From: an uncultured Archangium sp.
GTDB lineage: Bacteria; Myxococcota; Myxococcia; Myxococcales; Myxococcaceae
DNA: 64,000 bases
Direction of reading: 5' to 3'
Assembly (NCBI GenBank): GCA_903905455.1
Contig: CAIVGN010000129.1
Span: 31,600 to 95,599 of the forward strand
Under the pieces are notes generated by a model. The model was not told the origin of the DNA. It searched no databases and was given only the letters and a program-made list of their open reading frames with translations. Shown piece by piece: positions 1 through 64,000 of the stretch; positions within the stretch are counted from its first letter, which is position 1; each line of letters begins with the position of its first letter. A program made the translations under genes and the position numbers.

Positions 1-861
1 CTTCGAGATGCGCTTGACGAGGCCGCACAGCACCTTGCCGGGGCCCAGTTCGACCACCTGCGTCACCCCGGCCTTTTCCATGGCCTGCACGCTCTCGATC
101 CACCGCACCGACCCGGTGACCTGCGCGAGCAGCAGCGCCTTGATCCGCGCGCCTTCCGAATTGGGCGCCGCCTCGACGTTGCTCACCACCGGCACCACCG
201 GGTCCTTGAACTGGCCCAGCACCGCCTCGAGTCGCGGCACCACCGGCTGCATCAGCGCGCAGTGGAAGGGGGCGCTGACCGGCAGCGGCAACACGCGCTT
301 GGCGCCCGCGGCCTTGAGCAGCTCGCCCGCGCGCTCCACGGCCTTCACGTTGCCGGCGATCACCGTCTGCGAGGGATCGTTGAAGTTGGCGCAGCTGACC
401 ACCTCGCCCTGGGCAGCCTGCGCGCAGAGCTCGGCGACCTTCTCGGGCGGCAGTCCCAGCACCGCCGACATCGCGCCGACGCCCGCGGGCACCGCGTCCT
501 GCATGAAGGTCCCGCGCGAGCGCACCGCGCGCACCGCGTCGGTCAGGCTCATCGCCTGGGCGGCGACCAGCGCCGAGTATTCACCCAGCGAGTGGCCCGC
601 CACGAAGGCCGGCGCCGTCGGGAAGCGCTTGCTGAACACCACGTGCGCCGCCACCGACACCGTGAGGATCGCCGGCTGGGTGTTCGCCGTCAGCTTGAGC
701 GCCTCGTCGGGGCCCTCGAAACACAGCGTCGAGAGCTTCTCGTTCAGCGCGTCGTCGGCCGCGTCGAACACCGCCCGCGCCTCGGGGAACGTGTCGGCGA
801 GCGCCTTGCCCATGCCGACCGACTGACTGCCCTGCCCTGGAAAGAGGAACGCGATGCTCAT
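1..861 (-). CDS. fabD: Malonyl-CoA:ACP transacylase FabD (3' end outside window)
   Basis: Transfers malonyl groups from CoA to acyl carrier protein for fatty-acid elongation in the cytoplasm. The product starts MSIAFLFPGQGSQ, the classic FabD N-terminus with the oxyanion-hole Gln in PGQGSQ. The nucleophile motif GHSLGEYSA puts the catalytic Ser at residue 91. 287 codons are visible, and the family is about 300-310 residues, so only the C-terminal tip is missing beyond the left edge. It lies 12 bases after fabH on the same strand, in the usual fab cluster order, and is almost certainly co-transcribed with it. Confidence 0.96.
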   Translation of the reverse strand, partial: MSIAFLFPGQGSQSVGMGKALADTFPEARAVFDAADDALNEKLSTLCFEGPDEALKLTANTQPAILTVSVAAHVVFSKRFPTAPAFVAGHSLGEYSALVAAQAMSLTDAVRAVRSRGTFMQDAVPAGVGAMSAVLGLPPEKVAELCAQAAQGEVVSCANFNDPSQTVIAGNVKAVERAGELLKAAGAKRVLPLPVSAPFHCALMQPVVPRLEAVLGQFKDPVVPVVSNVEAAPNSEGARIKALLLAQVTGSVRWIESVQAMEKAGVTQVVELGPGKVLCGLVKRISK

Positions 862-873
862 GTGATCAGACCC

Positions 874-1857
874 TCACCAGCGAACGACGCCGCTGCCCCA
901 CGACATGCCCGCGCCGATGGCCATCATGGCGATCGAGTCGCCCGGCTGGAGCTTCCCGGCCCGGTTCGCCTCGTCGAGGGTGGTCGGCAGCGAGGCCGAA
1001 GAGGTGTTCCCGAAACGGTCTATGTTCAGCCACGCCTTGGTGCGGGGAATGGCGAGGCGCTCGAGCACCGCGTCGATGATGCGGATGTTCGCCTGGTGGG
1101 CGATCACGTGCGTCACGTCGTCGGCCGTCATCTTGTTGTACGCCAGGCCCTCGTTCACCGCGTCGGTCAGCGAGCGCACCGCGAACTTGTAGACCTCGCG
1201 GCCGTTCATCGAGACCTTGTGCAGCTTGGCCTTGAGCGTCTCTTCGCTCGTCGGGTGCTTCGAGCCGCCACCACGAATGCACAGGATGTCGGTCTGCGCC
1301 CCGTCGGTGTGCAGGTGCGTCGAAAGGATGCCGCGCGTCGGGTCGTCCGAGGGGCCGATGACCATCGCCCCGGCCGCGTCGCCGAAGAGCACGCAGCTGT
1401 TGCGATCTTCCCAGTCGATGATGCGCGTCAACAGCTCGACGCCCACCACCAGGGCCCGCTTCACCATGCCGCCCTGTACGTACTGCGCGGCGATCGACAG
1501 GCCGAACAAAGAGCCGGCGCAGGCCGCCGAGATGTCGAAGCAGAACGCCTTCTTCGCCCCCAGCTTGTGCTGGAGAAACGCGGCGCAGGCCGGCATCGGC
1601 ATGTCGGGGGAAATGGTGCCCACGATGATCATGTCGAGATCCTCGGGCCGGCACTTCGCCATCTCCAGCGCCCGCAGCGACGCCTGGAGCGCCATGTCCG
1701 AGGTCACTTCCCCCTCGGCGGCCACGTGGCGCTGCTTGATGCCCGTCCGCTCGAAGATCCACTCGTCCGACGTCTCGACGATCTTGGCGAGATCGTCGTT
1801 GGTCATCACCTTCTCAGGTGCGTAGCTCCCCGTTCCGATGATGTGTGCGCGCGTCAC
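874..1857 (-). CDS. fabH: Beta-ketoacyl-ACP synthase III FabH
   Basis: Initiating condensing enzyme: condenses acetyl-CoA (or branched acyl-CoA) with malonyl-ACP. The Cys-His-Asn triad is visible: Cys113 in DISAACAGS, His in VIAHQANIRII, Asn in NIDRFGNTSSAS. I start it at the GTG at 1857 because AGAGGG lies 7 bases upstream and this gives 327 residues, the usual family length. An ATG at 1878 in frame would add seven unrelated residues. It is followed after 12 bases by fabD. A plsX gene normally sits between rpmF and fabH, but here there is only a short gap with a hairpin. Confidence 0.96.
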   Translation of the reverse strand: MTRAHIIGTGSYAPEKVMTNDDLAKIVETSDEWIFERTGIKQRHVAAEGEVTSDMALQASLRALEMAKCRPEDLDMIIVGTISPDMPMPACAAFLQHKLGAKKAFCFDISAACAGSLFGLSIAAQYVQGGMVKRALVVGVELLTRIIDWEDRNSCVLFGDAAGAMVIGPSDDPTRGILSTHLHTDGAQTDILCIRGGGSKHPTSEETLKAKLHKVSMNGREVYKFAVRSLTDAVNEGLAYNKMTADDVTHVIAHQANIRIIDAVLERLAIPRTKAWLNIDRFGNTSSASLPTTLDEANRAGKLQPGDSIAMMAIGAGMSWGSGVVRW

Positions 1858-1965
1858 GAGGCGGCCCTCTATCCACAAGCGCCTGCCCTGTCACCGCGTA
1901 CCATTTTTCGCACACTGGGAATCTGGCGACGCAGCGGCCTCAGGCCCCAGTCGGCGGACGCACGA

Positions 1966-2000
1966 ATGCCCGGCGGTGATGAACGATCACCGCCAGGCAT
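1966..2000. other. Imperfect hairpin between rpmF and fabH
   Basis: Arms at 1966-1980 and 1986-2000 pair over 15 positions with one mismatch, around a 5-base loop. There is no T-run on either side, so it is not a canonical intrinsic terminator. It could attenuate or stabilise the rpmF-fabH transcript, or act as a protein-binding palindrome. The role is inferred only from position. Confidence 0.5.
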
Positions 2001-2031
2001 GGGTGCTCTCAGGTCTCCCCGTGAAGGGAGA

Positions 2032-2220
2032 TCAGTCGGCTGAGCCCTTGAGGACCTTCTTCCCCTTGTAGAACCCGCAGGCCGGGCACACGCGGTGGGC
2101 CTGAACGGCCGCACTGCAGTTCGGGCACGCGTTGAGCTGCACAGGAGACTTCAGCTTGTTGTTGCCGGAGCGGCGCATGTCGCGACGCATCTTCGAGGTA
2201 CGCTTCTTCGGAACACCCAT
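2032..2220 (-). CDS. rpmF: 50S ribosomal protein L32
   Basis: Structural protein of the large ribosomal subunit. The 62-residue product begins MGVPKKRTSKMRRDMRRS, which is diagnostic for bL32. It keeps a zinc-ribbon with CPNC and CPAC pairs, so it is the Cys-containing (C+) form. It follows the yceD-like gene by 24 bases and precedes fabH, the common yceD-rpmF-(plsX)-fabH-fabD order that couples ribosome and lipid synthesis. Confidence 0.97.
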   Translation of the reverse strand: MGVPKKRTSKMRRDMRRSGNNKLKSPVQLNACPNCSAAVQAHRVCPACGFYKGKKVLKGSAD

Positions 2221-2244
2221 GGAACTTGTCCGTCCTTTCGACTG

Positions 2245-2865
2245 CTAGTTCTTCAGTTTGATGTCCTTCAGCTTCGCCAAACGGACATCGACTTCCTTCA
2301 CCTTGCCGTGACCGCAGTCCTGCAGGTTGAGGTCTTGCCCACACGTGGAGCACAACCCCTTGCAGTCCTCCGAACACACCACCGTCACCGGAAGAGCAAG
2401 CAATACCTGCTCACGTACGACCGGGTCCAGATCGATCGTCTTTCCGTTGAACGGCTCGGCGTCGACCTCATCCAACTCGAACGACGCCGCAAACTCTGCA
2501 AGCCCGTCGTCTTCCTTCTTACTGCCACCGCGGCGCTTCTTCGGTTTCGCGGGCACCCCGGCGGCGTCGACCACGGCGTCTTCACGCGGTGCGGTCGGCT
2601 CGGGAATCATGCGCAGCGAGAAATTGATGTCGATGGGGACCGCGACCGGCGTCGTGCAGCGACGACAGGGGCACGAGAGCTCGGCGGTGAAATCACCCTT
2701 CACGAACACGCGGCCAGAGACTTTTTTGAAGTTCGCGGACAGCGGCGTCGAGGACACCAGCGTGAAGCCTTCGGAGTCCGTAAGGGCGGCTTCGAGCACC
2801 TCTGGCTTGATCTGCTCCGTGCGCTTGAGCCCGGGCTCTTGAATTTCTTCAATCTTTACAAGCAT
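2245..2865 (-). CDS. DUF177/YceD family protein
   Basis: Member of the YceD (DUF177) family, almost always encoded just upstream of rpmF. In some bacteria and plastids it is linked to 23S rRNA processing. The 206-residue product has a CPCRRC pair near residue 65 and a C-terminal CSEDCKGLC...CG..L..CGHG pattern typical of the family. A lysine-rich insert (KPKKRRGGSKK, about residue 105) is specific to this copy. It starts 35 bases from a divergent gene, so the shared promoter must be compact. Confidence 0.88.
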   Translation of the reverse strand: MLVKIEEIQEPGLKRTEQIKPEVLEAALTDSEGFTLVSSTPLSANFKKVSGRVFVKGDFTAELSCPCRRCTTPVAVPIDINFSLRMIPEPTAPREDAVVDAAGVPAKPKKRRGGSKKEDDGLAEFAASFELDEVDAEPFNGKTIDLDPVVREQVLLALPVTVVCSEDCKGLCSTCGQDLNLQDCGHGKVKEVDVRLAKLKDIKLKN

Positions 2866-2900
2866 TTATCGACCAACCCGCGAAAGGGGGCGGACCCTAC

Positions 2901-3851
2901 ATGATGACGACAAGGCGAGTCAAACCCGGTGTGGTAGGACTCACCTCCGTGCGTCTCCCGATTGTCGCGATGCTGAGCCTGTCCCTGGTGGCCCGCGCAG
3001 CGCTGGGGACCCCGCTGGACACCCCGTTGGCGCTCTCGACGGGCCAGGTGGTGCCGAAGAACGAGGCCCTTCAAAAGGCGCTTCAGCAGGTCGACGAGGG
3101 CGACTTCGAAGACGCCATTCGCACGCTGGAAAAAGGCATCGAGCAGCCCGACCTCACCGACGACCAGCTCGCCGAGCTGTACCGCCTGCTGGGCCTCTCG
3201 CACCTCTACCTGGGCAACGAAGAGCGGGCCCGCGACGCCTTCGAGAAGCTGCTCCAGGCCCGGCCCGACTACGAATTGCCGAAGTCCGCGCCCCCGAAGA
3301 TCCGCTCGCTGTACGCCCGCATCAAGGAAGACATCCGCAAGCGGCGCGTGCGCCCGGTGACCTTGACGGTGACCCCGGTGACCGAGGCCTCGGGCGGCGA
3401 CGCGGTGGTGGTCGAGGCCCGCATCGACGATCTCGCCCTGGGCGCGAAGACCAAGCTCTTCTACCGCCGCGCCGGGGCCCAGAGCTTCAGCTCCATCGAC
3501 TTCGTGCGCGGAAAGGTGTCCCGCGGCGACTACAGCGCCACCGTGCCCGCCTTCGAGGTGCCCGCCGAAGACCAGTCGTACGAGGTCGAATACTACGTGG
3601 AGGTCGCCGACGCCGCCCAGCGCCGCCTCGCCGGCCGCGGAGACCCGTACAACCCCCTCACCTTCCGCGTCGCCGCGAAGAAGGTGGCCGCCGGCGTGGT
3701 GGCCGAGAGCACGCCCTTCTACAAGAGCCCCTGGCTGTGGATCGGCATCGGCCTGGGCGCCGCGGCGGCCACCACCGGCATCGTGCTCCTGGCCACCAGC
3801 AACCAGACCGCCACCTTGCCGGTGACCATCCAGATCCAGGGGCAACCGTGA
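2901..3851 (+). CDS. Exported TPR protein with C-terminal membrane anchor
   Basis: No specific function recognised. Residues 17-36 form a hydrophobic signal-like segment ending in an Ala-rich stretch. Residues 55-140 contain TPR-type helical repeats (pattern L..A...G....A...F). A mid domain of beta character follows, and residues 277-299 form a hydrophobic anchor (SPWLWIGIGLGAAAATTG). An alternative GTG start at 2949 would begin right at the signal segment and leave more room for the divergent promoter. It overlaps the next gene through GTGA, so the two are translated together, probably as an envelope pair. Confidence 0.75.
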   Translation: MMTTRRVKPGVVGLTSVRLPIVAMLSLSLVARAALGTPLDTPLALSTGQVVPKNEALQKALQQVDEGDFEDAIRTLEKGIEQPDLTDDQLAELYRLLGLSHLYLGNEERARDAFEKLLQARPDYELPKSAPPKIRSLYARIKEDIRKRRVRPVTLTVTPVTEASGGDAVVVEARIDDLALGAKTKLFYRRAGAQSFSSIDFVRGKVSRGDYSATVPAFEVPAEDQSYEVEYYVEVADAAQRRLAGRGDPYNPLTFRVAAKKVAAGVVAESTPFYKSPWLWIGIGLGAAAATTGIVLLATSNQTATLPVTIQIQGQP

Positions 3852-4339
3852 ACCGCGCCATCGTCGTCTTCGCCCTGGCCCTCGCCGCCTGCGGCCCCGA
3901 CACCCAGGGCCCCACCTTCCCCATCGAGTTCTTCGTCAGCGCCGGGCTCAACGACCAGCTCAGCGCCTTCCAGGTCTCGCTGGTGAAGAACGGCAGCGCG
4001 TTGGACTGCGTCACCGTGCAGAAGAGCTGCATCAAGGACCAGGTCGACGCCGCGCACTTCGTGAAGCTCAAGGACGCCAACGGGAAGGACGTGCAGTCCC
4101 TCACCTTCCCCCTGGGGCTCGTCGCCGGAACACCCAGCGCCCAGGACGTCTCGCTTCGCGACCTGCCCCTGGGCAAGGACTTCGCCCTGGTGATCGAGGC
4201 CCTCTCGAAGGACGTCACGCCCAAGCTCTCGGGCAGCTCCTGCAACTACATCAAGGAATTGACGGCCGGGAAGAACCCCGGCGTGTTCGCGAAGATCGAG
4301 CTGCTCACGCCGCAGCCCGCCTGCGACCCGCGGCACTGA
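3848..4339 (+). CDS. Putative lipoprotein
   Basis: A 163-residue product starting at a GTG that overlaps the upstream stop (GTGA). The N-terminus is a short charged and hydrophobic signal with lipobox LAAC, so Cys15 would be lipidated. The rest is an uncharacterised domain with two Cys pairs that could form disulphides. No known family is recognised. The coupling suggests it works with the upstream TPR protein at the envelope. Confidence 0.72.
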   Translation: MNRAIVVFALALAACGPDTQGPTFPIEFFVSAGLNDQLSAFQVSLVKNGSALDCVTVQKSCIKDQVDAAHFVKLKDANGKDVQSLTFPLGLVAGTPSAQDVSLRDLPLGKDFALVIEALSKDVTPKLSGSSCNYIKELTAGKNPGVFAKIELLTPQPACDPRH

Positions 4340-4660
4340 TCAGCGCTTGGCCAGCTTGAGCACGGCCTTCTCGAGGCGCGCGCGATCGTGGGGCACCAGG
4401 CCCACGAACTGCACGCCCATGCCCAGCTCCTTGGCCGAGACGATGTCGCCCTCGCAGACGATCTCGTGGGTGTCGCCGGGCAGGGTGAACTTGAGCGAGA
4501 CCCGCGTCCCCATCGGCAGGGGGATGGTCTGCACGAAGAAGGCCCCCCCGACCGAGAGGTTCGACGCGCGCTGGTAATACAACTCACCGTCGCGGGCGGC
4601 CTCGATCCACAGGTCCACGGGGATACGCGTCTGCTGTCTCTTGTCGTTCTCGGAGGCCAT
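4340..4660 (-). CDS. Stand-alone PilZ domain protein
   Basis: A 106-residue protein that is almost entirely one PilZ domain, a c-di-GMP receptor fold. Both signature elements are visible: an Arg-rich N-terminal switch (RQQTRIPVDL) and NLSVGGAFF matching the D/NxSxxG motif. This short form is abundant in myxobacteria. It is divergent from the PhoB-like gene, whose start is 50 bases away, and ends one base after the lipoprotein gene. The output partner cannot be inferred. Confidence 0.88.
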   Translation of the reverse strand: MASENDKRQQTRIPVDLWIEAARDGELYYQRASNLSVGGAFFVQTIPLPMGTRVSLKFTLPGDTHEIVCEGDIVSAKELGMGVQFVGLVPHDRARLEKAVLKLAKR

Positions 4661-4710
4661 GAGGACGCGCGGCTTATGCCACGAGACGGGATGCAGTAGG
4701 AAGCCGCGAC

Positions 4711-5388
4711 ATGGCGCGCATCCTCGTCATCGAAGACGAGCAGGACCTCGGGACTCTCCTCGAATACAACTTGCGCGCCGACGGGCACGAGGCCGAGGTG
4801 GTCACGTCCGGCGCGGCCGGCGTCTCCCGCGCCCGCACCTGGAAGCCCGAGCTCATCCTCCTCGACCTGATGCTCCCCGACATCGCCGGCAGCGAGGTCG
4901 CGCGGCTCATTCGCCAGGGAGAGCCCCGGCGCACCCCGATCATCATGGTCACCGCCCGCGGCGAAGAGAGCGACCGGGTGAAGGGCCTCGAGCTGGGCGC
5001 CGACGACTACGTGGTCAAGCCCTTCTCCGTGAAGGAGCTGCTCCTGCGGGTCAAGGCCGTCCTCCGGCGCCAGAGCGACGATCCCCGGGGCGAGGCCCGG
5101 CAGCTGGGCAAGGGCGAGATCCTCCTCGACGTCGACCGCCACGAGGTGCGCGTCGCCGGCAAGCCGGTGGTCCTCACCGCGCTCGAGTTCCGGCTCCTCA
5201 AGACCTTCCTGGAGCGGCCCGGCCGCGTGCAGACCCGCGAGACGCTGCTGTCCGACGTGTGGGGCATCGACGCCGACATCACCACCCGCACCGTCGATAC
5301 CCACATCAAGCGCCTGCGCGAGAAGCTGGGCCCCGCCGGCGACATCATCGAGACCATTCGCGGCGTCGGTTACAAGCTCGTGGCTTGA
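4711..5388 (+). CDS. PhoB/OmpR-family response regulator
   Basis: 225-residue DNA-binding response regulator. The receiver domain (1-120) has acidic residues in VIEDEQD, the phospho-acceptor Asp in ILLDLMLPD, Thr in MVTARG and Lys in VVKPFS. The winged-helix output domain (about 130-225) ends with the wing RGVGYKLV. It is followed after 34 bases by a PhoR-type kinase, so the two form a cognate pair. PhoB identity is likely by architecture, but no pst/phoU genes are nearby, so I leave the symbol blank. Confidence 0.92.
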   Translation: MARILVIEDEQDLGTLLEYNLRADGHEAEVVTSGAAGVSRARTWKPELILLDLMLPDIAGSEVARLIRQGEPRRTPIIMVTARGEESDRVKGLELGADDYVVKPFSVKELLLRVKAVLRRQSDDPRGEARQLGKGEILLDVDRHEVRVAGKPVVLTALEFRLLKTFLERPGRVQTRETLLSDVWGIDADITTRTVDTHIKRLREKLGPAGDIIETIRGVGYKLVA

Positions 5389-5422
5389 CCGCTTCCCCGC
5401 GGTCCGCGCTACGAGTGGGCGC

Positions 5423-6796
5423 ATGAACCGCCTCGTCCTCTGGGTGTGGGGCACCTTCATCGGCCTTTCGTCGGTGACGCTGCTGCTGACCAACTCCGTG
5501 TCGCTCTCGGTGGGCCTCGCGGCCATGGCGGCCGGTTGCGTCTGGCTGTCGACGGTGCGGGTGACCGACCAGTGGCGCCGCCGGGCCGACGCCTTCTCGG
5601 CCGCGGCCCGGGGGCTGATGGTCGACCCCGGCGTCTACCTCGGCAGCGGCGAAGACCCGATCAGCCTCGCCCGCGAGATGCAGACCGCGGCCATCGTCAA
5701 CCGCGACAACGCCCGCAAGCTCGCGGTGCTCCGCGCGGTCATCGACGGAATGGCCGAAGGGGTGTGGATCACCTCCGAGGACGGCACCGTCGTCGAGCAC
5801 AACAACGCCCTCAAGGAGTTCCTCTACACCGGCCAGGAGATCGTCGGGCACCGGCCCCGCGACATCGTGGGCAACGCCGAGCTGCAGACCGCCGTCGAGA
5901 AAGCCTGCCGGGAAGGCCACTCGTCCCGCCTCGAGCTCAACGTCGACGGGGTTCGACCGTACGTGCTCTCGGTGCACGTCTCTCCGCTGGGCCGCGAGCT
6001 GGGCGGCTCGTCGGCCGTGTTCTTCGACGTCACCGAGCTGCGCCGCCTCGAGAAGGTCCGCAAGGACTTCGTGGCCAACGTCTCCCACGAGCTGCGCACC
6101 CCGATCACCGCCATCCGGGGCTACGCCGAGACGCTGCAGTCGGGGGCGATCAAGGACCCCCTCGCCGCGCCCAAGATGGTCGACATCATCCACCGGCAGT
6201 CCGAACGGCTCTCGGAGCTGGTGGAGGATCTCCTCGAGCTCTCGCGCCTCGAGTCCAGGCAGATCCAGCTCGCCGAGAAGCCGGTCGATCTCAACGAGGC
6301 CACCCAGCGCGCGCTCGAGGCCGTGCGCCCCAAGGCCCGGGTGCGCGGCACCAGCATTCACGTGCACCTCGCCCCGGGCATCTTCGCGCTCGGCGACCAG
6401 CGCGCCATCGAGCAGATCGTGCTCAACCTCGTGGACAACGCCGTGAAGTATTCCCCGCCCAACGGCCACGTCGACCTGAGCGCCAGCGTGCGCGACAGCC
6501 ACGTCGAGCTGCGGGTCAAGGACGACGGCCCGGGCATCGAGGCGCGGCACCTCTCGCGCATCTTCGAGCGCTTCTACCGGGTGGACAAGGGCCGCTCGCG
6601 CGAGATGGGCGGCACCGGCCTGGGGCTCTCGATCGTCAAGCACCTGGTCACCACCATGAAGGGCGACGTGCGCTGCGAGAGCGCCCCCGGCCAGGGCTCC
6701 ACCTTCTTCGTCGAGCTGCCCATGCCCGACCCCGAGCACCCCGCCCCGCCCGCGCCGGGAGCCCCTGAAATCGACGCGGCCCGTTCGACCACCTAA
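5423..6796 (+). CDS. PhoR-like sensor histidine kinase
   Basis: 457-residue membrane kinase. Two adjacent hydrophobic segments lie at about residues 5-25 and 29-48 with almost no periplasmic loop. A PAS domain follows (about 105-200, starting RAVIDGMAEGVWI). The HisKA box VSHELRTPITAI has phospho-His222. The HATPase domain has N (NLVDNAVKYS), G1 (DDGPGI), F (FERFYRVDKG) and G2 (GTGLGLSIVK) boxes. This is the layout of PhoR-type kinases that sense through partners rather than a large periplasmic domain. It is presumably the partner of the regulator just upstream. Confidence 0.93.
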   Translation: MNRLVLWVWGTFIGLSSVTLLLTNSVSLSVGLAAMAAGCVWLSTVRVTDQWRRRADAFSAAARGLMVDPGVYLGSGEDPISLAREMQTAAIVNRDNARKLAVLRAVIDGMAEGVWITSEDGTVVEHNNALKEFLYTGQEIVGHRPRDIVGNAELQTAVEKACREGHSSRLELNVDGVRPYVLSVHVSPLGRELGGSSAVFFDVTELRRLEKVRKDFVANVSHELRTPITAIRGYAETLQSGAIKDPLAAPKMVDIIHRQSERLSELVEDLLELSRLESRQIQLAEKPVDLNEATQRALEAVRPKARVRGTSIHVHLAPGIFALGDQRAIEQIVLNLVDNAVKYSPPNGHVDLSASVRDSHVELRVKDDGPGIEARHLSRIFERFYRVDKGRSREMGGTGLGLSIVKHLVTTMKGDVRCESAPGQGSTFFVELPMPDPEHPAPPAPGAPEIDAARSTT

Positions 6797-6808
6797 GCTC
6801 CGCCAACG

Positions 6809-7801
6809 ATGCGCGTCGCGGTCCTCGCAGACATCCACGGCAACCTGGCCGCCGCGGAAGCAGTGATGGAGGACATCGAGCGCCAGGCGCCCGACTTCGT
6901 CGTGGCCGCGGGTGACCTCGCGATGCGCGGGTCCCACCCCGCCGAGACCTTCGACCTGCTCGCCGATCGCTGCGACGCGATGCTCATGGGCAACACCGAC
7001 GCCTACCTCGCCGATCTCTACCTGGCCGGCGCCTACCGCGAGACCGAGCACTGGAAGACCGAGCTGCTGATGTGGACCCGCCAGCAACTCGGCCCCGCGC
7101 GCCTGGCGCAGATGGCCCAGCTGGCCTTCTCGACGCGCTACTCGCCGCGCAAGGGGCAAGACCTCTTCGTCTGCCACGCCAACCCGAAGAACCTCGAAGA
7201 GTCCATCGAGCCCACGCTCGACGAGAGCACCGTGCGCCGGCTGCTGCAGAACGTCGACGCCACGGCCATGGCCTTCGGGCACCTCCACTTCCCCTACCGG
7301 CGCCGCGTGGGCCGCCTGGTGATCGCCGACGTGGCCTCGGCCGGCATCCCCCGCGACGGAGATCTCCGCCCCGCCTGGGGCCTCTTCACCTGGACCCCGC
7401 GCGGCTGGCGGGTGCAGATCCGCCGGGTGCGCTACGCGGTGCGCAAGGCCACCCAGTCCCTGACCGCGCGCAAGGTGCCCGGCGCCCCGCTGCTCATCCA
7501 CAAGATGATCGAGTGCCGCTACCGGCACCACGCGCTGCTCGCCGAGGCCGCCCGCCGCCACTCCGGGCTCCCGCCCTACCTCAAGCCCCCGCCCGGCGCG
7601 CCGCGCACCCTGCCCCCGCCGATGCTGCCGCCGCCCCCGGGCCTGGTGCCCGCCCCCGGCCAGTCGACCCAGCTCGACGAGGCCGCCGACGACCTCCTCA
7701 GCCAGGGCAGCTTCGAGACCCACGCCCCCGAAGAGACCGAGGCCGACGGCGACGACGGCTGCGGAGAACTACCCGAAGGGTCGGCGGCGCAAGGCGAGTA
7801 A
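6809..7801 (+). CDS. Calcineurin-like metallophosphoesterase (YfcE/DUF2437-like)
   Basis: 330-residue phosphoesterase. Metal-binding motifs appear in order: DIHGN (residues 8-12), GD (VVAAGDL), GNTD (MGNTD), and a C-terminal GHLHFPY. The Pro-rich C-terminal tail (about 250-300) is low complexity and probably disordered. It starts 12 bases after the kinase gene, so it shares the transcript. The substrate is unknown: it could be a phosphomono- or diesterase acting on nucleotides or protein. Location between two PhoB-like regulators suggests a phosphate-related role, which is inference. Confidence 0.85.
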   Translation: MRVAVLADIHGNLAAAEAVMEDIERQAPDFVVAAGDLAMRGSHPAETFDLLADRCDAMLMGNTDAYLADLYLAGAYRETEHWKTELLMWTRQQLGPARLAQMAQLAFSTRYSPRKGQDLFVCHANPKNLEESIEPTLDESTVRRLLQNVDATAMAFGHLHFPYRRRVGRLVIADVASAGIPRDGDLRPAWGLFTWTPRGWRVQIRRVRYAVRKATQSLTARKVPGAPLLIHKMIECRYRHHALLAEAARRHSGLPPYLKPPPGAPRTLPPPMLPPPPGLVPAPGQSTQLDEAADDLLSQGSFETHAPEETEADGDDGCGELPEGSAAQGE

Positions 7802-7858
7802 CGCGGTTGTCACACGGCCTCCACGGGGCCGTAGCCGACGCCCGCTACACCGCCCACC

Positions 7859-8560
7859 ATGGCTCACGTGCTCATCGTCGACGACGAAAGCGATCTCGCT
7901 TCGCTGGTGGAATTCAACCTGCAGCAGGCCGGGCTCGAGACCTCCATCGCCCACACCGGGACCCAGGCCATCTCGCTGGCCAGGCAGCGGGTACCCGACG
8001 TGGTGCTGCTCGACCTCATGCTCCCCGACATCTCCGGCAAGGAAGTGTGCCGCCAGCTCCGCGCCGAGCCGCGCACCCGCCAGGTCCCCATCGTGATGCT
8101 CACCGCCCGCGGCGAGGAGCTCGATCGCGTCGAGGGCTTCGAGGTGGGCGCCGACGACTACGTCACCAAGCCCTTCAGCCCCCGCGAGCTGGTGCTGCGC
8201 ATCAAGGCCATCCTCCGGCGCGCGGCGCCTTCCGACACCGCGGCGCGGCTCAAGGTGGGGCTGCTCTCGCTCGACACCAGCGCCCACCGCGCGTGGGTCG
8301 AGAACGAGCTGCTCGAGCTGACGGCCCTCGAGTTCAAGCTGCTGCACCACTTCATGACGCGTCCCGGCCGGGTGCAGTCGAGGGAACAGCTGCTGTCCGA
8401 CGTGTGGGGCATCACCTCGCCGCTCGAGACGCGCACCGTGGACACCCACGTGATGCGGCTGCGCGACAAGCTGGGCGCGGCCCGCGAGAGCGTCGAGACG
8501 GTGCGCGGCGTGGGCTACCGCATGTCGGACCAGGCCGACCGCGCGTCAGCGACGGCCTGA
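7859..8560 (+). CDS. Second PhoB/OmpR-family response regulator (orphan)
   Basis: 233-residue regulator with receiver domain (IVDDESD, phospho-Asp in VLLDLMLPD, TARG, TKPFS) and winged-helix output ending RGVGYRM. Residues are closely parallel to the regulator at 4711, suggesting an old duplication, but there is no adjacent kinase of its own. Its last 15 bases overlap the convergent exopolyphosphatase gene. It may be driven by the PhoR-like kinase upstream or by a distant kinase. Confidence 0.9.
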   Translation: MAHVLIVDDESDLASLVEFNLQQAGLETSIAHTGTQAISLARQRVPDVVLLDLMLPDISGKEVCRQLRAEPRTRQVPIVMLTARGEELDRVEGFEVGADDYVTKPFSPRELVLRIKAILRRAAPSDTAARLKVGLLSLDTSAHRAWVENELLELTALEFKLLHHFMTRPGRVQSREQLLSDVWGITSPLETRTVDTHVMRLRDKLGAARESVETVRGVGYRMSDQADRASATA

Positions 8561-10084
8561 GAGCGACACCTGCAGCGTCTTGCCGAAGACCTCGCGGAAG
8601 AGCTCGACCTCGTGCTGCAAGTCCCACAGCTCGAGGTCCACCGAGCCCCGCGCCTTGACCGTCAGCGCTACCGCGCGGCCCTTCACCACCGCCGAGAGCC
8701 CCTTGACCGGCTGGTGGTGGCTGCGATCGAGCGAGTCGGCCACCCGCAGCAGCGTCGCGCACTTGCGCACCACGCGGTACTCGGCCGGCGTGAGATCCTT
8801 GAGCAGCTCGTGTTGCGGCTCGGGGTTCGAGCGCCGGTGGAAGCGGGCGATGAGCGCCACCAACTGCCGCTCGCGATCGGTGAGCCCCGGCAGGTCGGAG
8901 CTCATGATCAGGTAGTGCGAGTGCTTGTGGTGCTTCTGGTAGTTCACCGCGTGCCCCAGGTCGTGCAGCAGCGCGGCGACCTCGAGGTAGGGCCGGGCGG
9001 CGGCCGGCAGCTGGTGCAGCGTGGCCAGGTCGTCGAACAGCGTCAGCGCCAGCTTCGCCACGTGCCCGCCGTGCGCCTCGCTGAAGGCGAAGCGGCGGCC
9101 CAGCGCCAGGGCGGCCTCGGTCAGCGAGTGGTCCTCGACGTCCACGCGGCGACGCTTGATCAGGTCGTAGAGGATGCCCTCGCGCAGGCCGCGGTCGACG
9201 GCGGTGATGGTGTTCACCTTGAGGCGGTTCATCACCGCTTCGAGCACCACCGCGCCGGCCACCACGATGTCCGCGCGCCGGGGGTCGAAGCGCTTGCGGC
9301 GCTTCTCCGAGTCCATCTCCGCCAGCGACTCGACGGCCCGGGCCACCTCGTCCCGCGTCGCGTGCCCCACGCCCTCCGACCGGGCAAAGGCGACGATGGC
9401 CCCGATGGTGCCCGACGACCCGATGGCCGCCGTGGGCAACCCCTTGGGCACCGCCTTGAGCCGCTCCTCGAGCATCTCCCGGGCGAAGTTGCGCACGAGA
9501 TCGAGCTTCTTCTTGGGCACCGCGTCCTTGAGATCGAACAGCTCGGTCAGGCGCACCGCCCCGAGGTCGACGCTCCACAGGTCCTTCGGCTGGTCGCCGT
9601 GGGCGAAGATGACCTCGGTGCTGCCACCGCCGATGTCGATGCACAGCGACTTCTGGTGGGGCTGCTTGCCCTGGAGCACCCCCAGGCAGATCAAGCGGGC
9701 CTCTTCCCGGCCCGAGACCACGTCGAGGGTCAGCTCGGCCTCGCGCTTGACCCGGCGCACGATCTCGTCGCGGTTGCGCGCCTCGCGCAGGGCGCTGGTG
9801 GCCACCGCCCGGACCCGCGCGCCGTAGCGCTTGCACAGGGCCGAATAGCGGCGCAGCGTCGCCACCAGCCGGTTGGCCACTTCGCGGGAAATCACCCCGG
9901 ACCGAAAGAGCCCCTCGCCCGGCCGCACCGGGTCGCGCTCGGTGTGCAGGCCCTCGATGGAGCCGTCGGGGAGCACGCGCGCCAGCTCGAGGCGAACGGC
10001 GTTGGTGCCCACGTCAATCGCACCCAGGATGTCATCGGCTACTTCGGTTCGGCTGCGTCGCGCCATGAAGAGTGGAAGCACCAT
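8546..10084 (-). CDS. ppx: Ppx/GppA exopolyphosphatase with C-terminal HD domain
   Basis: Releases terminal phosphate from inorganic polyphosphate (or pppGpp). The N-terminal ASKHA fold shows AIDVGTNAVRLELARV and the phosphate loop DIGGGSTEV. The C-terminal HD-like domain carries LLHDLGHAVNY and RVADSLDRSHH. Length 512 matches long Ppx proteins. AAGGGG upstream of the ATG at 10084 supports this start over the Met six codons later. It is divergent from ppk across 83 bases, so synthesis and breakdown of polyphosphate share one control region. Confidence 0.93.
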   Translation of the reverse strand: MVLPLFMARRSRTEVADDILGAIDVGTNAVRLELARVLPDGSIEGLHTERDPVRPGEGLFRSGVISREVANRLVATLRRYSALCKRYGARVRAVATSALREARNRDEIVRRVKREAELTLDVVSGREEARLICLGVLQGKQPHQKSLCIDIGGGSTEVIFAHGDQPKDLWSVDLGAVRLTELFDLKDAVPKKKLDLVRNFAREMLEERLKAVPKGLPTAAIGSSGTIGAIVAFARSEGVGHATRDEVARAVESLAEMDSEKRRKRFDPRRADIVVAGAVVLEAVMNRLKVNTITAVDRGLREGILYDLIKRRRVDVEDHSLTEAALALGRRFAFSEAHGGHVAKLALTLFDDLATLHQLPAAARPYLEVAALLHDLGHAVNYQKHHKHSHYLIMSSDLPGLTDRERQLVALIARFHRRSNPEPQHELLKDLTPAEYRVVRKCATLLRVADSLDRSHHQPVKGLSAVVKGRAVALTVKARGSVDLELWDLQHEVELFREVFGKTLQVSLSGRR

Positions 10085-10167
10085 ACACAGTCCCCTTCGG
10101 CCGGGCAGCGCTCACGTTGCTTGCCGCCGGGGGTACGTGTGAGACAACGGAGCCCTGGGGGTTGAAC

Positions 10168-12336
10168 GTGGTCGAATCGAGCAGCACTGACAGGCACTTG
10201 TTCATCAACCGCGAGCTCTCGTGGCTCGCCTTCAACGAGCGCGTGCTCGCCGAGGCGCGCAACGCCTCGTTGCCCGTGCACGAGCGGCTGAAGTTCCTCG
10301 CCATCGTCACCGGCAACCTCGACGAGTTCTTCATGGTGCGCGTCGCCGGCATCAAGCAGCAGATCCAGAGCGGGGTCTCCGATCTCCCGGCTGACGGCAT
10401 GTTGCCCGGCGAGCAACTCTCGGCCATCGCCGAGCGCACCCACAAGATGGTCGACGAGCAGTACCGGGTCTGGCAGCGCGAGCTGTTGCCCCTGCTCTCG
10501 GCCAACGGCTTCGCCGTGCTCAGTCGCGACGCCTTGACCACCGAGCAAAAGGCCGCGGCGAAGATCTGGTTCCAGTCGAACGTCTTCCCTGCCCTCACCC
10601 CGCTGGCCGTCGACCCCGGCCACCCCTTCCCCCACCTGCGCAACAAGTCGCTCAACGTCGCGGTGGTGGTGCGCCGCGGCAGCCAGCGCCGTCGCAAGGA
10701 ACTGGGGGAGTCGGCCCTGGCCGTGGTGCAGGTGCCCTCGGTGTTGCCGCGCCTGGTGCCCATGCCCTCGGCCACGGGCACGGCCTTCCTCCTGCTCGAG
10801 GAGCTGATCCTGCTCCACGCGGCCGAGCTCTTCCCCGGCTTCGCGGTCGACCAGGCCTGCGCCTTCCGCCTCACCCGCAACTGGGACCTCGACATCGACG
10901 AAGAAGAATCCCAGGACCTGCTGGCCTCGATCCAGCAAGAGCTCCGGCGGCGAGACCGTGGGGCGGTGGTGCGCCTCGAGCTCGACGCCACGGCCTCCGC
11001 GGCCATCGAGTCGCAGCTGAGCGCGGCGCTCAAGGTCGGCGTGATGGACGTCTACCGCATCGCCGGCCCGCTCCAGCTGCAGGACATGACGGCCATCGGA
11101 GACAACGACCCGCGCCTCGAGAACCGCGTCGAGCCGCTCGCCCCGGCGACCCAGACGGTGATCAGCAACGCCGACTCGATCTTGCAGCTCGTCGGCCAGC
11201 GAGACCTGCTGCTGCACCACCCCTACGAGTCGTTCGACCCGGTGGTCCGCTTCCTCGAGGAGGCCGCCGACGACCCCAGCGTGCTGGCCATCAAGCAGAC
11301 GCTCTACCGCACCACCGGTGACAGCCCCGTGGCCCGGGCCCTGGTGCGCGCCTCCGAGAACGGCAAGCAGGTCGCGGTGCTGGTGGAGCTGAAGGCCCGC
11401 CTCGACGAGGCCAACAACATCGCCTGGGCGCGCCGCATGGAAGAGAACGGCGTGCACGTGGTCTACGGCCTCATCGGCCTCAAGACCCACTGCAAGGTGA
11501 CGCTGGTGGTTCGCCGCGAGGGCAACGGCATTCGCCGCTACGTGCACCTGGGCACCGGCAACTACAACTCGGCCACCGCCCGCGCCTACACCGATCTCTC
11601 GCTGTTCACCGCGCGCACCGAGATCGCCGACGACGTGACCGCGCTCTTCAACCTCCTCACCGGCTACTCGACCCAGCCCAACTGGAAGCGCCTCGCCGTC
11701 GCCCCGGCCACCCTGCAGAACAAGGTGCTCGAGCTCATCGAGCGCGAGACCCAGCGCGCCAAGAAGGGCGAGCCGGCGCGCATCCTCGGCAAGATGAACG
11801 CCCTGGTCGACCCGGTGGTGATCCGCGCGCTGTACGGCGCCAGCCAGGCCGGCGTGGAAGTCGATCTCCTGGTGCGCGGCGTCTGCTGCCTGCGCCCCGG
11901 GGTCCCGGGCATCTCGGAGCGCATCCGGGTGCTCTCGGTGGTCGACCGGTTCCTCGAGCACACCCGGGCCTTCGCCTTCGGCGTGGGTCCCCAGGCAGAC
12001 GTCTTCATCTCGTCCGCCGACTGGATGCCCCGCAACTTCCACCGCCGCGTCGAAGTCATGGCCCCCGTAGAAGAGCCCGCGCTCAAGGCACGCATCCTCG
12101 ACGAGGTGATCGGCCTGGGCCTGCGCGACAACGTCAAGGCGCGCCAGCTCCAGAGCGACGGCACGTACCTGCCCATTCCCCTTCAGCTCGACGGCCAGAC
12201 CGTGCGCAGCCAGACGGTGTTGATGGACCTCGCAAGGCGCAGCGTCACCGGCACCGAGTCCGTGCTCCGCCACGTCGCCTCTCCGGTCGAGAAGGCCCCC
12301 GGGCTTCCTGCCCCACCCCCGGCCCCCTCGGCCTAA
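10168..12336 (+). CDS. ppk1: Polyphosphate kinase 1
   Basis: Makes polyphosphate from ATP reversibly at the membrane. The N-terminal domain starts RHLFINRELSWLAFNERVL and contains TGNLDEFFMVRVAGIK. The catalytic phospho-His lies in GLKTHCKVTLVVRR, followed by YVHLGTGNYN. The 722-residue length fits PPK1. I chose the GTG at 10168 because GGGGG sits 7 bases upstream and the family homology begins within 11 residues. It is divergent from ppx. Confidence 0.95.
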   Translation: MVESSSTDRHLFINRELSWLAFNERVLAEARNASLPVHERLKFLAIVTGNLDEFFMVRVAGIKQQIQSGVSDLPADGMLPGEQLSAIAERTHKMVDEQYRVWQRELLPLLSANGFAVLSRDALTTEQKAAAKIWFQSNVFPALTPLAVDPGHPFPHLRNKSLNVAVVVRRGSQRRRKELGESALAVVQVPSVLPRLVPMPSATGTAFLLLEELILLHAAELFPGFAVDQACAFRLTRNWDLDIDEEESQDLLASIQQELRRRDRGAVVRLELDATASAAIESQLSAALKVGVMDVYRIAGPLQLQDMTAIGDNDPRLENRVEPLAPATQTVISNADSILQLVGQRDLLLHHPYESFDPVVRFLEEAADDPSVLAIKQTLYRTTGDSPVARALVRASENGKQVAVLVELKARLDEANNIAWARRMEENGVHVVYGLIGLKTHCKVTLVVRREGNGIRRYVHLGTGNYNSATARAYTDLSLFTARTEIADDVTALFNLLTGYSTQPNWKRLAVAPATLQNKVLELIERETQRAKKGEPARILGKMNALVDPVVIRALYGASQAGVEVDLLVRGVCCLRPGVPGISERIRVLSVVDRFLEHTRAFAFGVGPQADVFISSADWMPRNFHRRVEVMAPVEEPALKARILDEVIGLGLRDNVKARQLQSDGTYLPIPLQLDGQTVRSQTVLMDLARRSVTGTESVLRHVASPVEKAPGLPAPPPAPSA

Positions 12337-12436
12337 CTGACTGGAATGACGCCCCGCGCGCTTGCATGGGTCGCCGCGAGGTGAGACACGCAGGGCAAGG
12401 GGTTACACTGCTCATTGGAGGCGCAAGGTGCCACGC

Positions 12437-12661
12437 ATGGGAACTCAAGAACTGATTGTCGTTTTCCTGATCATCTTCCTGCTCTTTGGAGCGTCGCGAC
12501 TGCCGCAGCTCGGCTCTTCGCTCGGGTCGGCGATCCGCAACTTCAAGAAGGGCTTCGCGGGCGAGGAAGAGAAGGCCGCCGCCCCCGAGGAGAAGAAGCT
12601 CGCGCAGGGCGACGCCAACACCATCGCCGCGCAAGACAAAGTCACCAGCAAGCAGGGCTGA
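12437..12661 (+). CDS. tatA: Sec-independent translocase subunit TatA
   Basis: 74-residue pore-forming subunit of the twin-arginine export system. It has an N-terminal hydrophobic helix (residues 5-20), then the hinge and amphipathic helix FGASRLPQLGSSLGSAIRNF, then a charged tail. The FG at the hinge and the LPxLG motif are diagnostic. The start is the ATG at 12437, since upstream in-frame codons encode nothing TatA-like. There is no tatC beside it. It ends just before an intrinsic terminator. Confidence 0.93.
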   Translation: MGTQELIVVFLIIFLLFGASRLPQLGSSLGSAIRNFKKGFAGEEEKAAAPEEKKLAQGDANTIAAQDKVTSKQG

Positions 12662-12686
12662 AGCCGTTCGCCTGTCCCGCTGACCG

Positions 12687-12724
12687 ACGCCGCGACTCCC
12701 GAAGAGGGGGCGCGGCGTTTTCAT
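12687..12724 (+). terminator. Intrinsic terminator of tatA
   Basis: ACGCCGCG (12687-12694) pairs with CGCGGCGT (12711-12718), followed by TTTCATTT. It lies 25 bases past the tatA stop and two bases before the stop of the convergent gene. Confidence 0.75.
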
Positions 12725-12725
12725 T

Positions 12726-13475
12726 TCACTTCAGCGCGTCGTCGATCTTCGCCGCGAGTGTCTTCGCCCAGGCCTTGACCCGCCTCGCCTCGGGCGGGTC
12801 GTAGTCTTCGGCGCCGGTGAGCACCTTCTCGATGGCCCCCTTGGCGCCCTTCGCGTCGCCGTCCTTCAAGAGCGTGTCGGCCAGGAAGTAGTAGTTGCGC
12901 AGGTGCTCGGGGTTCTTGTCGATGGACTTCTGCAGCTCGGCCTTCGACTTCCCCAGGTCGCGCTTGGGCCACGGGAGCTCCCAGTGGTACCGGCCCTTCG
13001 CGGTGTGCCCGCCGCTCCGATCGAAGGCCTCGTTGTTCTTGATCGAGAAGTCGAGGTTCTCGACGAACTGGCCCTCGAGCCCCTCGCCGAGCGCCTTCAA
13101 GATGCCCACGGCCTGCGAGTACGCGCCGATGTTGATCGCCGTGTAGTACTTCGCCTCGGGTCCCTGCGGCTTCGCCTCCACCGCGCGCTTGGCGAAGTTC
13201 CACCCCTCCTTGGCGACCTGCTTCTTGAGCTTCTCCTCGGTGATCCCGTCGGCCGCCCACCAGCGGATGCGCGCCGCCCGCCAGAGGAGCTCGTAGTCGG
13301 CGGGGAACGCCTTGAGCCCCTCGCGGATCACCTCGTCGTTGAGCCGGTTCGCGTCAGCGGAGTCGCGCGTCTTCCACAGCTCGTCGAGCTTCCCGGCGAA
13401 GGAGGCTGCGTCTTCGCCCTGCGCCAGGGCCGGTACGGACCACGACAACGCCACCACGAGTGCCAGCAGTCGCAT
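12726..13475 (-). CDS. Exported TPR-like protein
   Basis: 249-residue product with a clean signal peptide (MRLLALVVALSWSVPALAQG, cleavage after ALA at about residue 18). Helical TPR-type repeats follow across the mature part, for example LKAFPADYELLWRAAR and KNPEHLRNYYFLADTL. It resembles the periplasmic TPR proteins common in myxobacteria and TRAP-transporter-associated TatT-like proteins, but I see no marker for a defined function. It stands alone between two terminators. Confidence 0.8.
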   Translation of the reverse strand: MRLLALVVALSWSVPALAQGEDAASFAGKLDELWKTRDSADANRLNDEVIREGLKAFPADYELLWRAARIRWWAADGITEEKLKKQVAKEGWNFAKRAVEAKPQGPEAKYYTAINIGAYSQAVGILKALGEGLEGQFVENLDFSIKNNEAFDRSGGHTAKGRYHWELPWPKRDLGKSKAELQKSIDKNPEHLRNYYFLADTLLKDGDAKGAKGAIEKVLTGAEDYDPPEARRVKAWAKTLAAKIDDALK

Positions 13476-13501
13476 GGCCGAATGGTGCCCGCGCAGCCCG
13501 C

Positions 13502-13535
13502 AAAAGAAAACGCGCGACGCATGACGCGCCGCGCG
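13502..13535 (-). terminator. Intrinsic terminator of the sigma factor gene
   Basis: Read on the minus strand, a 10-bp near-perfect GC stem (arms 13526-13535 and 13511-13520, one mismatch, loop ATGAC region) is followed by TTTTCTTTT. It lies 33 bases past the stop of the sigma gene and upstream of the TPR gene start at 13475, separating the two units. Confidence 0.8.
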
Positions 13536-13567
13536 ATGCCTGGTCGACCTTCACCCCTGGAGGGGGC

Positions 13568-14383
13568 TCAGGCCGCTTCCTGCAGCTCCGTGAACTCGCC
13601 GTCGTCGTTGACCGACGCGAGGTAGCGGGCGAGGAACGACTTGGTCTTCAGCTCCACCTGGCGCACGCGCTCGCGAGAGACGCCCCAGCGCTGCCCGAGC
13701 TCCTCGAGGGTGCGCGGCTTGTCCTGGGTGAGGCGCTCCTGGAGGATGTCCCAACCGAGATCCCCGAGGCGGCGGCGGACACGCTGCAGCGCCAGCGAGA
13801 CCTCTTCGTCGCGCTCGAGGGTGAGGAAGTTGATGTCGGGCGTCGGCGAGACGTCTTCGAGGCGGTCCATGTACGAGCTGTCCGACTCGTCATCGAGGGG
13901 CGCGTCGAGCGAGAAGTCGCTCATGGAGACGCGCTCGTGTTCGCCACCACGGACGTGGCTGCGGTTGTCCTTGAGGTAGCGCGTGATGTACGCGCGAATC
14001 CACCACACGGCGTAGGTGGCGAACCGAACCTGCTTCTTGGGGTCGAAGTGCTCGATGGCCTTCATCAGGCCCACGTTGCCTTCCTGGATCAGGTCGTCCA
14101 AGCGGGCGCCGCGGGTCGCGAACTTCTTGGCGACGGCGACGACGAAAGGCAGGTTGGAGGTCGCCAGCGTGCGGCGGGCCATTTCGTCGCCTTTCCGGGC
14201 GCGGCGCGAGAGCTCGTATTCCTCTTCGCGGGTCAGCTGCTTGTGGCCACCGAGGCCCCGCAGGTAACTGGAGAGTCCATCTCGTTCGGTCGTGCGCATC
14301 TTCTTCTCCTCGGGTCCGAACAAGGTTTGTTCAGAGTCGGGTGAAAGATGCGCATCGAGGGAAACGGTTTCGAAGAAAGCCAT
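13568..14383 (-). CDS. RNA polymerase sigma-70 family factor, RpoH-like
   Basis: 271-residue sigma factor. Region 1.2/2 starts SSYLRGLGGHKQLTREEEY. Region 2 has the core-binding DDLIQEGNVGLMKAIEHFDP and the -10-binding RFATYAVWWIRAYITRYL. Region 4 has TLEELGQRWGVSRERVRQVE. Size and the absence of region 1.1 place it with the sigma-32-like group, to which the myxobacterial developmental and stress sigmas SigB/SigC/SigD also belong. The first 45 residues are variable. It is monocistronic, closed by its own terminator, with a 103-base upstream gap likely holding its promoter. Confidence 0.9.
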   Translation of the reverse strand: MAFFETVSLDAHLSPDSEQTLFGPEEKKMRTTERDGLSSYLRGLGGHKQLTREEEYELSRRARKGDEMARRTLATSNLPFVVAVAKKFATRGARLDDLIQEGNVGLMKAIEHFDPKKQVRFATYAVWWIRAYITRYLKDNRSHVRGGEHERVSMSDFSLDAPLDDESDSSYMDRLEDVSPTPDINFLTLERDEEVSLALQRVRRRLGDLGWDILQERLTQDKPRTLEELGQRWGVSRERVRQVELKTKSFLARYLASVNDDGEFTELQEAA

Positions 14384-14486
14384 GGTGACCTCCCCTTCAG
14401 CTGCGGGGTGTGTGGTTCACGCATGGGTGAGCAAGGGAGGTGCCGTCCGGACCCTTGTTCCTAACTGACTGCGATCACGGAAAAAC

Positions 14487-15848
14487 TCAGGCGTCCGGGA
14501 AGATTTTCCCGGGGTTCAGGATGACGTCCGGGTCGAGCATGACCTTGAGGGCCCGCTGGAGATCGATCACCCCGGGCGACTGCTCGAGGGAGAGAAACCG
14601 CTTCTTCGCGATGCCCACCCCGTGTTCGCCGGTGATGGTCCCGCCAAGGTTAACGGTCTCCTTCATGAGCCGCTCGAGTGCGACCTCGACGCGGGGCCGG
14701 TCGGCGGGCGAGCGGTAGAGCACGTTGGTGTGGAGGTTCCCGTCGCCGGCGTGGCCGTAGGTGGCGACGGTGAGCCCCAGCTCGTCCCCGATGGCCTTGA
14801 AGCGGGCGATGGCCTCGGGCACCCGCGAGCGGGGCACCACGATGTCTTCGCTGAACTTGTACTTCTGCAGCTCACGCAGCGCCGGCGAGACCATGCGGCG
14901 GGTGGCCCACAGGCGCTCTCGCTGGTCGCGATCGACGGCGATCTGCGCGTCGAGGCTGCCGTGGTCCTTGGCGATGCTGGCCAGCAGGTTGAGCTCCGCG
15001 AAGACGCCCTCCTCCGACGACCCGTCGAGCTCGGCGATGATCACCGCGCCTGCGCCCTCGGGGAACGGCACGCCCTTGCCCTTCACCGCGGCGAGGGCCA
15101 CGTCGTCGAGCAGCTCGAGGCAGCGGGGCAGCAGGCCGCCGAGGAGCACCGCGTTGACCGCGCGGGCCGCCGCGAGCACGTCGGTGAACGGCAGGAGCGC
15201 CGTCATGACCACCCGGGGCCGGGGGAGGAGCTTGAGGGTGATCTCCGTGGCGATGCCCAGCGTGCCCTCGGAGCCGACGAAGAGGCCAACGAGATCGTAC
15301 CCGGCGACGCCCTTGATCGTCTGGCGCCCGACCCGCATCACCTCGCCCGTCGGGAGCACCCACTCGAGCCCGAGCACGTAGTCGCGCGTCACGCCGTACT
15401 TCAGCGCGCTCGGGCCGCCGGCGTTCTCGGCGATGTTGCCGCCCAGAGTGCAGTTGGGCGCGGAGTTGGGATCGGGCGGGTAGAACAGCCCGCGTTCTTC
15501 GACGGCGCGCTGGAAGTCGCCGAGCACCACGCCCGGCTGCACCGTGGCCGTGAGATCGCCCGGGCGGATCTCGACGATGCGGTTCATCTTCTCGAGCGAG
15601 AGCGACACCCCGCCCTTGATGGGCAGCGAGCCCCCGCTCTTGCCGGTGCGCGCGCCGACGGGCGTGAGCGGGACCCGGTGCTTGACGCAGGCGCGAACCA
15701 CCCGCGACACCTCGGCCGCGTCCCGCGCGAAGACCACCAGCTCGGGAAGGAAATCCCCCTGGTCCGACTCGTCGTGGCCCCAGGTGGCGCGGCTGGCTTC
15801 GTCGTCGCGCAGCTCGAGCCCCTGCAGCTCCTCGCGCAGGGCCTTCAT
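14487..15848 (-). CDS. FAD-linked oxidase, glycolate oxidase/D-lactate dehydrogenase GlcD-like
   Basis: 453-residue VAO/PCMH-type flavoprotein that oxidises a 2-hydroxy acid. The FAD-binding domain shows PELVVFARDAAEVSRVV, PVGARTGKSGGS and NIAENAGGPSALKYGV. The C-terminal substrate domain has ATYGHAGDGNLHTN and GGTITGEHGVGIAKK, the conserved His-rich motif of the family. No glcE/glcF genes accompany it. Its ATG overlaps the folE stop (ATGA), so it is last in the pterin-gene run although functionally distinct. The exact substrate cannot be told. Confidence 0.88.
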   Translation of the reverse strand: MKALREELQGLELRDDEASRATWGHDESDQGDFLPELVVFARDAAEVSRVVRACVKHRVPLTPVGARTGKSGGSLPIKGGVSLSLEKMNRIVEIRPGDLTATVQPGVVLGDFQRAVEERGLFYPPDPNSAPNCTLGGNIAENAGGPSALKYGVTRDYVLGLEWVLPTGEVMRVGRQTIKGVAGYDLVGLFVGSEGTLGIATEITLKLLPRPRVVMTALLPFTDVLAAARAVNAVLLGGLLPRCLELLDDVALAAVKGKGVPFPEGAGAVIIAELDGSSEEGVFAELNLLASIAKDHGSLDAQIAVDRDQRERLWATRRMVSPALRELQKYKFSEDIVVPRSRVPEAIARFKAIGDELGLTVATYGHAGDGNLHTNVLYRSPADRPRVEVALERLMKETVNLGGTITGEHGVGIAKKRFLSLEQSPGVIDLQRALKVMLDPDVILNPGKIFPDA

Positions 15849-16462
15849 CGGCCGGCCGCCGGCTTCGAGTCACCGAGGCGCGCCCAGAGCTCGGCGCGCA
15901 GGGCCCGGTCCTTGAGGGCTCCTTCGTAGGCCTCCGAGAAGGTCAGCGCCTGGTGCTGCTCTTCACCCCGCAGCCGGAAACACGACTGCTCGGCGCGAAT
16001 GAGACACGCGGCGCCCTTGCTGCCGAGCTCGTCCTGGAGCGCGACGGCGATCTGCCGGGCCAGCTCTTCCTGCAGCACGAGGCGGTGCGCGAAGACGTCG
16101 ACCAGCGCGGCGAGGCGCCCGAACCCCACCACCTCGCGGCCCGGCACGTAGGCGAGGTGGGCGATGCCCGAGTACGGCATCAGGTGGTGCGGGCACATCG
16201 AGCGAAAGTGGAGGTTGGTCACCACCACCAGCTCCCGATCGGACTTCTTGGAGACGGGGAAGCGGTCGGCCAGGGCCGTCGCGGCGCTCTGCCCGTAGCC
16301 CGAGAGGAATTCTTCAGCCCAGGCCTCGGCGACGCGGCGGGGCGTCTCGAGGAGGTTGGCGTCTTTCAGGTCGAGGCCGGCCGCGCTCAGGAAGTCGCGC
16401 ACCGCCGACTCCATCTTGCGACGATCGACGGCGGGGGCGGCTCGGGTCTTGCGGGTGGTCAC
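15845..16462 (-). CDS. folE: GTP cyclohydrolase I
   Basis: Converts GTP to 7,8-dihydroneopterin triphosphate, the entry step to folate and other pterins. The zinc ligands and core are visible in HFRSMCPHHLMPYSG, and QIAVALQDEL and IRAEQSCFRLRG are also family-like. It starts at the GTG that overlaps the queD stop (GTGA), giving 205 residues. An upstream extension is only the queD gene in another frame. It is coupled upstream to queD and downstream to glcD. Confidence 0.94.
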   Translation of the reverse strand: MTTRKTRAAPAVDRRKMESAVRDFLSAAGLDLKDANLLETPRRVAEAWAEEFLSGYGQSAATALADRFPVSKKSDRELVVVTNLHFRSMCPHHLMPYSGIAHLAYVPGREVVGFGRLAALVDVFAHRLVLQEELARQIAVALQDELGSKGAACLIRAEQSCFRLRGEEQHQALTFSEAYEGALKDRALRAELWARLGDSKPAAGR

Positions 16463-16809
16463 TTGCGATACGTAACGCAGTACTCGGGGGTCTCCCAGAG
16501 CATCAGCTCCTCGAGGCCCGGCACCAGCGGCTCGAGGCGTTCCCACATCCACACCACGATGTTCTCGGCGGTGGGGTTCTCGACGATGTCGTTGAGGTAG
16601 TAGTGGTCGAGCTTGATCAGCACCTCGTCCCACACGGTCTTCTTCACCTCGTCGAAGTCACGGATCATCCCGTCCTTCGGCTGGGGCCGGCCGGCGAGCG
16701 TGAGCCGCAGCACGTAGTTGTGGCCGTGGAGCCGCTTGCAGGGCCCGTCGTAGAATGGGAGCATGTGCGCGGCGCTGAAGTGGAAGTCGACGGAAAGCAG
16801 CATCTTCAT
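16459..16809 (-). CDS. queD: 6-pyruvoyl-tetrahydropterin synthase/QueD family enzyme
   Basis: 116-residue T-fold enzyme acting on dihydroneopterin triphosphate. Zinc ligands are His15 (FSAAH) and His28/His30 (LHGHNY). The catalytic Cys24 sits in CKRLHGHNY, the CxxxHGH pattern shared by QueD and true PTPS, not the Glu version that replaces FolB. The ATG at 16809 is preferred over one six codons upstream. No other queuosine genes are adjacent. Location between folE and folB leaves open either queuosine synthesis or a reduced pterin cofactor pathway. Confidence 0.88.
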   Translation of the reverse strand: MKMLLSVDFHFSAAHMLPFYDGPCKRLHGHNYVLRLTLAGRPQPKDGMIRDFDEVKKTVWDEVLIKLDHYYLNDIVENPTAENIVVWMWERLEPLVPGLEELMLWETPEYCVTYRK

Positions 16810-16851
16810 GACGCGCCCGCCGTACACCCACCCAGCCCTCGAAGTCGACCC

Positions 16852-17598
16852 CTAGAAGAAGCGAACGGCCTCGGGCCGGGTGAGCTGGCTGACCGGCACG
16901 TCCACCTCGACCTCGTCGGTGTGGATGAACGCCGGCCGGTCGATGCACATGAAGCTCTGCTCGATGTCGGTGAGGTTCTCGTAGCGGTGCGGGAAGCCGC
17001 GCGGCCAGGTGTGCGCCAGGCCTGCGGCCACGGGCTGTCCCTGGAGCAGGAACCCGCTGCCCAGCACCAGCTCCGACTCGTCGAGATGCTGGTGCACGTG
17101 GGTGGGGAGCACCGTCTTGGGCGAGATGCGCTCGCGGTACACCCCGCATTCCCGGGTCTCGAAGACCACGTCGACGAAGCCGAAGGTCTTGGTCTCGGTC
17201 TTCATCGCGAAGTCACCCTGGCACCGGTGGATCTCCAGGGTGGGCACCGCGGCGCCCGAGAGCGCCACCAGCTTCGAGAGCCGCACGTCGACCTCTTCCA
17301 CCGCGGGCCGCGGCGCGTCGGCGCTGGGAGGCACGAGGATCCACGCGGCGAGGGCCTCGGCAGCCGACTCGAGGAGGCGGAACCGGCTCGCGGTGAGGAT
17401 GAAGCGCAGCTCGCCCAGCAGGCGCGAGTAGTCCACGGTCTGCACCAGCTTCCCGTGCAGCGCCGCCTCGCGGGTGTCGAAGTGCAGCGTGACGTCGAGT
17501 TCGACGGGCTGGGGGGTGTTCCGCTCGAAGTCGAACAGACCCACGATGCAGTCGAAGCGCATGCCGCGCAGGGAGAGTCTGTCGAGTTGCCGGCTCAT
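16852..17598 (-). CDS. folB: Dihydroneopterin aldolase fused to a C-terminal cupin
   Basis: 248 residues, twice the length of FolB. Residues 8-126 are a dihydroneopterin aldolase domain (LRGMRFDCIVGLFDFER, FRLLESAAEALA, VDVRLSKL). Residues 130-226 form a cupin-like barrel with HVHQH, a downstream Glu, and HTWPRGFPHRYEN, the usual HxH...E...H metal set. The ATG overlaps the stop of the FolM-like gene (ATGA). The aldolase step is folate or monapterin synthesis. What the cupin adds (sensing, epimerase-like, oxygenase) is unknown. The reading frame is continuous, so this is a real fusion unless there is an assembly error. Confidence 0.85.
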   Translation of the reverse strand: MSRQLDRLSLRGMRFDCIVGLFDFERNTPQPVELDVTLHFDTREAALHGKLVQTVDYSRLLGELRFILTASRFRLLESAAEALAAWILVPPSADAPRPAVEEVDVRLSKLVALSGAAVPTLEIHRCQGDFAMKTETKTFGFVDVVFETRECGVYRERISPKTVLPTHVHQHLDESELVLGSGFLLQGQPVAAGLAHTWPRGFPHRYENLTDIEQSFMCIDRPAFIHTDEVEVDVPVSQLTRPEAVRFF

Positions 17599-18311
17599 GC
17601 GACGCTGAGGCCTCCGTCTACGCGAATGGTCTGCCCGGTGATGTACGGCGCCTGCGCGAGGAAGACGACCGCCTGAGCCACGTCCTCCGGACTGCCCTCG
17701 CGCCGCAAGGGAATGCGACCCAGGATGTCGCTTTTCTGCGCGGCCGTGGTCTCCGCCGCCATGGCCACCGGCCCGGGGGCGACGGCGTTGACGCGGATCT
17801 TCGGGCCCAGCTCCAGCGCCCAGGAGCGGGTGAGCTGGTCCAGGGCCGCCTTCGAGGCGAGGTAGTGCGAGAAGAAGTGCGTCGCGGTGTAGGCGTGGCT
17901 GACGGCCATGTCGGTGATGTTGATTACGCACCCCGCCCCGCTGGCCTCGAGCGCCGGTCGCAGCGCCTGGGTGAGCAGAAACGGAGCCACCACGTTCACC
18001 GAGAGCATGCGCTCTAACTGCGCGCGGGTGACGTCCGAGAAGTCGACGTGCTCGTAGGCCGCGGCGCTGTTGACCAGCACCTGGAGCTCGCCCACGCGCG
18101 CGGCCAGCGAGCCGGGGCCATCCGGCGAAGAGAGGTCAGCCTGCTCGACGCGCGCGGTGCGGCCCAGGGCGACGAGCTCGGCCACCACGGCCTCGGCCTC
18201 CATCACCGATCGGTGGGCGTGCACGATGACGTCGAAGCCGGCCCGACCCAACGCGAGCGCGATGGCACGACCCACGCGAATACCGCCTCCCGTCACGAGC
18301 GCCGTGGGCAT
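17595..18311 (-). CDS. Pteridine reductase/FolM-like short-chain dehydrogenase
   Basis: 238-residue SDR. The cofactor motif is TGGGIRVG, the TGxxxRxG form of pteridine reductases (PTR1) and FolM rather than the usual TGxxxGIG. The active site reads NITDMAV then SHYLASKAAL: the usual catalytic Ser is replaced by Asp, again as in PTR1/FolM (Asp-Tyr-Lys). It probably reduces dihydropterins with NADPH. Pterin neighbours folB, queD and folE support this. The start at 18311 has no strong ribosome site, and a GTG at 18332 is an alternative. Confidence 0.85.
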   Translation of the reverse strand: MPTALVTGGGIRVGRAIALALGRAGFDVIVHAHRSVMEAEAVVAELVALGRTARVEQADLSSPDGPGSLAARVGELQVLVNSAAAYEHVDFSDVTRAQLERMLSVNVVAPFLLTQALRPALEASGAGCVINITDMAVSHAYTATHFFSHYLASKAALDQLTRSWALELGPKIRVNAVAPGPVAMAAETTAAQKSDILGRIPLRREGSPEDVAQAVVFLAQAPYITGQTIRVDGGLSVA

Positions 18312-18343
18312 GGGCCGTGGAGTAGTCGCCACGGGGGAGGACT

Positions 18344-19591
18344 TCAATGGACTGTTGACGCCGGGGCGTGGATCTCTGCCGGGCCGAAGGCCACGAGGGC
18401 GGCGAGCCCCAGCTCGCAGGCCGCGACCACCCCACCGATGGCGAGCGCGAGCGGCAGCCCGGCCTTCTCGGAGAGCGCGGCGATCGACATGGGTACGAAG
18501 GCCGCCGGCACCGCCCCCAGGTGGTACACGAGGCCGACGCTCTTCGCGCGCAAGTGCGCCGGGAAGAGCGACGTGAGCAGCAGCGGCGTGGTCCCCGAGT
18601 AGCCGGCGCCGAAGAGCCCTCCGAGGAAGGCGCCCAGCGCCAGCGCGCCCGGGACGGCCCCCACGAAGAGCGGCGTGCACAGCGCCATGGCCACCGTGGG
18701 GACGATGATCGCCAGGGCCACGCCGCGCTTCATCGCCAGGGTGCCGCAGGCGATGGCCCCGACCATCATCCCCACGTTGAAGAGCGCCACGTGAAAGGCG
18801 ATGCCGCTCGCGTCCTGGCCCAGGCCCCGCAGGAGCGTCGAGTACAGCCCGTTGAGGCCGTAGTACCCGCCGAAGCCCAGCGCCAACACCCCCGAGCCCC
18901 AGGCGAGGCGCTTGAGGACCCCTGGGGTCGTCACCAGCGCGGAGAACGACGTGTCGGGTACCGTGGCCGAGGGCTCGGCGCGCGGCGGCTCCTTCACGAG
19001 GAAGCGCAACGGCAGCACCAGCACCGCCGGCACCGCCGCGACCAGGAAGAGCGCTCTCCACCCGAAGCGCGGCACGACCCAGGCCGAGGCGAGCGCGGCG
19101 AGGAGGTAGCCCACCGCCCAGCTCCCCTGCAGGACGCCCGAGGCGAGGCCCCGGCTGCGCTGCGGCCAGCGCTCCATGGCGAGGGTGACCCCGGCGGTCC
19201 ACTCGGCGCCCATGCCGAAGCCGAAGAGCGTGCGCAGCACGAGCACCACGGTGAACGAGGGGGCGAAGGCCACCGCGCCGTCGCAAGCGGCGAACCAGAC
19301 GATCGAGAGCAACAACGGCAACCGGCGGCCCCAGCGATCGGCTGCCCAGCCCGCCGCGACACCGCCCGCGAGGCGAACCAGGAGGGTCAGGGCAATCGAG
19401 AGCGTGGTGGTGGTGGCGGTGACCCCGAACTCCTTCATCAGGTCGGGCATCACCAGCAGGAACACCGTGAAGTCGAAGGCGTCGAGCACCCACCCGAACC
19501 AGGCCGCGCCAAACGCAGCCCATTGATCGCGGGACGGCTCTTTCCACCAGGGCTCGGGATGCGCGGCGACCACCGCGCGGCACCATCGCAC
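18344..19591 (-). CDS. MFS transporter (aromatic acid/sugar-acid symporter type)
   Basis: 415-residue membrane protein with about 12 hydrophobic segments. Signature loops include DRWGRRLPLL between TM2 and TM3, FGFGMGAEWTAG in TM4, and a central hydrophilic loop near residues 195-225. The N-terminal DAFDFTVFLLVMP resembles the AAHS/sialate-type MFS families with an acidic residue in TM1. The substrate is not deducible. It is upstream of the FolM-like gene by about 30 bases and may be co-transcribed with the pterin genes. Confidence 0.88.
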   Translation of the reverse strand: MRWCRAVVAAHPEPWWKEPSRDQWAAFGAAWFGWVLDAFDFTVFLLVMPDLMKEFGVTATTTTLSIALTLLVRLAGGVAAGWAADRWGRRLPLLLSIVWFAACDGAVAFAPSFTVVLVLRTLFGFGMGAEWTAGVTLAMERWPQRSRGLASGVLQGSWAVGYLLAALASAWVVPRFGWRALFLVAAVPAVLVLPLRFLVKEPPRAEPSATVPDTSFSALVTTPGVLKRLAWGSGVLALGFGGYYGLNGLYSTLLRGLGQDASGIAFHVALFNVGMMVGAIACGTLAMKRGVALAIIVPTVAMALCTPLFVGAVPGALALGAFLGGLFGAGYSGTTPLLLTSLFPAHLRAKSVGLVYHLGAVPAAFVPMSIAALSEKAGLPLALAIGGVVAACELGLAALVAFGPAEIHAPASTVH

Positions 19592-19612
19592 ACCGGCCCT
19601 TCAGAACGACCC

Positions 19613-19655
19613 GCGGAGTGGGAGGCCTCCCCCAGTGACGCGCCCCCCACTCCGC
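19613..19655. other. Long-stem hairpin between transporter and oxidoreductase genes
   Basis: GCGGAGTGGG (19613-19622) is exactly complementary to CCCACTCCGC (19646-19655), with a 23-base GC-rich loop. It lies 10 bases past the stop of the minus-strand oxidoreductase gene. No U-tract follows, so it may be a weak terminator or mRNA 3' stabiliser. Confidence 0.45.
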
Positions 19656-19665
19656 CCCTCTTCCC

Positions 19666-20316
19666 TTAGCGGACGATCTTGAAGTTGAAGGCGCCGGTCT
19701 TCATCGTGCCGTAGAGCCGCAGCCAGATGGGCAGCACCGACTCGGTGGCGCGCGCGGCGGTGATGTCGCCGACGTCGACGATCTCCTCGGGCTTCCACCC
19801 GAAGCTCTGCAGCAGGCCCTTCACCGTCTCCTTCGCCGCGGCGTCGTTGCCGGCCATGAAGGTGTGGTGCGACTCGGGCAGGAGCCGCGGGTTCACCATC
19901 AGCCCGCACCACATGGTGTTGAGCGCCTTGACCACGCGCGCCCTGGGGAACTCGCGCTGCAGCGCCTCGCCCAGCGAGTCGGTGTTCGAGAGGAACAGGC
20001 TCGGGGGCATGCCCTTCGAGAAGTCGAGCGGGTTGGACAGGTCGATAATCACCTTGCCCGCGGTGTGCTCGGCGCCGGCCATCTTGAAGGCCTCGATGGT
20101 GCCCGCGCCCAGGGTGGCGTTGATGACCAGCTCGCCGAACTTCGCAGCCTCGGCGAAGGCGCCGGTGCTCGCTTGGGGCCCCGACTTCTTCACCCACGCG
20201 AGCGCCTTCTCGTTGCTCGCGGTGCGGCTGCCCATCTTCACCTCGTGGCCGAGCTCGAGCAGCTTCGTGCCCAGGGTCTCACCCACGCTCCCGGTTCCAA
20301 AGACGCAGATCTTCAT
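19666..20316 (-). CDS. NADPH-dependent F420 reductase-like oxidoreductase
   Basis: 216-residue Rossmann protein beginning MKICVFGTGSVGETLGTKL, with GSRT after the second strand for NADP phosphate recognition and VIIDLSNPLDF and VKALNTMW further on. This matches the F420:NADP oxidoreductase (Npdg)/NAD-binding_2 family seen also in non-F420 bacteria. It is divergent from a LysR gene, with a perfect palindrome between them, so it is the likely regulated target. Confidence 0.85.
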   Translation of the reverse strand: MKICVFGTGSVGETLGTKLLELGHEVKMGSRTASNEKALAWVKKSGPQASTGAFAEAAKFGELVINATLGAGTIEAFKMAGAEHTAGKVIIDLSNPLDFSKGMPPSLFLSNTDSLGEALQREFPRARVVKALNTMWCGLMVNPRLLPESHHTFMAGNDAAAKETVKGLLQSFGWKPEEIVDVGDITAARATESVLPIWLRLYGTMKTGAFNFKIVR

Positions 20317-20371
20317 GGGGCGGAGCGTAAGCCCTGGCGATGGCCACCAGAAGACGCCCTCTGGCCATAGG

Positions 20372-20394
20372 ACTCATTCCAGACTGGAATGAGT
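20372..20394. promoter_or_regulatory. Perfect 23-bp palindrome, probable LysR operator
   Basis: Half-site ACTCATTCCAG at 20372-20382 is mirrored exactly at 20384-20394 around one central A. It lies in the 80-base gap between the divergent F420-type reductase gene and the LysR gene, ending three bases before the chosen LysR start. Perfect dyads of this size at such a place are typical autoregulatory sites. Binding would block LysR translation start or promoter access. The binder is inferred. Confidence 0.7.
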
Positions 20395-20396
20395 GG

Positions 20397-21287
20397 ATGG
20401 ACCGACTGCAGCAGATGCGGGTGTACGCGCGGGTCGTGGAGCGGGGCAGCCTCTCGCGCGCCGCGCAGGATCTCGCCACCACCCAGCCCACGGTGAGCAA
20501 GGCGCTCTCGGAGCTCGAGCGCAGCCTCAAGGTGCAGCTCCTGATGCGCAGCACCCGCCGGGTGACGGTGACCGATGCGGGGCGGCGCTTCTACGCGCGC
20601 TGCCGCACCATGCTCGAGACCTGGGACGAGGCGGCCCGCGAGGTGGGCGAAGAAACCTCGCTGCGCGGCGTGCTGCGCGTCCACGGCCCGGTGGTGCTCG
20701 GGGAAATGTACCTGGGGCCCATCGCGGTCGACTTCCAGCGCAAGCACCCGCTGGTGCGCTGCGATCTCACCTTCCTCGACGGCTTCGTGGACCTGGTGGC
20801 CGAGCGCGCCGATCTCGCCGTGCGCCTGGGGACCATCAGCGATCCCTCGGTGGTGCGCCGCAAGCTGGGGATCATGCGCCGCCTGTTGGTGTGCTCGCCC
20901 GAGTACCTGCGCGGCAAGGGCGCGCCGAAGAAGCCGCAAGACCTCAAGACCTGGGACTGGGTGCGCTTCTCGGGCCTCGCGGGCGGCGACTCGCAACAGG
21001 TGGGCAAGGAGACCGTGGCCTTCACCCCGACCTTCGTGGCCAACAACGCGGTGGTGCTCAAGGACGCGCTGCTCAAGGGCCTGGGGGTGGGCATCGTCAC
21101 CGAGTGGCTGGTGACCAGGGAGCTCAAGACCGGGCGACTGGTGGAGGTGTTGCCCCGGCACCCGGTGGCGAACCTCGAGACCAGCGTGGTGTTCCCCTCG
21201 CCGCGCTTCGTGCCGCTCCGGGTGCGCGCCTTCGTCGAGGCCATGGAGAAGGGCCTCAAGACCGCGATGATCGCCCCTCAGCCCTGA
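20397..21287 (+). CDS. LysR-family transcriptional regulator
   Basis: 296-residue regulator. The N-terminal winged HTH (residues 1-60) reads MDRLQQMRVYARVVERGSLS, then TTQPTVSKALSELE. The substrate-binding domain follows from about residue 90. I start at the ATG at 20397, where the family homology begins. An ATG at 20340 in frame would place the palindrome inside the gene. It probably controls itself and the divergent reductase. Its last 10 bases overlap the convergent Rieske gene. Confidence 0.9.
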   Translation: MDRLQQMRVYARVVERGSLSRAAQDLATTQPTVSKALSELERSLKVQLLMRSTRRVTVTDAGRRFYARCRTMLETWDEAAREVGEETSLRGVLRVHGPVVLGEMYLGPIAVDFQRKHPLVRCDLTFLDGFVDLVAERADLAVRLGTISDPSVVRRKLGIMRRLLVCSPEYLRGKGAPKKPQDLKTWDWVRFSGLAGGDSQQVGKETVAFTPTFVANNAVVLKDALLKGLGVGIVTEWLVTRELKTGRLVEVLPRHPVANLETSVVFPSPRFVPLRVRAFVEAMEKGLKTAMIAPQP

Positions 21288-21589
21288 GGCTTGCGCCGGG
21301 CGAAGATGCGACCGTCCTCTTCCTTCACCTCGAAGCACTCCACCTTCGCGCCCTGGGGAAAGAAGGCCTTGCCGTCGCGCAAATCGAAGCTCCACGCGTG
21401 GAGCGGGCAGTACAGGTGGTAGCCCTGCAGGTCGCCGCGGCCCAGCTCCCCGTTGCGGTGCGGGCACACGTTGTCGATGGCGTAGACCACCCCGTGGACG
21501 CGGGCGAGGGCCAGGTCGCGGCCCTCTGCGTGCACCACGGTGCGCTCCCCTTCCTTCAGCTCCGACGAGGCGAGCAGCGGGACGAACAT
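21278..21589 (-). CDS. Rieske [2Fe-2S] ferredoxin-like protein
   Basis: 103-residue soluble Rieske domain. Ligands are in CPHRNGELGRG (CxH) and YCPLHAWSFD (CxxH), with the usual VDNVCPH-type lead-in. It resembles NirD or dioxygenase ferredoxin components. It starts at an ATG sharing one base with the stop of the TPP-enzyme gene (TGATG), so the two proteins are made together. No oxygenase or nitrite reductase large subunit is nearby. An electron-transfer or protective role for the TPP enzyme is only an inference. Confidence 0.88.
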   Translation of the reverse strand: MFVPLLASSELKEGERTVVHAEGRDLALARVHGVVYAIDNVCPHRNGELGRGDLQGYHLYCPLHAWSFDLRDGKAFFPQGAKVECFEVKEEDGRIFARRKPQG

Positions 21590-23235
21590 CAGACCGCGTA
21601 GCCCATGGCGCCTGACTTCTCGGGGGCCTGCGGGTCGATCATCACGTTGACGCAGGCCACCGTGTTCGACTTGACGGCGCGCTCCAGGGCCCCGCGGATC
21701 TCGGAGGGCTCGGTCACCAGCTCCCCCCACCCGCCCATGGCCTTGACGATCTCGTCGTAGCGGGTCGGCGCGAGCAGCGTGGCCGGCGACTTGTCTTCGC
21801 CAAACATCTGCACCTGGGGCACGCGGATCTGGCCCCACGCCGCGTCGTTGCCCACGACGATCACCATCGGCAGCTTGAACCGGATGGCCGTCTCGAAGTC
21901 GAAGCCGTTGAACCCGAACGAGCCGTCACCCTGGATCACCCAGATGGTGCGCTCGGGGAACAGCGACTTGGCAGCCAGGGCGAAGGGCGCGCCCACGCCC
22001 AGGCAGCCCAGCGCCCCGGGGTCGAGCCAGCGGCCCGGGTTCTTCACCTCGAGCACCTTGGCGGTCATGGCCACGTAGTTGCCGCCGTCGCAGATGAACA
22101 TCGGGTCGCCGCTCGAGTTGGCGACGTCGTTGATCTCCTTCGCCAGCCGGTAGTGGTGAATGGGCTTGTCGTCGGTGAACCACTTGGCGATGCCGGCGAC
22201 CTTCTTCTTCTCCGCCTCCTTGAGCGAGGCGAGGTGGGCCGAGCGATCGGCCTTCGGCACGGCGGCGGTGAGCTGGGTGAGCGCCAGCGCCACGTCGGCG
22301 ACGATGCCCACCTCCACGGCGCGGTTGCGGCCCACCTCGGTGGGGTCGATGTCGATCTGGATGATCTTCGAGTCGGCGCTGAACGTCGGCTCGCCGCCGT
22401 AGTTGAGGCGGAAGTCGAAGGGCGTGCCCACCACCAGCACCACGTCGGCGCCGGTGAGCGCGTCCTTGCGGGTGTGCTGGAAGAACGAGGGGTGATCCGA
22501 GGGGAGGCACCCGCGGCCCGCGCCGTTGAGGAACACCGGCACGCCGGTCTTGTCGCAGAAGGCCTTGAGCGCCTCGGTGGCGTTGTCCCAGTAGATCGAC
22601 CCGCCGGCGATCATCGCGGGCTTCTTCGCGTTGGCCAGCAGCGCGGCGGCCTGCTCGATCTTCCTCGGGTCGGGCGCGATGCGCGCGTCGGTGCGGTACT
22701 GCACCACCGGCGCCAGCACCTCCTCGTCGGCGAAGTCACACAGCACGTCCCAGGCCAGTTCGAGGAACACGGGGCCGGGCCGGCCGGTGAGCATCGTGCG
22801 GAAGGCCTTGGCGAAGTACGAGGGAATGAGGTCGGGCCTGGGCACCCGGTCGCTCCACTTGGTGATGCGCTGGAAGAGCTCGATCTGCGGGATCTCCTGC
22901 AGCGAGCCGCGGCTCTGGTTCGAGATCGGCGCGGCGCCCCCCAGGAGCAGCATGGGCGAGTTGGCGAGGAAGGCGTTGGCCACGCCGGTCAGCGCGTCGG
23001 TCACGCCGGGGCCCGCGGTGACCACGGCCACCCCGACGCCGCGGGTGAGGCGGGCGTAGGCGTCGGCGGCGTGGGCGGCGGCCTGCTCGTGGCGGGTGTC
23101 GATGATCTTGATCCCCTCCTCCACGCAGCCTGCGTAGATGGGCGCGATGTGGAGCCCGGAGAGCGTGAAGAGGTGCTTCACGTTTTCCTTCTTGAGCATC
23201 TTCGCGACGAGCTGACCGCCAGTGAGCATTGCCAT
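21589..23235 (-). CDS. Thiamine diphosphate enzyme (2-hydroxyacyl-CoA lyase/acetolactate synthase family)
   Basis: 548-residue ThDP-dependent enzyme. The activating Glu is in DTRHEQAAAHAAD. AVVTAGPGVTDALTGVANAF and the PYR, central and PP domains follow in order. The ThDP/Mg motif is GDGSFGFNGFDFETA...VVGNDAAW (GDG-x(~25)-N). The N-terminal half reads most like 2-hydroxyacyl-CoA lyase or oxalyl-CoA decarboxylase rather than biosynthetic IlvB, and no small ilvN-type subunit is present. The start at 23235 (or 23229) is chosen because further upstream frame would overlap the divergent gene at 23330. Confidence 0.85.
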   Translation of the reverse strand: MAMLTGGQLVAKMLKKENVKHLFTLSGLHIAPIYAGCVEEGIKIIDTRHEQAAAHAADAYARLTRGVGVAVVTAGPGVTDALTGVANAFLANSPMLLLGGAAPISNQSRGSLQEIPQIELFQRITKWSDRVPRPDLIPSYFAKAFRTMLTGRPGPVFLELAWDVLCDFADEEVLAPVVQYRTDARIAPDPRKIEQAAALLANAKKPAMIAGGSIYWDNATEALKAFCDKTGVPVFLNGAGRGCLPSDHPSFFQHTRKDALTGADVVLVVGTPFDFRLNYGGEPTFSADSKIIQIDIDPTEVGRNRAVEVGIVADVALALTQLTAAVPKADRSAHLASLKEAEKKKVAGIAKWFTDDKPIHHYRLAKEINDVANSSGDPMFICDGGNYVAMTAKVLEVKNPGRWLDPGALGCLGVGAPFALAAKSLFPERTIWVIQGDGSFGFNGFDFETAIRFKLPMVIVVGNDAAWGQIRVPQVQMFGEDKSPATLLAPTRYDEIVKAMGGWGELVTEPSEIRGALERAVKSNTVACVNVMIDPQAPEKSGAMGYAV

Positions 23236-23329
23236 GGTGGCGAGACCGAAGACCACTCGGCGGGGCGATGCAACGAGCAGATCGAGAAACGAGGCGCCCC
23301 CCCGGGGTGCGTCGCTGTAGAGAGGCTTC

Positions 23330-24115
23330 ATGAAGAAAGCAGTCGCAGTCGAGGTGATCGCGTCTGAGCACGGGCTCGTGGTGATCGGCGGCCGGGGGCC
23401 GGGCACGCGGGTGTGGTTCCGCCCCGCGAACAAGGCGCGCCTCTCGGAGCGGCTGACCGAGTTCAACATGCCCTTCGAGGCCCCGCGCGGGGTGCCGGCG
23501 GCGCTGCTGCCCTCGGGCAAGCTGCTGGTGGTCGGCCGCAACTCCGAGTCGTTGACGGTGGAGGTCGATCGTTCGCCGCAGCCTGGCCCGCGCGTCGGCC
23601 CGGTGGAGATCGAGGGGCTCTCGCCCGACGGCGTGGCCTTCGGGCGCGGGCCCCAGTTCTTCCGCTACGTCGAGGGGTCCTGGCGCGCGGAGGGCCCGGC
23701 AGCCGGCCCCGAGCCGCGCCCCGTGCGGGCGGCCGACGGCGGCCTCGCGATCGGCGCCGACGGCGACGCCTGGCTGGCGCCCACGTGGAAGAAGGTTCCC
23801 TTGAAGACCAAGGCGAAGCTCAACTGCATCGCCGGCGCGTGGATCGGTGGCGCCGGGGTGGCCCTCGAGCGCAAGGGCAAGCTCTTCAAGCTCCACCAGA
23901 TCGGCAACGAGGTCACCGCGATCTGCGCCTGGAAGAAGGGCGCGTTGCTCGTGGTCGGGGGGTTGCTCTTCGACCTTTCGGGCAAGCCGGTGAAGGCGCC
24001 CCCCAACCTCACCTCGATCAGTTCGTGGAACGACGAGCTGTGGTGCGTGAGCCGGGGCGGGCTGTACTCGAGCACCGACGCGCGCGCCTGGCGTCGAAAG
24101 GCGTTGCCGAAATGA
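23330..24115 (+). CDS. Conserved hypothetical, beta-propeller-like
   Basis: 261 residues with no recognised family. The sequence alternates short beta-strand-like segments with Gly/Trp turns (GLVVIGGRGPGTRVWF, LLVVGRNS, GDAWLAPTWKKVP, LWCVSRGGLYSSTDARAW), as in WD/kelch-type propellers or sorting-domain repeats. There is no signal peptide. It precedes the ATP-grasp-like gene by 25 bases and is probably in the same transcript. Confidence 0.65.
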   Translation: MKKAVAVEVIASEHGLVVIGGRGPGTRVWFRPANKARLSERLTEFNMPFEAPRGVPAALLPSGKLLVVGRNSESLTVEVDRSPQPGPRVGPVEIEGLSPDGVAFGRGPQFFRYVEGSWRAEGPAAGPEPRPVRAADGGLAIGADGDAWLAPTWKKVPLKTKAKLNCIAGAWIGGAGVALERKGKLFKLHQIGNEVTAICAWKKGALLVVGGLLFDLSGKPVKAPPNLTSISSWNDELWCVSRGGLYSSTDARAWRRKALPK

Positions 24116-24140
24116 GCCGGGGCGGTGACAACTCCCGCCC

Positions 24141-25616
24141 ATGAGCCTGACTGAAAAAGAACGAGCGGACCTGGTTCACGCGCTGACGTGGGACGCGAAG
24201 CGCTTCGGCCAGGAGCTCGCCGACACCGCCTACGCCCGCGGCCTGGCCGTCACCAACAAGGACGACGGCACCACCAAGCCCATCCCCATCACCGCGACGC
24301 CGGTGATCGTCGACGCCGAGGAACTCCAGCGCCGGCAGCAGCTGGCGGCCCGCCTCGCCTCGGCGACCCTCAAGATGTCGCGGGCGGTGCTCGCCAACCC
24401 CGATCGCCAGGAGATCGTGCTCGGGGGCCTCTCGCCCCTCGAGCGGGAGCTCGCCGCGGCCACGTTCTCGCGGCTCGAGACCCTGGTGACCACGCGCGTC
24501 GACTTCTTCGTGGGCGACGTGGTCAGCGCCCTCGAGGTCAACGCCACCATCCCCGCCATGCAGGGCTACTCGGACATCGCGGCCAACACCTTCCTCGAGG
24601 TGGTCGGCCGCACCTGGGGCGCGAAGGATCACGTCATCGCCGCCTGGCAGGCGAAGAACGGCAGCAACGCGCTGGCGCTCTACCGCGCGCTGCTCCAGGG
24701 CTACGCGCAGGTGAGGCCCGGCAAGACGCCCGAGCGCATCGCGCTGCTCTCGCGGCGCAACGACGCGCAGCTCACCGAGCAGAACTACCTCTGCGAGCGC
24801 TTCCGCGAGTGGGGCGCCGACGCCGACATCGTGCACCCCGATCAGCTCTCGGGCACCGACGCGGTGATGGCCCACGGAAAGAAGTACGACCTGGTCTACC
24901 GCCACGTCTTCGTGCGCCGCCTCGAGGAGCCGGGCCTGGAGGGCGCGGCCTACGTGAAGGCGCTGCTCGCCGAGCCCAACGGCACCCGGGCGGTGGTGCT
25001 CAACCCGCCGGCCTCGCAGGTCGAGGTGAAGGCCGTCTTCGCGCTGCTCTCGCAGGCCCTCGACGACTCGCGGCTCGCCCAGGAAGCGCGCCTGAGCGAC
25101 GTGGAGCTCGAGGCGATCAAGGAGAGCGTGCCGTGGACGCGGCACTTCCGCGGGGAGGCGCTGGCCGCGGAGGTCGCGGCGAACCCCGACAAGTACGTGC
25201 TCAAGCGCAGCTGGGACTACGGCGGCCGAGCGGTCTTCGTCGGCCGCACCCGCGGCGAGCCGGGCTTCACGGAGCGGGTGAAGACCGCCTACGGCGAGGC
25301 GCTCGACTGGGCAGGCCTGTGCGCCCGGGCGGTGGTCGACCCGGTCGGTGGCGGCTTCGTGGTGCAGCAGGTGATCGACATCCAGCCCGAGGCGCACCTG
25401 CTGTGCAGCGGCCCGGCCCAGATTCCCACCGAGCTGTATGTCGATTTCTCGACCTACGCGTCCGTGGGGCTCGGTGACCAACCCAGATGGGGGGGCGTGT
25501 GCCGCGGTTCGATCTCGCACATCGTGAACATCGTGGGCGGGGGCGGTGTTCTCCCGTTGATCACCACCGAGGTCGCGCGCAGCCTGCTCATGGCGTACCG
25601 CGCCTGGGGTCAGTAG
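24141..25616 (+). CDS. Circularly permuted ATP-grasp-like protein, function unknown
   Basis: 491 residues. Two segments recall circularly permuted ATP-grasp enzymes: LEVNATIPAMQGYSDIAAN (metal/ATP side, about residues 133-151) and KYVLKRSWDYGGRAVFVG (Lys plus Gly-rich loop, about 350-370). These folds ligate amino acids, glutathionylspermidine or peptides, but the substrate here is unknown. A second Gly-rich loop near the C-terminus (NIVGGGGVLPL) is unusual. It is followed by the BI-1-like gene after 37 bases. The family call is by motif inspection only. Confidence 0.55.
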   Translation: MSLTEKERADLVHALTWDAKRFGQELADTAYARGLAVTNKDDGTTKPIPITATPVIVDAEELQRRQQLAARLASATLKMSRAVLANPDRQEIVLGGLSPLERELAAATFSRLETLVTTRVDFFVGDVVSALEVNATIPAMQGYSDIAANTFLEVVGRTWGAKDHVIAAWQAKNGSNALALYRALLQGYAQVRPGKTPERIALLSRRNDAQLTEQNYLCERFREWGADADIVHPDQLSGTDAVMAHGKKYDLVYRHVFVRRLEEPGLEGAAYVKALLAEPNGTRAVVLNPPASQVEVKAVFALLSQALDDSRLAQEARLSDVELEAIKESVPWTRHFRGEALAAEVAANPDKYVLKRSWDYGGRAVFVGRTRGEPGFTERVKTAYGEALDWAGLCARAVVDPVGGGFVVQQVIDIQPEAHLLCSGPAQIPTELYVDFSTYASVGLGDQPRWGGVCRGSISHIVNIVGGGGVLPLITTEVARSLLMAYRAWGQ

Positions 25617-25653
25617 ATGGAGCCGTCACCTCTTCTCGAAGGAGCCCTCGCAC

Positions 25654-26358
25654 ATGCGTAACCCCAACCCCGGCTACTCGTATTCGCCCTCTGCCAACGA
25701 CGTGCTCGCGGAAGAGTCGTCGCGGGCCTTCATGCAGCGCGTCTACTGGTGGATGTCGGTCGGCCTGGCCCTCACCGGCGGCATCGCCTTCACCGTGGCC
25801 TCGAGCCAGCAGCTGACCGCGCTGGTGCTGCCCTTCTTCTTCCCCCTGCTCATCGCCGAGCTGGCGGTGGTCTTCCTCTTCTCGTTCGTGCAGTCGAAGG
25901 TCAGCGGGGCCGTCGCGGCGGGCATGTTCCTGCTCTACGCGGTGCTCAGCGGGCTCACGTTCTCCACCATCTTTCTGCAGTACCAGCTGGGCAGCATCGG
26001 CACCGCCTTCGCCATCTCGGCGGGCACCTTCGGCGCCATGAGCCTCTACGGCACGGTCACCAAGAAGGACCTCAGCGGCTGGGGCTCGTTCCTGATGATG
26101 GGCCTCGTGGGCATCATCATCGCGGGCATCGTGAACATCTTCGTGCAGTCGGACATGCTGGGCTTCGTCAAGAGCTGCGCGGCCGTGCTGATCTTCGCGG
26201 GCCTGACGGCCTACGACACGCAGAAGCTCCGCCAGTTCCACGCGCAGAGCGGGTTCTCGTCGGCCATGTCGCTGTCGATCTCCGGCGCGCTGATGCTGTA
26301 CCTCGACTTCGTCAACCTGTTCCTCAACATCCTCCGGTTGCTGGGTCGCCGCCGTTAA
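25654..26358 (+). CDS. Bax inhibitor-1/YbhL family membrane protein
   Basis: 234-residue integral membrane protein with seven hydrophobic segments. The family signature near the C-terminus is LTAYDTQKLRQF, containing the Asp pair partner of the BI-1 calcium/proton channel fold. The N-terminal 25 residues are cytoplasmic and Asn/Pro-rich. It probably affects ion leak or quality control in the inner membrane. The bacterial role is poorly defined. Confidence 0.9.
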   Translation: MRNPNPGYSYSPSANDVLAEESSRAFMQRVYWWMSVGLALTGGIAFTVASSQQLTALVLPFFFPLLIAELAVVFLFSFVQSKVSGAVAAGMFLLYAVLSGLTFSTIFLQYQLGSIGTAFAISAGTFGAMSLYGTVTKKDLSGWGSFLMMGLVGIIIAGIVNIFVQSDMLGFVKSCAAVLIFAGLTAYDTQKLRQFHAQSGFSSAMSLSISGALMLYLDFVNLFLNILRLLGRRR

Positions 26359-26402
26359 TCAGTGACTGATCCGCGGCCCGGGGTGTGGTCGGCTCCCGGG
26401 CC

Positions 26403-27632
26403 GTGGAAAAACAACAGAAGACCGTGCTGGGTGTCGTGCTGCTGCTCCTGTTCGGGGCGCTCGCGTGTTGTGGCCTGACCGTGGCGATCTTCGCCTGGTC
26501 GGGCTACCAGGACGCCCTGAAGGACGCCGAGGCGGCGCTGGCCCGGCCCGATGCCGGTTTGGAAGCCGACGAAGCCGCCGACCCCACCCCGCCCGAAGCC
26601 ACGGACGACGCGCCGGTCGCCGACGCCCCCACCGAGGCCGACGTGCCCGAAGCCCCGGAGGAGCCCGTGCTCCCCGAGCTGCCGGCCACCTGGGCCGAGG
26701 CGAAGGGGAAGGTGCTGGTCACCGTGCGCGAGCGGATCTTCGTCGAGCTCCTGGAGATCCGCGGGGGGAAGACGCCCCTGCTGCAGCGGCCCCTGGCCGA
26801 CGACCTGGTGGAGCTGGCGGTCTTCGACGGCCCCGAGGCGATGCAGTTCCTGAGCACCGAGCAGGTCGGCGCCTGGGGGCAGGAACCGGAGGCCGTCTTC
26901 GAGCACGGCCGCAAGCAGCTCGCCGCGCGCAGCAAGAAGGCCTTCGTCACCCGCGCGCCGGGTGTCTACGAGTCGGCCTGGGCCGACAACTACGACCTGG
27001 GGCGGATCGTGCTCTTCGACCTGGTGCGCAAGCTCAAGGTGAAGGGAGACCCGGTCCTCTTCATCCCCCAGCGGGACCACCTGATCATCACCGGCGCAGA
27101 GGACGAGAAGGGATTGGAGGTCGCCGGCGAGCTGGTCGACGAGCGCCTGCGCCTCGACAAGCCCCTGAGCGGCCGTGGCTGGCAGCTGACCGCCTCGGGC
27201 CTCGAGCCCTGGACCCCCGAGCCCGACACCCTCCTGGCCACCCTGCGCCTCGAGGCCCTGGCCCAGGACGCCAACGAGCAGAAGAAGGCCCTCGACGAGA
27301 AGTTCACCCAGGCCGGCGCCGACATCTTCGTGGGCACCACCCTCTTCGTGGAGGACGACGAGGGCCTCAAGCACACCTACGCGGTGTGGACCAAGGGGGC
27401 CGTGACCCTCATGCCCCGGGCCGAGTTCGTGGCCTTCGTCGACGTCGACATGCCCGAGGCCGACCGGGTGGTGGCCGCGGCCCCGTGGGAAGACGTCGAA
27501 AAGCGCGTGGGCGGCAAGATGAAGCGCGAGGCGGAGCTGTGGCCGGTGCGCTACCGGATCTCCAGCTTCCCCGACAAGAAGACGCTGGGCGCCATCGGCA
27601 CGCACCCCTTCTTCCTGCGCAACAAGCAGTAG
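26403..27632 (+). CDS. Membrane-anchored DUF1444-like protein
   Basis: 409 residues: a short N-terminus, one TM helix (about residues 7-30, VLGVVLLLLFGALACCG), an acidic Pro/Ala-rich linker (about 40-95), then a long soluble domain. That domain carries LLQRPLADDLVELAVFDGPEAMQFL and VLFIPQRDHLIITG, resembling DUF1444 (YtpQ-type) proteins. The acidic linker suggests a surface-tethered domain. The GTG at 26403 is preferred, since six more codons upstream lack support. It is convergent with the ferredoxin gene three bases away. Confidence 0.68.
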   Translation: MEKQQKTVLGVVLLLLFGALACCGLTVAIFAWSGYQDALKDAEAALARPDAGLEADEAADPTPPEATDDAPVADAPTEADVPEAPEEPVLPELPATWAEAKGKVLVTVRERIFVELLEIRGGKTPLLQRPLADDLVELAVFDGPEAMQFLSTEQVGAWGQEPEAVFEHGRKQLAARSKKAFVTRAPGVYESAWADNYDLGRIVLFDLVRKLKVKGDPVLFIPQRDHLIITGAEDEKGLEVAGELVDERLRLDKPLSGRGWQLTASGLEPWTPEPDTLLATLRLEALAQDANEQKKALDEKFTQAGADIFVGTTLFVEDDEGLKHTYAVWTKGAVTLMPRAEFVAFVDVDMPEADRVVAAAPWEDVEKRVGGKMKREAELWPVRYRISSFPDKKTLGAIGTHPFFLRNKQ

Positions 27633-27635
27633 CCC

Positions 27636-27977
27636 TCAGGGCTTCTTGTTGGCCCGCTCGATGGGGAGCTTCATCACCAGGCGCTCCACCGGCTGACCGC
27701 CGACGAGGTGCGAGGTGACGATCTCCTTCACGTCGGCCTCGGTCACCGGGCCGTACCAGACGTTGTCCGGGTACACGGCCACGGCGATGCCCCGCTCGCA
27801 GGCGTCGAGGCAGCCGGAGCCGTTGGCGCGCACGCCCTTGACCCCCTGGGCGTCGAGCTCCTTCTTGAAGGCCAGGCGCAGCTCGTCGCCGCCCTTCGAG
27901 GCACAGCACCCGCGGGGCACCCCGTCAGGGCGGCGATTGGTGCAGATGAAGAGGTGTCGCGTGTACGGAGGTGGCAT
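27636..27977 (-). CDS. Thioredoxin-like [2Fe-2S] ferredoxin
   Basis: 113 residues. Four cluster ligands fit the thioredoxin-fold ferredoxin pattern: Cys12 (FICTN), Cys24 (GCC), Cys56 and Cys60 (CLDAC). The core reads HLFICTNRRPDG and AVYPDNVWYGPVTEADV, diagnostic of this family (NuoE/Shethna-like). Its partner is unknown. It is divergent from nrdJ across a large gap, so it is not obviously in that operon. Confidence 0.9.
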   Translation of the reverse strand: MPPPYTRHLFICTNRRPDGVPRGCCASKGGDELRLAFKKELDAQGVKGVRANGSGCLDACERGIAVAVYPDNVWYGPVTEADVKEIVTSHLVGGQPVERLVMKLPIERANKKP

Positions 27978-28340
27978 CCGTCAGTCAGATAGCACGCTCG
28001 TTCGATCGTCGCGGTTTTGCCAACGCCCCTCAGAAGCCAGTGCTGACGGTGTGGGCCCGCGCAAAACGGTTCGCCCCCCCGATTTCCCTGCGGGCCCCTC
28101 AGTACGTAGGGGGAAAGCTGATCACCTGCAGACACGTACTTTCAGCAAAGTCGGCTTCGCAGGCGGGGGGCGTTTATGAAAAGTCATGTCGGGCGCTGGG
28201 CGATGAAATCAGGCTGACTGATGCCTGGAATGTCGCACCTGCCCGGTCCGCCGCGCGCCAAGGCCGATTTCCCGGCCTCGGGGGCGATTCAGGCCTGTAG
28301 CACTCTGGGCGGGAGGCCCTAAGTGTTGGGTATCGGAAGA
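27978..28340. other. Intergenic stretch, no gene recognised
   Basis: About 360 bases between the ferredoxin start and the nrdJ promoter region. Several short GC-rich inverted segments are present, but I see no convincing ORF, tRNA, or cobalamin riboswitch core. A divergent promoter for the ferredoxin gene should be here but was not identified. Confidence 0.5.
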
Positions 28341-28347
28341 AAAATTG

Positions 28348-28363
28348 ACACTACATCTTGTGC
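28348..28363 (+). promoter_or_regulatory. NrdR-box-like operator upstream of nrdJ
   Basis: ACACTACATCTTGTGC matches the NrdR consensus ACACwATATATwGTGT at 13 of 16 positions, with near dyad symmetry. It overlaps one TTGACA (28345) and precedes a second (28372). NrdR is the zinc-finger/ATP-cone repressor of ribonucleotide reductase genes, so the site fits the downstream gene. Usually two boxes occur about three helical turns apart. Only one is clear here. Confidence 0.6.
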
Positions 28364-28371
28364 CGCGATGC

Positions 28372-28401
28372 TTGACAGGTCGCTGAGGGCGGAGGCATAA
28401 G
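28372..28401 (+). promoter_or_regulatory. Probable sigma-70 promoter of nrdJ
   Basis: TTGACA (28372-28377), 18-base spacer, CATAAG (28396-28401). Transcription from about 28408 would give a 200-base leader. A further TTGACA at 28345 lacks a good -10 partner. Confidence 0.55.
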
Positions 28402-28411
28402 TCGCCCCCCC

Positions 28412-28456
28412 CAGCCGGCCAAAAGCCGGTTGGTTTCGGAGCGGGAGGGGCTCCGA
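28412..28456 (+). other. Two hairpins in the nrdJ 5' leader
   Basis: Arms CAGCCGGC/GCCGGTTG (28412-28432, loop CAAAA-like) and TCGGAGC/GCTCCGA (28436-28456) sit head to tail at the predicted start of the mRNA. They may stabilise the leader. They do not match a cobalamin riboswitch that I can recognise. Confidence 0.45.
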
Positions 28457-28605
28457 CAGAACGCAACATCCTACCTTTCGCGACTTTCGCGCCCCAGGGG
28501 ATCCGTCCCGAGGGGATGAAGCCTTTTCGACTTTCACACACACCAGCAGTCAAGCAGTTAATCCCGGGTTGTCAGACCCAGCGGTTAGAAAAGAGGGCAT
28601 CTCAA

Positions 28606-31365
<2,760 letters not shown>

Positions 31366-31509
31366 GGAAAGAATTCCCTGCACCGCTGCCGGGGCCCTCG
31401 GGTCTTCGGCGGCGGGGCGGTCTGAAATAGGGACAAGGGTCGGCCCTCGAGGCTGGGCCCAGACGGGGCGGACGCGAAGAGCGGCCCTGTCATTGATCTC
31501 GGGAGGGGG

Positions 31510-31540
31510 GCGGCTTCAGGCAACTGAAGCCGCTTTTTCT
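31510..31540 (+). terminator. Strong intrinsic terminator after nrdJ
   Basis: GCGGCTTCAG pairs perfectly with CTGAAGCCGC around a GCAA tetraloop (31510-31533), followed by TTTTTCTTT. It lies 145 bases after the nrdJ stop, so the mRNA has a long GC-rich 3' UTR, or a small RNA ends here. Confidence 0.92.
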
Positions 31541-31551
31541 TTATGCCGGCG

Positions 31552-32037
31552 TCAGCGCCCGGCGTCGCGGGAGGCCGTGGTCAGCGAGGCCTTGAGCGCC
31601 AGCGCCTCGGCGTTCTGCGGGTCGACGGCGAGGACCCGGTCGACGAGGCCCAGCGCGCCCGGCACGTCGCCGTGGGAGCGCGAGCGGGCCAGCTCGAGGG
31701 GCCGGGTCACGTAGCGTGCCCAGGCCTTGTCGGTGAGCTGGCTGCGGACCGTGGGGGAGATCTGCCGGTCGAGGTCGAAGAAGCTCTTCGCCTGATCGGC
31801 ATCGAACTCGTCGAGGTGGTTGGCGAGGAAGGCGTACTCGGCCAGGGCCTTGTGCAGCGGCCCACAGGTCTTCGGCTCGCGCGACAGGCCCCGGCGCACC
31901 CATTCCTGGGCCTTCACCACGTCACCGGCGAGGAAGTAGAGCTTGGCGGTCTCGGCGGCCGTGGGGCCCGCGGCGGGAGGCTTCGCCTTCGGAGCGGCCT
32001 GCATCACCACCAACCCGAGGAGCAGGGCGCGCAGCAC
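31552..32037 (-). CDS. Exported small TPR-like protein
   Basis: 161 residues with a short hydrophobic N-terminus (MLRALLLGLVVMQAA), a Pro/Ala linker, then helical repeats of TPR type (AETAKLYFLAGDVVKAQEW, VDRVLAVDPQNAEALALKA). It begins two bases after the stop of the glycosylphosphotransferase gene and is probably translated with it. No specific family is recognised. It may assist polysaccharide assembly. Confidence 0.68.
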   Translation of the reverse strand: MLRALLLGLVVMQAAPKAKPPAAGPTAAETAKLYFLAGDVVKAQEWVRRGLSREPKTCGPLHKALAEYAFLANHLDEFDADQAKSFFDLDRQISPTVRSQLTDKAWARYVTRPLELARSRSHGDVPGALGLVDRVLAVDPQNAEALALKASLTTASRDAGR

Positions 32038-32039
32038 GG

Positions 32040-33428
<1,389 letters not shown>

Positions 33429-33492
33429 GACGCGTGTGCTCTAGCACGCTGCCGAGGGGCGAGCGCAACGCCCACCCCAGCCCGTCCGGCCC

Positions 33493-34632
33493 CTACGGCC
33501 CCACGGTGGCGACGAGCTCCTCGATCAACGCCCGCTGGAACGCGGCGCGCGAGAAGCGCATGGCCTGCGCGCGGGCGGCCTCGGGCTCGAAGCCGGCCTC
33601 GAAGGCGTCGAACTCGGCCAGGGCGGTGCGCAGCGCGTCGACCGTCTGCTGCTCAAAGAAGACGCCCGTCTGGGGGGTGACGGTCTCGAGCGCCCCGCCC
33701 TGCGCGAAGGCGATCACCGGCCGCCCGCTGGCCTGGGCCTCGAGGGGGGTGATGCCGAAGTCTTCGACCCCGGGGAAGACGAGGGCGCGCGCGTGGCGGT
33801 AGAGCCCGGGCAGCTCGGCGTCGCTGACCTGTCCCAGGGCCTTCACGTTGGGGGGGAGATCGTGGAGCCAGGACGACGACTGGCCGCTGCCGCCGATCCA
33901 CAGCTCGCGGCCACTGTCGCGGAAGGCCTCGATGGCCAGGTCGATGCGCTTGTAGGGAGCCAGCGCCCCCAGGCACAGGAAGTAACCCCCCTCTCCGGTG
34001 CCCGACAGGGGCAGCGCGGCGAAGCGCTCGAGCTCCACCGGGGGGTGAATGACCCGCGAGGTGCGGTGGTAGCGGTGCTCGATCTGCCGGGCGACGTGGG
34101 CGCTGTTCGCGAGGAACCGGTCGACGCTGGTGGAGCTGCGCACGTCCCACTCGCGCAGCGCGGGCCGCACCAGGCGCGCAGCCACCCGCACCGGCCAGGA
34201 GGCCTTCCCCGGCCCGAAGTAGTCGTCGAAGCGGTCCCACATGTAACGCAGCGGCGCGTGCACGTAGGAGACGTGCTTCGCCCGCGGGGGGATGCGGATG
34301 CCCTTGGCGACGCAGTGGCTCGAGGAGAGCACGAGGTCGGTCTCGCCCACGTCCATCAGGCGGATCGCCCCGGGCATCAGGGGGAGGAAGTGGCGGTGCC
34401 GCGCCCGGGCCCCGGGCACGCGATCGAGCACCGAGGCCACCACCCGGTGCGACTCGAGGCTCGCGGGCATGTCCTTGGGGTCGTGGAACAGGGTGTAGAT
34501 GGGGGCCTGGGGGAAGAGCTCGGCGATGGCCTCGAGCACCTTCTCGCCGCCCCGCCACGTCACGAGCCAGTCATGCACCAGGCTGACGCGCAGGCGCCGC
34601 AACGACTCAGGGACGACGACCGGGGTTTGCAC
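33493..34632 (-). CDS. Glycosyltransferase family 4 (WbaZ-like)
   Basis: 379-residue GT-B glycosyltransferase. The N-terminal domain reads VSLVHDWLVTWRGGEKVLE and SYVHAPLRYMWD, typical of WbaZ-type mannosyltransferases. The C-terminal donor domain has YFLCLGALAPYKRIDLAIEAF and FPGVEDFGITPLEAQASGRP with the EDFG-x7-E nucleotide-sugar motif. It probably acts on the same glycan started by the enzyme encoded next to it. It is divergent from the GT4 gene at 34682 across about 50 bases. Confidence 0.9.
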   Translation of the reverse strand: MQTPVVVPESLRRLRVSLVHDWLVTWRGGEKVLEAIAELFPQAPIYTLFHDPKDMPASLESHRVVASVLDRVPGARARHRHFLPLMPGAIRLMDVGETDLVLSSSHCVAKGIRIPPRAKHVSYVHAPLRYMWDRFDDYFGPGKASWPVRVAARLVRPALREWDVRSSTSVDRFLANSAHVARQIEHRYHRTSRVIHPPVELERFAALPLSGTGEGGYFLCLGALAPYKRIDLAIEAFRDSGRELWIGGSGQSSSWLHDLPPNVKALGQVSDAELPGLYRHARALVFPGVEDFGITPLEAQASGRPVIAFAQGGALETVTPQTGVFFEQQTVDALRTALAEFDAFEAGFEPEAARAQAMRFSRAAFQRALIEELVATVGP

Positions 34633-34681
34633 GTTCGAAACGCGCCCTCCTACACGAGTCCTGTGTACGCTGCGACCCGTG

Positions 34682-35758
34682 GTGAAGGTTCTCCTCGATC
34701 TGCGGATGGTGCGCGGTCATCTGCATGGCATCGCCCGGTACGCGCTCGAGCTGGCGCGGCGGCTGCCCCTGCTCGAGCCCGGCTGGCAGTTCATCGGCCT
34801 CACGGCGCCCGCCGGCGTACCCGACGACCTCGGCGAGCTCAGCCCGCGCATTCCCCTGGTGAAGGCCACCTCGGAGTTCCTGGGGATCTTCGAGCAGGCG
34901 ACGCTGGCCACCGATCTGCTGCGGCAGCGGCCCGAGCTCTTCCACGCCACCTCGTTTTCCCTGCCCGCGCTGTGGCCGGGAAAGCTGGTGGCGACGATCC
35001 ACGACGCCAACCACCTCGCCCTGCCCGAGAGCGCGTCGGTCTCGCACACCGCGTACTACCGCTTCGTGGTCGCCCCCCGGGCCTCCCGGGCCGAGGCGCT
35101 GATCACCGTCTCGGAGTTCAGCCGCCGGGAGATCGCCGCGCACCTGGGCATCGCCCCGGAGCGACTGCAGGTCATCGGCAACGGCGTCGACGCCTCGTTC
35201 CACGTGCCTCCCGCGCAGGACCTCGCCGACTTCCGGGCGCGGCGCGGGCTGCCGGGGCGCTACTTCGCGGCCATCGGCAACCCCAAGCCCTTCAAGAACC
35301 TCAAGGTGCTGCTGCCCATCGCCGAGGGGCTGCCGGCCCCCCTGGTGCTGCTCGCGGGCCGGGGGGCGCGGCGCACCGTGGGCTTCTCCGAGAAGGTCAT
35401 CGAGCTCTCCCCGCTGCCCGACGAGGAACTGGTGCGCTTCTACGCCGGTGCCTGCGCCGTGCTGGTGCCCTCGCGCTACGAGGGCTTCGGGTTGCCCGCG
35501 CTCGAGGCCATGGCCTGCGGCGCGCCGGTGATCGCCTCGGCCTGTGGCGCGCACCCCGAGGTCATCGGGGCCGCGGGCCTGCTGGTGTCTCCCGACAACT
35601 CGCTGGCCTGGCGCGAGGCCTGCCTGCGGGTGTTCCGTGACGAGGCCCTGCGCCGGGAGCTCTCGGCGGCCGGCATCGAGCGCGCGGCCCGCTTCTCGTG
35701 GGACGACTGCGCGAAGCAGACGCTGCAGGTCTATCGGCGGGCGCTGGGTCTGCCGTGA
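34682..35758 (+). CDS. Glycosyltransferase family 4
   Basis: 358-residue GT-B enzyme. The donor domain has AAIGNPKPFKNLKVLLPI and VPSRYEGFGLPALEAMACGAP, the E-x7-E motif. The acceptor domain has a HGIARYALELA glycine-rich loop. Two GTG codons in tandem (34679 and 34682) can start it, and I use the second because it gives VKVLLDLRMV. It overlaps the next gene by GTGA. Confidence 0.9.
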   Translation: MKVLLDLRMVRGHLHGIARYALELARRLPLLEPGWQFIGLTAPAGVPDDLGELSPRIPLVKATSEFLGIFEQATLATDLLRQRPELFHATSFSLPALWPGKLVATIHDANHLALPESASVSHTAYYRFVVAPRASRAEALITVSEFSRREIAAHLGIAPERLQVIGNGVDASFHVPPAQDLADFRARRGLPGRYFAAIGNPKPFKNLKVLLPIAEGLPAPLVLLAGRGARRTVGFSEKVIELSPLPDEELVRFYAGACAVLVPSRYEGFGLPALEAMACGAPVIASACGAHPEVIGAAGLLVSPDNSLAWREACLRVFRDEALRRELSAAGIERAARFSWDDCAKQTLQVYRRALGLP

Positions 35759-37035
35759 AGTCTCGCGTACCGATGATCTGCGCGATGCTCTGCGTCGCGG
35801 CCCGCGTGGCGCTCGCCCTGGGCACCGAGACCTACCCCGACGAGGCCTACTACTGGACGTGGTCGAAGCAGCTGCAGCTCGCGTACTTCGATCACCCTGC
35901 CCTCATCGCCTGGAGCATCGCGCTGCTGGGCGTGCGCACCGGCGCGATCCTCTGGGGGCTGGCCACTCTCGGCGGCGTCTTCGCGCTCACGCGCGCGCTG
36001 GGCGGCGAGAAGGACACCGCCTGGTGGGCCACCGCGCTCTACGCGAGCACCCCCGCGGCGAACCTCCTGGGCACCTTCGCCACGCCGGACGCCCCGCTGC
36101 TCGCCTTCTGGGTGTGGACGCTGGTGGCCCTCGTGCAGCAGCGCCCCGTGGCCACCGGCCTGCTCTGGGGCCTCGCCATGCTCTCGAAGTACAACGGCCT
36201 GCTGCTCGGGTTGCCGGTGTTGATCGTCTTCTGGCGCACCCCGAAGCGCTTCGTGGTCGCCACGCTGATCGCCCTGGCGGTGACCTCGCCGACGATCCTC
36301 TGGAACGCGCAGCACGACTGGGAAGGGTTCCGCTTCCAGTTCGCGCACGGACTGGGCGGCGGGGGCGGGCTCCACACCTTCCTCGAGTTCCTCGGTGGGC
36401 AGTTCGGCATTGCCGGGCCGGTGTTCCTGCTGCTGACGCTCTTCTGGTTGGCGCGTGGCCAGGCGCCGGTGGTGCTCAAGGTCGCGACCGTGCTGCCGGT
36501 GCTCTTCTTCGGCTACGCGTCGCTCAAGGCCCGAGGGGAAGCCAACTGGACGGCGGCGGCCTGGCTCTCGGCGAGCGTGGGCGTGGCGATGACCCCGTGG
36601 ACCCGGGCGCAGTGGGCCGCGGTGGGGACCAACCTGGTGATCGTCGCGGCCGGCGCGGTGGTGTTGATCGCCCCTCCGAAGGCGTTGTGGGCGGTGCCCT
36701 CGGTGCAGAAGCTCCACGGGTGGTCGCTGCTGGCGCGCGCGGCCGAGCAGAAGGTGCCGATCATCACCAACCGCTACCAGTTGAGCGCGCTGGCGACCTG
36801 GTACTCGGGGCTGCCGGCGACGACCTTCGGCGGCCGGCGCAGCCAGTACGATCTCTGGGAGCCCCCGGCGATTCCCCCCGGCACCGACGCGCTGTGGATC
36901 GCCGAATGGGAAGGACCGCCGGCCGAGCTGGTCGCGCAATACGAGACCTCGACCCAGATCGACTGGCCGCTCGACGAAAAGCAGAAGGTGCTGCACCCCT
37001 TCCTCGCGTTTCGGCTGGGGTCGAAGCGCCGCTGA
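35755..37035 (+). CDS. GT39/ArnT-like membrane glycosyltransferase
   Basis: 426-residue polytopic protein that would move a sugar from a polyprenyl-phosphate donor on the outer face of the inner membrane. The first loop has ETYPDEAYYWTWSK (catalytic Asp-Glu) and LAYFDHPALIAW, both characteristic of PMT_2/ArnT-like enzymes. About ten hydrophobic segments follow and the C-terminal 90 residues are soluble. It starts at the GTG overlapping the upstream stop, so it is translationally coupled to the GT4 gene. Confidence 0.88.
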   Translation: MKSRVPMICAMLCVAARVALALGTETYPDEAYYWTWSKQLQLAYFDHPALIAWSIALLGVRTGAILWGLATLGGVFALTRALGGEKDTAWWATALYASTPAANLLGTFATPDAPLLAFWVWTLVALVQQRPVATGLLWGLAMLSKYNGLLLGLPVLIVFWRTPKRFVVATLIALAVTSPTILWNAQHDWEGFRFQFAHGLGGGGGLHTFLEFLGGQFGIAGPVFLLLTLFWLARGQAPVVLKVATVLPVLFFGYASLKARGEANWTAAAWLSASVGVAMTPWTRAQWAAVGTNLVIVAAGAVVLIAPPKALWAVPSVQKLHGWSLLARAAEQKVPIITNRYQLSALATWYSGLPATTFGGRRSQYDLWEPPAIPPGTDALWIAEWEGPPAELVAQYETSTQIDWPLDEKQKVLHPFLAFRLGSKRR

Positions 37036-37040
37036 AAGGC

Positions 37041-38114
37041 TCAGGCCCGTCGCCGCGAGGCCAGGAGCGACAGGGCCGCGAGCGTGAGCACCGTGGGCAG
37101 CAACCACGCCGCCGAAGCCGGGCCCAGGCGGCCGTTGATCGCCAGGCTGCGCGAGATCATGCCGGCGACGAAGAGCGCCCCGTACAACCCGGCCCCCTCG
37201 ATCAACGCGCGCGGCACCGAGGCGCGGGCCTGGGTGCGCAACCCCAACAGGCAGGCGATCAACGCCGCGAGCACCGACGCCAGCGGCGCCGCCCAGCGCT
37301 GGTGAATGGCGAACTGCGTGGCCTCGGTGGGCAGCTTGAGGGCGGTCATCAGCGGCACCTGGCGGCCGAGGACCCACAGCGGCAACCACTCGGGCCGCCC
37401 CACCGCGAGCTGGGTCACCTCGGGGCGAATGGGCAGCGGCAGCTCGAAGTCGCCCTTGCGCCCGGAGTGCGCCTCGGCACCGGTGACGACCAGCTCGCTG
37501 GCCTCTTCCACGCGCCACAGCCCATCGTGCACGTAGGTCAGCCGGGCGCCCTCGATCCACCGCACCAGCTCCGACTTCGGGCCCAGCTCGAAGACCCGCA
37601 CGTCCTCGAGGCGCTCGGGGTTCGCCTCGCCGCGCACGTTGAGCAGGTAGTGGCCGGTGCGGAACCAGCGCCGCGGCGAGTACACCGCGAGGAAGTCACC
37701 CCAGCGGTCGAAGCGCTCCATCATCATGCGGTCGATCTTCGGGCCCGACTGGCTGACGACGAACTCCTGGAAGGCGACCAGGCCCAGCGCGCTCGCGAGG
37801 CAGACGAGCACGATCGGGCGCAGCAACGTCAACGGGGAAGCCCCCAGCGCGCGCAGGGCCGTCCACTCGCCGCGCCGGCGCACCACGGTGATCGACAAGC
37901 CGGCCGAGAGCACCAGGGCCGCGGGCGCGAACTGCACCAGCGTCACGTGCGAGCGGTACCAATAGAGCGTCAGCACGTCGAACACCGGCTTGCCCGTGTA
38001 GATGCGCAGCCAGTCACCGAAGTCGATCACCAGGAACAGCGCCACCAGGCCCAGGGCCACCGAGACGAAGATGCCGAAGGTGAGCCGCGCCACGTAGCGC
38101 TCGAAGGTCTTCAT
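37041..38114 (-). CDS. lptG: LPS export permease LptG-like (YjgQ family)
   Basis: 357-residue inner-membrane subunit of the LptBFG ABC exporter that extracts lipopolysaccharide. Three N-terminal TM helices, a periplasmic beta-jellyroll region (about 130-260) and three C-terminal TMs fit the family. The coupling-helix region reads RRRGEWTALRALGASPLTLLRP, with the conserved E and GAS. It starts at the ATG overlapping the lptF stop (ATGA). It is last in the purH-purD-lptFG unit. Confidence 0.9.
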   Translation of the reverse strand: MKTFERYVARLTFGIFVSVALGLVALFLVIDFGDWLRIYTGKPVFDVLTLYWYRSHVTLVQFAPAALVLSAGLSITVVRRRGEWTALRALGASPLTLLRPIVLVCLASALGLVAFQEFVVSQSGPKIDRMMMERFDRWGDFLAVYSPRRWFRTGHYLLNVRGEANPERLEDVRVFELGPKSELVRWIEGARLTYVHDGLWRVEEASELVVTGAEAHSGRKGDFELPLPIRPEVTQLAVGRPEWLPLWVLGRQVPLMTALKLPTEATQFAIHQRWAAPLASVLAALIACLLGLRTQARASVPRALIEGAGLYGALFVAGMISRSLAINGRLGPASAAWLLPTVLTLAALSLLASRRRA

Positions 38115-39199
38115 CGAACGCCCTGCCTCGCCACGCGCGCCAGGAGGAGCACCCCCAGCGCGAAGGCGATGGCCACCGGCAGATGCCCGGCGACCCACGG
38201 CGCCAGCAGGCCCTTCTCGCCCAGCTGCACGCCCACCCGCGAGAGCACGTAGAAGCCGAGGTACACGCCCATGGCGAGGATCGCCGCGGTGCGCGCGGGC
38301 CTTCGACGCCCGCCCTGGGCCACGGCCGTCGCGAGGATCCCCAGCGCGAGGGGCGCCAGCAACTGCGAGAGCCGAAAGTGGAACGCCGACCAGAACGGCG
38401 CCGCGGGAGCCCCCGAGGCTTCCGCGTCCTGCGCCTTGTCCATCAGGTCCATCGGCGAGAGCTCTTCGTGGCCGAACCGAAAGGTGTCCCGGCGGTTGAG
38501 CGCGTCGGCGACGTTGAGCATCAACGTGCCTTCCTTGAACGCGGTCAGGGTGAACTCGTCGGCCGAGGCGCGCTGCACCAGCACCCCGTCTTCGAAGCGC
38601 AGCCCCACGCCCTGCTCGAAGGTGGCCCGGGCCAGCGGCGCGGAGAGGGCCTGGGAGCGCGCCGGGTCCCGCTCGTCGATGAGCAGCACGTGGCGCCAGG
38701 TGGGGCCCTCGCTGACGTCCTCGGCGTGGAAGACGATGCCGGGGAGATCGGCTCGGATGGTGCCGGGCTTGAGATCACCCAGGATGTTGCGCTCGATGAC
38801 CTCGCGCGCGGTCTGCCGCATCTGCGCCATGCCCCACGGCTTCCACACGAAGACCGTCACCGCGAGCAGTACCGACACGCCCAGCCCCAGGGTCACCGCC
38901 GGGCGCACCAATTGACCCGGGGACACGCCCACCGAGGCCAGCGCGGTGAGTTCGCCGTCTTCACCCAGGCGCGCGAAGCCGATCATCACCCCCAGCAGGA
39001 AGGAGATCGGCAGCACCTGCGGCAACAGCATCGGCAGCATCGCGCCGCCCAGCATCAACCAGTCGGCGGGCCGCGCCGCGCTCCCGAGGAGGAACTCGAC
39101 GCCGCGCACCAGCACCATCGCGTAGAACAGCGAGAGCAGCACCGCGGTCGACGCCAGGAAGGGCCCGAAGAGCTCCCGCAGCACGTAGCGCTGGAGCAC
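38111..39199 (-). CDS. lptF: LPS export permease LptF-like (YjgP family)
   Basis: 362-residue partner of LptG with the same 3 TM/jellyroll/3 TM order. The N-terminus reads LQRYVLRELFGPFL, and the cytoplasmic loop FARLGEDGELTALASVGVSP is the typical LptB-contacting helix. The start is uncertain: the GTG at 39199 is used, while a TTG at 39211 would overlap the purD stop. It sits directly after purD, so outer-membrane assembly genes are read through from purine genes. Confidence 0.9.
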   Translation of the reverse strand: MLQRYVLRELFGPFLASTAVLLSLFYAMVLVRGVEFLLGSAARPADWLMLGGAMLPMLLPQVLPISFLLGVMIGFARLGEDGELTALASVGVSPGQLVRPAVTLGLGVSVLLAVTVFVWKPWGMAQMRQTAREVIERNILGDLKPGTIRADLPGIVFHAEDVSEGPTWRHVLLIDERDPARSQALSAPLARATFEQGVGLRFEDGVLVQRASADEFTLTAFKEGTLMLNVADALNRRDTFRFGHEELSPMDLMDKAQDAEASGAPAAPFWSAFHFRLSQLLAPLALGILATAVAQGGRRRPARTAAILAMGVYLGFYVLSRVGVQLGEKGLLAPWVAGHLPVAIAFALGVLLLARVARQGVR

Positions 39200-39207
39200 C
39201 CGCCCGC

Positions 39208-40449
39208 TCAAGGCGCCTTCGCCCCGATGTCCTCGCGGAAGTGACGGCCGCGCCAGGTCAACCGGCCCGCCAGCGCCACGGCGCGGGCCTTCGCCTCGGC
39301 CACGCTCGCCCCGCGCGCGCACGCGGTCAGCACGCGGCCACCGGAGGTCACCAGGATCGAGCCCTCGCGCCGGGTGCCGGCGTGGAAGATCAGCTCGTCG
39401 GCGCCCTCTTCGACCAGCGTGATGGCGTCGCCCAGCTTCGGAGCGTCGGGGTACCCCTCGGCCGCGAGCACCACGCCCACCGAGGCGCCGGGCTTCTGTC
39501 GCAGCGGCCGGGCGGTGAGCTCGCCGCGGGCGCAGTCACGCAGCAGCGCCGCGAGGTCCTCGTCGAGCTGCATCATCAACACCTGGGTCTCGGGATCGCC
39601 CAGGCGGGCGTTGAACTCCAGCACCCGGGGGCCGGCGGGCGTCAGCATCAGGCCCGCGTAGAGCGCCCCGCGGAAGACACAGCCGCGGCGCTCGAGCTCG
39701 GCCAGGGTCGGCGCCATCACCGACTGGCCGATGGCCTCGAGCTGCGCGTCGCTCAGGAAGTTCGCCGGGGCGTAGGCGCCCATGCCCCCGGTGTTCGGCC
39801 CCAGGTCTCCCGCGAAGACCCGCTTGTGATCCTGCGAGGGCGCGAGCAGCACGAAGCGCGAGCCGTCACACAGGGCCATCACCGAGAGCTCGGGGCCGGT
39901 GAGCAACTCCTCGAGGAGAATGGTCTGCCCAGCGGGCAAGGCCCCCAGCGCGCGGCAGGCCTCGGCGGCTTCTTCGCCCGAAGAGGCGACGACCACGCCC
40001 TTCCCCGCGGCCAGCCCGTCGGCCTTCACCACCACCGGGCCCCAGGACAGGGCACGCTGCGCCGCGGCGGCGGCGTCGGTGAAGAGCTCGTAGCGCGCCG
40101 TGGGCACGCCTGCGGCGAGCATGATCTCCTTGGCGAAGGCCTTGCTGCCCTCGATGCGCGCGCCGGCCGCGTCGGGCCCGAACACGTCGACCCCGGCGGC
40201 CCGCAGGGCATCGGCCACGCCCGCGACCAGGGGCGCCTCGGGGCCCACCACCACCAGGTCGATGCCGCGCGCCTTCGCCAGGGCGAGCACCGCCGCGGGG
40301 TTGGTGATCTCGAGGGGCACGCACTCGGCGATGGCCGCGATGCCGGGGTTCCCCGGGGCGACGAGCAGCGACGAGACCAGCGGGCTCTGCTGGAGCTTCC
40401 AGGCGAGCGCGTGCTCGCGCCCACCACCACCGAGGAGGAGCAGCTTCAC
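39208..40449 (-). CDS. purD: Phosphoribosylamine-glycine ligase
   Basis: 413-residue ATP-grasp ligase, second step of de novo purine synthesis. It begins VKLLLLGGGGREHALAWKL, the standard PurD N-terminus. It also shows LVVVGPEAPLVAGVAD, VVKADGLAAGKGVVV and VLEFNARLGDPETQ. It starts at the GTG overlapping the stop of the large zinc-ribbon protein (GTGA). Further upstream in-frame codons belong to that gene's other frame. Confidence 0.96.
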   Translation of the reverse strand: MKLLLLGGGGREHALAWKLQQSPLVSSLLVAPGNPGIAAIAECVPLEITNPAAVLALAKARGIDLVVVGPEAPLVAGVADALRAAGVDVFGPDAAGARIEGSKAFAKEIMLAAGVPTARYELFTDAAAAAQRALSWGPVVVKADGLAAGKGVVVASSGEEAAEACRALGALPAGQTILLEELLTGPELSVMALCDGSRFVLLAPSQDHKRVFAGDLGPNTGGMGAYAPANFLSDAQLEAIGQSVMAPTLAELERRGCVFRGALYAGLMLTPAGPRVLEFNARLGDPETQVLMMQLDEDLAALLRDCARGELTARPLRQKPGASVGVVLAAEGYPDAPKLGDAITLVEEGADELIFHAGTRREGSILVTSGGRVLTACARGASVAEAKARAVALAGRLTWRGRHFREDIGAKAP

Positions 40450-43400
40450 AGCTGGTGCTTGTACAGGACCCGCTTGGCGTCCCGGTAGAGCGGATCGGTG
40501 AGCAGCACGGAGGTGAGGATGCGGCGGGCCTCTTCGCCGTTCTTCTGGCCGGCCTCGGCGTCGCCGACGATCACCCGCGGGCCGAGCAGCTGCGGCGCGA
40601 GGCGCTGCGCCTGCTGGGCCGAGACCTTGCCCAGGTCGATCTTGTTCGCCGCGACGTAGGCCTGGGCCTGGGCGAACCACGAGTTGGCGTTGGTCTTGGT
40701 GGCGTCGATGCCGCGCGCGGCGAGCTTGAGCGCCCCGCCGGCGTCCTTGCGCCGGGTGGCGATCATCGCCCGGTACGCATAGGCGTCGGCGTTCTTGGCG
40801 TCGATCGCGGTGACCTTGAGCATGTCCTTGTCGGCGGCGGCGAGGTCTTCCGAGAACCAGGCCACGAGGCCTTCACACAGCGCCGGGCTCGGGTCTTCGT
40901 CCGCGTCGGCGACCAGGCCGGCGTACGCCCCGACGGCCACCTTGAGCAGGTCCGCCGGGCGCACGTACAGCGGCGTCAGCGAAGGCACCGGCCGGGTGTT
41001 GGGGTCGGCGCGCAGGCCGCGACGCAGGCAGAACTCCCAGGCCTTGCCCGCCTTCTTCGCCTTCGCCGCGGCGGCGCCGGCGAGGAAGATGGCGTCGACG
41101 CGGCGCGGGTCGGCCTCGGCCGTCGAAGCCAGGGTCTGGATCGCGTCGTCGAGCCGGTTCTCGGAGATGAGCAGCCGGCCCTCGAGGGTGGCCTCGAGGT
41201 ACTTGTCGCCGAGCTTGCCCTTGAGGCCGTCGAGCTCCATGCGCGCCGACGAGGCGACGCCCTTGTCGAGCAGGATGAGGAACTTCTGCAGCCGGGCGGG
41301 GGTGGAGTCGGCGTTGAACTCGAGGGCCCCTTCGATGCTGGTCATCGCCTTGTCGAGATCACCCTGCATGCGCTGGATGGCCGCGAGGTGCACCAGGGCA
41401 TCGGCCTTGTCGCCCTTGGCGATCTCCGGGTCGTCGATGAGGGCGGTCAGATCGGCCGAGGCGCCCGGGAGATCACCCAGGTGCTGGTAGGCGAGGATCG
41501 CCAGGCCCAGACGGGGACGGCCGGCGCGCGGGGCGGCGGCCTTCGCGCTCTCGAGCACCTTCTTGGCCTTCGCCACCTCGCCCACGTCGAGCAGCAGGCG
41601 CGCGAGCTCTTCGGCGGCTTCCCACTGGTCGGCGTCGAGCTCGAGGCGACGCTCGAGGGCCCGCGTGGCTTCCTTGTAGTTGCCCTGGATCGCGGCCAGC
41701 TGCGCCTGGAAGAAGTAGGCGCGCTTGAGCTTGGGGTCGATGGCGAGGGCCTCGCGGAAGCTCTGCGCGGCCTGCTGCGGGTTCTTGGTCAGCACCGTCT
41801 GGCCGATGGCCAGGGCCGCGAGGGCCTTGTCGTTGGCGCTCTGGCTGTTGAGGCCCCGCTCGGCGAGCACCTTGATGTCGTTGGGGTTGCCGTTGCGGGC
41901 GATGAGGAAGTGCGAGTGCGCCACGAAGACCCGGAGGTCACCGCTGCGCTGCTCGGAGGCGGCGAGCATCGACTCGGCGCCCTTCGCCGTCGGCTCGTCG
42001 ATCTTCCCGGGCTTGCCAAAGGCGAGCGCCAGCACCCAGCCGGCGAGCGCGCGATCGTTCGAGGGGTCGAGCACCAGGGCCTGCTCGAAGGACTCCTCGG
42101 CGTCGAGGTAGCTCAGCGTGGTGTCCTTCGCGAGCAACCCCTCGCCCTCGTCGACCAGCTGCGAAGCCGACGCGCCCTCGAGATCGGGGTACTTCATGCG
42201 CCACTGCTGCACGATCGACTCGACGGGCCGCGCCCCACCGGTCCCACCGCTCGGCTTGACCACCAACGGCGGCGGCTTGGTGTTCCAGGGCTTCTTGACG
42301 GCGAGGACCGCGCCGATGGCCAGCACCGCGACGACGCCGACGGCGATGCCGACGCTCTTGCCACGGCCCAGGCCACGGCCGCTGTCTTCGCGCATCGCGC
42401 CGCGGAAGTTGGTGAGCTCGCCGGCGGAGATGGGCGTGGAGGCTGACGGAAACAGCGGCACCGCCCGGGGGGCCGCGGGCATCGCGGGCGCCTGGCTGGG
42501 GAACGGGCTGTCATTCGACGCCGCCTCGGCGGTCTTGTTGCGGCACTCGTCGCAGACGCCGAGCGCCTGGTCGAAGGGGTCCGTCATCTCCTTGCCGCAG
42601 GTGCGGCACTTCACGCCGACGATCTGCGCCCGGTCGGTGGCCGCCTGGGCCGACGCGTTGGGCGGCCGGCCGGGGAAGCTGGGCGGCGGAGGCGGCGGCG
42701 GGCGCGGCGTGGAGGCCCGTGCCGCAGGCGCCGCGGGAGGCGGCACCGGCGCGCCGAGATCGAGGCCCCCGTCACCGAAGGGCGACGACGAGGAGGACGT
42801 GGCGGCCCCGGGAGGCGCCCCGAAGTCGAAGGGGTTCTCGGCGGCGGCGCCGGAGGGCCCCGGCGCGGCGGCGGCGAAGTCGAAGGGGCTTGCCTCGGGC
42901 TCCGGGGGCGGCGCGCCGAAGTCGAAGGGCGACGGGGCCGCAGCGGCACGGGCGGGCGCGGCAGGGGGCGCACCGAAATCGAAGGGCGACGGGGCCGCAG
43001 GCGCACGCGTGGGCGCAGGAGGAGGCGGCGCGCCGAAATCAAACGGCGACGGCGCGGCTGCGGGCGCGCGCTGGGCCGACGCCGGAGGGGCCGCGGGCGG
43101 GGGAGAGACGAAGTCGAACGGCGATGGAGCCGGGCCCGCCCCGGGGCTGGTGGGCGCCGCGAAGTCGAAGGGCGAGGTGCCCGGAGGCGCGGTGGGCGCG
43201 GTCTGCCCGAAGTGGAGCCCCGAGCTCCCCGAGGCCGGAGGAGGCGCAGCGCCGGGGCCGCCCATGTCGAAGAGGAACGGCGACGGCGCACCCGGGTTGG
43301 TGCCGGACGCCGACGGGTCGGCCGCGGCGCCCCCCCCCTCGTCCTTCTTCACCAGCTGGAGATGACGGCAGCGCGGGCACTGGGCGCGCACGCCCTTGGG

Positions 43401-43460
43401 GGTGACGAACTTGTCGTCGATGGCGTAGGCGGCGGAACACTTCTGGCAAACGATGCGCAT
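40446..43460 (-). CDS. Zinc-ribbon, SPFDF-repeat and TPR transmembrane protein
   Basis: 1004 residues, multi-domain, function unknown. Residues 1-38 are an MJ0042-type zinc ribbon (CQKC...CPRC). Residues about 95-210 are Pro/Ala-rich with seven copies of S/N-PFDF. A second CxxC...CxxC ribbon lies near 283-306 (CRTCGKEM...CDEC). A TM helix is at about 366-388. Residues 430-1004 are TPR repeats, expected in the periplasm. Such layouts in myxobacteria are linked to motility or envelope scaffolds (analogy only). It lies four bases after purH and overlaps purD. Confidence 0.85.
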   Translation of the reverse strand: MRIVCQKCSAAYAIDDKFVTPKGVRAQCPRCRHLQLVKKDEGGGAAADPSASGTNPGAPSPFLFDMGGPGAAPPPASGSSGLHFGQTAPTAPPGTSPFDFAAPTSPGAGPAPSPFDFVSPPPAAPPASAQRAPAAAPSPFDFGAPPPPAPTRAPAAPSPFDFGAPPAAPARAAAAPSPFDFGAPPPEPEASPFDFAAAAPGPSGAAAENPFDFGAPPGAATSSSSSPFGDGGLDLGAPVPPPAAPAARASTPRPPPPPPPSFPGRPPNASAQAATDRAQIVGVKCRTCGKEMTDPFDQALGVCDECRNKTAEAASNDSPFPSQAPAMPAAPRAVPLFPSASTPISAGELTNFRGAMREDSGRGLGRGKSVGIAVGVVAVLAIGAVLAVKKPWNTKPPPLVVKPSGGTGGARPVESIVQQWRMKYPDLEGASASQLVDEGEGLLAKDTTLSYLDAEESFEQALVLDPSNDRALAGWVLALAFGKPGKIDEPTAKGAESMLAASEQRSGDLRVFVAHSHFLIARNGNPNDIKVLAERGLNSQSANDKALAALAIGQTVLTKNPQQAAQSFREALAIDPKLKRAYFFQAQLAAIQGNYKEATRALERRLELDADQWEAAEELARLLLDVGEVAKAKKVLESAKAAAPRAGRPRLGLAILAYQHLGDLPGASADLTALIDDPEIAKGDKADALVHLAAIQRMQGDLDKAMTSIEGALEFNADSTPARLQKFLILLDKGVASSARMELDGLKGKLGDKYLEATLEGRLLISENRLDDAIQTLASTAEADPRRVDAIFLAGAAAAKAKKAGKAWEFCLRRGLRADPNTRPVPSLTPLYVRPADLLKVAVGAYAGLVADADEDPSPALCEGLVAWFSEDLAAADKDMLKVTAIDAKNADAYAYRAMIATRRKDAGGALKLAARGIDATKTNANSWFAQAQAYVAANKIDLGKVSAQQAQRLAPQLLGPRVIVGDAEAGQKNGEEARRILTSVLLTDPLYRDAKRVLYKHQL

Positions 43461-43464
43461 GGGC

Positions 43465-45009
43465 TCAGTGTCGGAAGTGGCGAATGCCAGTGAAGATCAT
43501 GGACAACCCGTGCTCGTCGGCGGCGGCGATCACCTCGGCGTCACGCACCGAGCCGCCCGGCTGCACCACGCAACCGGCTCCTGCGGCCGCGAGCGCATCG
43601 AGCCCGTCGCGGAATGGGAAGAAGGCGTCTGAAGCCACCGCGCTCCCTTGCAGACGCGCACCACCGCGCATCGCGGCAATCTTCACCGAATCGACCCGGC
43701 TTGTCTGCCCTCCTGCCTGCGCGAGCAGCTCGCGGGGCCCGGCGAAGACGATGGCGTTCGACTTGACGTGCTTGCAGACCTTCCACGCGAAGCGGAGCGC
43801 CTCGAGCTCGGTCGGCGTCGGCTGGCGCCGGGTGACCACCTTCCACTCGGTCACCGGCTCGATGGCGTCGCGGTCCATCAGCAAGAGCCCGCCGGAGACG
43901 CTGCGCGCGTCGAGCTGGGCCCGGGGCCGGGCGGTGGGGCTCCCGAGCGACGGCCCGGCGGACAGGAGGCGGAGGTTCTTCTTGGCCGCGAGCACCTCGA
44001 GGGCGGCGGCGCTGTAGCCCGGGGCGACGACGGCCTCGAGGAAGGTCTCGGCCAGGGCCTTCGCGGTGGGCACGTCGACCTCGCGGTTGAGGGCAATGAT
44101 GCCACCGAAGGCGGAGGTCTCGTCGATGGCCCGGGCACGTCGGTAGGCAGACTCGAGCGAGTCGTCGACGGCCACACCGCACGGGGTGTTGTGCTTGATG
44201 ACCACGGCCGCGGGCTGATCGGTGAACTCGAGCACCAGGCCCAGCGCGGCGTCGAGATCGAGGATGTTGTTGTACGAGAGTTCCTTTCCCTGGAGCACCT
44301 CGCTGAAGGCCACGGTGGGCTCGGCCGGCGCGCGGTATTCGCGGTAGAAGGCGCCGCGCTGGTGCGGGTTCTCCCCGTAGCGCAGGCCCTGGGCCTTCAC
44401 GAACGGGAGCGAGAGCGTGTCGGGGAAGGTCTCGCCCTCCTGCTCCGAGAACCAGGCGGCGACGGCCGCGTCGTAGGCGGCGGTGTGCGCGAAGGCCTTG
44501 CGCTGCAGCCCGCGGCGGGTCTTCTCGCTGACGGCCTTCGTGGCCTCGAGCTCGGCGAGCACGCCCTCGTAGTCAGCGGGGTCGACGACGATGGTGACGA
44601 AGGCCGCGTTCTTCGCCGACGCGCGCACCATGGCCGGTCCGCCGATGTCGATCTGCTCGATGGTGTCGTCGCGGGAGGCACCCTTGGCGACGGTCTCGCG
44701 GAAGGGGTAGAGGTTCACCGCGACCAGCGAGATGGGCTCGATGCCGTGGCTGGCCATTTCGCGCGCGTCACTCTCCAGGGAGGGCCGGCCGAGGATGCCG
44801 CCGTGGATCTTCGGGTGCAGCGTCTTGACGCGCCCGCCGAGGATCTCCGGGCTGCCGGTGTGCTCCGAGACCTTGGTGGCAGGCACCCCGGCGGCCTTCA
44901 GCGCCTCGAGCGTCCCGCCAGTGGAGAGCAACGTGTAACCGCAGCGGACCAGCCCCTGGGCAAAAGGGACCAGGCCACGCTTGTCCGACACCGAGAGCAG
45001 AGCGAGCAC
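43465..45009 (-). CDS. purH: Bifunctional AICAR transformylase/IMP cyclohydrolase
   Basis: 514-residue enzyme for the last two steps of IMP synthesis. The N-terminal MGS-like cyclohydrolase domain ([33 protein letters not shown]) is followed by the transformylase domain ([35 protein letters not shown]). Length and domain order are standard. It heads a minus-strand unit of five closely spaced genes down to lptG. Confidence 0.97.
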
Positions 45010-45100
45010 GACGTGGCCGTACCAACCACGTCTGGAGGGGTCAACGAATCGCTCCCGACTTCCGCGCCACGAGAAAGGTGCGCGGAGGTGGGCGACGGAC

Positions 45101-45586
<486 letters not shown>

Positions 45587-45625
45587 CGTCATCATCCCCT
45601 CCTTCAAAGGTACGGCCCGACTGCT

Positions 45626-46177
45626 TCAAAACTGGCTGAGGTCTGCCCCGGGCCGCGCCGTCACGGCGCTCCCGAGATGAGAGATCTCGTGCATCAGCTC
45701 CCGCACCTGGACCCGCAATGCGCGGAGCCGGGACGTGAGTTCCTTCTTGCTGCGCTCGGCGAGCAGCTTGCCGTCGAGGTGCCGCTCGTACCCGTCGAAC
45801 ACGTGCGTCAGCTCGTTGTTCGCGAGATCGATGTGGTTCTTGAAGACCACGAACGAGGCCTTGATGTCCTCGAGGGTCAGGCCCTGGGCCATCATCTGGC
45901 GGATGGCGTTCATGCGCCGCACCGCGGAGACCGGGTAGAGCCCCTGGCTGCCCTGGTGCTTGCCCTTCTTGCCCACGCGGCGGCTGCGCGGCAGCAGCCC
46001 GGCCTGCACGTACTTGCGGAAGGTGGCCTCTGAGAGGCGCACGCCCTTGGCCGCGAAGAGGTCGACGATCACGCCGACGGGCAGTCCCTGCGCGTACTCG
46101 CGCTCGATCCGCTCAATCTCCTCCGGCCGAAGAAGCTCCATGAAGAGTGACCCGTGCGGTGCTTCGAGGGATGCCAT
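45626..46177 (-). CDS. MerR-family transcriptional regulator
   Basis: 183 residues. A MerR-type winged HTH lies at about residues 35-100 ([48 protein letters not shown]), followed by a coiled-coil dimerisation helix to the C-terminus. The HTH is preceded by about 30 extra residues that include [17 protein letters not shown]. No cysteine or cobalamin ligand pocket is visible. It starts 60 bases from a perfect inverted repeat, probably its operator, and is followed after 39 bases by the sigma-like gene. Confidence 0.82.
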
Positions 46178-46237
46178 TGCAACTGCCCCACTCAATGGCG
46201 GCGCATGAGTAGCAGCTATTAAAGGGAGGTGTCAACG

Positions 46238-46265
46238 GCGATCGTGACATTTTGATCACGATCGC
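46238..46265. promoter_or_regulatory. Inverted repeat upstream of the merR gene
   Basis: GCGATCGTGA (46238-46247) is mirrored exactly by TCACGATCGC (46256-46265) with an 8-base AT-rich centre. Immediately nearer the gene, on the minus strand, is TTGACA at 46235-46230. The dyad just upstream of a -35 fits an activator or autoregulatory site, plausibly for the MerR protein itself. The rest of the 230-base gap to 46427 shows nothing clear. Confidence 0.6.
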
Positions 46266-46427
46266 GACAGCCCTCCGAGCGAATGCAGGTCGACCGTCCG
46301 AAGCCAGGTCAGGCAGGAGGATCAGCCGACCGATTCCAGGACAGGCCCTTGTTCGGCAGATCAGGACACCCGCGCAAGCGATCGAGATCGCTGTGTTCTT
46401 CGGGAAATCCTGATCGCAGCCGTCAGC

Positions 46428-47009
46428 TCAGCGCTTGATCCACTGCACCGAAGGCGCGGGCGGCCGGTGGGTCAACAGGGCTTCGACCAGGGCCTCGGGC
46501 TCGGCGCGGACCAGCAAGACGTCTTTCAACCCGCCGGGAATGAAGCCGCGTTGAAGTCCCCCGCTGATCCACTCCAGCAGCGGCGCGTAGTAGCCGTCGA
46601 CGTCGAGGAGCCCGATGGGCTTGTGGTGCAGGCCGAGCTGGGCGCCGGTGAGCATGTCGAAGAGCTCGTCCATGGTGCCGAAGCCGCCGGGCAACGCGAC
46701 GAAGGCGTCGGCGCGCTCGGCCATCATCGCCTTGCGCTCGTACATGGTGTCGACGACGTGGTGCTCGGACAGCTCGGGGTGAGCGAACTCCTGGCGCGCG
46801 AGGCCCCGGGGAACGACGCCGACGATCTGCCGGCCCCCGGCGAGCACCGCGTCGGCCACCGCGCCCATCAAGCCGTGCTGCGCGCCGCCGTACACCAGGT
46901 CGAGCCCGTGGCTGGCCAACGCCCGCCCGAAGCCGGTCGCGGCCTCGCGGTAGAGGGGGCGGTCCCCGTCTTTCGAGCCGCAGAAGACACAGACGCGCTG
47001 CACGGCCAT
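46428..47009 (-). CDS. LOG family phosphoribohydrolase (cytokinin riboside 5'-monophosphate type)
   Basis: 193 residues, Rossmann-like lysine-decarboxylase-lookalike family that hydrolyses nucleoside monophosphates to base and ribose-5-phosphate. Start MAVQRVCVFCGS, then YGGAQHGLMGAVADAVLAGG. The signature MYERKAMMAERADAFVALPGGFGTMDELFD contains the PGGxGTxxE motif. Its ATG overlaps the nadB stop (TGATG). Bacterial roles include nucleotide salvage. Confidence 0.92.
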   Translation of the reverse strand: MAVQRVCVFCGSKDGDRPLYREAATGFGRALASHGLDLVYGGAQHGLMGAVADAVLAGGRQIVGVVPRGLARQEFAHPELSEHHVVDTMYERKAMMAERADAFVALPGGFGTMDELFDMLTGAQLGLHHKPIGLLDVDGYYAPLLEWISGGLQRGFIPGGLKDVLLVRAEPEALVEALLTHRPPAPSVQWIKR

Positions 47010-48598
47010 CAGAGTTCCCGCTGCACGACGGTGTCGTGGAGCCAGTGCGCGTCGTCGGAGGCGGGGAAGTCGAGGGTGTAGTGGAGCCCGCGGCTCTCCT
47101 TGCGGCGCGAGGCGCACTCCACGATGAGGAAGGCCACGTCGGCGATGTTGCGCAGCTCGACCACGTCGCGCGTGACCTGGGTGTCCCAGTAGTACTGGCG
47201 GATCTCGTCGCGGAGCATGTCGAGGCGGCGGCGGGCCCGGTCGAGGCGCTTGCCGGTGCGGACGATGCCCACGTAGTTCCACATCAGCCGGCGGATCTCT
47301 TCCCAGTTCTGGCTGACCACCACGCGCTCGTCGGAGGTCACCGCGTTGCCCGAGTCCCACTCGCGGACGTCACGCTTCTGCACGCCGATGGACTTCACCT
47401 CTTGCGCGCACACGTCGACCGCGCGGTGGCCGAAGACGAGGCCCTCGAGCAGCGAGTTCGACGCGAGGCGGTTGGCGCCGTGGAGCCCGGTGCAGCTGAC
47501 CTCGCCGATGGCGAAGAGGCCGGGCACCGAGGTGCGCCCGAAGGCGTCGGTCACCACGCCGCCGCACATGAAGTGGGCCGCGGGCACGACGGGGATGGGC
47601 TGCACGGCCATGTCGATGCCGAACTCGCGGCACGTGGCGTAGATGTTGGGGAACCGCTCCACGAGGTAGCTCTTGCCCAGGTGGGTCATGTCGAGGTGCA
47701 CGCACTCGTCGCCGGTGCGCTTGATCTCCGAGTCGATGGCCCGGGCCACGATGTCTCGGGGCGCGAGCTCCTGGCGCTCGTCGTAGCGCTTCATGAAGCG
47801 CTCCCCGGTCGACTTGACGCGCAGCCGGCCGCCTTCACCGCGCAGGGCCTCGCTGATGAGGAAGTTCTTCGCCTCGGGGTGGAAGAGGCACGTGGGGTGG
47901 AACTGGTAGAACTCCATGTTCGCGATCTTCGCGCCGGCCCGGTACGCCATGGCCACCCCGTCGCCCGTCGCCACGTCGGGGTTCGAGGTGTAGAGGTACA
48001 CCTTGCCCGCCCCGCCGGTCGCCAGCACGGTGACCTTGCCGAGGAAGGTGTCGATGGAGCCGTCGTCGCGCAGCACGTAGCAGCCCAGGCACCGGCCCTT
48101 GGTGGGCCCCGGCGTGCGATCGAGGATGAGGTCGATGGCCGTGGTCTCCTCGAAGAAGTCGATCTTCCCGGTCTCGTCGCAGGCCGCGAGCAGCGCGCGC
48201 TGCACCTCGCGGCCGGTGATGTCGCCGGCGTGCACGATGCGGCGCTTGCTGTGCCCCCCTTCCCGGGTGAGGTCGAACTCGCCGTTCTCCCGGCGGTTGA
48301 AGTCGGCGCCGAAGGCCACCAGCTCCTTGAGGCGCTCGGGGCCCTCGCGCACGGTGATGTCGACGATGTCGCGGTGGTTCAAGCCCGCGCCGGCGATCAT
48401 CGTGTCTTCGTGGTGCTTCTCGAAGCTGTCGTCGGGCGAGAGCACCGCGGCGATGCCCCCCTGCGCGTAGACCGTGTTTCCCTCGGCGCGGCCCCGCTTG
48501 GTGAGCACCCCGACCCGCCCATTCTTGGAGGCCTCGAGCGCGAACGTGAGCCCAGCGACACCACCACCCAGCACGAGGAAGTCGAATTCGCGAACCAT
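47009..48598 (-). CDS. nadB: L-aspartate oxidase
   Basis: 529-residue FAD enzyme making iminoaspartate for quinolinate and NAD synthesis. It has the GGGVAGLTFALEAS dinucleotide motif at the N-terminus. The flavoprotein block KRGRAEGNTVYAQGGIAAVL and HPTCLFHPEAKNFLISEALRGEGG are NadB-type. FAIGEVSCTGLHGANRLASNSLLEGLVFG is also diagnostic. The C-terminal helical domain is present. nadA/nadC are not in the window. Confidence 0.95.
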   Translation of the reverse strand: MVREFDFLVLGGGVAGLTFALEASKNGRVGVLTKRGRAEGNTVYAQGGIAAVLSPDDSFEKHHEDTMIAGAGLNHRDIVDITVREGPERLKELVAFGADFNRRENGEFDLTREGGHSKRRIVHAGDITGREVQRALLAACDETGKIDFFEETTAIDLILDRTPGPTKGRCLGCYVLRDDGSIDTFLGKVTVLATGGAGKVYLYTSNPDVATGDGVAMAYRAGAKIANMEFYQFHPTCLFHPEAKNFLISEALRGEGGRLRVKSTGERFMKRYDERQELAPRDIVARAIDSEIKRTGDECVHLDMTHLGKSYLVERFPNIYATCREFGIDMAVQPIPVVPAAHFMCGGVVTDAFGRTSVPGLFAIGEVSCTGLHGANRLASNSLLEGLVFGHRAVDVCAQEVKSIGVQKRDVREWDSGNAVTSDERVVVSQNWEEIRRLMWNYVGIVRTGKRLDRARRRLDMLRDEIRQYYWDTQVTRDVVELRNIADVAFLIVECASRRKESRGLHYTLDFPASDDAHWLHDTVVQREL

Positions 48599-48716
48599 GG
48601 CGCGTGTTTAACCACCGGCCTTCGCGCGGGTCGAAAAGAACGAAGGGGAAGCGGCGCGCCTCGACGCCAGTTCTTTGCGAGGCCCGACGGATCAGCGGTA
48701 GTGTGCCCCCCGAATA

Positions 48717-49355
48717 ATGCGCTTCAAGCCCGCCATTTTCCTCGCGCTTGCCGTCTCGGTGCCCACCTTTGCCGGGGGCATCTACAAGTACGTCGAAAAG
48801 GACGGCACCATCGTCTACACGAACGTGCCGCCGAAGGGCGCGCAGGCGAGGCAGGCGCGCAAGGTGGAAGGTGACTTTCGCCCCGCCCCCTCCATCGAGC
48901 AGCCCTCGCGCATCACGCAGTACACGCGGCGCTCGCTGGGTGACTTCGACGCGCTCATCGACGAGGCGGCGGTTCGCTACAAGATGCCGCCGGCCCTGGT
49001 GCGCGCGGTGATGCACACCGAGTCGGCCTTCGATCCCAACGCGCTCTCGCAGGTCGGCGCGTCGGGGCTGATGCAGCTGATGCCGATGACCGCGCGCGAC
49101 ATGTACGTGAAGGACATCTTCGACCCGAAGGAGAACATCGAGGGGGGCGTGCGCTACCTGCGCGTGCTGGCCAACGAGTTCGACGGCGACATGGTGAAGA
49201 TGGTCGCGGCCTACAACGCCGGGCCGGAAGCGGTGAAGAAGTACGGGGGCCAGGTGCCGCCCTACCCCGAGACCCAGGCGTACGTGCGCAAGGTGATCTC
49301 GCTCTATTTCCAATACAAATCGCAGGCGCAGGTCGCAGCAGGCGACGAGCGCTAG
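48717..49355 (+). CDS. Lytic transglycosylase with DUF4124 domain
   Basis: 212-residue secreted peptidoglycan lyase. A signal peptide (1-19, ending FAG) is followed by a DUF4124-like segment (GGIYKYVEKDGTIVYTNVPP). The SLT domain from about 78 has catalytic Glu102 in VMHTESAFDP, with SQVGASGLMQLMPMTA and MVAAYNAGPEAVKKYGG. It cleaves glycan strands to 1,6-anhydro products. It is 21 bases before the next gene, so co-transcription is likely. Confidence 0.92.
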   Translation: MRFKPAIFLALAVSVPTFAGGIYKYVEKDGTIVYTNVPPKGAQARQARKVEGDFRPAPSIEQPSRITQYTRRSLGDFDALIDEAAVRYKMPPALVRAVMHTESAFDPNALSQVGASGLMQLMPMTARDMYVKDIFDPKENIEGGVRYLRVLANEFDGDMVKMVAAYNAGPEAVKKYGGQVPPYPETQAYVRKVISLYFQYKSQAQVAAGDER

Positions 49356-49376
49356 CCCCTACCGAAACAGGAACCG

Positions 49377-52300
49377 ATGCCCACCAGCACGCGGGGACGA
49401 GATCCAGCCGTAGAAGAAGAGTTCCTCGGCGCGCTGTACAAGGGCGGTGAACTTCTCGCGTCAGGGAAGATCGTCGAGGCGCGCGAGCACCTCGAGAAGG
49501 CCCACGGCCTCGAGCCGAAGAACGAGAAGGCGCAGAACCTCCTGGGGCTGACCTACTTCAAGCTGGGGCTCTTCGATCGTGCGTCCGCGGTCTACGAGGG
49601 GCTGGTCAACGAGAACCCCACCGACGCCACGCTGCGGGTCAACCTCGGGCTGGTCTACCTGAAGACCAACAACCTCGAGCGGTGCATCAAGGAGTTCGAG
49701 ACGGCCACCGATCTCGAGCCGACGCACAAGAAGGCGCACAACTACCTCGGCCTCGCGCTGGCGCAGCAGGGCACCTACGGCAAGGCGAAGACGCACTTCG
49801 AGCTCGCCGGCTCCGACCAGATGGCCGACAAGATGGCGCGCGCGCTGGCGGCCCAGGTGACGCCCTCGGGTTCGCACGAGGCGGTGCCCCGGCAGCAGCC
49901 CAAGACCGTGGTCATCGGGGAAGAGGCGGAAGTCGCGCCGCCCCCGAAGGGCCCGCCGCCGCTGCCGGTGAAGGCGCACGTCGAAGAAGAGGCCATCGAG
50001 GTGATGAGCGACGAAGAGCTCCCCTCGGACGTCTACGTGGTGGCGGACGAGGTGCAGGTCGCGCCGGCGCCCTCGAGCCCCGGCCTGAACTCCGACTGGG
50101 GGACGCAACTCCGGGCGCGCCCGTCGGCGCCGGTGGAGATGCGCTTCGCCGAAGACGAGGGGCCGCCGGCGATCGCCGCGGAGGTGCCCGCCACCATCGA
50201 AGAGCTGCCGGTGCTGGAAGCCGTGGTCGAGGTGATGCCGCCCGACTCGGTGCCCGAGGCGCCCGCCGCGACGCCCGCGTGGCTGACCATGGAGGCCGCC
50301 GAGGCCACGCGCGCAGGCACCCGCACCGAGACGGCCTGGGTGACCGAGAGCGTCGCCGACGTCCCGCTCCACGCCGAGGCCGAACCGGCGCAGCCCCCGA
50401 GCGCGACCGACGCCCGCTGGGACGCGCCCGCCGAGGCGCACCCCGCCCCGCTCGCGGCCGAAGATGCCTCCTGGGAATCAGTGGCGCCGGCCAACGACGC
50501 GACCCCGGCGGAGGAACCCGAGACCATTCCGATGGACGACGCCGCCTGGGCGATCTCCGGCGCTGCGCCGGTGACCGAAGTGGCGCCGCTGGAGGCCGCC
50601 CCGCCGCAGAACGACGGCGCCTGGGCGAACGCGGAGATCACCGAAGCGCCGGCGCCGGAGTCGGCCTCGTGGGCCACCGCGGAAGGCTCGGCGGCGAACG
50701 AGCCGCAGCCCGAAATGCAGCCCCTGGCCGCCGACGAAGCGACCTGGGCGGCGCAGGCGGGGGCCGCCGAAGCGGCGCTGCCCATGATGGCCGAAGACGC
50801 AGCCTGGGGGGCCGAGGTGGCGCCTACCGAGGCCGTGGCGACGACGCCCGAGGACTCGACCTGGGCCACCGGAGCGCCTGAGGCCTCGCTGGCCGACGCC
50901 ATGCCGGCGGCCACGGAGACGTGGGCGACGGCAGGGACCGAAGCGATGCAGCCAGCGCCCGACGACGCGACGTGGGCCACCGGTGGTCCGCAGGAGCCCG
51001 TGCCCGGAGCGCTGCCGCCCACGCCCGATGACGCTGCGTGGGCGACCGGACCGATGGAGGCGCCCGTGGCCGAAGCGCTGCCCACCACGCCCGATGACGC
51101 GGCGTGGGCGACCGGACCGATGGAGGCGCCCGCTCCCGAAGCGCTGCAGGCCACGGCCGAAGACGCGGCGTGGGCGACCGCCGAGACGCAGGCCCCAGCC
51201 CCCGAAGCGCTCTCGGCCACGCCCGATGACGCGGCGTGGGCGACCGCCGAGACGCAGGCGCCTGCGCCCGAAGCGCTGCAAGCCGCGCCCGAGGATGCTG
51301 CGTGGGCGACCGCGACGCTCGAGACGACGCCTCCCGACGCGCAGCCGACGGTCCCTGATGAGGCGTCGTGGGCCGCGGCCGCCGAAGCGCCCGTGCCCGA
51401 GGCGCTCCCGACGAGCCCCGACGATGCGACGTGGGCCACCGGCACGGTGGAGGCCACGCCGAGCCCCGAGTGGGCGACGGACCAGGTCGAGGGCGTCAAC
51501 CCCACTCCGATCCCCGCGCCGGCGCCGCAACCCGAGTGGCAGGAAGCCCACTGGGCGACGCCCGCGACGCCGGTCGAGCCCGAGGTGGCCGCGGCGCCCG
51601 TCGACTTCATCGCGCCGCCCGAGCCTTCGGCGCCGTTGTCGATCACCGTCGAGGAACCCATCACGGCGCCCGCGCCTTCGGCGCCGCTGTCGATCACCGT
51701 CGAGGAGCCGATGGAGGCCCCCGCGCCGATGGCCCCTCCGGCGGGCTACACGCCGATGAGCCCGCAGAAGCTGGTGGATCTCGGCGCCTCGGGCTCGTGG
51801 GTGCAGGACTCTTCGGCGGGCCCCTTCCACATCAGCAGTGACGGCCTCGCGGTGACGGTGGCCGGCGAGATGCTGGTGCGCATGGTGGGCCTGGTCGCGG
51901 TCGTCGGCTCGGTGACGGTGAGCCCTGAGAATCGCCGCCGCCGCGGTCGCCCGACCTCGGAGCCGTTCGGTGAAGGCCAGGCGCAGCTGCAGCGCGTGCA
52001 GGGCCATGGCGTGCTGTACCTCGAGCCGGGCCGGGCCAAGTTCCACGCGATCGATCTCACCGACCAGAACGGGGTGAAGATCGACGACGACGGCGCCTAT
52101 CTCCGCGAGGACCTGGTGTTCGCCTTCGAGGAGCCGATCAGCTTCGACAACGGCAAGTTGACCGCCGAGGGCCAGTCGTTCGAGCTGGCGCACCTCAAGG
52201 GCAACGGCCGCGTGCTGCTGCAGCTCGACGGCACGCTGCGCGCGATGCCCATTCCGCTCGGGGCGCCGCTGGTGGTGCCGCTGCACCGGGTGGTGGGCTG

Positions 52301-52406
52301 GTTCGGGCGCGTGTCGCCGCGGCTCATGGGCTTTGGCGGGCGCGGCGCCGTGGAGCTGACCGGCGAGGGCTACGCCCTGCTGGGCACCCCGGTGGAGAAG
52401 GCCTGA
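49377..52406 (+). CDS. TPR protein with Trp-repeat linker and AIM24-like C-terminus
   Basis: 1009 residues of three parts. Residues 10-150 are TPR repeats. Residues about 340-730 are an acidic Ala/Pro-rich region with around 19 Trp units of the type DDAAWATG, the central ones in 22-residue register. Residues about 800-1009 are a beta-rich domain (AVTVAGEMLVRMVGLVAVVG, GVLYLEPGRAKFHAI, FDNGKLTAEGQSFEL) resembling AIM24. No signal peptide, so probably cytoplasmic. The stop overlaps the pgsA start. Function unknown. Confidence 0.8.
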   Translation: MPTSTRGRDPAVEEEFLGALYKGGELLASGKIVEAREHLEKAHGLEPKNEKAQNLLGLTYFKLGLFDRASAVYEGLVNENPTDATLRVNLGLVYLKTNNLERCIKEFETATDLEPTHKKAHNYLGLALAQQGTYGKAKTHFELAGSDQMADKMARALAAQVTPSGSHEAVPRQQPKTVVIGEEAEVAPPPKGPPPLPVKAHVEEEAIEVMSDEELPSDVYVVADEVQVAPAPSSPGLNSDWGTQLRARPSAPVEMRFAEDEGPPAIAAEVPATIEELPVLEAVVEVMPPDSVPEAPAATPAWLTMEAAEATRAGTRTETAWVTESVADVPLHAEAEPAQPPSATDARWDAPAEAHPAPLAAEDASWESVAPANDATPAEEPETIPMDDAAWAISGAAPVTEVAPLEAAPPQNDGAWANAEITEAPAPESASWATAEGSAANEPQPEMQPLAADEATWAAQAGAAEAALPMMAEDAAWGAEVAPTEAVATTPEDSTWATGAPEASLADAMPAATETWATAGTEAMQPAPDDATWATGGPQEPVPGALPPTPDDAAWATGPMEAPVAEALPTTPDDAAWATGPMEAPAPEALQATAEDAAWATAETQAPAPEALSATPDDAAWATAETQAPAPEALQAAPEDAAWATATLETTPPDAQPTVPDEASWAAAAEAPVPEALPTSPDDATWATGTVEATPSPEWATDQVEGVNPTPIPAPAPQPEWQEAHWATPATPVEPEVAAAPVDFIAPPEPSAPLSITVEEPITAPAPSAPLSITVEEPMEAPAPMAPPAGYTPMSPQKLVDLGASGSWVQDSSAGPFHISSDGLAVTVAGEMLVRMVGLVAVVGSVTVSPENRRRRGRPTSEPFGEGQAQLQRVQGHGVLYLEPGRAKFHAIDLTDQNGVKIDDDGAYLREDLVFAFEEPISFDNGKLTAEGQSFELAHLKGNGRVLLQLDGTLRAMPIPLGAPLVVPLHRVVGWFGRVSPRLMGFGGRGAVELTGEGYALLGTPVEKA
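50997..51455 (+). repeat. In-frame 66-bp tandem repeats (22-residue WAT units)
   Basis: About seven consecutive units encoding P-x-P-E-A-L-x-x-T-P-D-D-A-A-W-A-T-x-x-x-x-A, inside the TPR/AIM24-like gene. The Trp, the acidic pair and EAL are best kept. The copies are similar at DNA level, so unit number may vary between strains by slippage. More divergent units extend on both sides. Confidence 0.85.
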
Positions 52407-53152
52407 TGGCCACCGATCGCGAGACGAAGCGGGTCCTGCGCCAGGAGACCCGCCAGAAGAAGCGCGACGAGAAGCAGCGGAAGAAGGACGAGAAGCTCGC
52501 CCGGCGCGAGGCCAAGAAGATCGCGCGGCGCAACCGGCCGCCCTCGGTGATCCTCCAGGAGTTCTGGAACCTCCCCAACATGCTCACCGTGGGGCGGATC
52601 TTCATCATCCCCGTGTTCGTGTGGCTGCTCTACGACGGGGACCCGTGGTTCTCGGTGCTCGCGGCGTCGGTCTTCACCCTGGCGGCGATCACCGACGTGG
52701 TGGACGGGTTCCTCGCGCGGCGCTGGAACATGATCACCGTCACCGGGAAGCTGCTGGACCCGCTCGCCGACAAGCTGATCGTCGCGGCGGCCCTGGTGAT
52801 GATGGTGTGGCTGGGGCGCATTCCCGCGTGGATCGTGATCGTCCTGCTCTCGCGCGAGTTCATCGTGACCGGGTTGCGGCAGGTCGCGGCCAGCGAAGGA
52901 CTGGTCATCGCCGCGGGCCAGGAGGGCAAGTGGAAGACCGCCCTCCAGCTGACCGGCATCGTGGCGCTGTGCATTCACTACACCCACCCCGTGTTCCTGC
53001 TGTTCGGGACGGTGCGGGCCAACTTCAACGTCATCGGCCAGGTGCTCGTGTACTTCTCGACCGCCTTCAGCGTGTGGAGCGCCGGGGTCTATTTCCAGGC
53101 CTTCCTGAACCGTTTGGGCCAACGTGGAGCTTCTGAAACGAAAAGCGCTTGA
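52406..53152 (+). CDS. pgsA: CDP-diacylglycerol-glycerol-3-phosphate 3-phosphatidyltransferase
   Basis: 248-residue inner-membrane enzyme making phosphatidylglycerophosphate. The CDP-alcohol transferase motif is DVVDGFLARRWNMITVTGK followed by LLDPLADKL (DGxxAR-x8-G-x3-D-x3-D). The family core starts at NLPNMLTVGRIF (about residue 51). The first 45 residues form a highly charged Lys/Arg/Glu extension not normal for PgsA. Its ATG overlaps the preceding stop. The tRNA-Gly promoter begins at its 3' end. Confidence 0.93.
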   Translation: MATDRETKRVLRQETRQKKRDEKQRKKDEKLARREAKKIARRNRPPSVILQEFWNLPNMLTVGRIFIIPVFVWLLYDGDPWFSVLAASVFTLAAITDVVDGFLARRWNMITVTGKLLDPLADKLIVAAALVMMVWLGRIPAWIVIVLLSREFIVTGLRQVAASEGLVIAAGQEGKWKTALQLTGIVALCIHYTHPVFLLFGTVRANFNVIGQVLVYFSTAFSVWSAGVYFQAFLNRLGQRGASETKSA

Positions 53153-53177
53153 CGGTGCGTCAGGGCACAGGTATTTC
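53149..53177 (+). promoter_or_regulatory. Probable promoter of tRNA-Gly
   Basis: TTGACG (53149-53154), 17-base spacer, TATTTC (53172-53177). The -35 overlaps the pgsA stop codon. A start near 53184 would leave about 38 bases of leader before the mature tRNA. Confidence 0.5.
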
Positions 53178-53222
53178 CCGCGTCGCTTTCGAAGGTGCAG
53201 GCGCTTTAGACAGTCCGAATAC

Positions 53223-53297
53223 GCGGGAATAGCTCAGCGGTAGAGCATCGCCTTGCCAAGGCGAGGGTCGAGAGTTCAAATCTCTTTTCCCGCTCCA
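53223..53297 (+). tRNA. tRNA-Gly (anticodon GCC), CCA encoded
   Basis: Acceptor GCGGGAA pairs with TTCCCGC, discriminator T then CCA. The D-arm AGCTCAGCGGTAGAGC, anticodon arm CGCCTTGCCAAGGCG (GCC reads GGC/GGU Gly codons) and T-arm GAGAGTTCAAATCTCT are all normal. Its last 26 bases are duplicated at 63766-63791, marking it as the integration target. The gene stays intact because the element restores the 3' end. Confidence 0.97.
53272..53297 (+). repeat. attL, 26-bp direct repeat in the tRNA-Gly 3' end
   Basis: Covers the T-loop through CCA (GAGTTCAAATC...GCTCCA). It is identical to 63766-63791. It is oriented as expected for a tyrosine integrase that targets the T-arm/acceptor half of a tRNA gene. 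Confidence 0.92.
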
Positions 53298-53300
53298 TAA

Positions 53301-53328
53301 GCCCCCTGGAAACAGGGGGCTTTTTTTT
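53301..53328 (+). terminator. Intrinsic terminator just after tRNA-Gly
   Basis: GCCCCCTG/CAGGGGGC with GAAA loop followed by eight T. It lies inside the element, three bases after attL, so it came in with the island and now ends the tRNA transcript. It also lies two bases from the integrase stop. Confidence 0.93.
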
Positions 53329-53330
53329 GC

Positions 53331-54500
53331 CTACGCGCCCGTCTCCCGAATGTCTCTCGCTCGGGGCGTATCGAGGAGCTTCACCGCGTCCCGCTTCACG
53401 TCAGGGGACAGGTGGGAGTACCGCAGGGTCATCTCGATGCTCTCGTGCCCGAGCAGCTCCTGGACCGCCCTCAACGACACCCCGCGCATCACCAGGTGAC
53501 TGGCGAAGCTGTGGCGCAACCCGTGGGTGGTGATCCTCTTCGCGAGCCCGGCCTTCAAGCAGGTCTTGGGAACGACGTCCTTCAACATGCTGTGCGTCAG
53601 CCGCTTGCCCGCGCTGTCGCAGAAGACGTAGGCGCTCTTGAGCAGCGTGGCTGCTCGATGAGCCTTCAGCGTGGAGATCGCCTCGTCGGAGAGCGGCACG
53701 ATGCGATTCAGGCCGCCCTTCGGAGGACCTTCTTGGCCGTTCCAGAGCGTTCGACGGACGACGATCTGGCCGGTGACCAGGTCGATGTCCTCCCACTTGA
53801 GGGCCAACAACTCCCCCAGCCGCAGGCCGGTCTTGATCGCGACGATCAAGAAGGCGAGCCACTCCTTAGGCGCGGCCCTGATGAATCGCTCGGCCTCGTC
53901 GAAGCCCAGGAACATGTCGTCGGTGACGAAGTTCGTCTTCAGCTTGAACGCCTTCACCTTCGGCACCTTCTCGACCACGCCCCACTCCAGCGCGAGGTTG
54001 AGCATCTTCCGGAGCGTCATGACGTGGTTGTTGATGCTCTTCTTCTGGCAACCCTCGTCGAGCTTCTTCGCCTTGAAGTCCTCGATGTCGGCCGGGCCGA
54101 TCTGGTCGAGAGCCTTCGCGCCAAAGTACGGGATGAGGTGGACACGGAGCATCCACTCCTTCGCGTAGACGGTGCTCGGCTTGTTGTTCGTTTTCGAGAA
54201 GACCATGAACTGCTTCTCGAACTCGGCGACGGTCGGCACCGTCTTCTTCGTGACTGGGCGCGGCAGCACGCTCTCTCTCATGATGTGAGCAGCCCGCTCT
54301 TCGGCATACCGAGCAGTGTTCGTCTTCGAGCCGAGCGAGGACTTCCGCCGCTCTTGAAAGAACTCGCCGTTCGGCAGCTTCATCTTGATCTCGTACTCCC
54401 AGCCATCCGTCTTGCGCTTGCACTCCGGGCCGCACCTGCGCTTGGTGCAACCCACGACGTGGTCGATGCCCACCACGTAAGGCCTGACGTAAACAGCCAT
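53331..54500 (-). CDS. Tyrosine recombinase/integrase
   Basis: 389 residues. The N-terminal arm-binding part has a Cys pair (GCTKRRCGPEC, residues 17-27) and AP2-like beta strands (WEYEIKMKLPNGEFFQ). A SAM-like core-binding domain spans about 88-185. The catalytic domain follows with Arg227 (TGLRLGEL), His326-x-x-Arg329 (HGLRHSFASHL), His352 (LLGHESI) and nucleophile Tyr361 (TLRYSHL). It starts at the ATG sharing a base with the upstream stop, with AAGGAG 6 bases before. It catalyses insertion at tRNA-Gly. Confidence 0.95.
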   Translation of the reverse strand: MAVYVRPYVVGIDHVVGCTKRRCGPECKRKTDGWEYEIKMKLPNGEFFQERRKSSLGSKTNTARYAEERAAHIMRESVLPRPVTKKTVPTVAEFEKQFMVFSKTNNKPSTVYAKEWMLRVHLIPYFGAKALDQIGPADIEDFKAKKLDEGCQKKSINNHVMTLRKMLNLALEWGVVEKVPKVKAFKLKTNFVTDDMFLGFDEAERFIRAAPKEWLAFLIVAIKTGLRLGELLALKWEDIDLVTGQIVVRRTLWNGQEGPPKGGLNRIVPLSDEAISTLKAHRAATLLKSAYVFCDSAGKRLTHSMLKDVVPKTCLKAGLAKRITTHGLRHSFASHLVMRGVSLRAVQELLGHESIEMTLRYSHLSPDVKRDAVKLLDTPRARDIRETGA

Positions 54501-54958
54501 CACCGACTCCTTGTCGGCGGTGGCACTCGCCCTTCATTCAGGAAATCTAGAAGTTCACGACGGCGTACCAGGAGCCGTCTTCCGACGTGGACCGCGCCCG
54601 GCAGCTTTGCCCGCGACGCCATTGTGTAGATGGCGTTCGTGGTGGTCCGAAGAATGCCGGCGGTCTCCTCGACCGTCAGGAGCGCGGGCAGGTTGTTCAG
54701 GTCGCTGATGGTGACGCTGTTGACCTCGTCGCCATCGGGCTCATCGCCGTCACTGGCCTTCGTCCGCGTCTCCCGACGGCGGGAGGATTGCTGACGCCGT
54801 CCCCTGCCCTGCCGGTGCGGTTCACGTTGAAGAGCCTGCGGGGGCGGGGCCTCATCGACCAACACCGCCGCCGAGAAGCCGCCCGGCCCCCGGTGGAGGT
54901 CGTCCATGAAGGTGGACCGGATGTTGATCGATCGGAGCTGCGGGCGGATGAACGACAT
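54500..54958 (-). CDS. Excisionase-like HTH protein
   Basis: 152 residues. The last 60 are an excisionase/MerR-like HTH_17 domain: LLTVEETAGILRTTTNAIY, then GAVHVGRRLLVRRRELLDFL. The first 85 residues are charged, low in order, and unusual for an Xis, so the true start may be internal. Its stop overlaps the integrase start (TGATG), so both are made from one mRNA. It is the probable directionality factor, or a regulator of int. Confidence 0.8.
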   Translation of the reverse strand: MSFIRPQLRSINIRSTFMDDLHRGPGGFSAAVLVDEAPPPQALQREPHRQGRGRRQQSSRRRETRTKASDGDEPDGDEVNSVTISDLNNLPALLTVEETAGILRTTTNAIYTMASRAKLPGAVHVGRRLLVRRRELLDFLNEGRVPPPTRSR

Positions 54959-54966
54959 GCGGTGCC

Positions 54967-55113
54967 TCAGGTTCTTGTGCCGAGGGTGGGGTGGGAATTG
55001 CGCGTCACCACGCGCATGACCGCACGGAGCAGCGGCAGGTGGATTTGCTGGCTGACGAGCCAGGTCGGGGTGCCGAGGAGAAGGTGCAGACGTCGCGCCG
55101 TTGGCCGCAGCAT
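54967..55113 (-). CDS. Possible micro-ORF between PrimPol and excisionase genes
   Basis: 48 codons starting at an ATG directly abutting the PrimPol stop and ending eight bases before the excisionase start. The product is basic with Leu/Val-rich stretches (LHLLLGTPTWLVSQQIHL). The exact fit into the only gap of an otherwise overlapping operon argues for translation. The lack of homology and small size argue against. It may simply serve translational re-initiation. Confidence 0.4.
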   Translation of the reverse strand: MLRPTARRLHLLLGTPTWLVSQQIHLPLLRAVMRVVTRNSHPTLGTRT

Positions 55114-56385
55114 TCAGTGACCAAGACCGTTGAGGTGGACCGGAAGCAGTGGCAGCCGAGGGTCGATCTCAATTCGCGGGCTGAATCGCGCTCCGGGACG
55201 GTCAGCTCCAATGTGCCGCTGGCGGGCACGCCACACCGCATCGGAGGGAAGAGCATCGAGGACAAGCTCCACTGAGGGGCTGCCGCAGGAGTGTGCACAC
55301 GAAAACCCGCCAAGGTTTGCCGCCGAGGTGGAGGGCCAGATGATCGTGGAGCTGCTGGCCTCGAGACCGGAGGGCAGCGGTGTCGTGTGCGACTGGTTCC
55401 AGGGGCAGATCACGGCCAGCTTGCCCTCTCGGAGTCTGCGCCCGAGCATTCCCGCCTCTGAGAACGCCAGCTCCAAGAGGGACGCCGCCTGGTCCCCCTC
55501 CAAGCTGGCCGGAAGAGGGCCTCGCGGCGGCAATCCAGAGTGCGACAGCCCCACCTCCCGTTGGACAGCGCCTTGGTGAAGAAGCGGAGGCGGCAGACGA
55601 GCAAGCAGCGCCGCTAGGTTCAGCGTAGCGCCGTGGGTCTGAAGAACCTCCCGTGGAGAATCGGCCAGTGATCTCCGGGACCCGGGGTACCACGGGTGGT
55701 GAGGGCCATCGGTGGCGGGGTCAAAACCGGGCCCGACCAACCCCGCCAATGCCCCGAACACCGTGCGTGCGCTCGCGTAGGCAGATCTCCAGGCCAGCAC
55801 CGACTCCGGCGTCGAGGTGTCGAAGGGGGCTGCGAGGGGGAAGACCATTCGCCACTTTGGCAGCCCTTCCCTGTGACCGCCGCTTCGATGCCCAAGGGCA
55901 GCAAGCCCCAACGACATCAACACGGCCCAGAGGGTGAACCAGTCGCCGGTGCCATCGTCGTCGAGGATGAGCGCCGTCATTTGCACGGTGCTCGCATTGC
56001 ACCGGTGACCGTCCCTGTTCACGCTCGGGCTGTAGGCAATGCCCTCGCCCTTCGCCGCGACGGCCTGCGCCAGCATCAGGTGCCAGGCCCCGTACTCCGC
56101 CCAGGTGCCCACGCACGGGATTCCGCCGTGGGTCATGTCCACGCGCTTCCAAACCGTCGAGGTGATGCTGGTTACCGGCGGGCCCACAGCCCCAGCGAGT
56201 GCCTGGTGCGCCACCCCTGCGACGCCATCATCGAGTAGCGGAGTGAGGCTCATGAACTCCTGCTTCGCCCGCTCCTTCGAGACGGCGTCAGCGACGTTGA
56301 GTCCCTTCGACGCCAGAAACCGATTGAAGGCTTGGCGGTCGGTCTGGGCCTGAGCCGCAGCGAAACGAGCAAACTCGGCGTTCAT
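55114..56385 (-). CDS. PrimPol-type (archaeo-eukaryotic) primase-like protein
   Basis: 423 residues. Motif I is probably LILDDDGTGDW (Asp142-144), followed by GHREGLPKWRMVFPLAAPF (about 170-188; the KWRxVxPL region typical of bifunctional primase-polymerases) and DPATDGPHHPWYPGSR. A C-terminal zinc-binding set is CPWNQSH (Cys327, His333) with FSCAHSC (Cys363, Cys367). It would prime and copy the element's DNA. Its start overlaps the stop of the ATPase gene (ATGA), a classic primase-helicase pairing. Family call by motif only. Confidence 0.72.
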   Translation of the reverse strand: MNAEFARFAAAQAQTDRQAFNRFLASKGLNVADAVSKERAKQEFMSLTPLLDDGVAGVAHQALAGAVGPPVTSITSTVWKRVDMTHGGIPCVGTWAEYGAWHLMLAQAVAAKGEGIAYSPSVNRDGHRCNASTVQMTALILDDDGTGDWFTLWAVLMSLGLAALGHRSGGHREGLPKWRMVFPLAAPFDTSTPESVLAWRSAYASARTVFGALAGLVGPGFDPATDGPHHPWYPGSRRSLADSPREVLQTHGATLNLAALLARLPPPLLHQGAVQREVGLSHSGLPPRGPLPASLEGDQAASLLELAFSEAGMLGRRLREGKLAVICPWNQSHTTPLPSGLEASSSTIIWPSTSAANLGGFSCAHSCGSPSVELVLDALPSDAVWRARQRHIGADRPGARFSPRIEIDPRLPLLPVHLNGLGH

Positions 56386-57650
56386 GCCGTTCCTCGATTC
56401 TCTGCAACTCTGAATCGCCCCGTGTCGCCAACGGGCACGAAGTCACCAGCTCGGATGAGCGATTCCCAGATTCGGTTGAAGGTGCCGGCGTCCATGCCGT
56501 GACTTCCCTTCACCCCGTCCCGGACCTCCGTCTTGGTGAACGTGCCGCTACTGGTCTGCGCCACCCGCATCGCCCGAGAAACGAGACGTGCCTCGGCCTC
56601 CTTCCAGGTCTTGTCATGCACCTGGTCCACGAGGTCGGCGGCTACGAGACGTCCGTATTCGGCGACGTCCCAGCCAGCCGTCATGTGCTCACCCGAGATG
56701 GTGCTGGTCCCGTCGGCGACGGCGAAGAGCATGGACAGCCGGACTGCCATCACGGGGGTTCGATTCGTAGCTGCGGCAAGCAGGTCGGAGCTCTCCTGCC
56801 GGCCATGGTCGAGTCGGTAGCGAGCGTCATTGACCGCGACTGCCTCAGGCGAGAGCGACATGGGCTTGCCCATCACCGCCGACAACGCCGCTGCGACCCG
56901 GCCGAGAAGTTGCCGGTGCTGTTCGGCGTCAATGGCGGGACGGATTGGCAGCGGGTCGCCCCGGCCTCCCTGCACGAAGAGAAATCGATTCAGGAGTCCT
57001 GCCTGGATGAGATCTTCCGAGAGGCCCTTGCTCAGGTAGGCGGCGGTCGACGCCGCGATGATGGTGGCGGTCGCGTTGGTGCAGATCACCTTCCTCGACC
57101 TCGTCGAGTGCTTCAGCTCCTGCGGCATGTCGAAGGCCTTGAGCATGAAGCCGATGAGATCCCCCGCTTGGTCCCTGCCCGCCTTGCCCAGCAGCGCCCC
57201 GAATTCGTCGAAAAGGAAGACGGCCCTCCGTCCGGTCTGGATGTTCGGCCGAGCCTTCTTGTCTGCGCCTTCGGGGAACCACTCGCGGTCAGCGAGCACG
57301 TCGATGAGCCCTTCACCGGAGCCGGAGCCGTTCACGATCTCCAGGGGATCCGGCTCGCCTGCCTGCTGCGACCTCGGAGCCAACGGTTCGAGAATCAGCG
57401 ACCTCGCGTCGTCCACGCTCGTCGTCTTGCGTGAGCGACCGGTCTCACCGAGCAAGCACAGGTACAGAATCGGTCGCATCAACTGTGGACCCCACGGGAT
57501 CCCGACGCTGGCGGCGGCGAGCGCCGAGAGGACCCCGACGATGCCCGCCCAGATGAATTCCTCCGGAGCCTCCGTCGTGTCCGCCACGAGGTTGTAGTAG
57601 TCGGCGATGACGCCGAACCACGCGTTCTCGGGGAATTTCGGCCGGCTCAT
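56382..57650 (-). CDS. DUF3987/YfjI-like replicative ATPase
   Basis: 422 residues. Walker A is GETGRSRKTTS (Lys75), Walker B is RRAVFLFDEFGALLG (Asp148-Glu149), and a sensor-like block is STAAYLSKGLSEDLIQAGLLNRFLF-type, split by short loops. The C-terminal 110 residues look like a winged-helix segment (FTKTEVRDGVKGSHGMDAGTF). This family accompanies primases in phages, satellites and plasmids and likely unwinds the element's origin. It overlaps both neighbours (57650/57647 and 56385/56382). Confidence 0.75.
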   Translation of the reverse strand: MSRPKFPENAWFGVIADYYNLVADTTEAPEEFIWAGIVGVLSALAAASVGIPWGPQLMRPILYLCLLGETGRSRKTTSVDDARSLILEPLAPRSQQAGEPDPLEIVNGSGSGEGLIDVLADREWFPEGADKKARPNIQTGRRAVFLFDEFGALLGKAGRDQAGDLIGFMLKAFDMPQELKHSTRSRKVICTNATATIIAASTAAYLSKGLSEDLIQAGLLNRFLFVQGGRGDPLPIRPAIDAEQHRQLLGRVAAALSAVMGKPMSLSPEAVAVNDARYRLDHGRQESSDLLAAATNRTPVMAVRLSMLFAVADGTSTISGEHMTAGWDVAEYGRLVAADLVDQVHDKTWKEAEARLVSRAMRVAQTSSGTFTKTEVRDGVKGSHGMDAGTFNRIWESLIRAGDFVPVGDTGRFRVAENRGTA

Positions 57651-57889
57651 GGCGCACCCGAACCTGGCGAGCGCCGCCCAGCAACGGGCTGTGAACTGGT
57701 GGGCCCCTCTCGCTCCGGATCTCCGTCTTCAAGCAGTCCGGAAGCACGAAGCGCAACGAGCGCACGCTGCCCGGCCATGCCGCGTACCTTCTCTCCGCGT
57801 GCGACCTTCGCGATGGTTTTGGGATCGACTCCAGCCTCGACGGCGAGCCATCTCACCGTTGCTGCATCAAGCTTGATTGGTTGGTTCAT
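57647..57889 (-). CDS. Small helix-turn-helix protein
   Basis: 80 residues. Residues 8-50 read VRWLAVEAGVDPKTIAKV and GMAGQRALVALRASGLL, a Cro/LacI-like HTH. The C-terminal 25 residues are Pro/Ser/Gly-rich. First gene of the overlapping replication operon, sharing ATGA with the ATPase gene. It could be the repressor or replication-control protein of the element. Confidence 0.7.
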   Translation of the reverse strand: MNQPIKLDAATVRWLAVEAGVDPKTIAKVARGEKVRGMAGQRALVALRASGLLEDGDPEREGPTSSQPVAGRRSPGSGAP

Positions 57890-57985
57890 TGTGCGGCCCT
57901 CGAACTAGCGAGGAACGCGCACCCTGCGAGCGTGGACCGGGGAAAACCAAAGCACTTCGGTGGGTTCCGATCGTCTCAGCCAGTT

Positions 57986-58004
57986 GGCGTAAGAAACTTA
58001 CGCC
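57986..58004. other. Perfect hairpin over the stop of the zinc-finger gene
   Basis: GGCGTAAG (57986-57993), AAA, CTTACGCC (57997-58004). The TAA stop of the zinc-finger gene lies within it. There is no T-run, so an operator for the following operon or a weak terminator is equally possible. Confidence 0.5.
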
Positions 58005-58648
58005 GAGTCCTCGTCGGGCATTTCCGGGGCCCGAACCGATTCGTCCTGCCGAAGATCGGTGAACACCTTGTTGAGCCGGGCGTCGTTCTTGATCATCTTC
58101 TCGAACGCGGCGCACGGAGTCCGCGCCTGGCACGCCCGGCAGGTCTTGAGGTGCCTCTTGAGCTTCTGCCCCAAACGGTGGCGCTTCTCCTCGGCCGTCG
58201 CCCGCTTCACGCCACGATTGTTCTTCCGGCTCGTGCATTCGTCGGAGCAACAAAGGTCGCTCTTCTTGTGGACCGGGAAGCGCCTGCCGCACTCGATGCA
58301 CATCTTCACGTTCGTGAAGACGGAGTTGAACGTCGGCCTGATTCGGTTCGAGAAGAATTCCGCCCAGGCGGCCGGCTCAGGAAGACGAGCAGCGAACGCG
58401 CCCGCGTCAACTGCGAGTTGGCGGAGAACCCGATTCGATTCCGCCTTGGTGCGTGCCCTCTTGAGGTTCCATTCGACAGCGGCGGGTGGAGGCGACCCGT
58501 CCTTCCCAAGAGCCGCGTCCAACTCCGCCACCAGACCATCAAGCTCCTCGACACCGAGAGCGACCTCGCGATCTATGCCTCGCTGAAGCGCCGCCGGACT
58601 CTTCCGCTCAGCGTTTTGCCTCTTTCGGTCCCTCTTCGGTGTCGCCAT
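57998..58648 (-). CDS. Cys-rich zinc-finger protein of the island
   Basis: 216 residues, unknown function. The N-terminus is basic (MATPKRDRKRQNAERKS). A helical middle (about 55-110) includes NLKRARTKAESNRVLRQL. A treble-clef-like finger MCIECGRRFPV followed by LCCSDECTSRKNNRG (CxxC...CxxxC) is at about 130-160. A last Cys cluster is CRACQARTPC (about 180-190). Such fingers bind nucleic acid in many mobile-element proteins. It lies 108 bases upstream of the small HTH gene and may head the left operon. Confidence 0.72.
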   Translation of the reverse strand: MATPKRDRKRQNAERKSPAALQRGIDREVALGVEELDGLVAELDAALGKDGSPPPAAVEWNLKRARTKAESNRVLRQLAVDAGAFAARLPEPAAWAEFFSNRIRPTFNSVFTNVKMCIECGRRFPVHKKSDLCCSDECTSRKNNRGVKRATAEEKRHRLGQKLKRHLKTCRACQARTPCAAFEKMIKNDARLNKVFTDLRQDESVRAPEMPDEDSA

Positions 58649-59048
58649 TGGCGATCGTGAGGCTACCGTTGACAGGGACACGGGGACACGGGGACGACGG
58701 TCGCTCCGATGCGACGTTGGGACGAGGGCCGTGGGGAAAGGCCGATCTAGGCCGTGCTGGTCGGGACGAACGGGACACGGGGCCAAAGGGATCGCAAAGG
58801 AGAGCTTCAAGAGAGGAGGAGGGAAAAGGAGATCAACTACGTCCTCTTCTTCTTCATCTGCTTGACGATCTTTCTGCCCACCCCGCGTCAGCTTGTACCC
58901 GGCGTCCCCACGTCCCGTTTGGTCCCCGTGCAGGCCGGCTCGCCGTTCCAGACCTCGAACACCGAAGAGGGCAAAACGCCGCTGCGCCACTCGATGACGA
59001 AGCCAACTTCTTGTTCCCACCCGACGCTGGCGGGCGGACGATCGGTGC
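58649..59048. other. Divergent intergenic region with GGGACACG repeats, candidate origin/control region
   Basis: No convincing gene. GGGACACG occurs in tandem at 58675-58690 with a partial third unit, again at 58772-58779, and related GGGAC sites lie on the opposite strand around 58903-58928. A polypurine stretch (58805-58830) and a TTGACG follow. It lies between the leftward replication operon and the rightward arm. Iteron-type origin or shared operator is an inference. Confidence 0.45.
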
Positions 59049-59927
59049 ATGAACAGTGGCACTGAGAACACCACCGCACGCGCCAACGCCAGCCGCGCTA
59101 ACGGCATGAAGTCGAACGGCCCGGTGAGCAACGAAGGCAAGACGACGGCCGCCATGAACGGCCTGAAGCACGGGCTGGCCTCCACCTCGGTGTTGCTGCC
59201 CTCCGAGACCATCATCGACTACCAGACCAACATCGACGCATGGGCCACGACCCTTCACCCCTCGTCCCCCGGCGAGGTCGAGATGGTGGCACGCATCGCC
59301 GACTGCAACTTCCGGCTGCGACGTCTTCAACGGCTGGAAGACGCCCACCTGGCAGCGAGCCTGGAGGCCAAGGTCAAGAGCACCGGCACCTTCAAGGTGC
59401 TCAACATCGCCCAGAACGCGAGCCTGGGCATGACGGCCATGATCTCCACGATCGCGGACATCAGGACACCGTGCACTTCCGAGTATCTGGCCAACCTGCT
59501 CACGCCCATCGCGGCCGTGATCGAGATGGTGATTGCAGCAGACCTGCCAGTGGCCGTGACGGTGCCGATCGAGCAGGTCCACGACGAGCTGAAGGCCCAG
59601 GCGGAAGCCGAGTTGGTGCCCCCAGAGATCTTCACCAAGCTCTTCCACATTGGCGGCACGGTGGTCGAGGCCCTCGACGTCAAGGTGGCCGAGATGGAGG
59701 TCATGCTCGCGGCCGAACGCGAGCGGATCGCCGACGACCTGCTCCTGGGCGACGACAAGGAACTCATGAAGTTCGAGCGTCACCGCGCCCGCATCAACAA
59801 GGCCCTCGACTCAGAGCTGGCCCGCATGAAGGTGGTCCGTGAGCTGTCTCAGGGCGCGTCAGGTTCGTCCGTTGGGCCAATTCTCGTGGAGTTGAAGGTC
59901 ATCGGACAGAGGGCGTCACCGTGCTGA
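59049..59927 (+). CDS. NGxKHGL-family hypothetical protein
   Basis: 292 residues. The N-terminus has the pattern RANGMKSNGPVSNEGKTTA then MNGLKHGLAS, seen in many mobile-element and environmental proteins that read SNGPxTxEGKxxxxxNxxKHGL. Long helices follow, with RLRRLQRLEDAHLAASLEAK and EAEMEVMLAAERERIADD-type coiled-coil segments. No catalytic motif is seen. A structural, packaging or DNA-binding role is conceivable but unsupported. It overlaps the next gene by seven bases. Confidence 0.7.
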   Translation: MNSGTENTTARANASRANGMKSNGPVSNEGKTTAAMNGLKHGLASTSVLLPSETIIDYQTNIDAWATTLHPSSPGEVEMVARIADCNFRLRRLQRLEDAHLAASLEAKVKSTGTFKVLNIAQNASLGMTAMISTIADIRTPCTSEYLANLLTPIAAVIEMVIAADLPVAVTVPIEQVHDELKAQAEAELVPPEIFTKLFHIGGTVVEALDVKVAEMEVMLAAERERIADDLLLGDDKELMKFERHRARINKALDSELARMKVVRELSQGASGSSVGPILVELKVIGQRASPC

Positions 59928-60124
59928 CCAGGAAGATCGCAGCCGAAGGGTTGCTGTCGGAGGACGCCCAGTCCCAAGAGATCGCCAGGTGCAAGGCGCT
60001 GGTGGAGTCCACGGTGTCGAACCACCTTGAGGAACTCCGGGCCCTCACAGCTCGGATGCGGGCGCTCAGGACCAAGCTCGATGATGACGCCGTGCCCGCT
60101 CAGGGCCTCCTGGCGAAGCTGTAG
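59921..60124 (+). CDS. Coiled-coil microprotein
   Basis: 67 residues starting at a GTG within the upstream gene. It is almost entirely helical (SEDAQSQEIARCKALVES, NHLEELRALTARMRALRTK) with heptad-like Leu spacing. It is likely a small partner of the NGxKHGL protein, with which it is translationally coupled. No family recognised. Confidence 0.6.
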   Translation: MLTRKIAAEGLLSEDAQSQEIARCKALVESTVSNHLEELRALTARMRALRTKLDDDAVPAQGLLAKL

Positions 60125-60550
60125 TTCGTCACCGACGCGAAGACCGCCTGCTCGCCTAGCCCGAGGGCTATCGAAACAGGAACAGGCACCCCGGCATGGG
60201 GCACCGTGGTACCCGAAATCCTGGGGATTCTGAGCGAAGACCCCTCCCCACCGTGTGGCGCACATGCCCCTTCGCGCACGAGGGGTGGAGCACCTCCGGC
60301 ACAGGGATTTTTCGGGGGCAGTTGCTGGGCTGACCCGGACGCTCGGATCTCACTGTTCACCGCCTCGGCTGCCCGAGCAAGACCGGGCCTGTTTTCGGCA
60401 TAAGGATTTGGAGGCAGGTCTCTACCGGCCCCTGCTGGCTCCGTCGTCATCGGGACTTTCCCGTTGGTGATGTAGCCGGCCCTGTTGCGCCCCGTGGCGC
60501 TCTTCTGCGCCACGAGGGTCACGCCCTCCGTGTGCGCTTCGGAGGTTGAC
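60125..60550. other. Intergenic stretch before the sigma-like gene
   Basis: About 425 bases without a supported gene. A perfect hairpin CGTGGCGC/GCGCCACG with TCTTCT loop lies at 60493-60514. Other short GC palindromes occur near 60190-60215. Any promoter of the sigma-like gene should be here, but no standard -35/-10 pair stands out. Confidence 0.5.
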
Positions 60551-61204
60551 GTGGACGAGAACGACATCAGCGAGAAGTTCGGCATCATGGTGAAGAGGGG
60601 CATCTTCAGGTCGGTGGCCCGGTTCATCAGCAGCGATACCGAAGAGCGGCTTCAGGAAGGCGTCTGCCAGGCGTTCGAGCTTTACAGGCAGCATGCTCTT
60701 CGAGGGGTGGAGTTGAACGCTCCGGTGCTGGTCTGCATCTGCCGCCGTCGAGCGGTGGACTTGAGCCGCCATCTGGTGAGGGGCCAGCACAGCGTGAAGG
60801 ACCCGCTTGAACCTCGGGCCTACCACCAGGGACGACTGGAGCTGATTCACCTGGATGGAGTCCCCGATCCTGAAGGCGAACTCGACGGCGAGGGGGACTC
60901 TGAGCTCGAAGCCTCGATTTTCGACAAGGAGAGCGCCAACCCGACCGCAAAGATCATCTCCAACATCAGCTTGGCGATGTGGGTGGCGAAGCTGCCGAAG
61001 GACGACTTGGCGTTGATCTCGATGCGGGTCGAGGGCTTCACGCTCACGGAGATCGCCAACGAGGTGGGCAAGTCGATCACCGTCATCTGCCAGAGACTCC
61101 AACACCTTGGCCAAGACCTTGCCCAGCACGCGCAGCTTCCTGTTCCCAAGAGAAGTCGCAGGCCGCGAAGGTCCACGGTGCCAAACCACATGGCCGCAGC
61201 GTGA
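60551..61204 (+). CDS. Divergent sigma-70-like factor of the island
   Basis: 217 residues. Region 4 is clear at about 147-188: LPKDDLALISMRVEGFTLTEIANEVG then ITVICQRLQHL, split by a short turn. Region 2 is weak: FISSDTEERLQEGVCQAFEL and LVCICRRRAVDLSRHL fit its helices in order. A 40-residue acidic linker joins them. The GTG start at 60551 has GGAGG five bases upstream. The stop overlaps the TM microprotein start (GTGA). An element-borne sigma is rare. It could redirect host polymerase to island or helper-phage promoters. Confidence 0.75.
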   Translation: MDENDISEKFGIMVKRGIFRSVARFISSDTEERLQEGVCQAFELYRQHALRGVELNAPVLVCICRRRAVDLSRHLVRGQHSVKDPLEPRAYHQGRLELIHLDGVPDPEGELDGEGDSELEASIFDKESANPTAKIISNISLAMWVAKLPKDDLALISMRVEGFTLTEIANEVGKSITVICQRLQHLGQDLAQHAQLPVPKRSRRPRRSTVPNHMAAA

Positions 61205-61335
61205 AGGCGGCACTGATGCCGTGGATCAGGCGCATGGTCCGCTCACCCGTCTTCCTGCAGGTGGTAGTCGTCGTCCTCCAACTTGCTGCGGCTCAGATCG
61301 CGAAGCATGAGCACGAGAAGCGGGCGGAAAAGTGA
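61201..61335 (+). CDS. Single-TM microprotein coupled to the sigma-like gene
   Basis: 44 residues from a GTG that overlaps the sigma stop. A basic N-terminus (VKAALMPWIRRMVR) is followed by one hydrophobic helix (SPVFLQVVVVVLQLAAAQIA) and a charged tail (KHEHEKRAEK). The overlap and the terminator six bases downstream support a real gene. Position recalls sigma/anti-sigma pairs, but at 44 residues it lacks a known anti-sigma domain. Confidence 0.6.
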   Translation: MKAALMPWIRRMVRSPVFLQVVVVVLQLAAAQIAKHEHEKRAEK

Positions 61336-61340
61336 ATTCA

Positions 61341-61376
61341 GCGGCCGGAGCCTGAAGTGGCTCCGCCGCCTTTCTT
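61341..61376 (+). terminator. Intrinsic terminator after the sigma-like/TM pair
   Basis: GCGG-C-CGGAGCC pairs with GGCTCCG-CCGC (one bulged C) around TGAAGT, followed by CTTTCTTA. It separates the sigma unit from the four-gene cassette. Confidence 0.78.
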
Positions 61377-61540
61377 AGCCCTCATGAACCGGGGCAACGC
61401 TGCGACCGACCACAACAAGGGGAAGAGCGGCAGCCGAGATGGCGGCACGCTGACGGAACGTGCCCGTCAGCGTCCTATCTCGATGGAGGGCGCAGGTTTG
61501 CGCCGCGTGGATCCGGTCTCCGACGTAGAGTCCGTTTGCG

Positions 61541-62329
61541 ATGACCCGGCTTGTGTTCAGCGTGCGCGTACGGCTTCTGCCGACCGAGCTCGGCGGCAGG
61601 AAGGGGCCGATCATGAGCGACTACCGCCCGAGCTGGAATCTCGGGAACAAGTGGCTGGGCGAGCCAACCATCAACGATGGTCGGGTCTTCTTGGAAGGCT
61701 GCACCGAGATCGCACCGGGCACCGAGGGTCTCGCCCGCCTCGAGCCGCTCGCCCCTGAGTTCTGGGGTGGCGTTCGCGTTGGCTCGGTGATCGCCATGCA
61801 GGAGGGCAACCATGTCGTGGGACACGCGACGGTCTTGAGCGTCGTCTCACGGCCAGAGAACTTCACCTCAGAGGTTCTCGTCTTCGTGGACCAGGCTCGG
61901 CAGTTCTGCGACTTCGTCGAGAAGGCCAGCGACTACCCCCTGCTCCCGCGTCTTTCGGGTGCACGGCAGCGGCTGCTCGAACTCTACCGAACGGGGTCCG
62001 CTCTGCCGCAGGTCGAGCCGCCCGAGGGGATTGACGCAGGGCCCAATCCAGAGAAGCCCAAGAGCTGGGTTGGCTTCGACAAGTTCGAGTTCTATTGGGA
62101 GGTGTTCGACCCGTACGTCGATGAGGCACCAGTTACCGGTTCGCTCTCAGACGATCTTCTCGACGTCTACTTCGACCTGCGTCGCGGCCTCGACCTCTGG
62201 GACAAGGACGTGCCGAAGGCCGCCGCCGTTTGGGAATGGCGTTTCCACTTCGACATGCACTGGGGAGATCACGCGATTGATGCACTCCGGGCACTTCACC
62301 GAGCTTGCCGCGAGGCTGGTTCACCATGA
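61541..62329 (+). CDS. EF-Tu domain III-like/DUF5063 fusion protein
   Basis: 262 residues. Residues 1-105 mirror EF-Tu domain III: FSVRVRLLPTELGGRKGPIM, SDYRPSW, and IAMQEGNHVVGHATVLSVV match the strands around YLLxxxEGGRxxP, YRPQF and GxTVGAGVV. The GTPase domains are absent. Residues about 175-258 match DUF5063: VTGSLSDDLLDVYFDLRRGL, AVWEWRFHFDMHWGDHA and DALRALH. First gene of the terminal cassette, coupled to the next by ATGA. A decoy of, or partner for, translation factors or toxins is inference. Confidence 0.72.
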   Translation: MTRLVFSVRVRLLPTELGGRKGPIMSDYRPSWNLGNKWLGEPTINDGRVFLEGCTEIAPGTEGLARLEPLAPEFWGGVRVGSVIAMQEGNHVVGHATVLSVVSRPENFTSEVLVFVDQARQFCDFVEKASDYPLLPRLSGARQRLLELYRTGSALPQVEPPEGIDAGPNPEKPKSWVGFDKFEFYWEVFDPYVDEAPVTGSLSDDLLDVYFDLRRGLDLWDKDVPKAAAVWEWRFHFDMHWGDHAIDALRALHRACREAGSP

Positions 62330-62799
62330 AGGCCGGAAGGAGAAGCCACTCGATGCGGCCGATTTCCGAGGAGCCAATCGTCTTTGGCCGGGTGGTCGCT
62401 GAACGCGAATACAAGGTCGGCCGCGAGACGCTTCTTCTCCAGATCGGGACGCCGCACCGAGCGAGTTGGAAGACTGATTTCTACTGCCCGATCCGCCTTG
62501 TTCGCGCAGGAAAGCCGCAGCTCAAGCGGGTCTTCGGCGTCGACTCAGTGCAGGCGCTGATGCTCGCGTTCGACCTCGTCAAAGCCCTGTTGGAGACCAC
62601 GTCGCCCAAGATCAGGTGGTTCGCAGGCGAGGGGCCTGGCGACGTCGGGATCTACAAGAGGCTCACGACCGGCCTCGGAATGGAGTTCGACCGGGGCATC
62701 GAGCGCCTCGTAGATGAAGCGGTTCTCAACCGAAGTCGAGAGTTGGAGAGGCTGCACAAGAAGAAGATCGCTCGAAGGGCGAAGAACGGTGCCGCGTGA
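62326..62799 (+). CDS. DUF6968-like protein
   Basis: 157 residues. The core VVAEREYKVGRETLLLQIG, DFYCPIRLV and GVDSVQALMLAFDLV matches the AER...CPxRL...GVDxxQALxLA pattern of DUF6968 proteins, small proteins often found next to DUF5063-type genes. The C-terminus is basic and helical (RELERLHKKKIARRAK). It overlaps both neighbours (ATGA before, GTGA after). An internal Met at 62353 could be an alternative start. Function unknown. Confidence 0.62.
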   Translation: MKAGRRSHSMRPISEEPIVFGRVVAEREYKVGRETLLLQIGTPHRASWKTDFYCPIRLVRAGKPQLKRVFGVDSVQALMLAFDLVKALLETTSPKIRWFAGEGPGDVGIYKRLTTGLGMEFDRGIERLVDEAVLNRSRELERLHKKKIARRAKNGAA

Positions 62800-63323
62800 G
62801 AAAGAAAGCCACCGAGAAGAAGAAGTCGAAGACAGATACCATCGCTGAGCCGACTTACAGCCTCGGGTTCGAGAGCCTCATTCGCGAGGTTACGGCGGAT
62901 CCTGACATTCGGGTTTGGGCCGTCGTTCACCTGCTCTCGCAGGCCGACAAGCTGAACCAAACCGAGCGACAACTCGCGGCAACCTGCGTCGCTCTTGCAC
63001 TTGTCCGGCAGCGAAGGCTCTTGGAGGTGGCGTCGGAGCTGCTGGATGAGGCGGCCGCCAGCGGACCCAGACACCTTGTAATGGAAGGGCAGGCGCAGCT
63101 CGCTGAGGTACGCGGTGACCTCATAAAGGCGAGCGCACTTCGACATCTCGCAGCCGGCGCGGCGGACGCGCCTTCTGCGGCAGAAGCTCTGCAAAGCGAA
63201 TGGGCGAGCCAAGAAATCAAGTGGCGTGCGCAGGACTCCTCAGCGGAGGGGAAGCGTAAGCGGCTCGATGCCTACTTCAAGGCTCACAAGAAGCTCTCCG
63301 GCCGAACCGAGGAGGAACCGTGA
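62796..63323 (+). CDS. Unknown helical protein of the terminal cassette
   Basis: 175 residues from a GTG overlapping the previous stop. Very basic N-terminus (VRKKATEKKKSKTDT), then helical repeats (LIREVTADPDIRVWAVVHLL, LAATCVALALVRQRRLLEV) that resemble HEAT/TPR hairpins, and an Arg/Lys-rich tail. No family recognised. Overlaps the next gene by GTGA. Confidence 0.6.
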   Translation: MRKKATEKKKSKTDTIAEPTYSLGFESLIREVTADPDIRVWAVVHLLSQADKLNQTERQLAATCVALALVRQRRLLEVASELLDEAAASGPRHLVMEGQAQLAEVRGDLIKASALRHLAAGAADAPSAAEALQSEWASQEIKWRAQDSSAEGKRKRLDAYFKAHKKLSGRTEEEP

Positions 63324-63613
63324 AGTACGAGTTGCCCGATGAAGACACGCTCGCGAAGTACATGCACCTGCTCCAGGCGGTGCTCATCGCCATTCGCACG
63401 AGTCCGGATCCGGAGGCGGCGGACCTGGCCGATGCGGTCCACAACCTCCCCGACCTGCTCATGCGCTGGTCGGACGCGAATGAGGATTGGCAGGCAGGTG
63501 CACTTCGCCGGATCGAGGCGAAGCACCCTCGGTGGAAGGGCCACTTCACCGGCATCATGGAACGAGGAGCGCCTCCAGGCTGGCAGCTCAAGTGGACGAA
63601 GCCCGAGAAGTAA
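63320..63613 (+). CDS. Unknown small protein ending the terminal cassette
   Basis: 97 residues from a GTG overlapping the previous stop. Helical N-terminus (LAKYMHLLQAVLIAIRTS), then ADLADAVHNLPDLLMRW, a pattern I associate with small proteins found near toxin/immunity genes (recollection, not a search). The C-terminus is Trp/Lys-rich (PPGWQLKWTKPEK). It stops 150 bases before attR. Confidence 0.6.
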   Translation: MKYELPDEDTLAKYMHLLQAVLIAIRTSPDPEAADLADAVHNLPDLLMRWSDANEDWQAGALRRIEAKHPRWKGHFTGIMERGAPPGWQLKWTKPEK

Positions 63614-63615
63614 CG

Positions 63616-63633
63616 CCGTCTCCCGAATGTCTC
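63616..63633. repeat. 18-bp copy of the integrase 3' end
   Basis: CCGTCTCCCGAATGTCTC is identical to 53339-53356, which encodes the last codons of the integrase (RDIRET). Here it has no integrase around it. It could be a remnant of another integrase gene from an earlier insertion, or an arm-type integrase binding site. The following 130 bases to attR hold no recognised feature. Confidence 0.75.
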
Positions 63634-63765
63634 CCGAGCCAGGGACGGCGTGAGCAAGATCGGGACATGTCGAGCAAGTGCACCTGCGAGACCGAATCCC
63701 TCGAAGGACCGGGCGTGGGGGTGAAAGGCGAGTGCCATCACCGTGTTGGCCAAGTGCCTTCGAGG

Positions 63766-63791
63766 GAGTTCAAATCTCTTTTCCCGCTCCA
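63766..63791 (+). repeat. attR, second 26-bp copy of the tRNA-Gly end
   Basis: Identical to 53272-53297. Upstream of the repeat the similarity to the tRNA stops, so this is only a tRNA fragment. Confidence 0.92.
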
Positions 63792-63805
63792 GGATGAAGT
63801 GAAGA

Positions 63806-63830
63806 AGCCCCGGTAACCCCGGGGCTTTTT
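63806..63830 (+). terminator. Intrinsic terminator after attR
   Basis: AGCCCCGG/CCGGGGCT with TAACC loop and T5. Probably the original chromosomal terminator of tRNA-Gly before the island inserted. Confidence 0.8.
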
Positions 63831-63902
63831 CATTTGCGGGGTCCGAGGGGTTCATCGCCCAGCGGAACCTGTCAACGTGAATGAGACACCGGCGTTCTGC
63901 AT

Positions 63903-64000
63903 TTAGGCTCGAGCGATCACGCTCCCGTTCTCGGACTTGGGCTTGTTGATCCACGCCGCCGTCTGCAGGGCTGGCGGAGTTGGCGCGCCGAGCACAAAGC
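63903..64000 (-). CDS. Possible 3' end of a chromosomal gene
   Basis: Open frame entering from the right edge and ending at TAA (63905-63903). The visible residues include VLGAPTPPALQTAAWIN and KPKSENGSVIARA. The first part faintly recalls the start of redoxin domains, but the frame stops soon after, so it may be a decayed gene or chance. Too short to assign. Confidence 0.3.
   Translation of the reverse strand, partial: FVLGAPTPPALQTAAWINKPKSENGSVIARA

Follow-up and report, generated by a model that had tools for sequence, protein, structure and literature searches.

An integrative element in a glycine tRNA gene

The window (the whole stretch of DNA analysed, 64,000 nt, in whose numbering all coordinates are given) contains an island of 10.5 kb inserted in a myxobacterial glycine tRNA gene. 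The target gene, tRNA-Gly(GCC) (53223..53297, + strand), is intact, and the attL core (53272..53297, +) and the attR core (63766..63791, +) are an exact 26-bp repeat, as an earlier note on this DNA had claimed; the repeat restores the tRNA. An element-borne hairpin with a T-run (53298..53328, +; fold of -20.7 kcal/mol for 53298-53332) likely replaces the tRNA's own terminator. The original terminator likely lies in the host flank beyond attR (63792..63859, +), which has a hairpin and is 77-91% identical to the corresponding flanks of three sister genomes, G067, G069 and G070.

In G067 the same tRNA-Gly shows a junction of the empty type, and in G070 it carries a 1.5-kb remnant of the window's element. 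Both ends of the remnant are conserved, and the hairpin/T-run sequence after the tRNA is identical to 53298..53328 at the equivalent place. Identity to G070 was 96% and 90% at the element ends, versus 81% for the pgsA region. In G069 the site holds a different cassette, encoding a reverse transcriptase (RT), a PtuA-like and a PtuB-like protein, in which no integrase match was found. Because this sister-species cassette is a predicted anti-phage system, the site is also tied to defence. A second contig (C9) with the window's last 141 bp was rejected as an unoccupied site: its identity begins 68 bp to the right of attR, so the match is a repeat.

Beside the tRNA lies the tyrosine integrase that had been claimed there (53331..54503, -; PF00589, 123.7 bits, above cut-off), and members of its clade also occur at tRNA-Gly(GCC) in other genomes. 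Overlapping it by 4 nt is a gene for an HTH_17 AlpA/Xis-like protein (54500..54958, -; PF12728, 38 bits, above cut-off, and phrog_66), which bears out the claim of an excisionase-like protein.

Terminal repeats at both ends

A 16-nt repeat lies near each end, on the left as GTCTCCCGAATGTCTC (53341..53356, +) and on the right at 63618..63633 (+). At the left end their common motif, GTCTCC[CA][GA]AATGTCTC, lies 43 nt inward of attL; at the right end 132 nt separate it from the attR core. We infer that the two copies are integrase arm sites. With at most one mismatch, the 16-mer has two copies in the element's own genome and two in G070, always one per end, and none in the four remaining genomes of the genus. 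Such paired repeats recur in islands of four tRNA kinds, and where the target is tRNA-Glu, Asp or Pro the motif is exact on the right and has 0-3 mismatches on the left.

Across 195 Myxococcota genomes, the GTCTCC motif was present in 43 (61 sites; reversed control 0), and in 27 (30 sites; control 0) a T-loop-like GTTCRA stood at a distance of 132-135 nt from it. The end signature thus recurs in 26 others of the phylum genomes searched. Viral contigs did not yield the right-end signature.

The PrimPol-helicase module and a candidate origin

The earlier note had also claimed a primase-ATPase pair, and two adjacent genes fit this description. The first (55114..56385, -) encodes a predicted PrimPol with a C-terminal Cys/His motif. 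It has no Pfam or PHROG match; its assignment to the AEP fold comes from a structural model, tested chiefly over residues ~72-268, and conserved motifs are present (DxD at 142/144, SGGH at 168-171 and FDP at 221-223). The second (56382..57650, -) encodes a DUF3987 ATPase (PF13148, 45.5 bits, above cut-off), a predicted replicative helicase for which a PDB sequence match was absent. Coupled to the helicase gene is one for an 80-aa protein that looks HTH-like by eye (57647..57889, -; best match phrog_5471, E 0.016), and beyond it lies a gene for a 216-aa protein with Cys motifs (57998..58648, -; best match phrog_1271, HNH, E 0.001).

The helicase-PrimPol-orf292 arrangement (orf292 is described below) is also present in Myxococcus sp. 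RHSTA-1-4, which belongs to the same family as the island's host. There it adjoins a tRNA-Met and another integrase, so the complete gene order at tRNA-Gly that the earlier note had proposed to look for turned up in no other genome. Among the 195 genomes, the whole replication arrangement had only one other strong case, with a different integrase. One scan of genome contigs with the PrimPol alignment returned only locus L006, where direct repeats of at least 20 nt were not found, and a weak, partial match in L007 (a Chthonomonas MAG).

An array of GGGAC/GTCCC repeats (58675..58930) is a candidate replication origin. Such arrays lie upstream of orf292 in 2/2 loci with PrimPol and helicase and in 0/20 loci without them. 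The candidate thus rests on two loci. The idea that all orf292 islands have such an array was rejected, since none of the 20 loci, whose genomes have no PrimPol, has one there. In L020, which has a PrimPol relative, no GGGAC array is present, and in L146, where there is no PrimPol, one lies within a long ORF.

orf292, a sigma-like protein and the putative cargo genes

orf292 (59049..59927, +) encodes a predicted helical protein common to other islands; its end is overlapped by a possible gene of 67 aa (59921..60124, +). It was found in 34 of the 195 genomes, with an integrase-like gene nearby in 18 of the 20 loci examined. When its AlphaFold model (pLDDT 80.3) was compared by Foldseek with PDB and BFVD, nothing matched at E<=0.001. 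A small terminase was considered and rejected because there was no fold match and a profile search against PDB sequences gave only a designed binder (E 0.04), although an absent match is still compatible with that identity.

Seven orf292 islands (L087, L089, L091, L093, L094, L098 and L103) resemble the window's element in having orf292, a tRNA with a repeated piece, an integrase or integrase-like gene and no recognised structural gene, within 7.6-11.2 kb. They differ in their replication genes and cargo, in lacking PrimPol, and in having no GGGAC array upstream of orf292. In four of them (L087, L089, L091 and L093) both ends have the arm-type repeat, the left copy with 0-3 mismatches. The exact words common to both ends of L087, L091 and L093 are no longer than in shuffles, so the case there rests on the motif. 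At the ends of L098, L103, L150 and L059 the GTCTCC motif was not found within two mismatches; the different, 11-nt terminal repeats of L098 and L103 are of a length that shuffles also give.

Downstream of orf292 lies an ORF for a weakly assigned sigma/ECF-like protein (60551..61204, +; 217-aa start as in P0038). An ORF of the kind that the earlier note called a sigma-like factor is thus present, but the assignment is weak, PDB matches being at chance level only. Four overlapping genes follow as putative cargo: a DUF5063 protein (61541..62329, +; PF16702, E 1.7e-27), a DUF6968 protein (62305..62799, +; PF22302, E 3.1e-8), and two proteins with no assigned function, of 175 aa (62796..63323, +) and 97 aa (63320..63613, +), each with a 4-nt overlap. 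In 23 pieces of other genomes, the remaining cargo genes were not found beside the DUF5063 gene.

The overlap of these four genes, the integrase-less cassette at the same site in G069 and the short remnant in G070 are what might be expected of a resident island that a variable tRNA-Gly site retains for its defence genes or other cargo and whose integrase and replication genes became vestigial. Against this, the reading frames for integration and replication are open, and the conserved motifs of integrase and PrimPol are kept. PADLOC found no defence family in nine element proteins and so gave no support to defence cargo. We regard such a resident island as improbable.

Searches for phage and conjugation genes

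Claims that the island lacks capsid, tail and conjugation genes held up in profile searches, and structural genes that would have spoken against a satellite were not found. PHROG gave no significant virion structural gene in 12 element ORFs, and neither Pfam (10 ORFs) nor NCBIfam (10 ORFs) gave a relaxase or conjugation gene. Pfam, NCBIfam and PHROG gave no match to packaging, capsid-size or terminase families in the element; packaging, small terminase and capsid-size genes are short and divergent, and may be present without a family match. Likewise, the families listed for the 67 ORFs of the seven orf292 islands include none for virion structure, packaging or a relaxase.

These results bear on whether the element is a prophage that lost its structural genes. 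Its tyrosine integrase, sigma-like and replication genes have counterparts in phages, as the PHROG matches indicate, but a significant structural remnant is missing from the PHROG results, PrimPol and orf292 have no relative in phage records, and the seven orf292 islands also lack structural genes among the families listed. Since those islands are of similar scale, being small seems usual in this class, and we consider decay from a prophage very unlikely.

Relatives of PrimPol, orf292, the sigma-like protein and the helicase were not found in viral contigs. In 50,697 phage records the first three had no relative and the helicase had one weak match (22% identity). A helper in the element's own genome received no support from the one terminase family searched, phrog_2, which had no match there (the control was positive in 11/14 genomes). 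The known myxophage Mx8 was rejected as a relative: it had no protein match below E 0.015, and the end motif did not occur in it even with two mismatches allowed. Searches of the open-access literature found no myxobacterial satellite.

Comparison with known systems

P4-like satellites and PICIs combine integrase, AlpA, primase-helicase and cargo genes, and they carry packaging-interference, small terminase or capsid-size genes. The window's element shares the former logic but has no packaging, capsid-size or terminase family match, and family searches may miss such short, divergent genes; the label "P4/PICI-like" was not demonstrated. The broader claim of a satellite of that kind was sustained for the integrase, xis-like and PrimPol-helicase genes, and so far not in the strict sense of "satellite", as the searches recognised neither a helper nor a gene for packaging or capsid remodelling.

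Phage satellites are described in PMC13376191 as attL/attR-bounded, 7-20 kb long, with integrase, regulatory and replication genes and no structural genes; the element has such bounds, this size and this gene content. The PICMI model (PMC10803314) requires co-localised int (PF00589), AlpA (PF05930/PF12728) and prim (PF13148/PF19263), with integration at fis as a hallmark and an average size of 6.7 kb. PF00589, PF12728 and PF13148 are co-localised here, yet the element was rejected as a PICMI because its target is tRNA-Gly, not fis. PICMIs of Vibrionaceae are likewise small, end in direct repeats, have a gene that overlaps int by 4 nt and lack recognised capsid-remodelling genes. The element differs in its size of 10.5 kb, its separate PrimPol, sigma-like protein and orf292, and its Myxococcota host, and the gene overlapping int is the HTH_17 gene itself rather than a separate iolg.

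Class iii of Kazlauskas et al. 2018 (PMC5862659) comprises cryptic integrated PrimPol elements, often in tRNA genes, with direct repeats, an AEP primase of the PrimPol-PV1 supergroup, a DUF3987-type ATPase in some, and no phage or conjugation genes. The element agrees in its att direct repeats, tRNA target, predicted AEP-fold primase and DUF3987-type ATPase, and, integrase and excisionase aside, in having no phage or conjugation homologs. Here PrimPol and ATPase each have a gene of their own, side by side, and the PrimPol is the one without Pfam or PHROG match. The string "Myxococc" does not occur in the main text of that paper. The content is better termed "PICMI-like content without fis" or "cryptic PrimPol integrative element"; the element is a mobile island of an already known kind in variant form. 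The claim of a mobile island at a myxobacterial tRNA-Gly was upheld, both for its integrase, xis-like and PrimPol-helicase genes and for the lack of any recognised gene for virion structure or conjugation.

Mode of spread

We place about even confidence in an integrative element that replicates itself by PrimPol and the DUF3987 ATPase and likely spreads as a satellite in phage particles, a status suggested by its gene content. This reading draws on the att core and restored tRNA, the empty-type junction and the remnant with conserved ends, the higher identity to G070 of the element ends than of the pgsA region, the recurrence of the end motif, the PrimPol fold with DUF3987, the GGGAC arrays, the PICMI profile set and the gene content of the seven orf292 islands. 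Counted against it are the lack of a recognised helper or packaging function, the missing phrog_2 terminase in its own genome, the lack of virome relatives and of the right-end signature in viral contigs, the lack of PrimPol, orf292 or sigma-like relatives in phage records, and Mx8, with neither a convincing protein match nor the end motif. So are L087, L091 and L093, whose shared end words do not exceed those of shuffles. The single other strong replication arrangement, with its different integrase, and the discordant L020 and L146 beside arrays at only two loci also count against it.

The steps we infer, from arm-site binding to cargo function, would be as follows. The HTH_17 protein would direct the integrase toward excision, and the integrase, acting on the arm sites at both ends and the 26-bp core, would release the element as a circle of 10.5 kb. 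This circle would be replicated by PrimPol and the ATPase from the array at ~58.7-58.9 kb, orf292 and the sigma-like protein may control expression or partner recognition, and the four genes of the right-hand operon would serve as cargo, perhaps in defence. A helper phage would package the element.

A cryptic, plasmid-like integrative element of class iii would also replicate as a circle but spread by conjugative mobilisation, transformation or cell-to-cell exchange instead of in phage particles. The content class shared with the class iii description, the four proteins without virome relatives, three of them also without relatives in phage records, and the absent phrog_2 terminase all favour it. 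However, no relaxase was matched in the element or among the families listed for the 67 ORFs of the sister islands, and the size of the relatives and the int/AlpA/prim set are satellite-like. We give this alternative appreciable weight, short of an even chance.

More tentatively, Myxococcota may host a large, undescribed satellite family whose defining features would be orf292 and common integrase arm sites at both ends, at ~132 nt from the distal att core, with constant ends and swapped replication modules and cargo; the window would hold the PrimPol-helicase version with a GGGAC-iteron origin. The ends and orf292, not the replicon, would then be the heritable identity of such a satellite family. 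A helper, if found, would provide a satellite-helper model for myxobacteria, a social predator. The 16-base end signature offers a simple means to map such islands without knowledge of their genes, and it allows a direct test of integrase/arm-site pairing.

End signature of the element and of related islands

The 10.5-kb integrative element in tRNA-Gly(GCC) is real and well delimited, with a predicted replicon of its own. It is one of a class of islands that is widespread in myxobacteria, and many members of the class have an end signature in common. In the element the signature is an 18-nt direct repeat, CCGTCTCCCGAATGTCTC, with one copy about 42 nt inward of attL and the other 132 nt short of the attR core; the longest word common to shuffled ends was 12 nt. 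With up to one mismatch, its 16-nt kernel occurred only at the two element ends in its own genome, only at the two ends of the tRNA-Gly remnant in the same-genus genome G070, and in none of the four other genus genomes. We read these end repeats as putative integrase arm sites.

Both ends of the island L089, at tRNA-Glu, matched GTCTCCNGAATGTCTC exactly. In L087, L091 (tRNA-Asp) and L093 (tRNA-Pro), the right ends had one mismatch to GTCTCCNGAATGTCTC and fitted the wider GTCTCC[CA][GA]AATGTCTC exactly, the left ends had 1-3 mismatches to GTCTCCNGAATGTCTC, and exact words common to both ends were no longer than shuffles give. Across six islands (the element in the window, the G070 remnant, L087, L089, L091 and L093) the right copy lay 127-132 nt from the core, and the right 150 nt could be aligned, with conserved blocks. 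The motif was not found at the ends of L059, L098, L103 and L150. L087 also has an exact end motif outside its repeats (at ~16135, reverse strand; G061:C1:4255251), ~2.7 kb past the distal core, which may mark where another island lies next to it.

A search of 195 Myxococcota genomes with GTCTCCMRAATGTCTC found 61 sites, spread over 43 genomes; the reversed control had no hit. Context was checked for 31 sites in 30 loci: five lay 44-80 nt after an intact tRNA, 16 had a T-loop-like sequence at +131 to +134, and ten had neither, one of these being the known right end in G070, which the pattern missed. Of 620 random positions, 24 matched somewhere within the 85 nt tested. A gapped pattern (motif, 126-138 nt, GTTCRA) gave 30 sites in 27 of the 195 genomes, all with a spacing of 132-135 nt, and its control gave none.

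Islands carrying orf292

Besides itself, orf292 (292 aa, predicted helical) had 14 relatives in the protein collection, and matches, some partial, were found in 34 of 195 genomes, its own included. Context was examined at 20 of the 39 listed places outside its own genome (L006 and L085-L103). An integrase or integrase-like gene was present at 18 of the 20; family F1 is linked to the window integrase, and F5 is integrase-like by weak PHROG or Pfam matches. At L087, L089, L091, L093, L094, L098 and L103 a tRNA lies on one side of orf292 and a copy of part of it, with matching orientation, on the other, delimiting islands of 7.6-11.2 kb. The L094 island is situated 5′ of its tRNA, and no clear core emerged for it.

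The families listed at E<=0.001 for the 67 ORFs of these seven islands comprised integrases, HTH/excisionases, HNH nucleases, a transposase, DUF932, DUF3800, NYN and unnamed families; none of those listed is structural or concerned with packaging or conjugation (PHROG and Pfam, the PHROG result covering 25 of 29 families). In independent protein searches, orf292 and the sigma-like factor had matches on contigs of equal length (11675 and 17094 bases), as did PrimPol and orf292 (5979 bases). These same-sized contigs suggest that orf292, the sigma-like factor and PrimPol travel together. Near orf292 in L090 (3515-6172), an AHH nuclease toxin-like gene adjoins an Imm11/SUFU immunity-like gene; protein families F8 and F11 of this locus were seen again at other orf292 loci.

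Predicted replicon and comparison with known systems

The PrimPol profile matched 12 of 195 genomes at E<=1e-3, with values below 1e-60 in its own genome, Myxococcus sp. RHSTA-1-4 (G126) and G059. The earlier note had proposed looking for the same gene order at tRNA-Gly in other myxobacteria. The full order at tRNA-Gly was not found elsewhere, but its helicase-PrimPol-orf292 part was recovered in RHSTA-1-4, where helicase (47% identity) and PrimPol (49%) are neighbours on the same strand, with orf292 (27%) divergent from the pair, as in the window; that element lies beside tRNA-Met and has a different integrase.

Upstream of orf292, GGGAC/GTCCC occurs 10 and 15 times per 500 nt in the window and RHSTA-1-4, respectively (shuffle maxima, 6 and 8). 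The array (58675..58930) lies in the richest 400-nt stretch of the 64-kb window, with 10 copies against 3 in the next separate stretch. We propose this region as a candidate replication origin. An array accompanies PrimPol-helicase and orf292 at two loci; none of the 20 orf292 loci whose genomes gave no PrimPol match showed enrichment. Three points count against the origin reading: the positive loci number two; L020, the PrimPol relative in G059, where no orf292 match was found, has no array; and a dense array lies inside a 1615-aa ORF at L146:6968-11815, in which, by eye, a PolA-like polymerase seems to follow a DUF927-type helicase. The L146 genome also carries the tRNA-Gly integrase clade.

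The PICMI model of PMC10803314 combines PF00589 (or other recombinase profiles), PF05930/PF12728, PF13148/PF19263 and fis, with fis integration called a hallmark. The element has all three profile components but is not integrated at fis, and it was therefore not filed as a PICMI. Judged by description, it fits the third class of PrimPol elements in Kazlauskas et al. (PMC5862659), which reports PrimPol elements in tRNA genes and a class without phage or conjugation genes. The Islander paper gives it as a general rule that islands restore the tRNA they enter. Putative satellite behaviour is the likeliest mode of spread. Mx alpha particles, ~35 nm and too small for their own 80-kb unit according to a myxophage review, could, speculatively, serve small islands.

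The tRNA-Gly site and integrase choice

An 892-bp query from pgsA to tRNA-Gly matched, at least in part, all 59 family genomes sampled, and the match reached the tRNA 3′ end in 37, its own included; G068 and G071, of the same genus, gave weak matches only. Occupancy differed among three other same-genus genomes. G067 has a host-type terminator directly after the core, an empty-type junction as judged from ~1.7 kb of downstream sequence. G070 (L060:8125-9709) has an att-bounded 1.5-kb remnant that keeps both element ends, a 93-aa integrase C-terminus (98% identical to the window integrase) and, by eye, a TPR-like gene. In G069 (L059:2241-7862), the tRNA 3′ end is present twice, the copies 5.6 kb apart with no integrase match between them and the first also followed by a host-type terminator; this is likely a defence cassette, with an RT (best PADLOC match RT-Protease_XI), a PDC-M01A/PtuA-like ATPase and a PDC-M01B/PtuB-like HNH protein.

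G070 matches the window at 96% identity over the left 300 nt of the element, 90% over the right 154 nt and 81% in the pgsA region; the greater likeness of the ends suggests separate arrival or strong end constraint. Upstream of pgsA (window 49377-52406) lies a 1009-aa repeat protein with, by eye, a TPR-like start and many DDAxWAT near-repeats. The last 141 bp of the window (63860-64000), which begin 68 bp past attR and terminate the contig, are identical to the start of a second contig, C9, on the reverse strand; this repeat is perhaps an insertion sequence.

Integrase matches at E<=1e-30 were found in 93 of 195 Myxococcota genomes, its own included. When 1.5 kb on each side of the 19 integrase loci listed for other genomes was scanned, tRNA-Gly(GCC) adjoined eight, the seven best matches among them, tRNA-Leu(TAA) adjoined six, other tRNAs were near three, and two had no tRNA within that distance. 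By coordinates, G094 and G104 have an integrase, and G096 an integrase fragment, at the pgsA-linked tRNA-Gly, as in G070. All six loci of the sister clade (L112-L117; 45% identity) lie beside tRNA-Leu(TAA); the two clades form a natural pair for studying tRNA choice. At L100 (14308-15566; G032), a tRNA-Gly-clade integrase beside tRNA-Gly is split by a TAG stop, with orf292 ~4 kb away: a decaying relative from another family.
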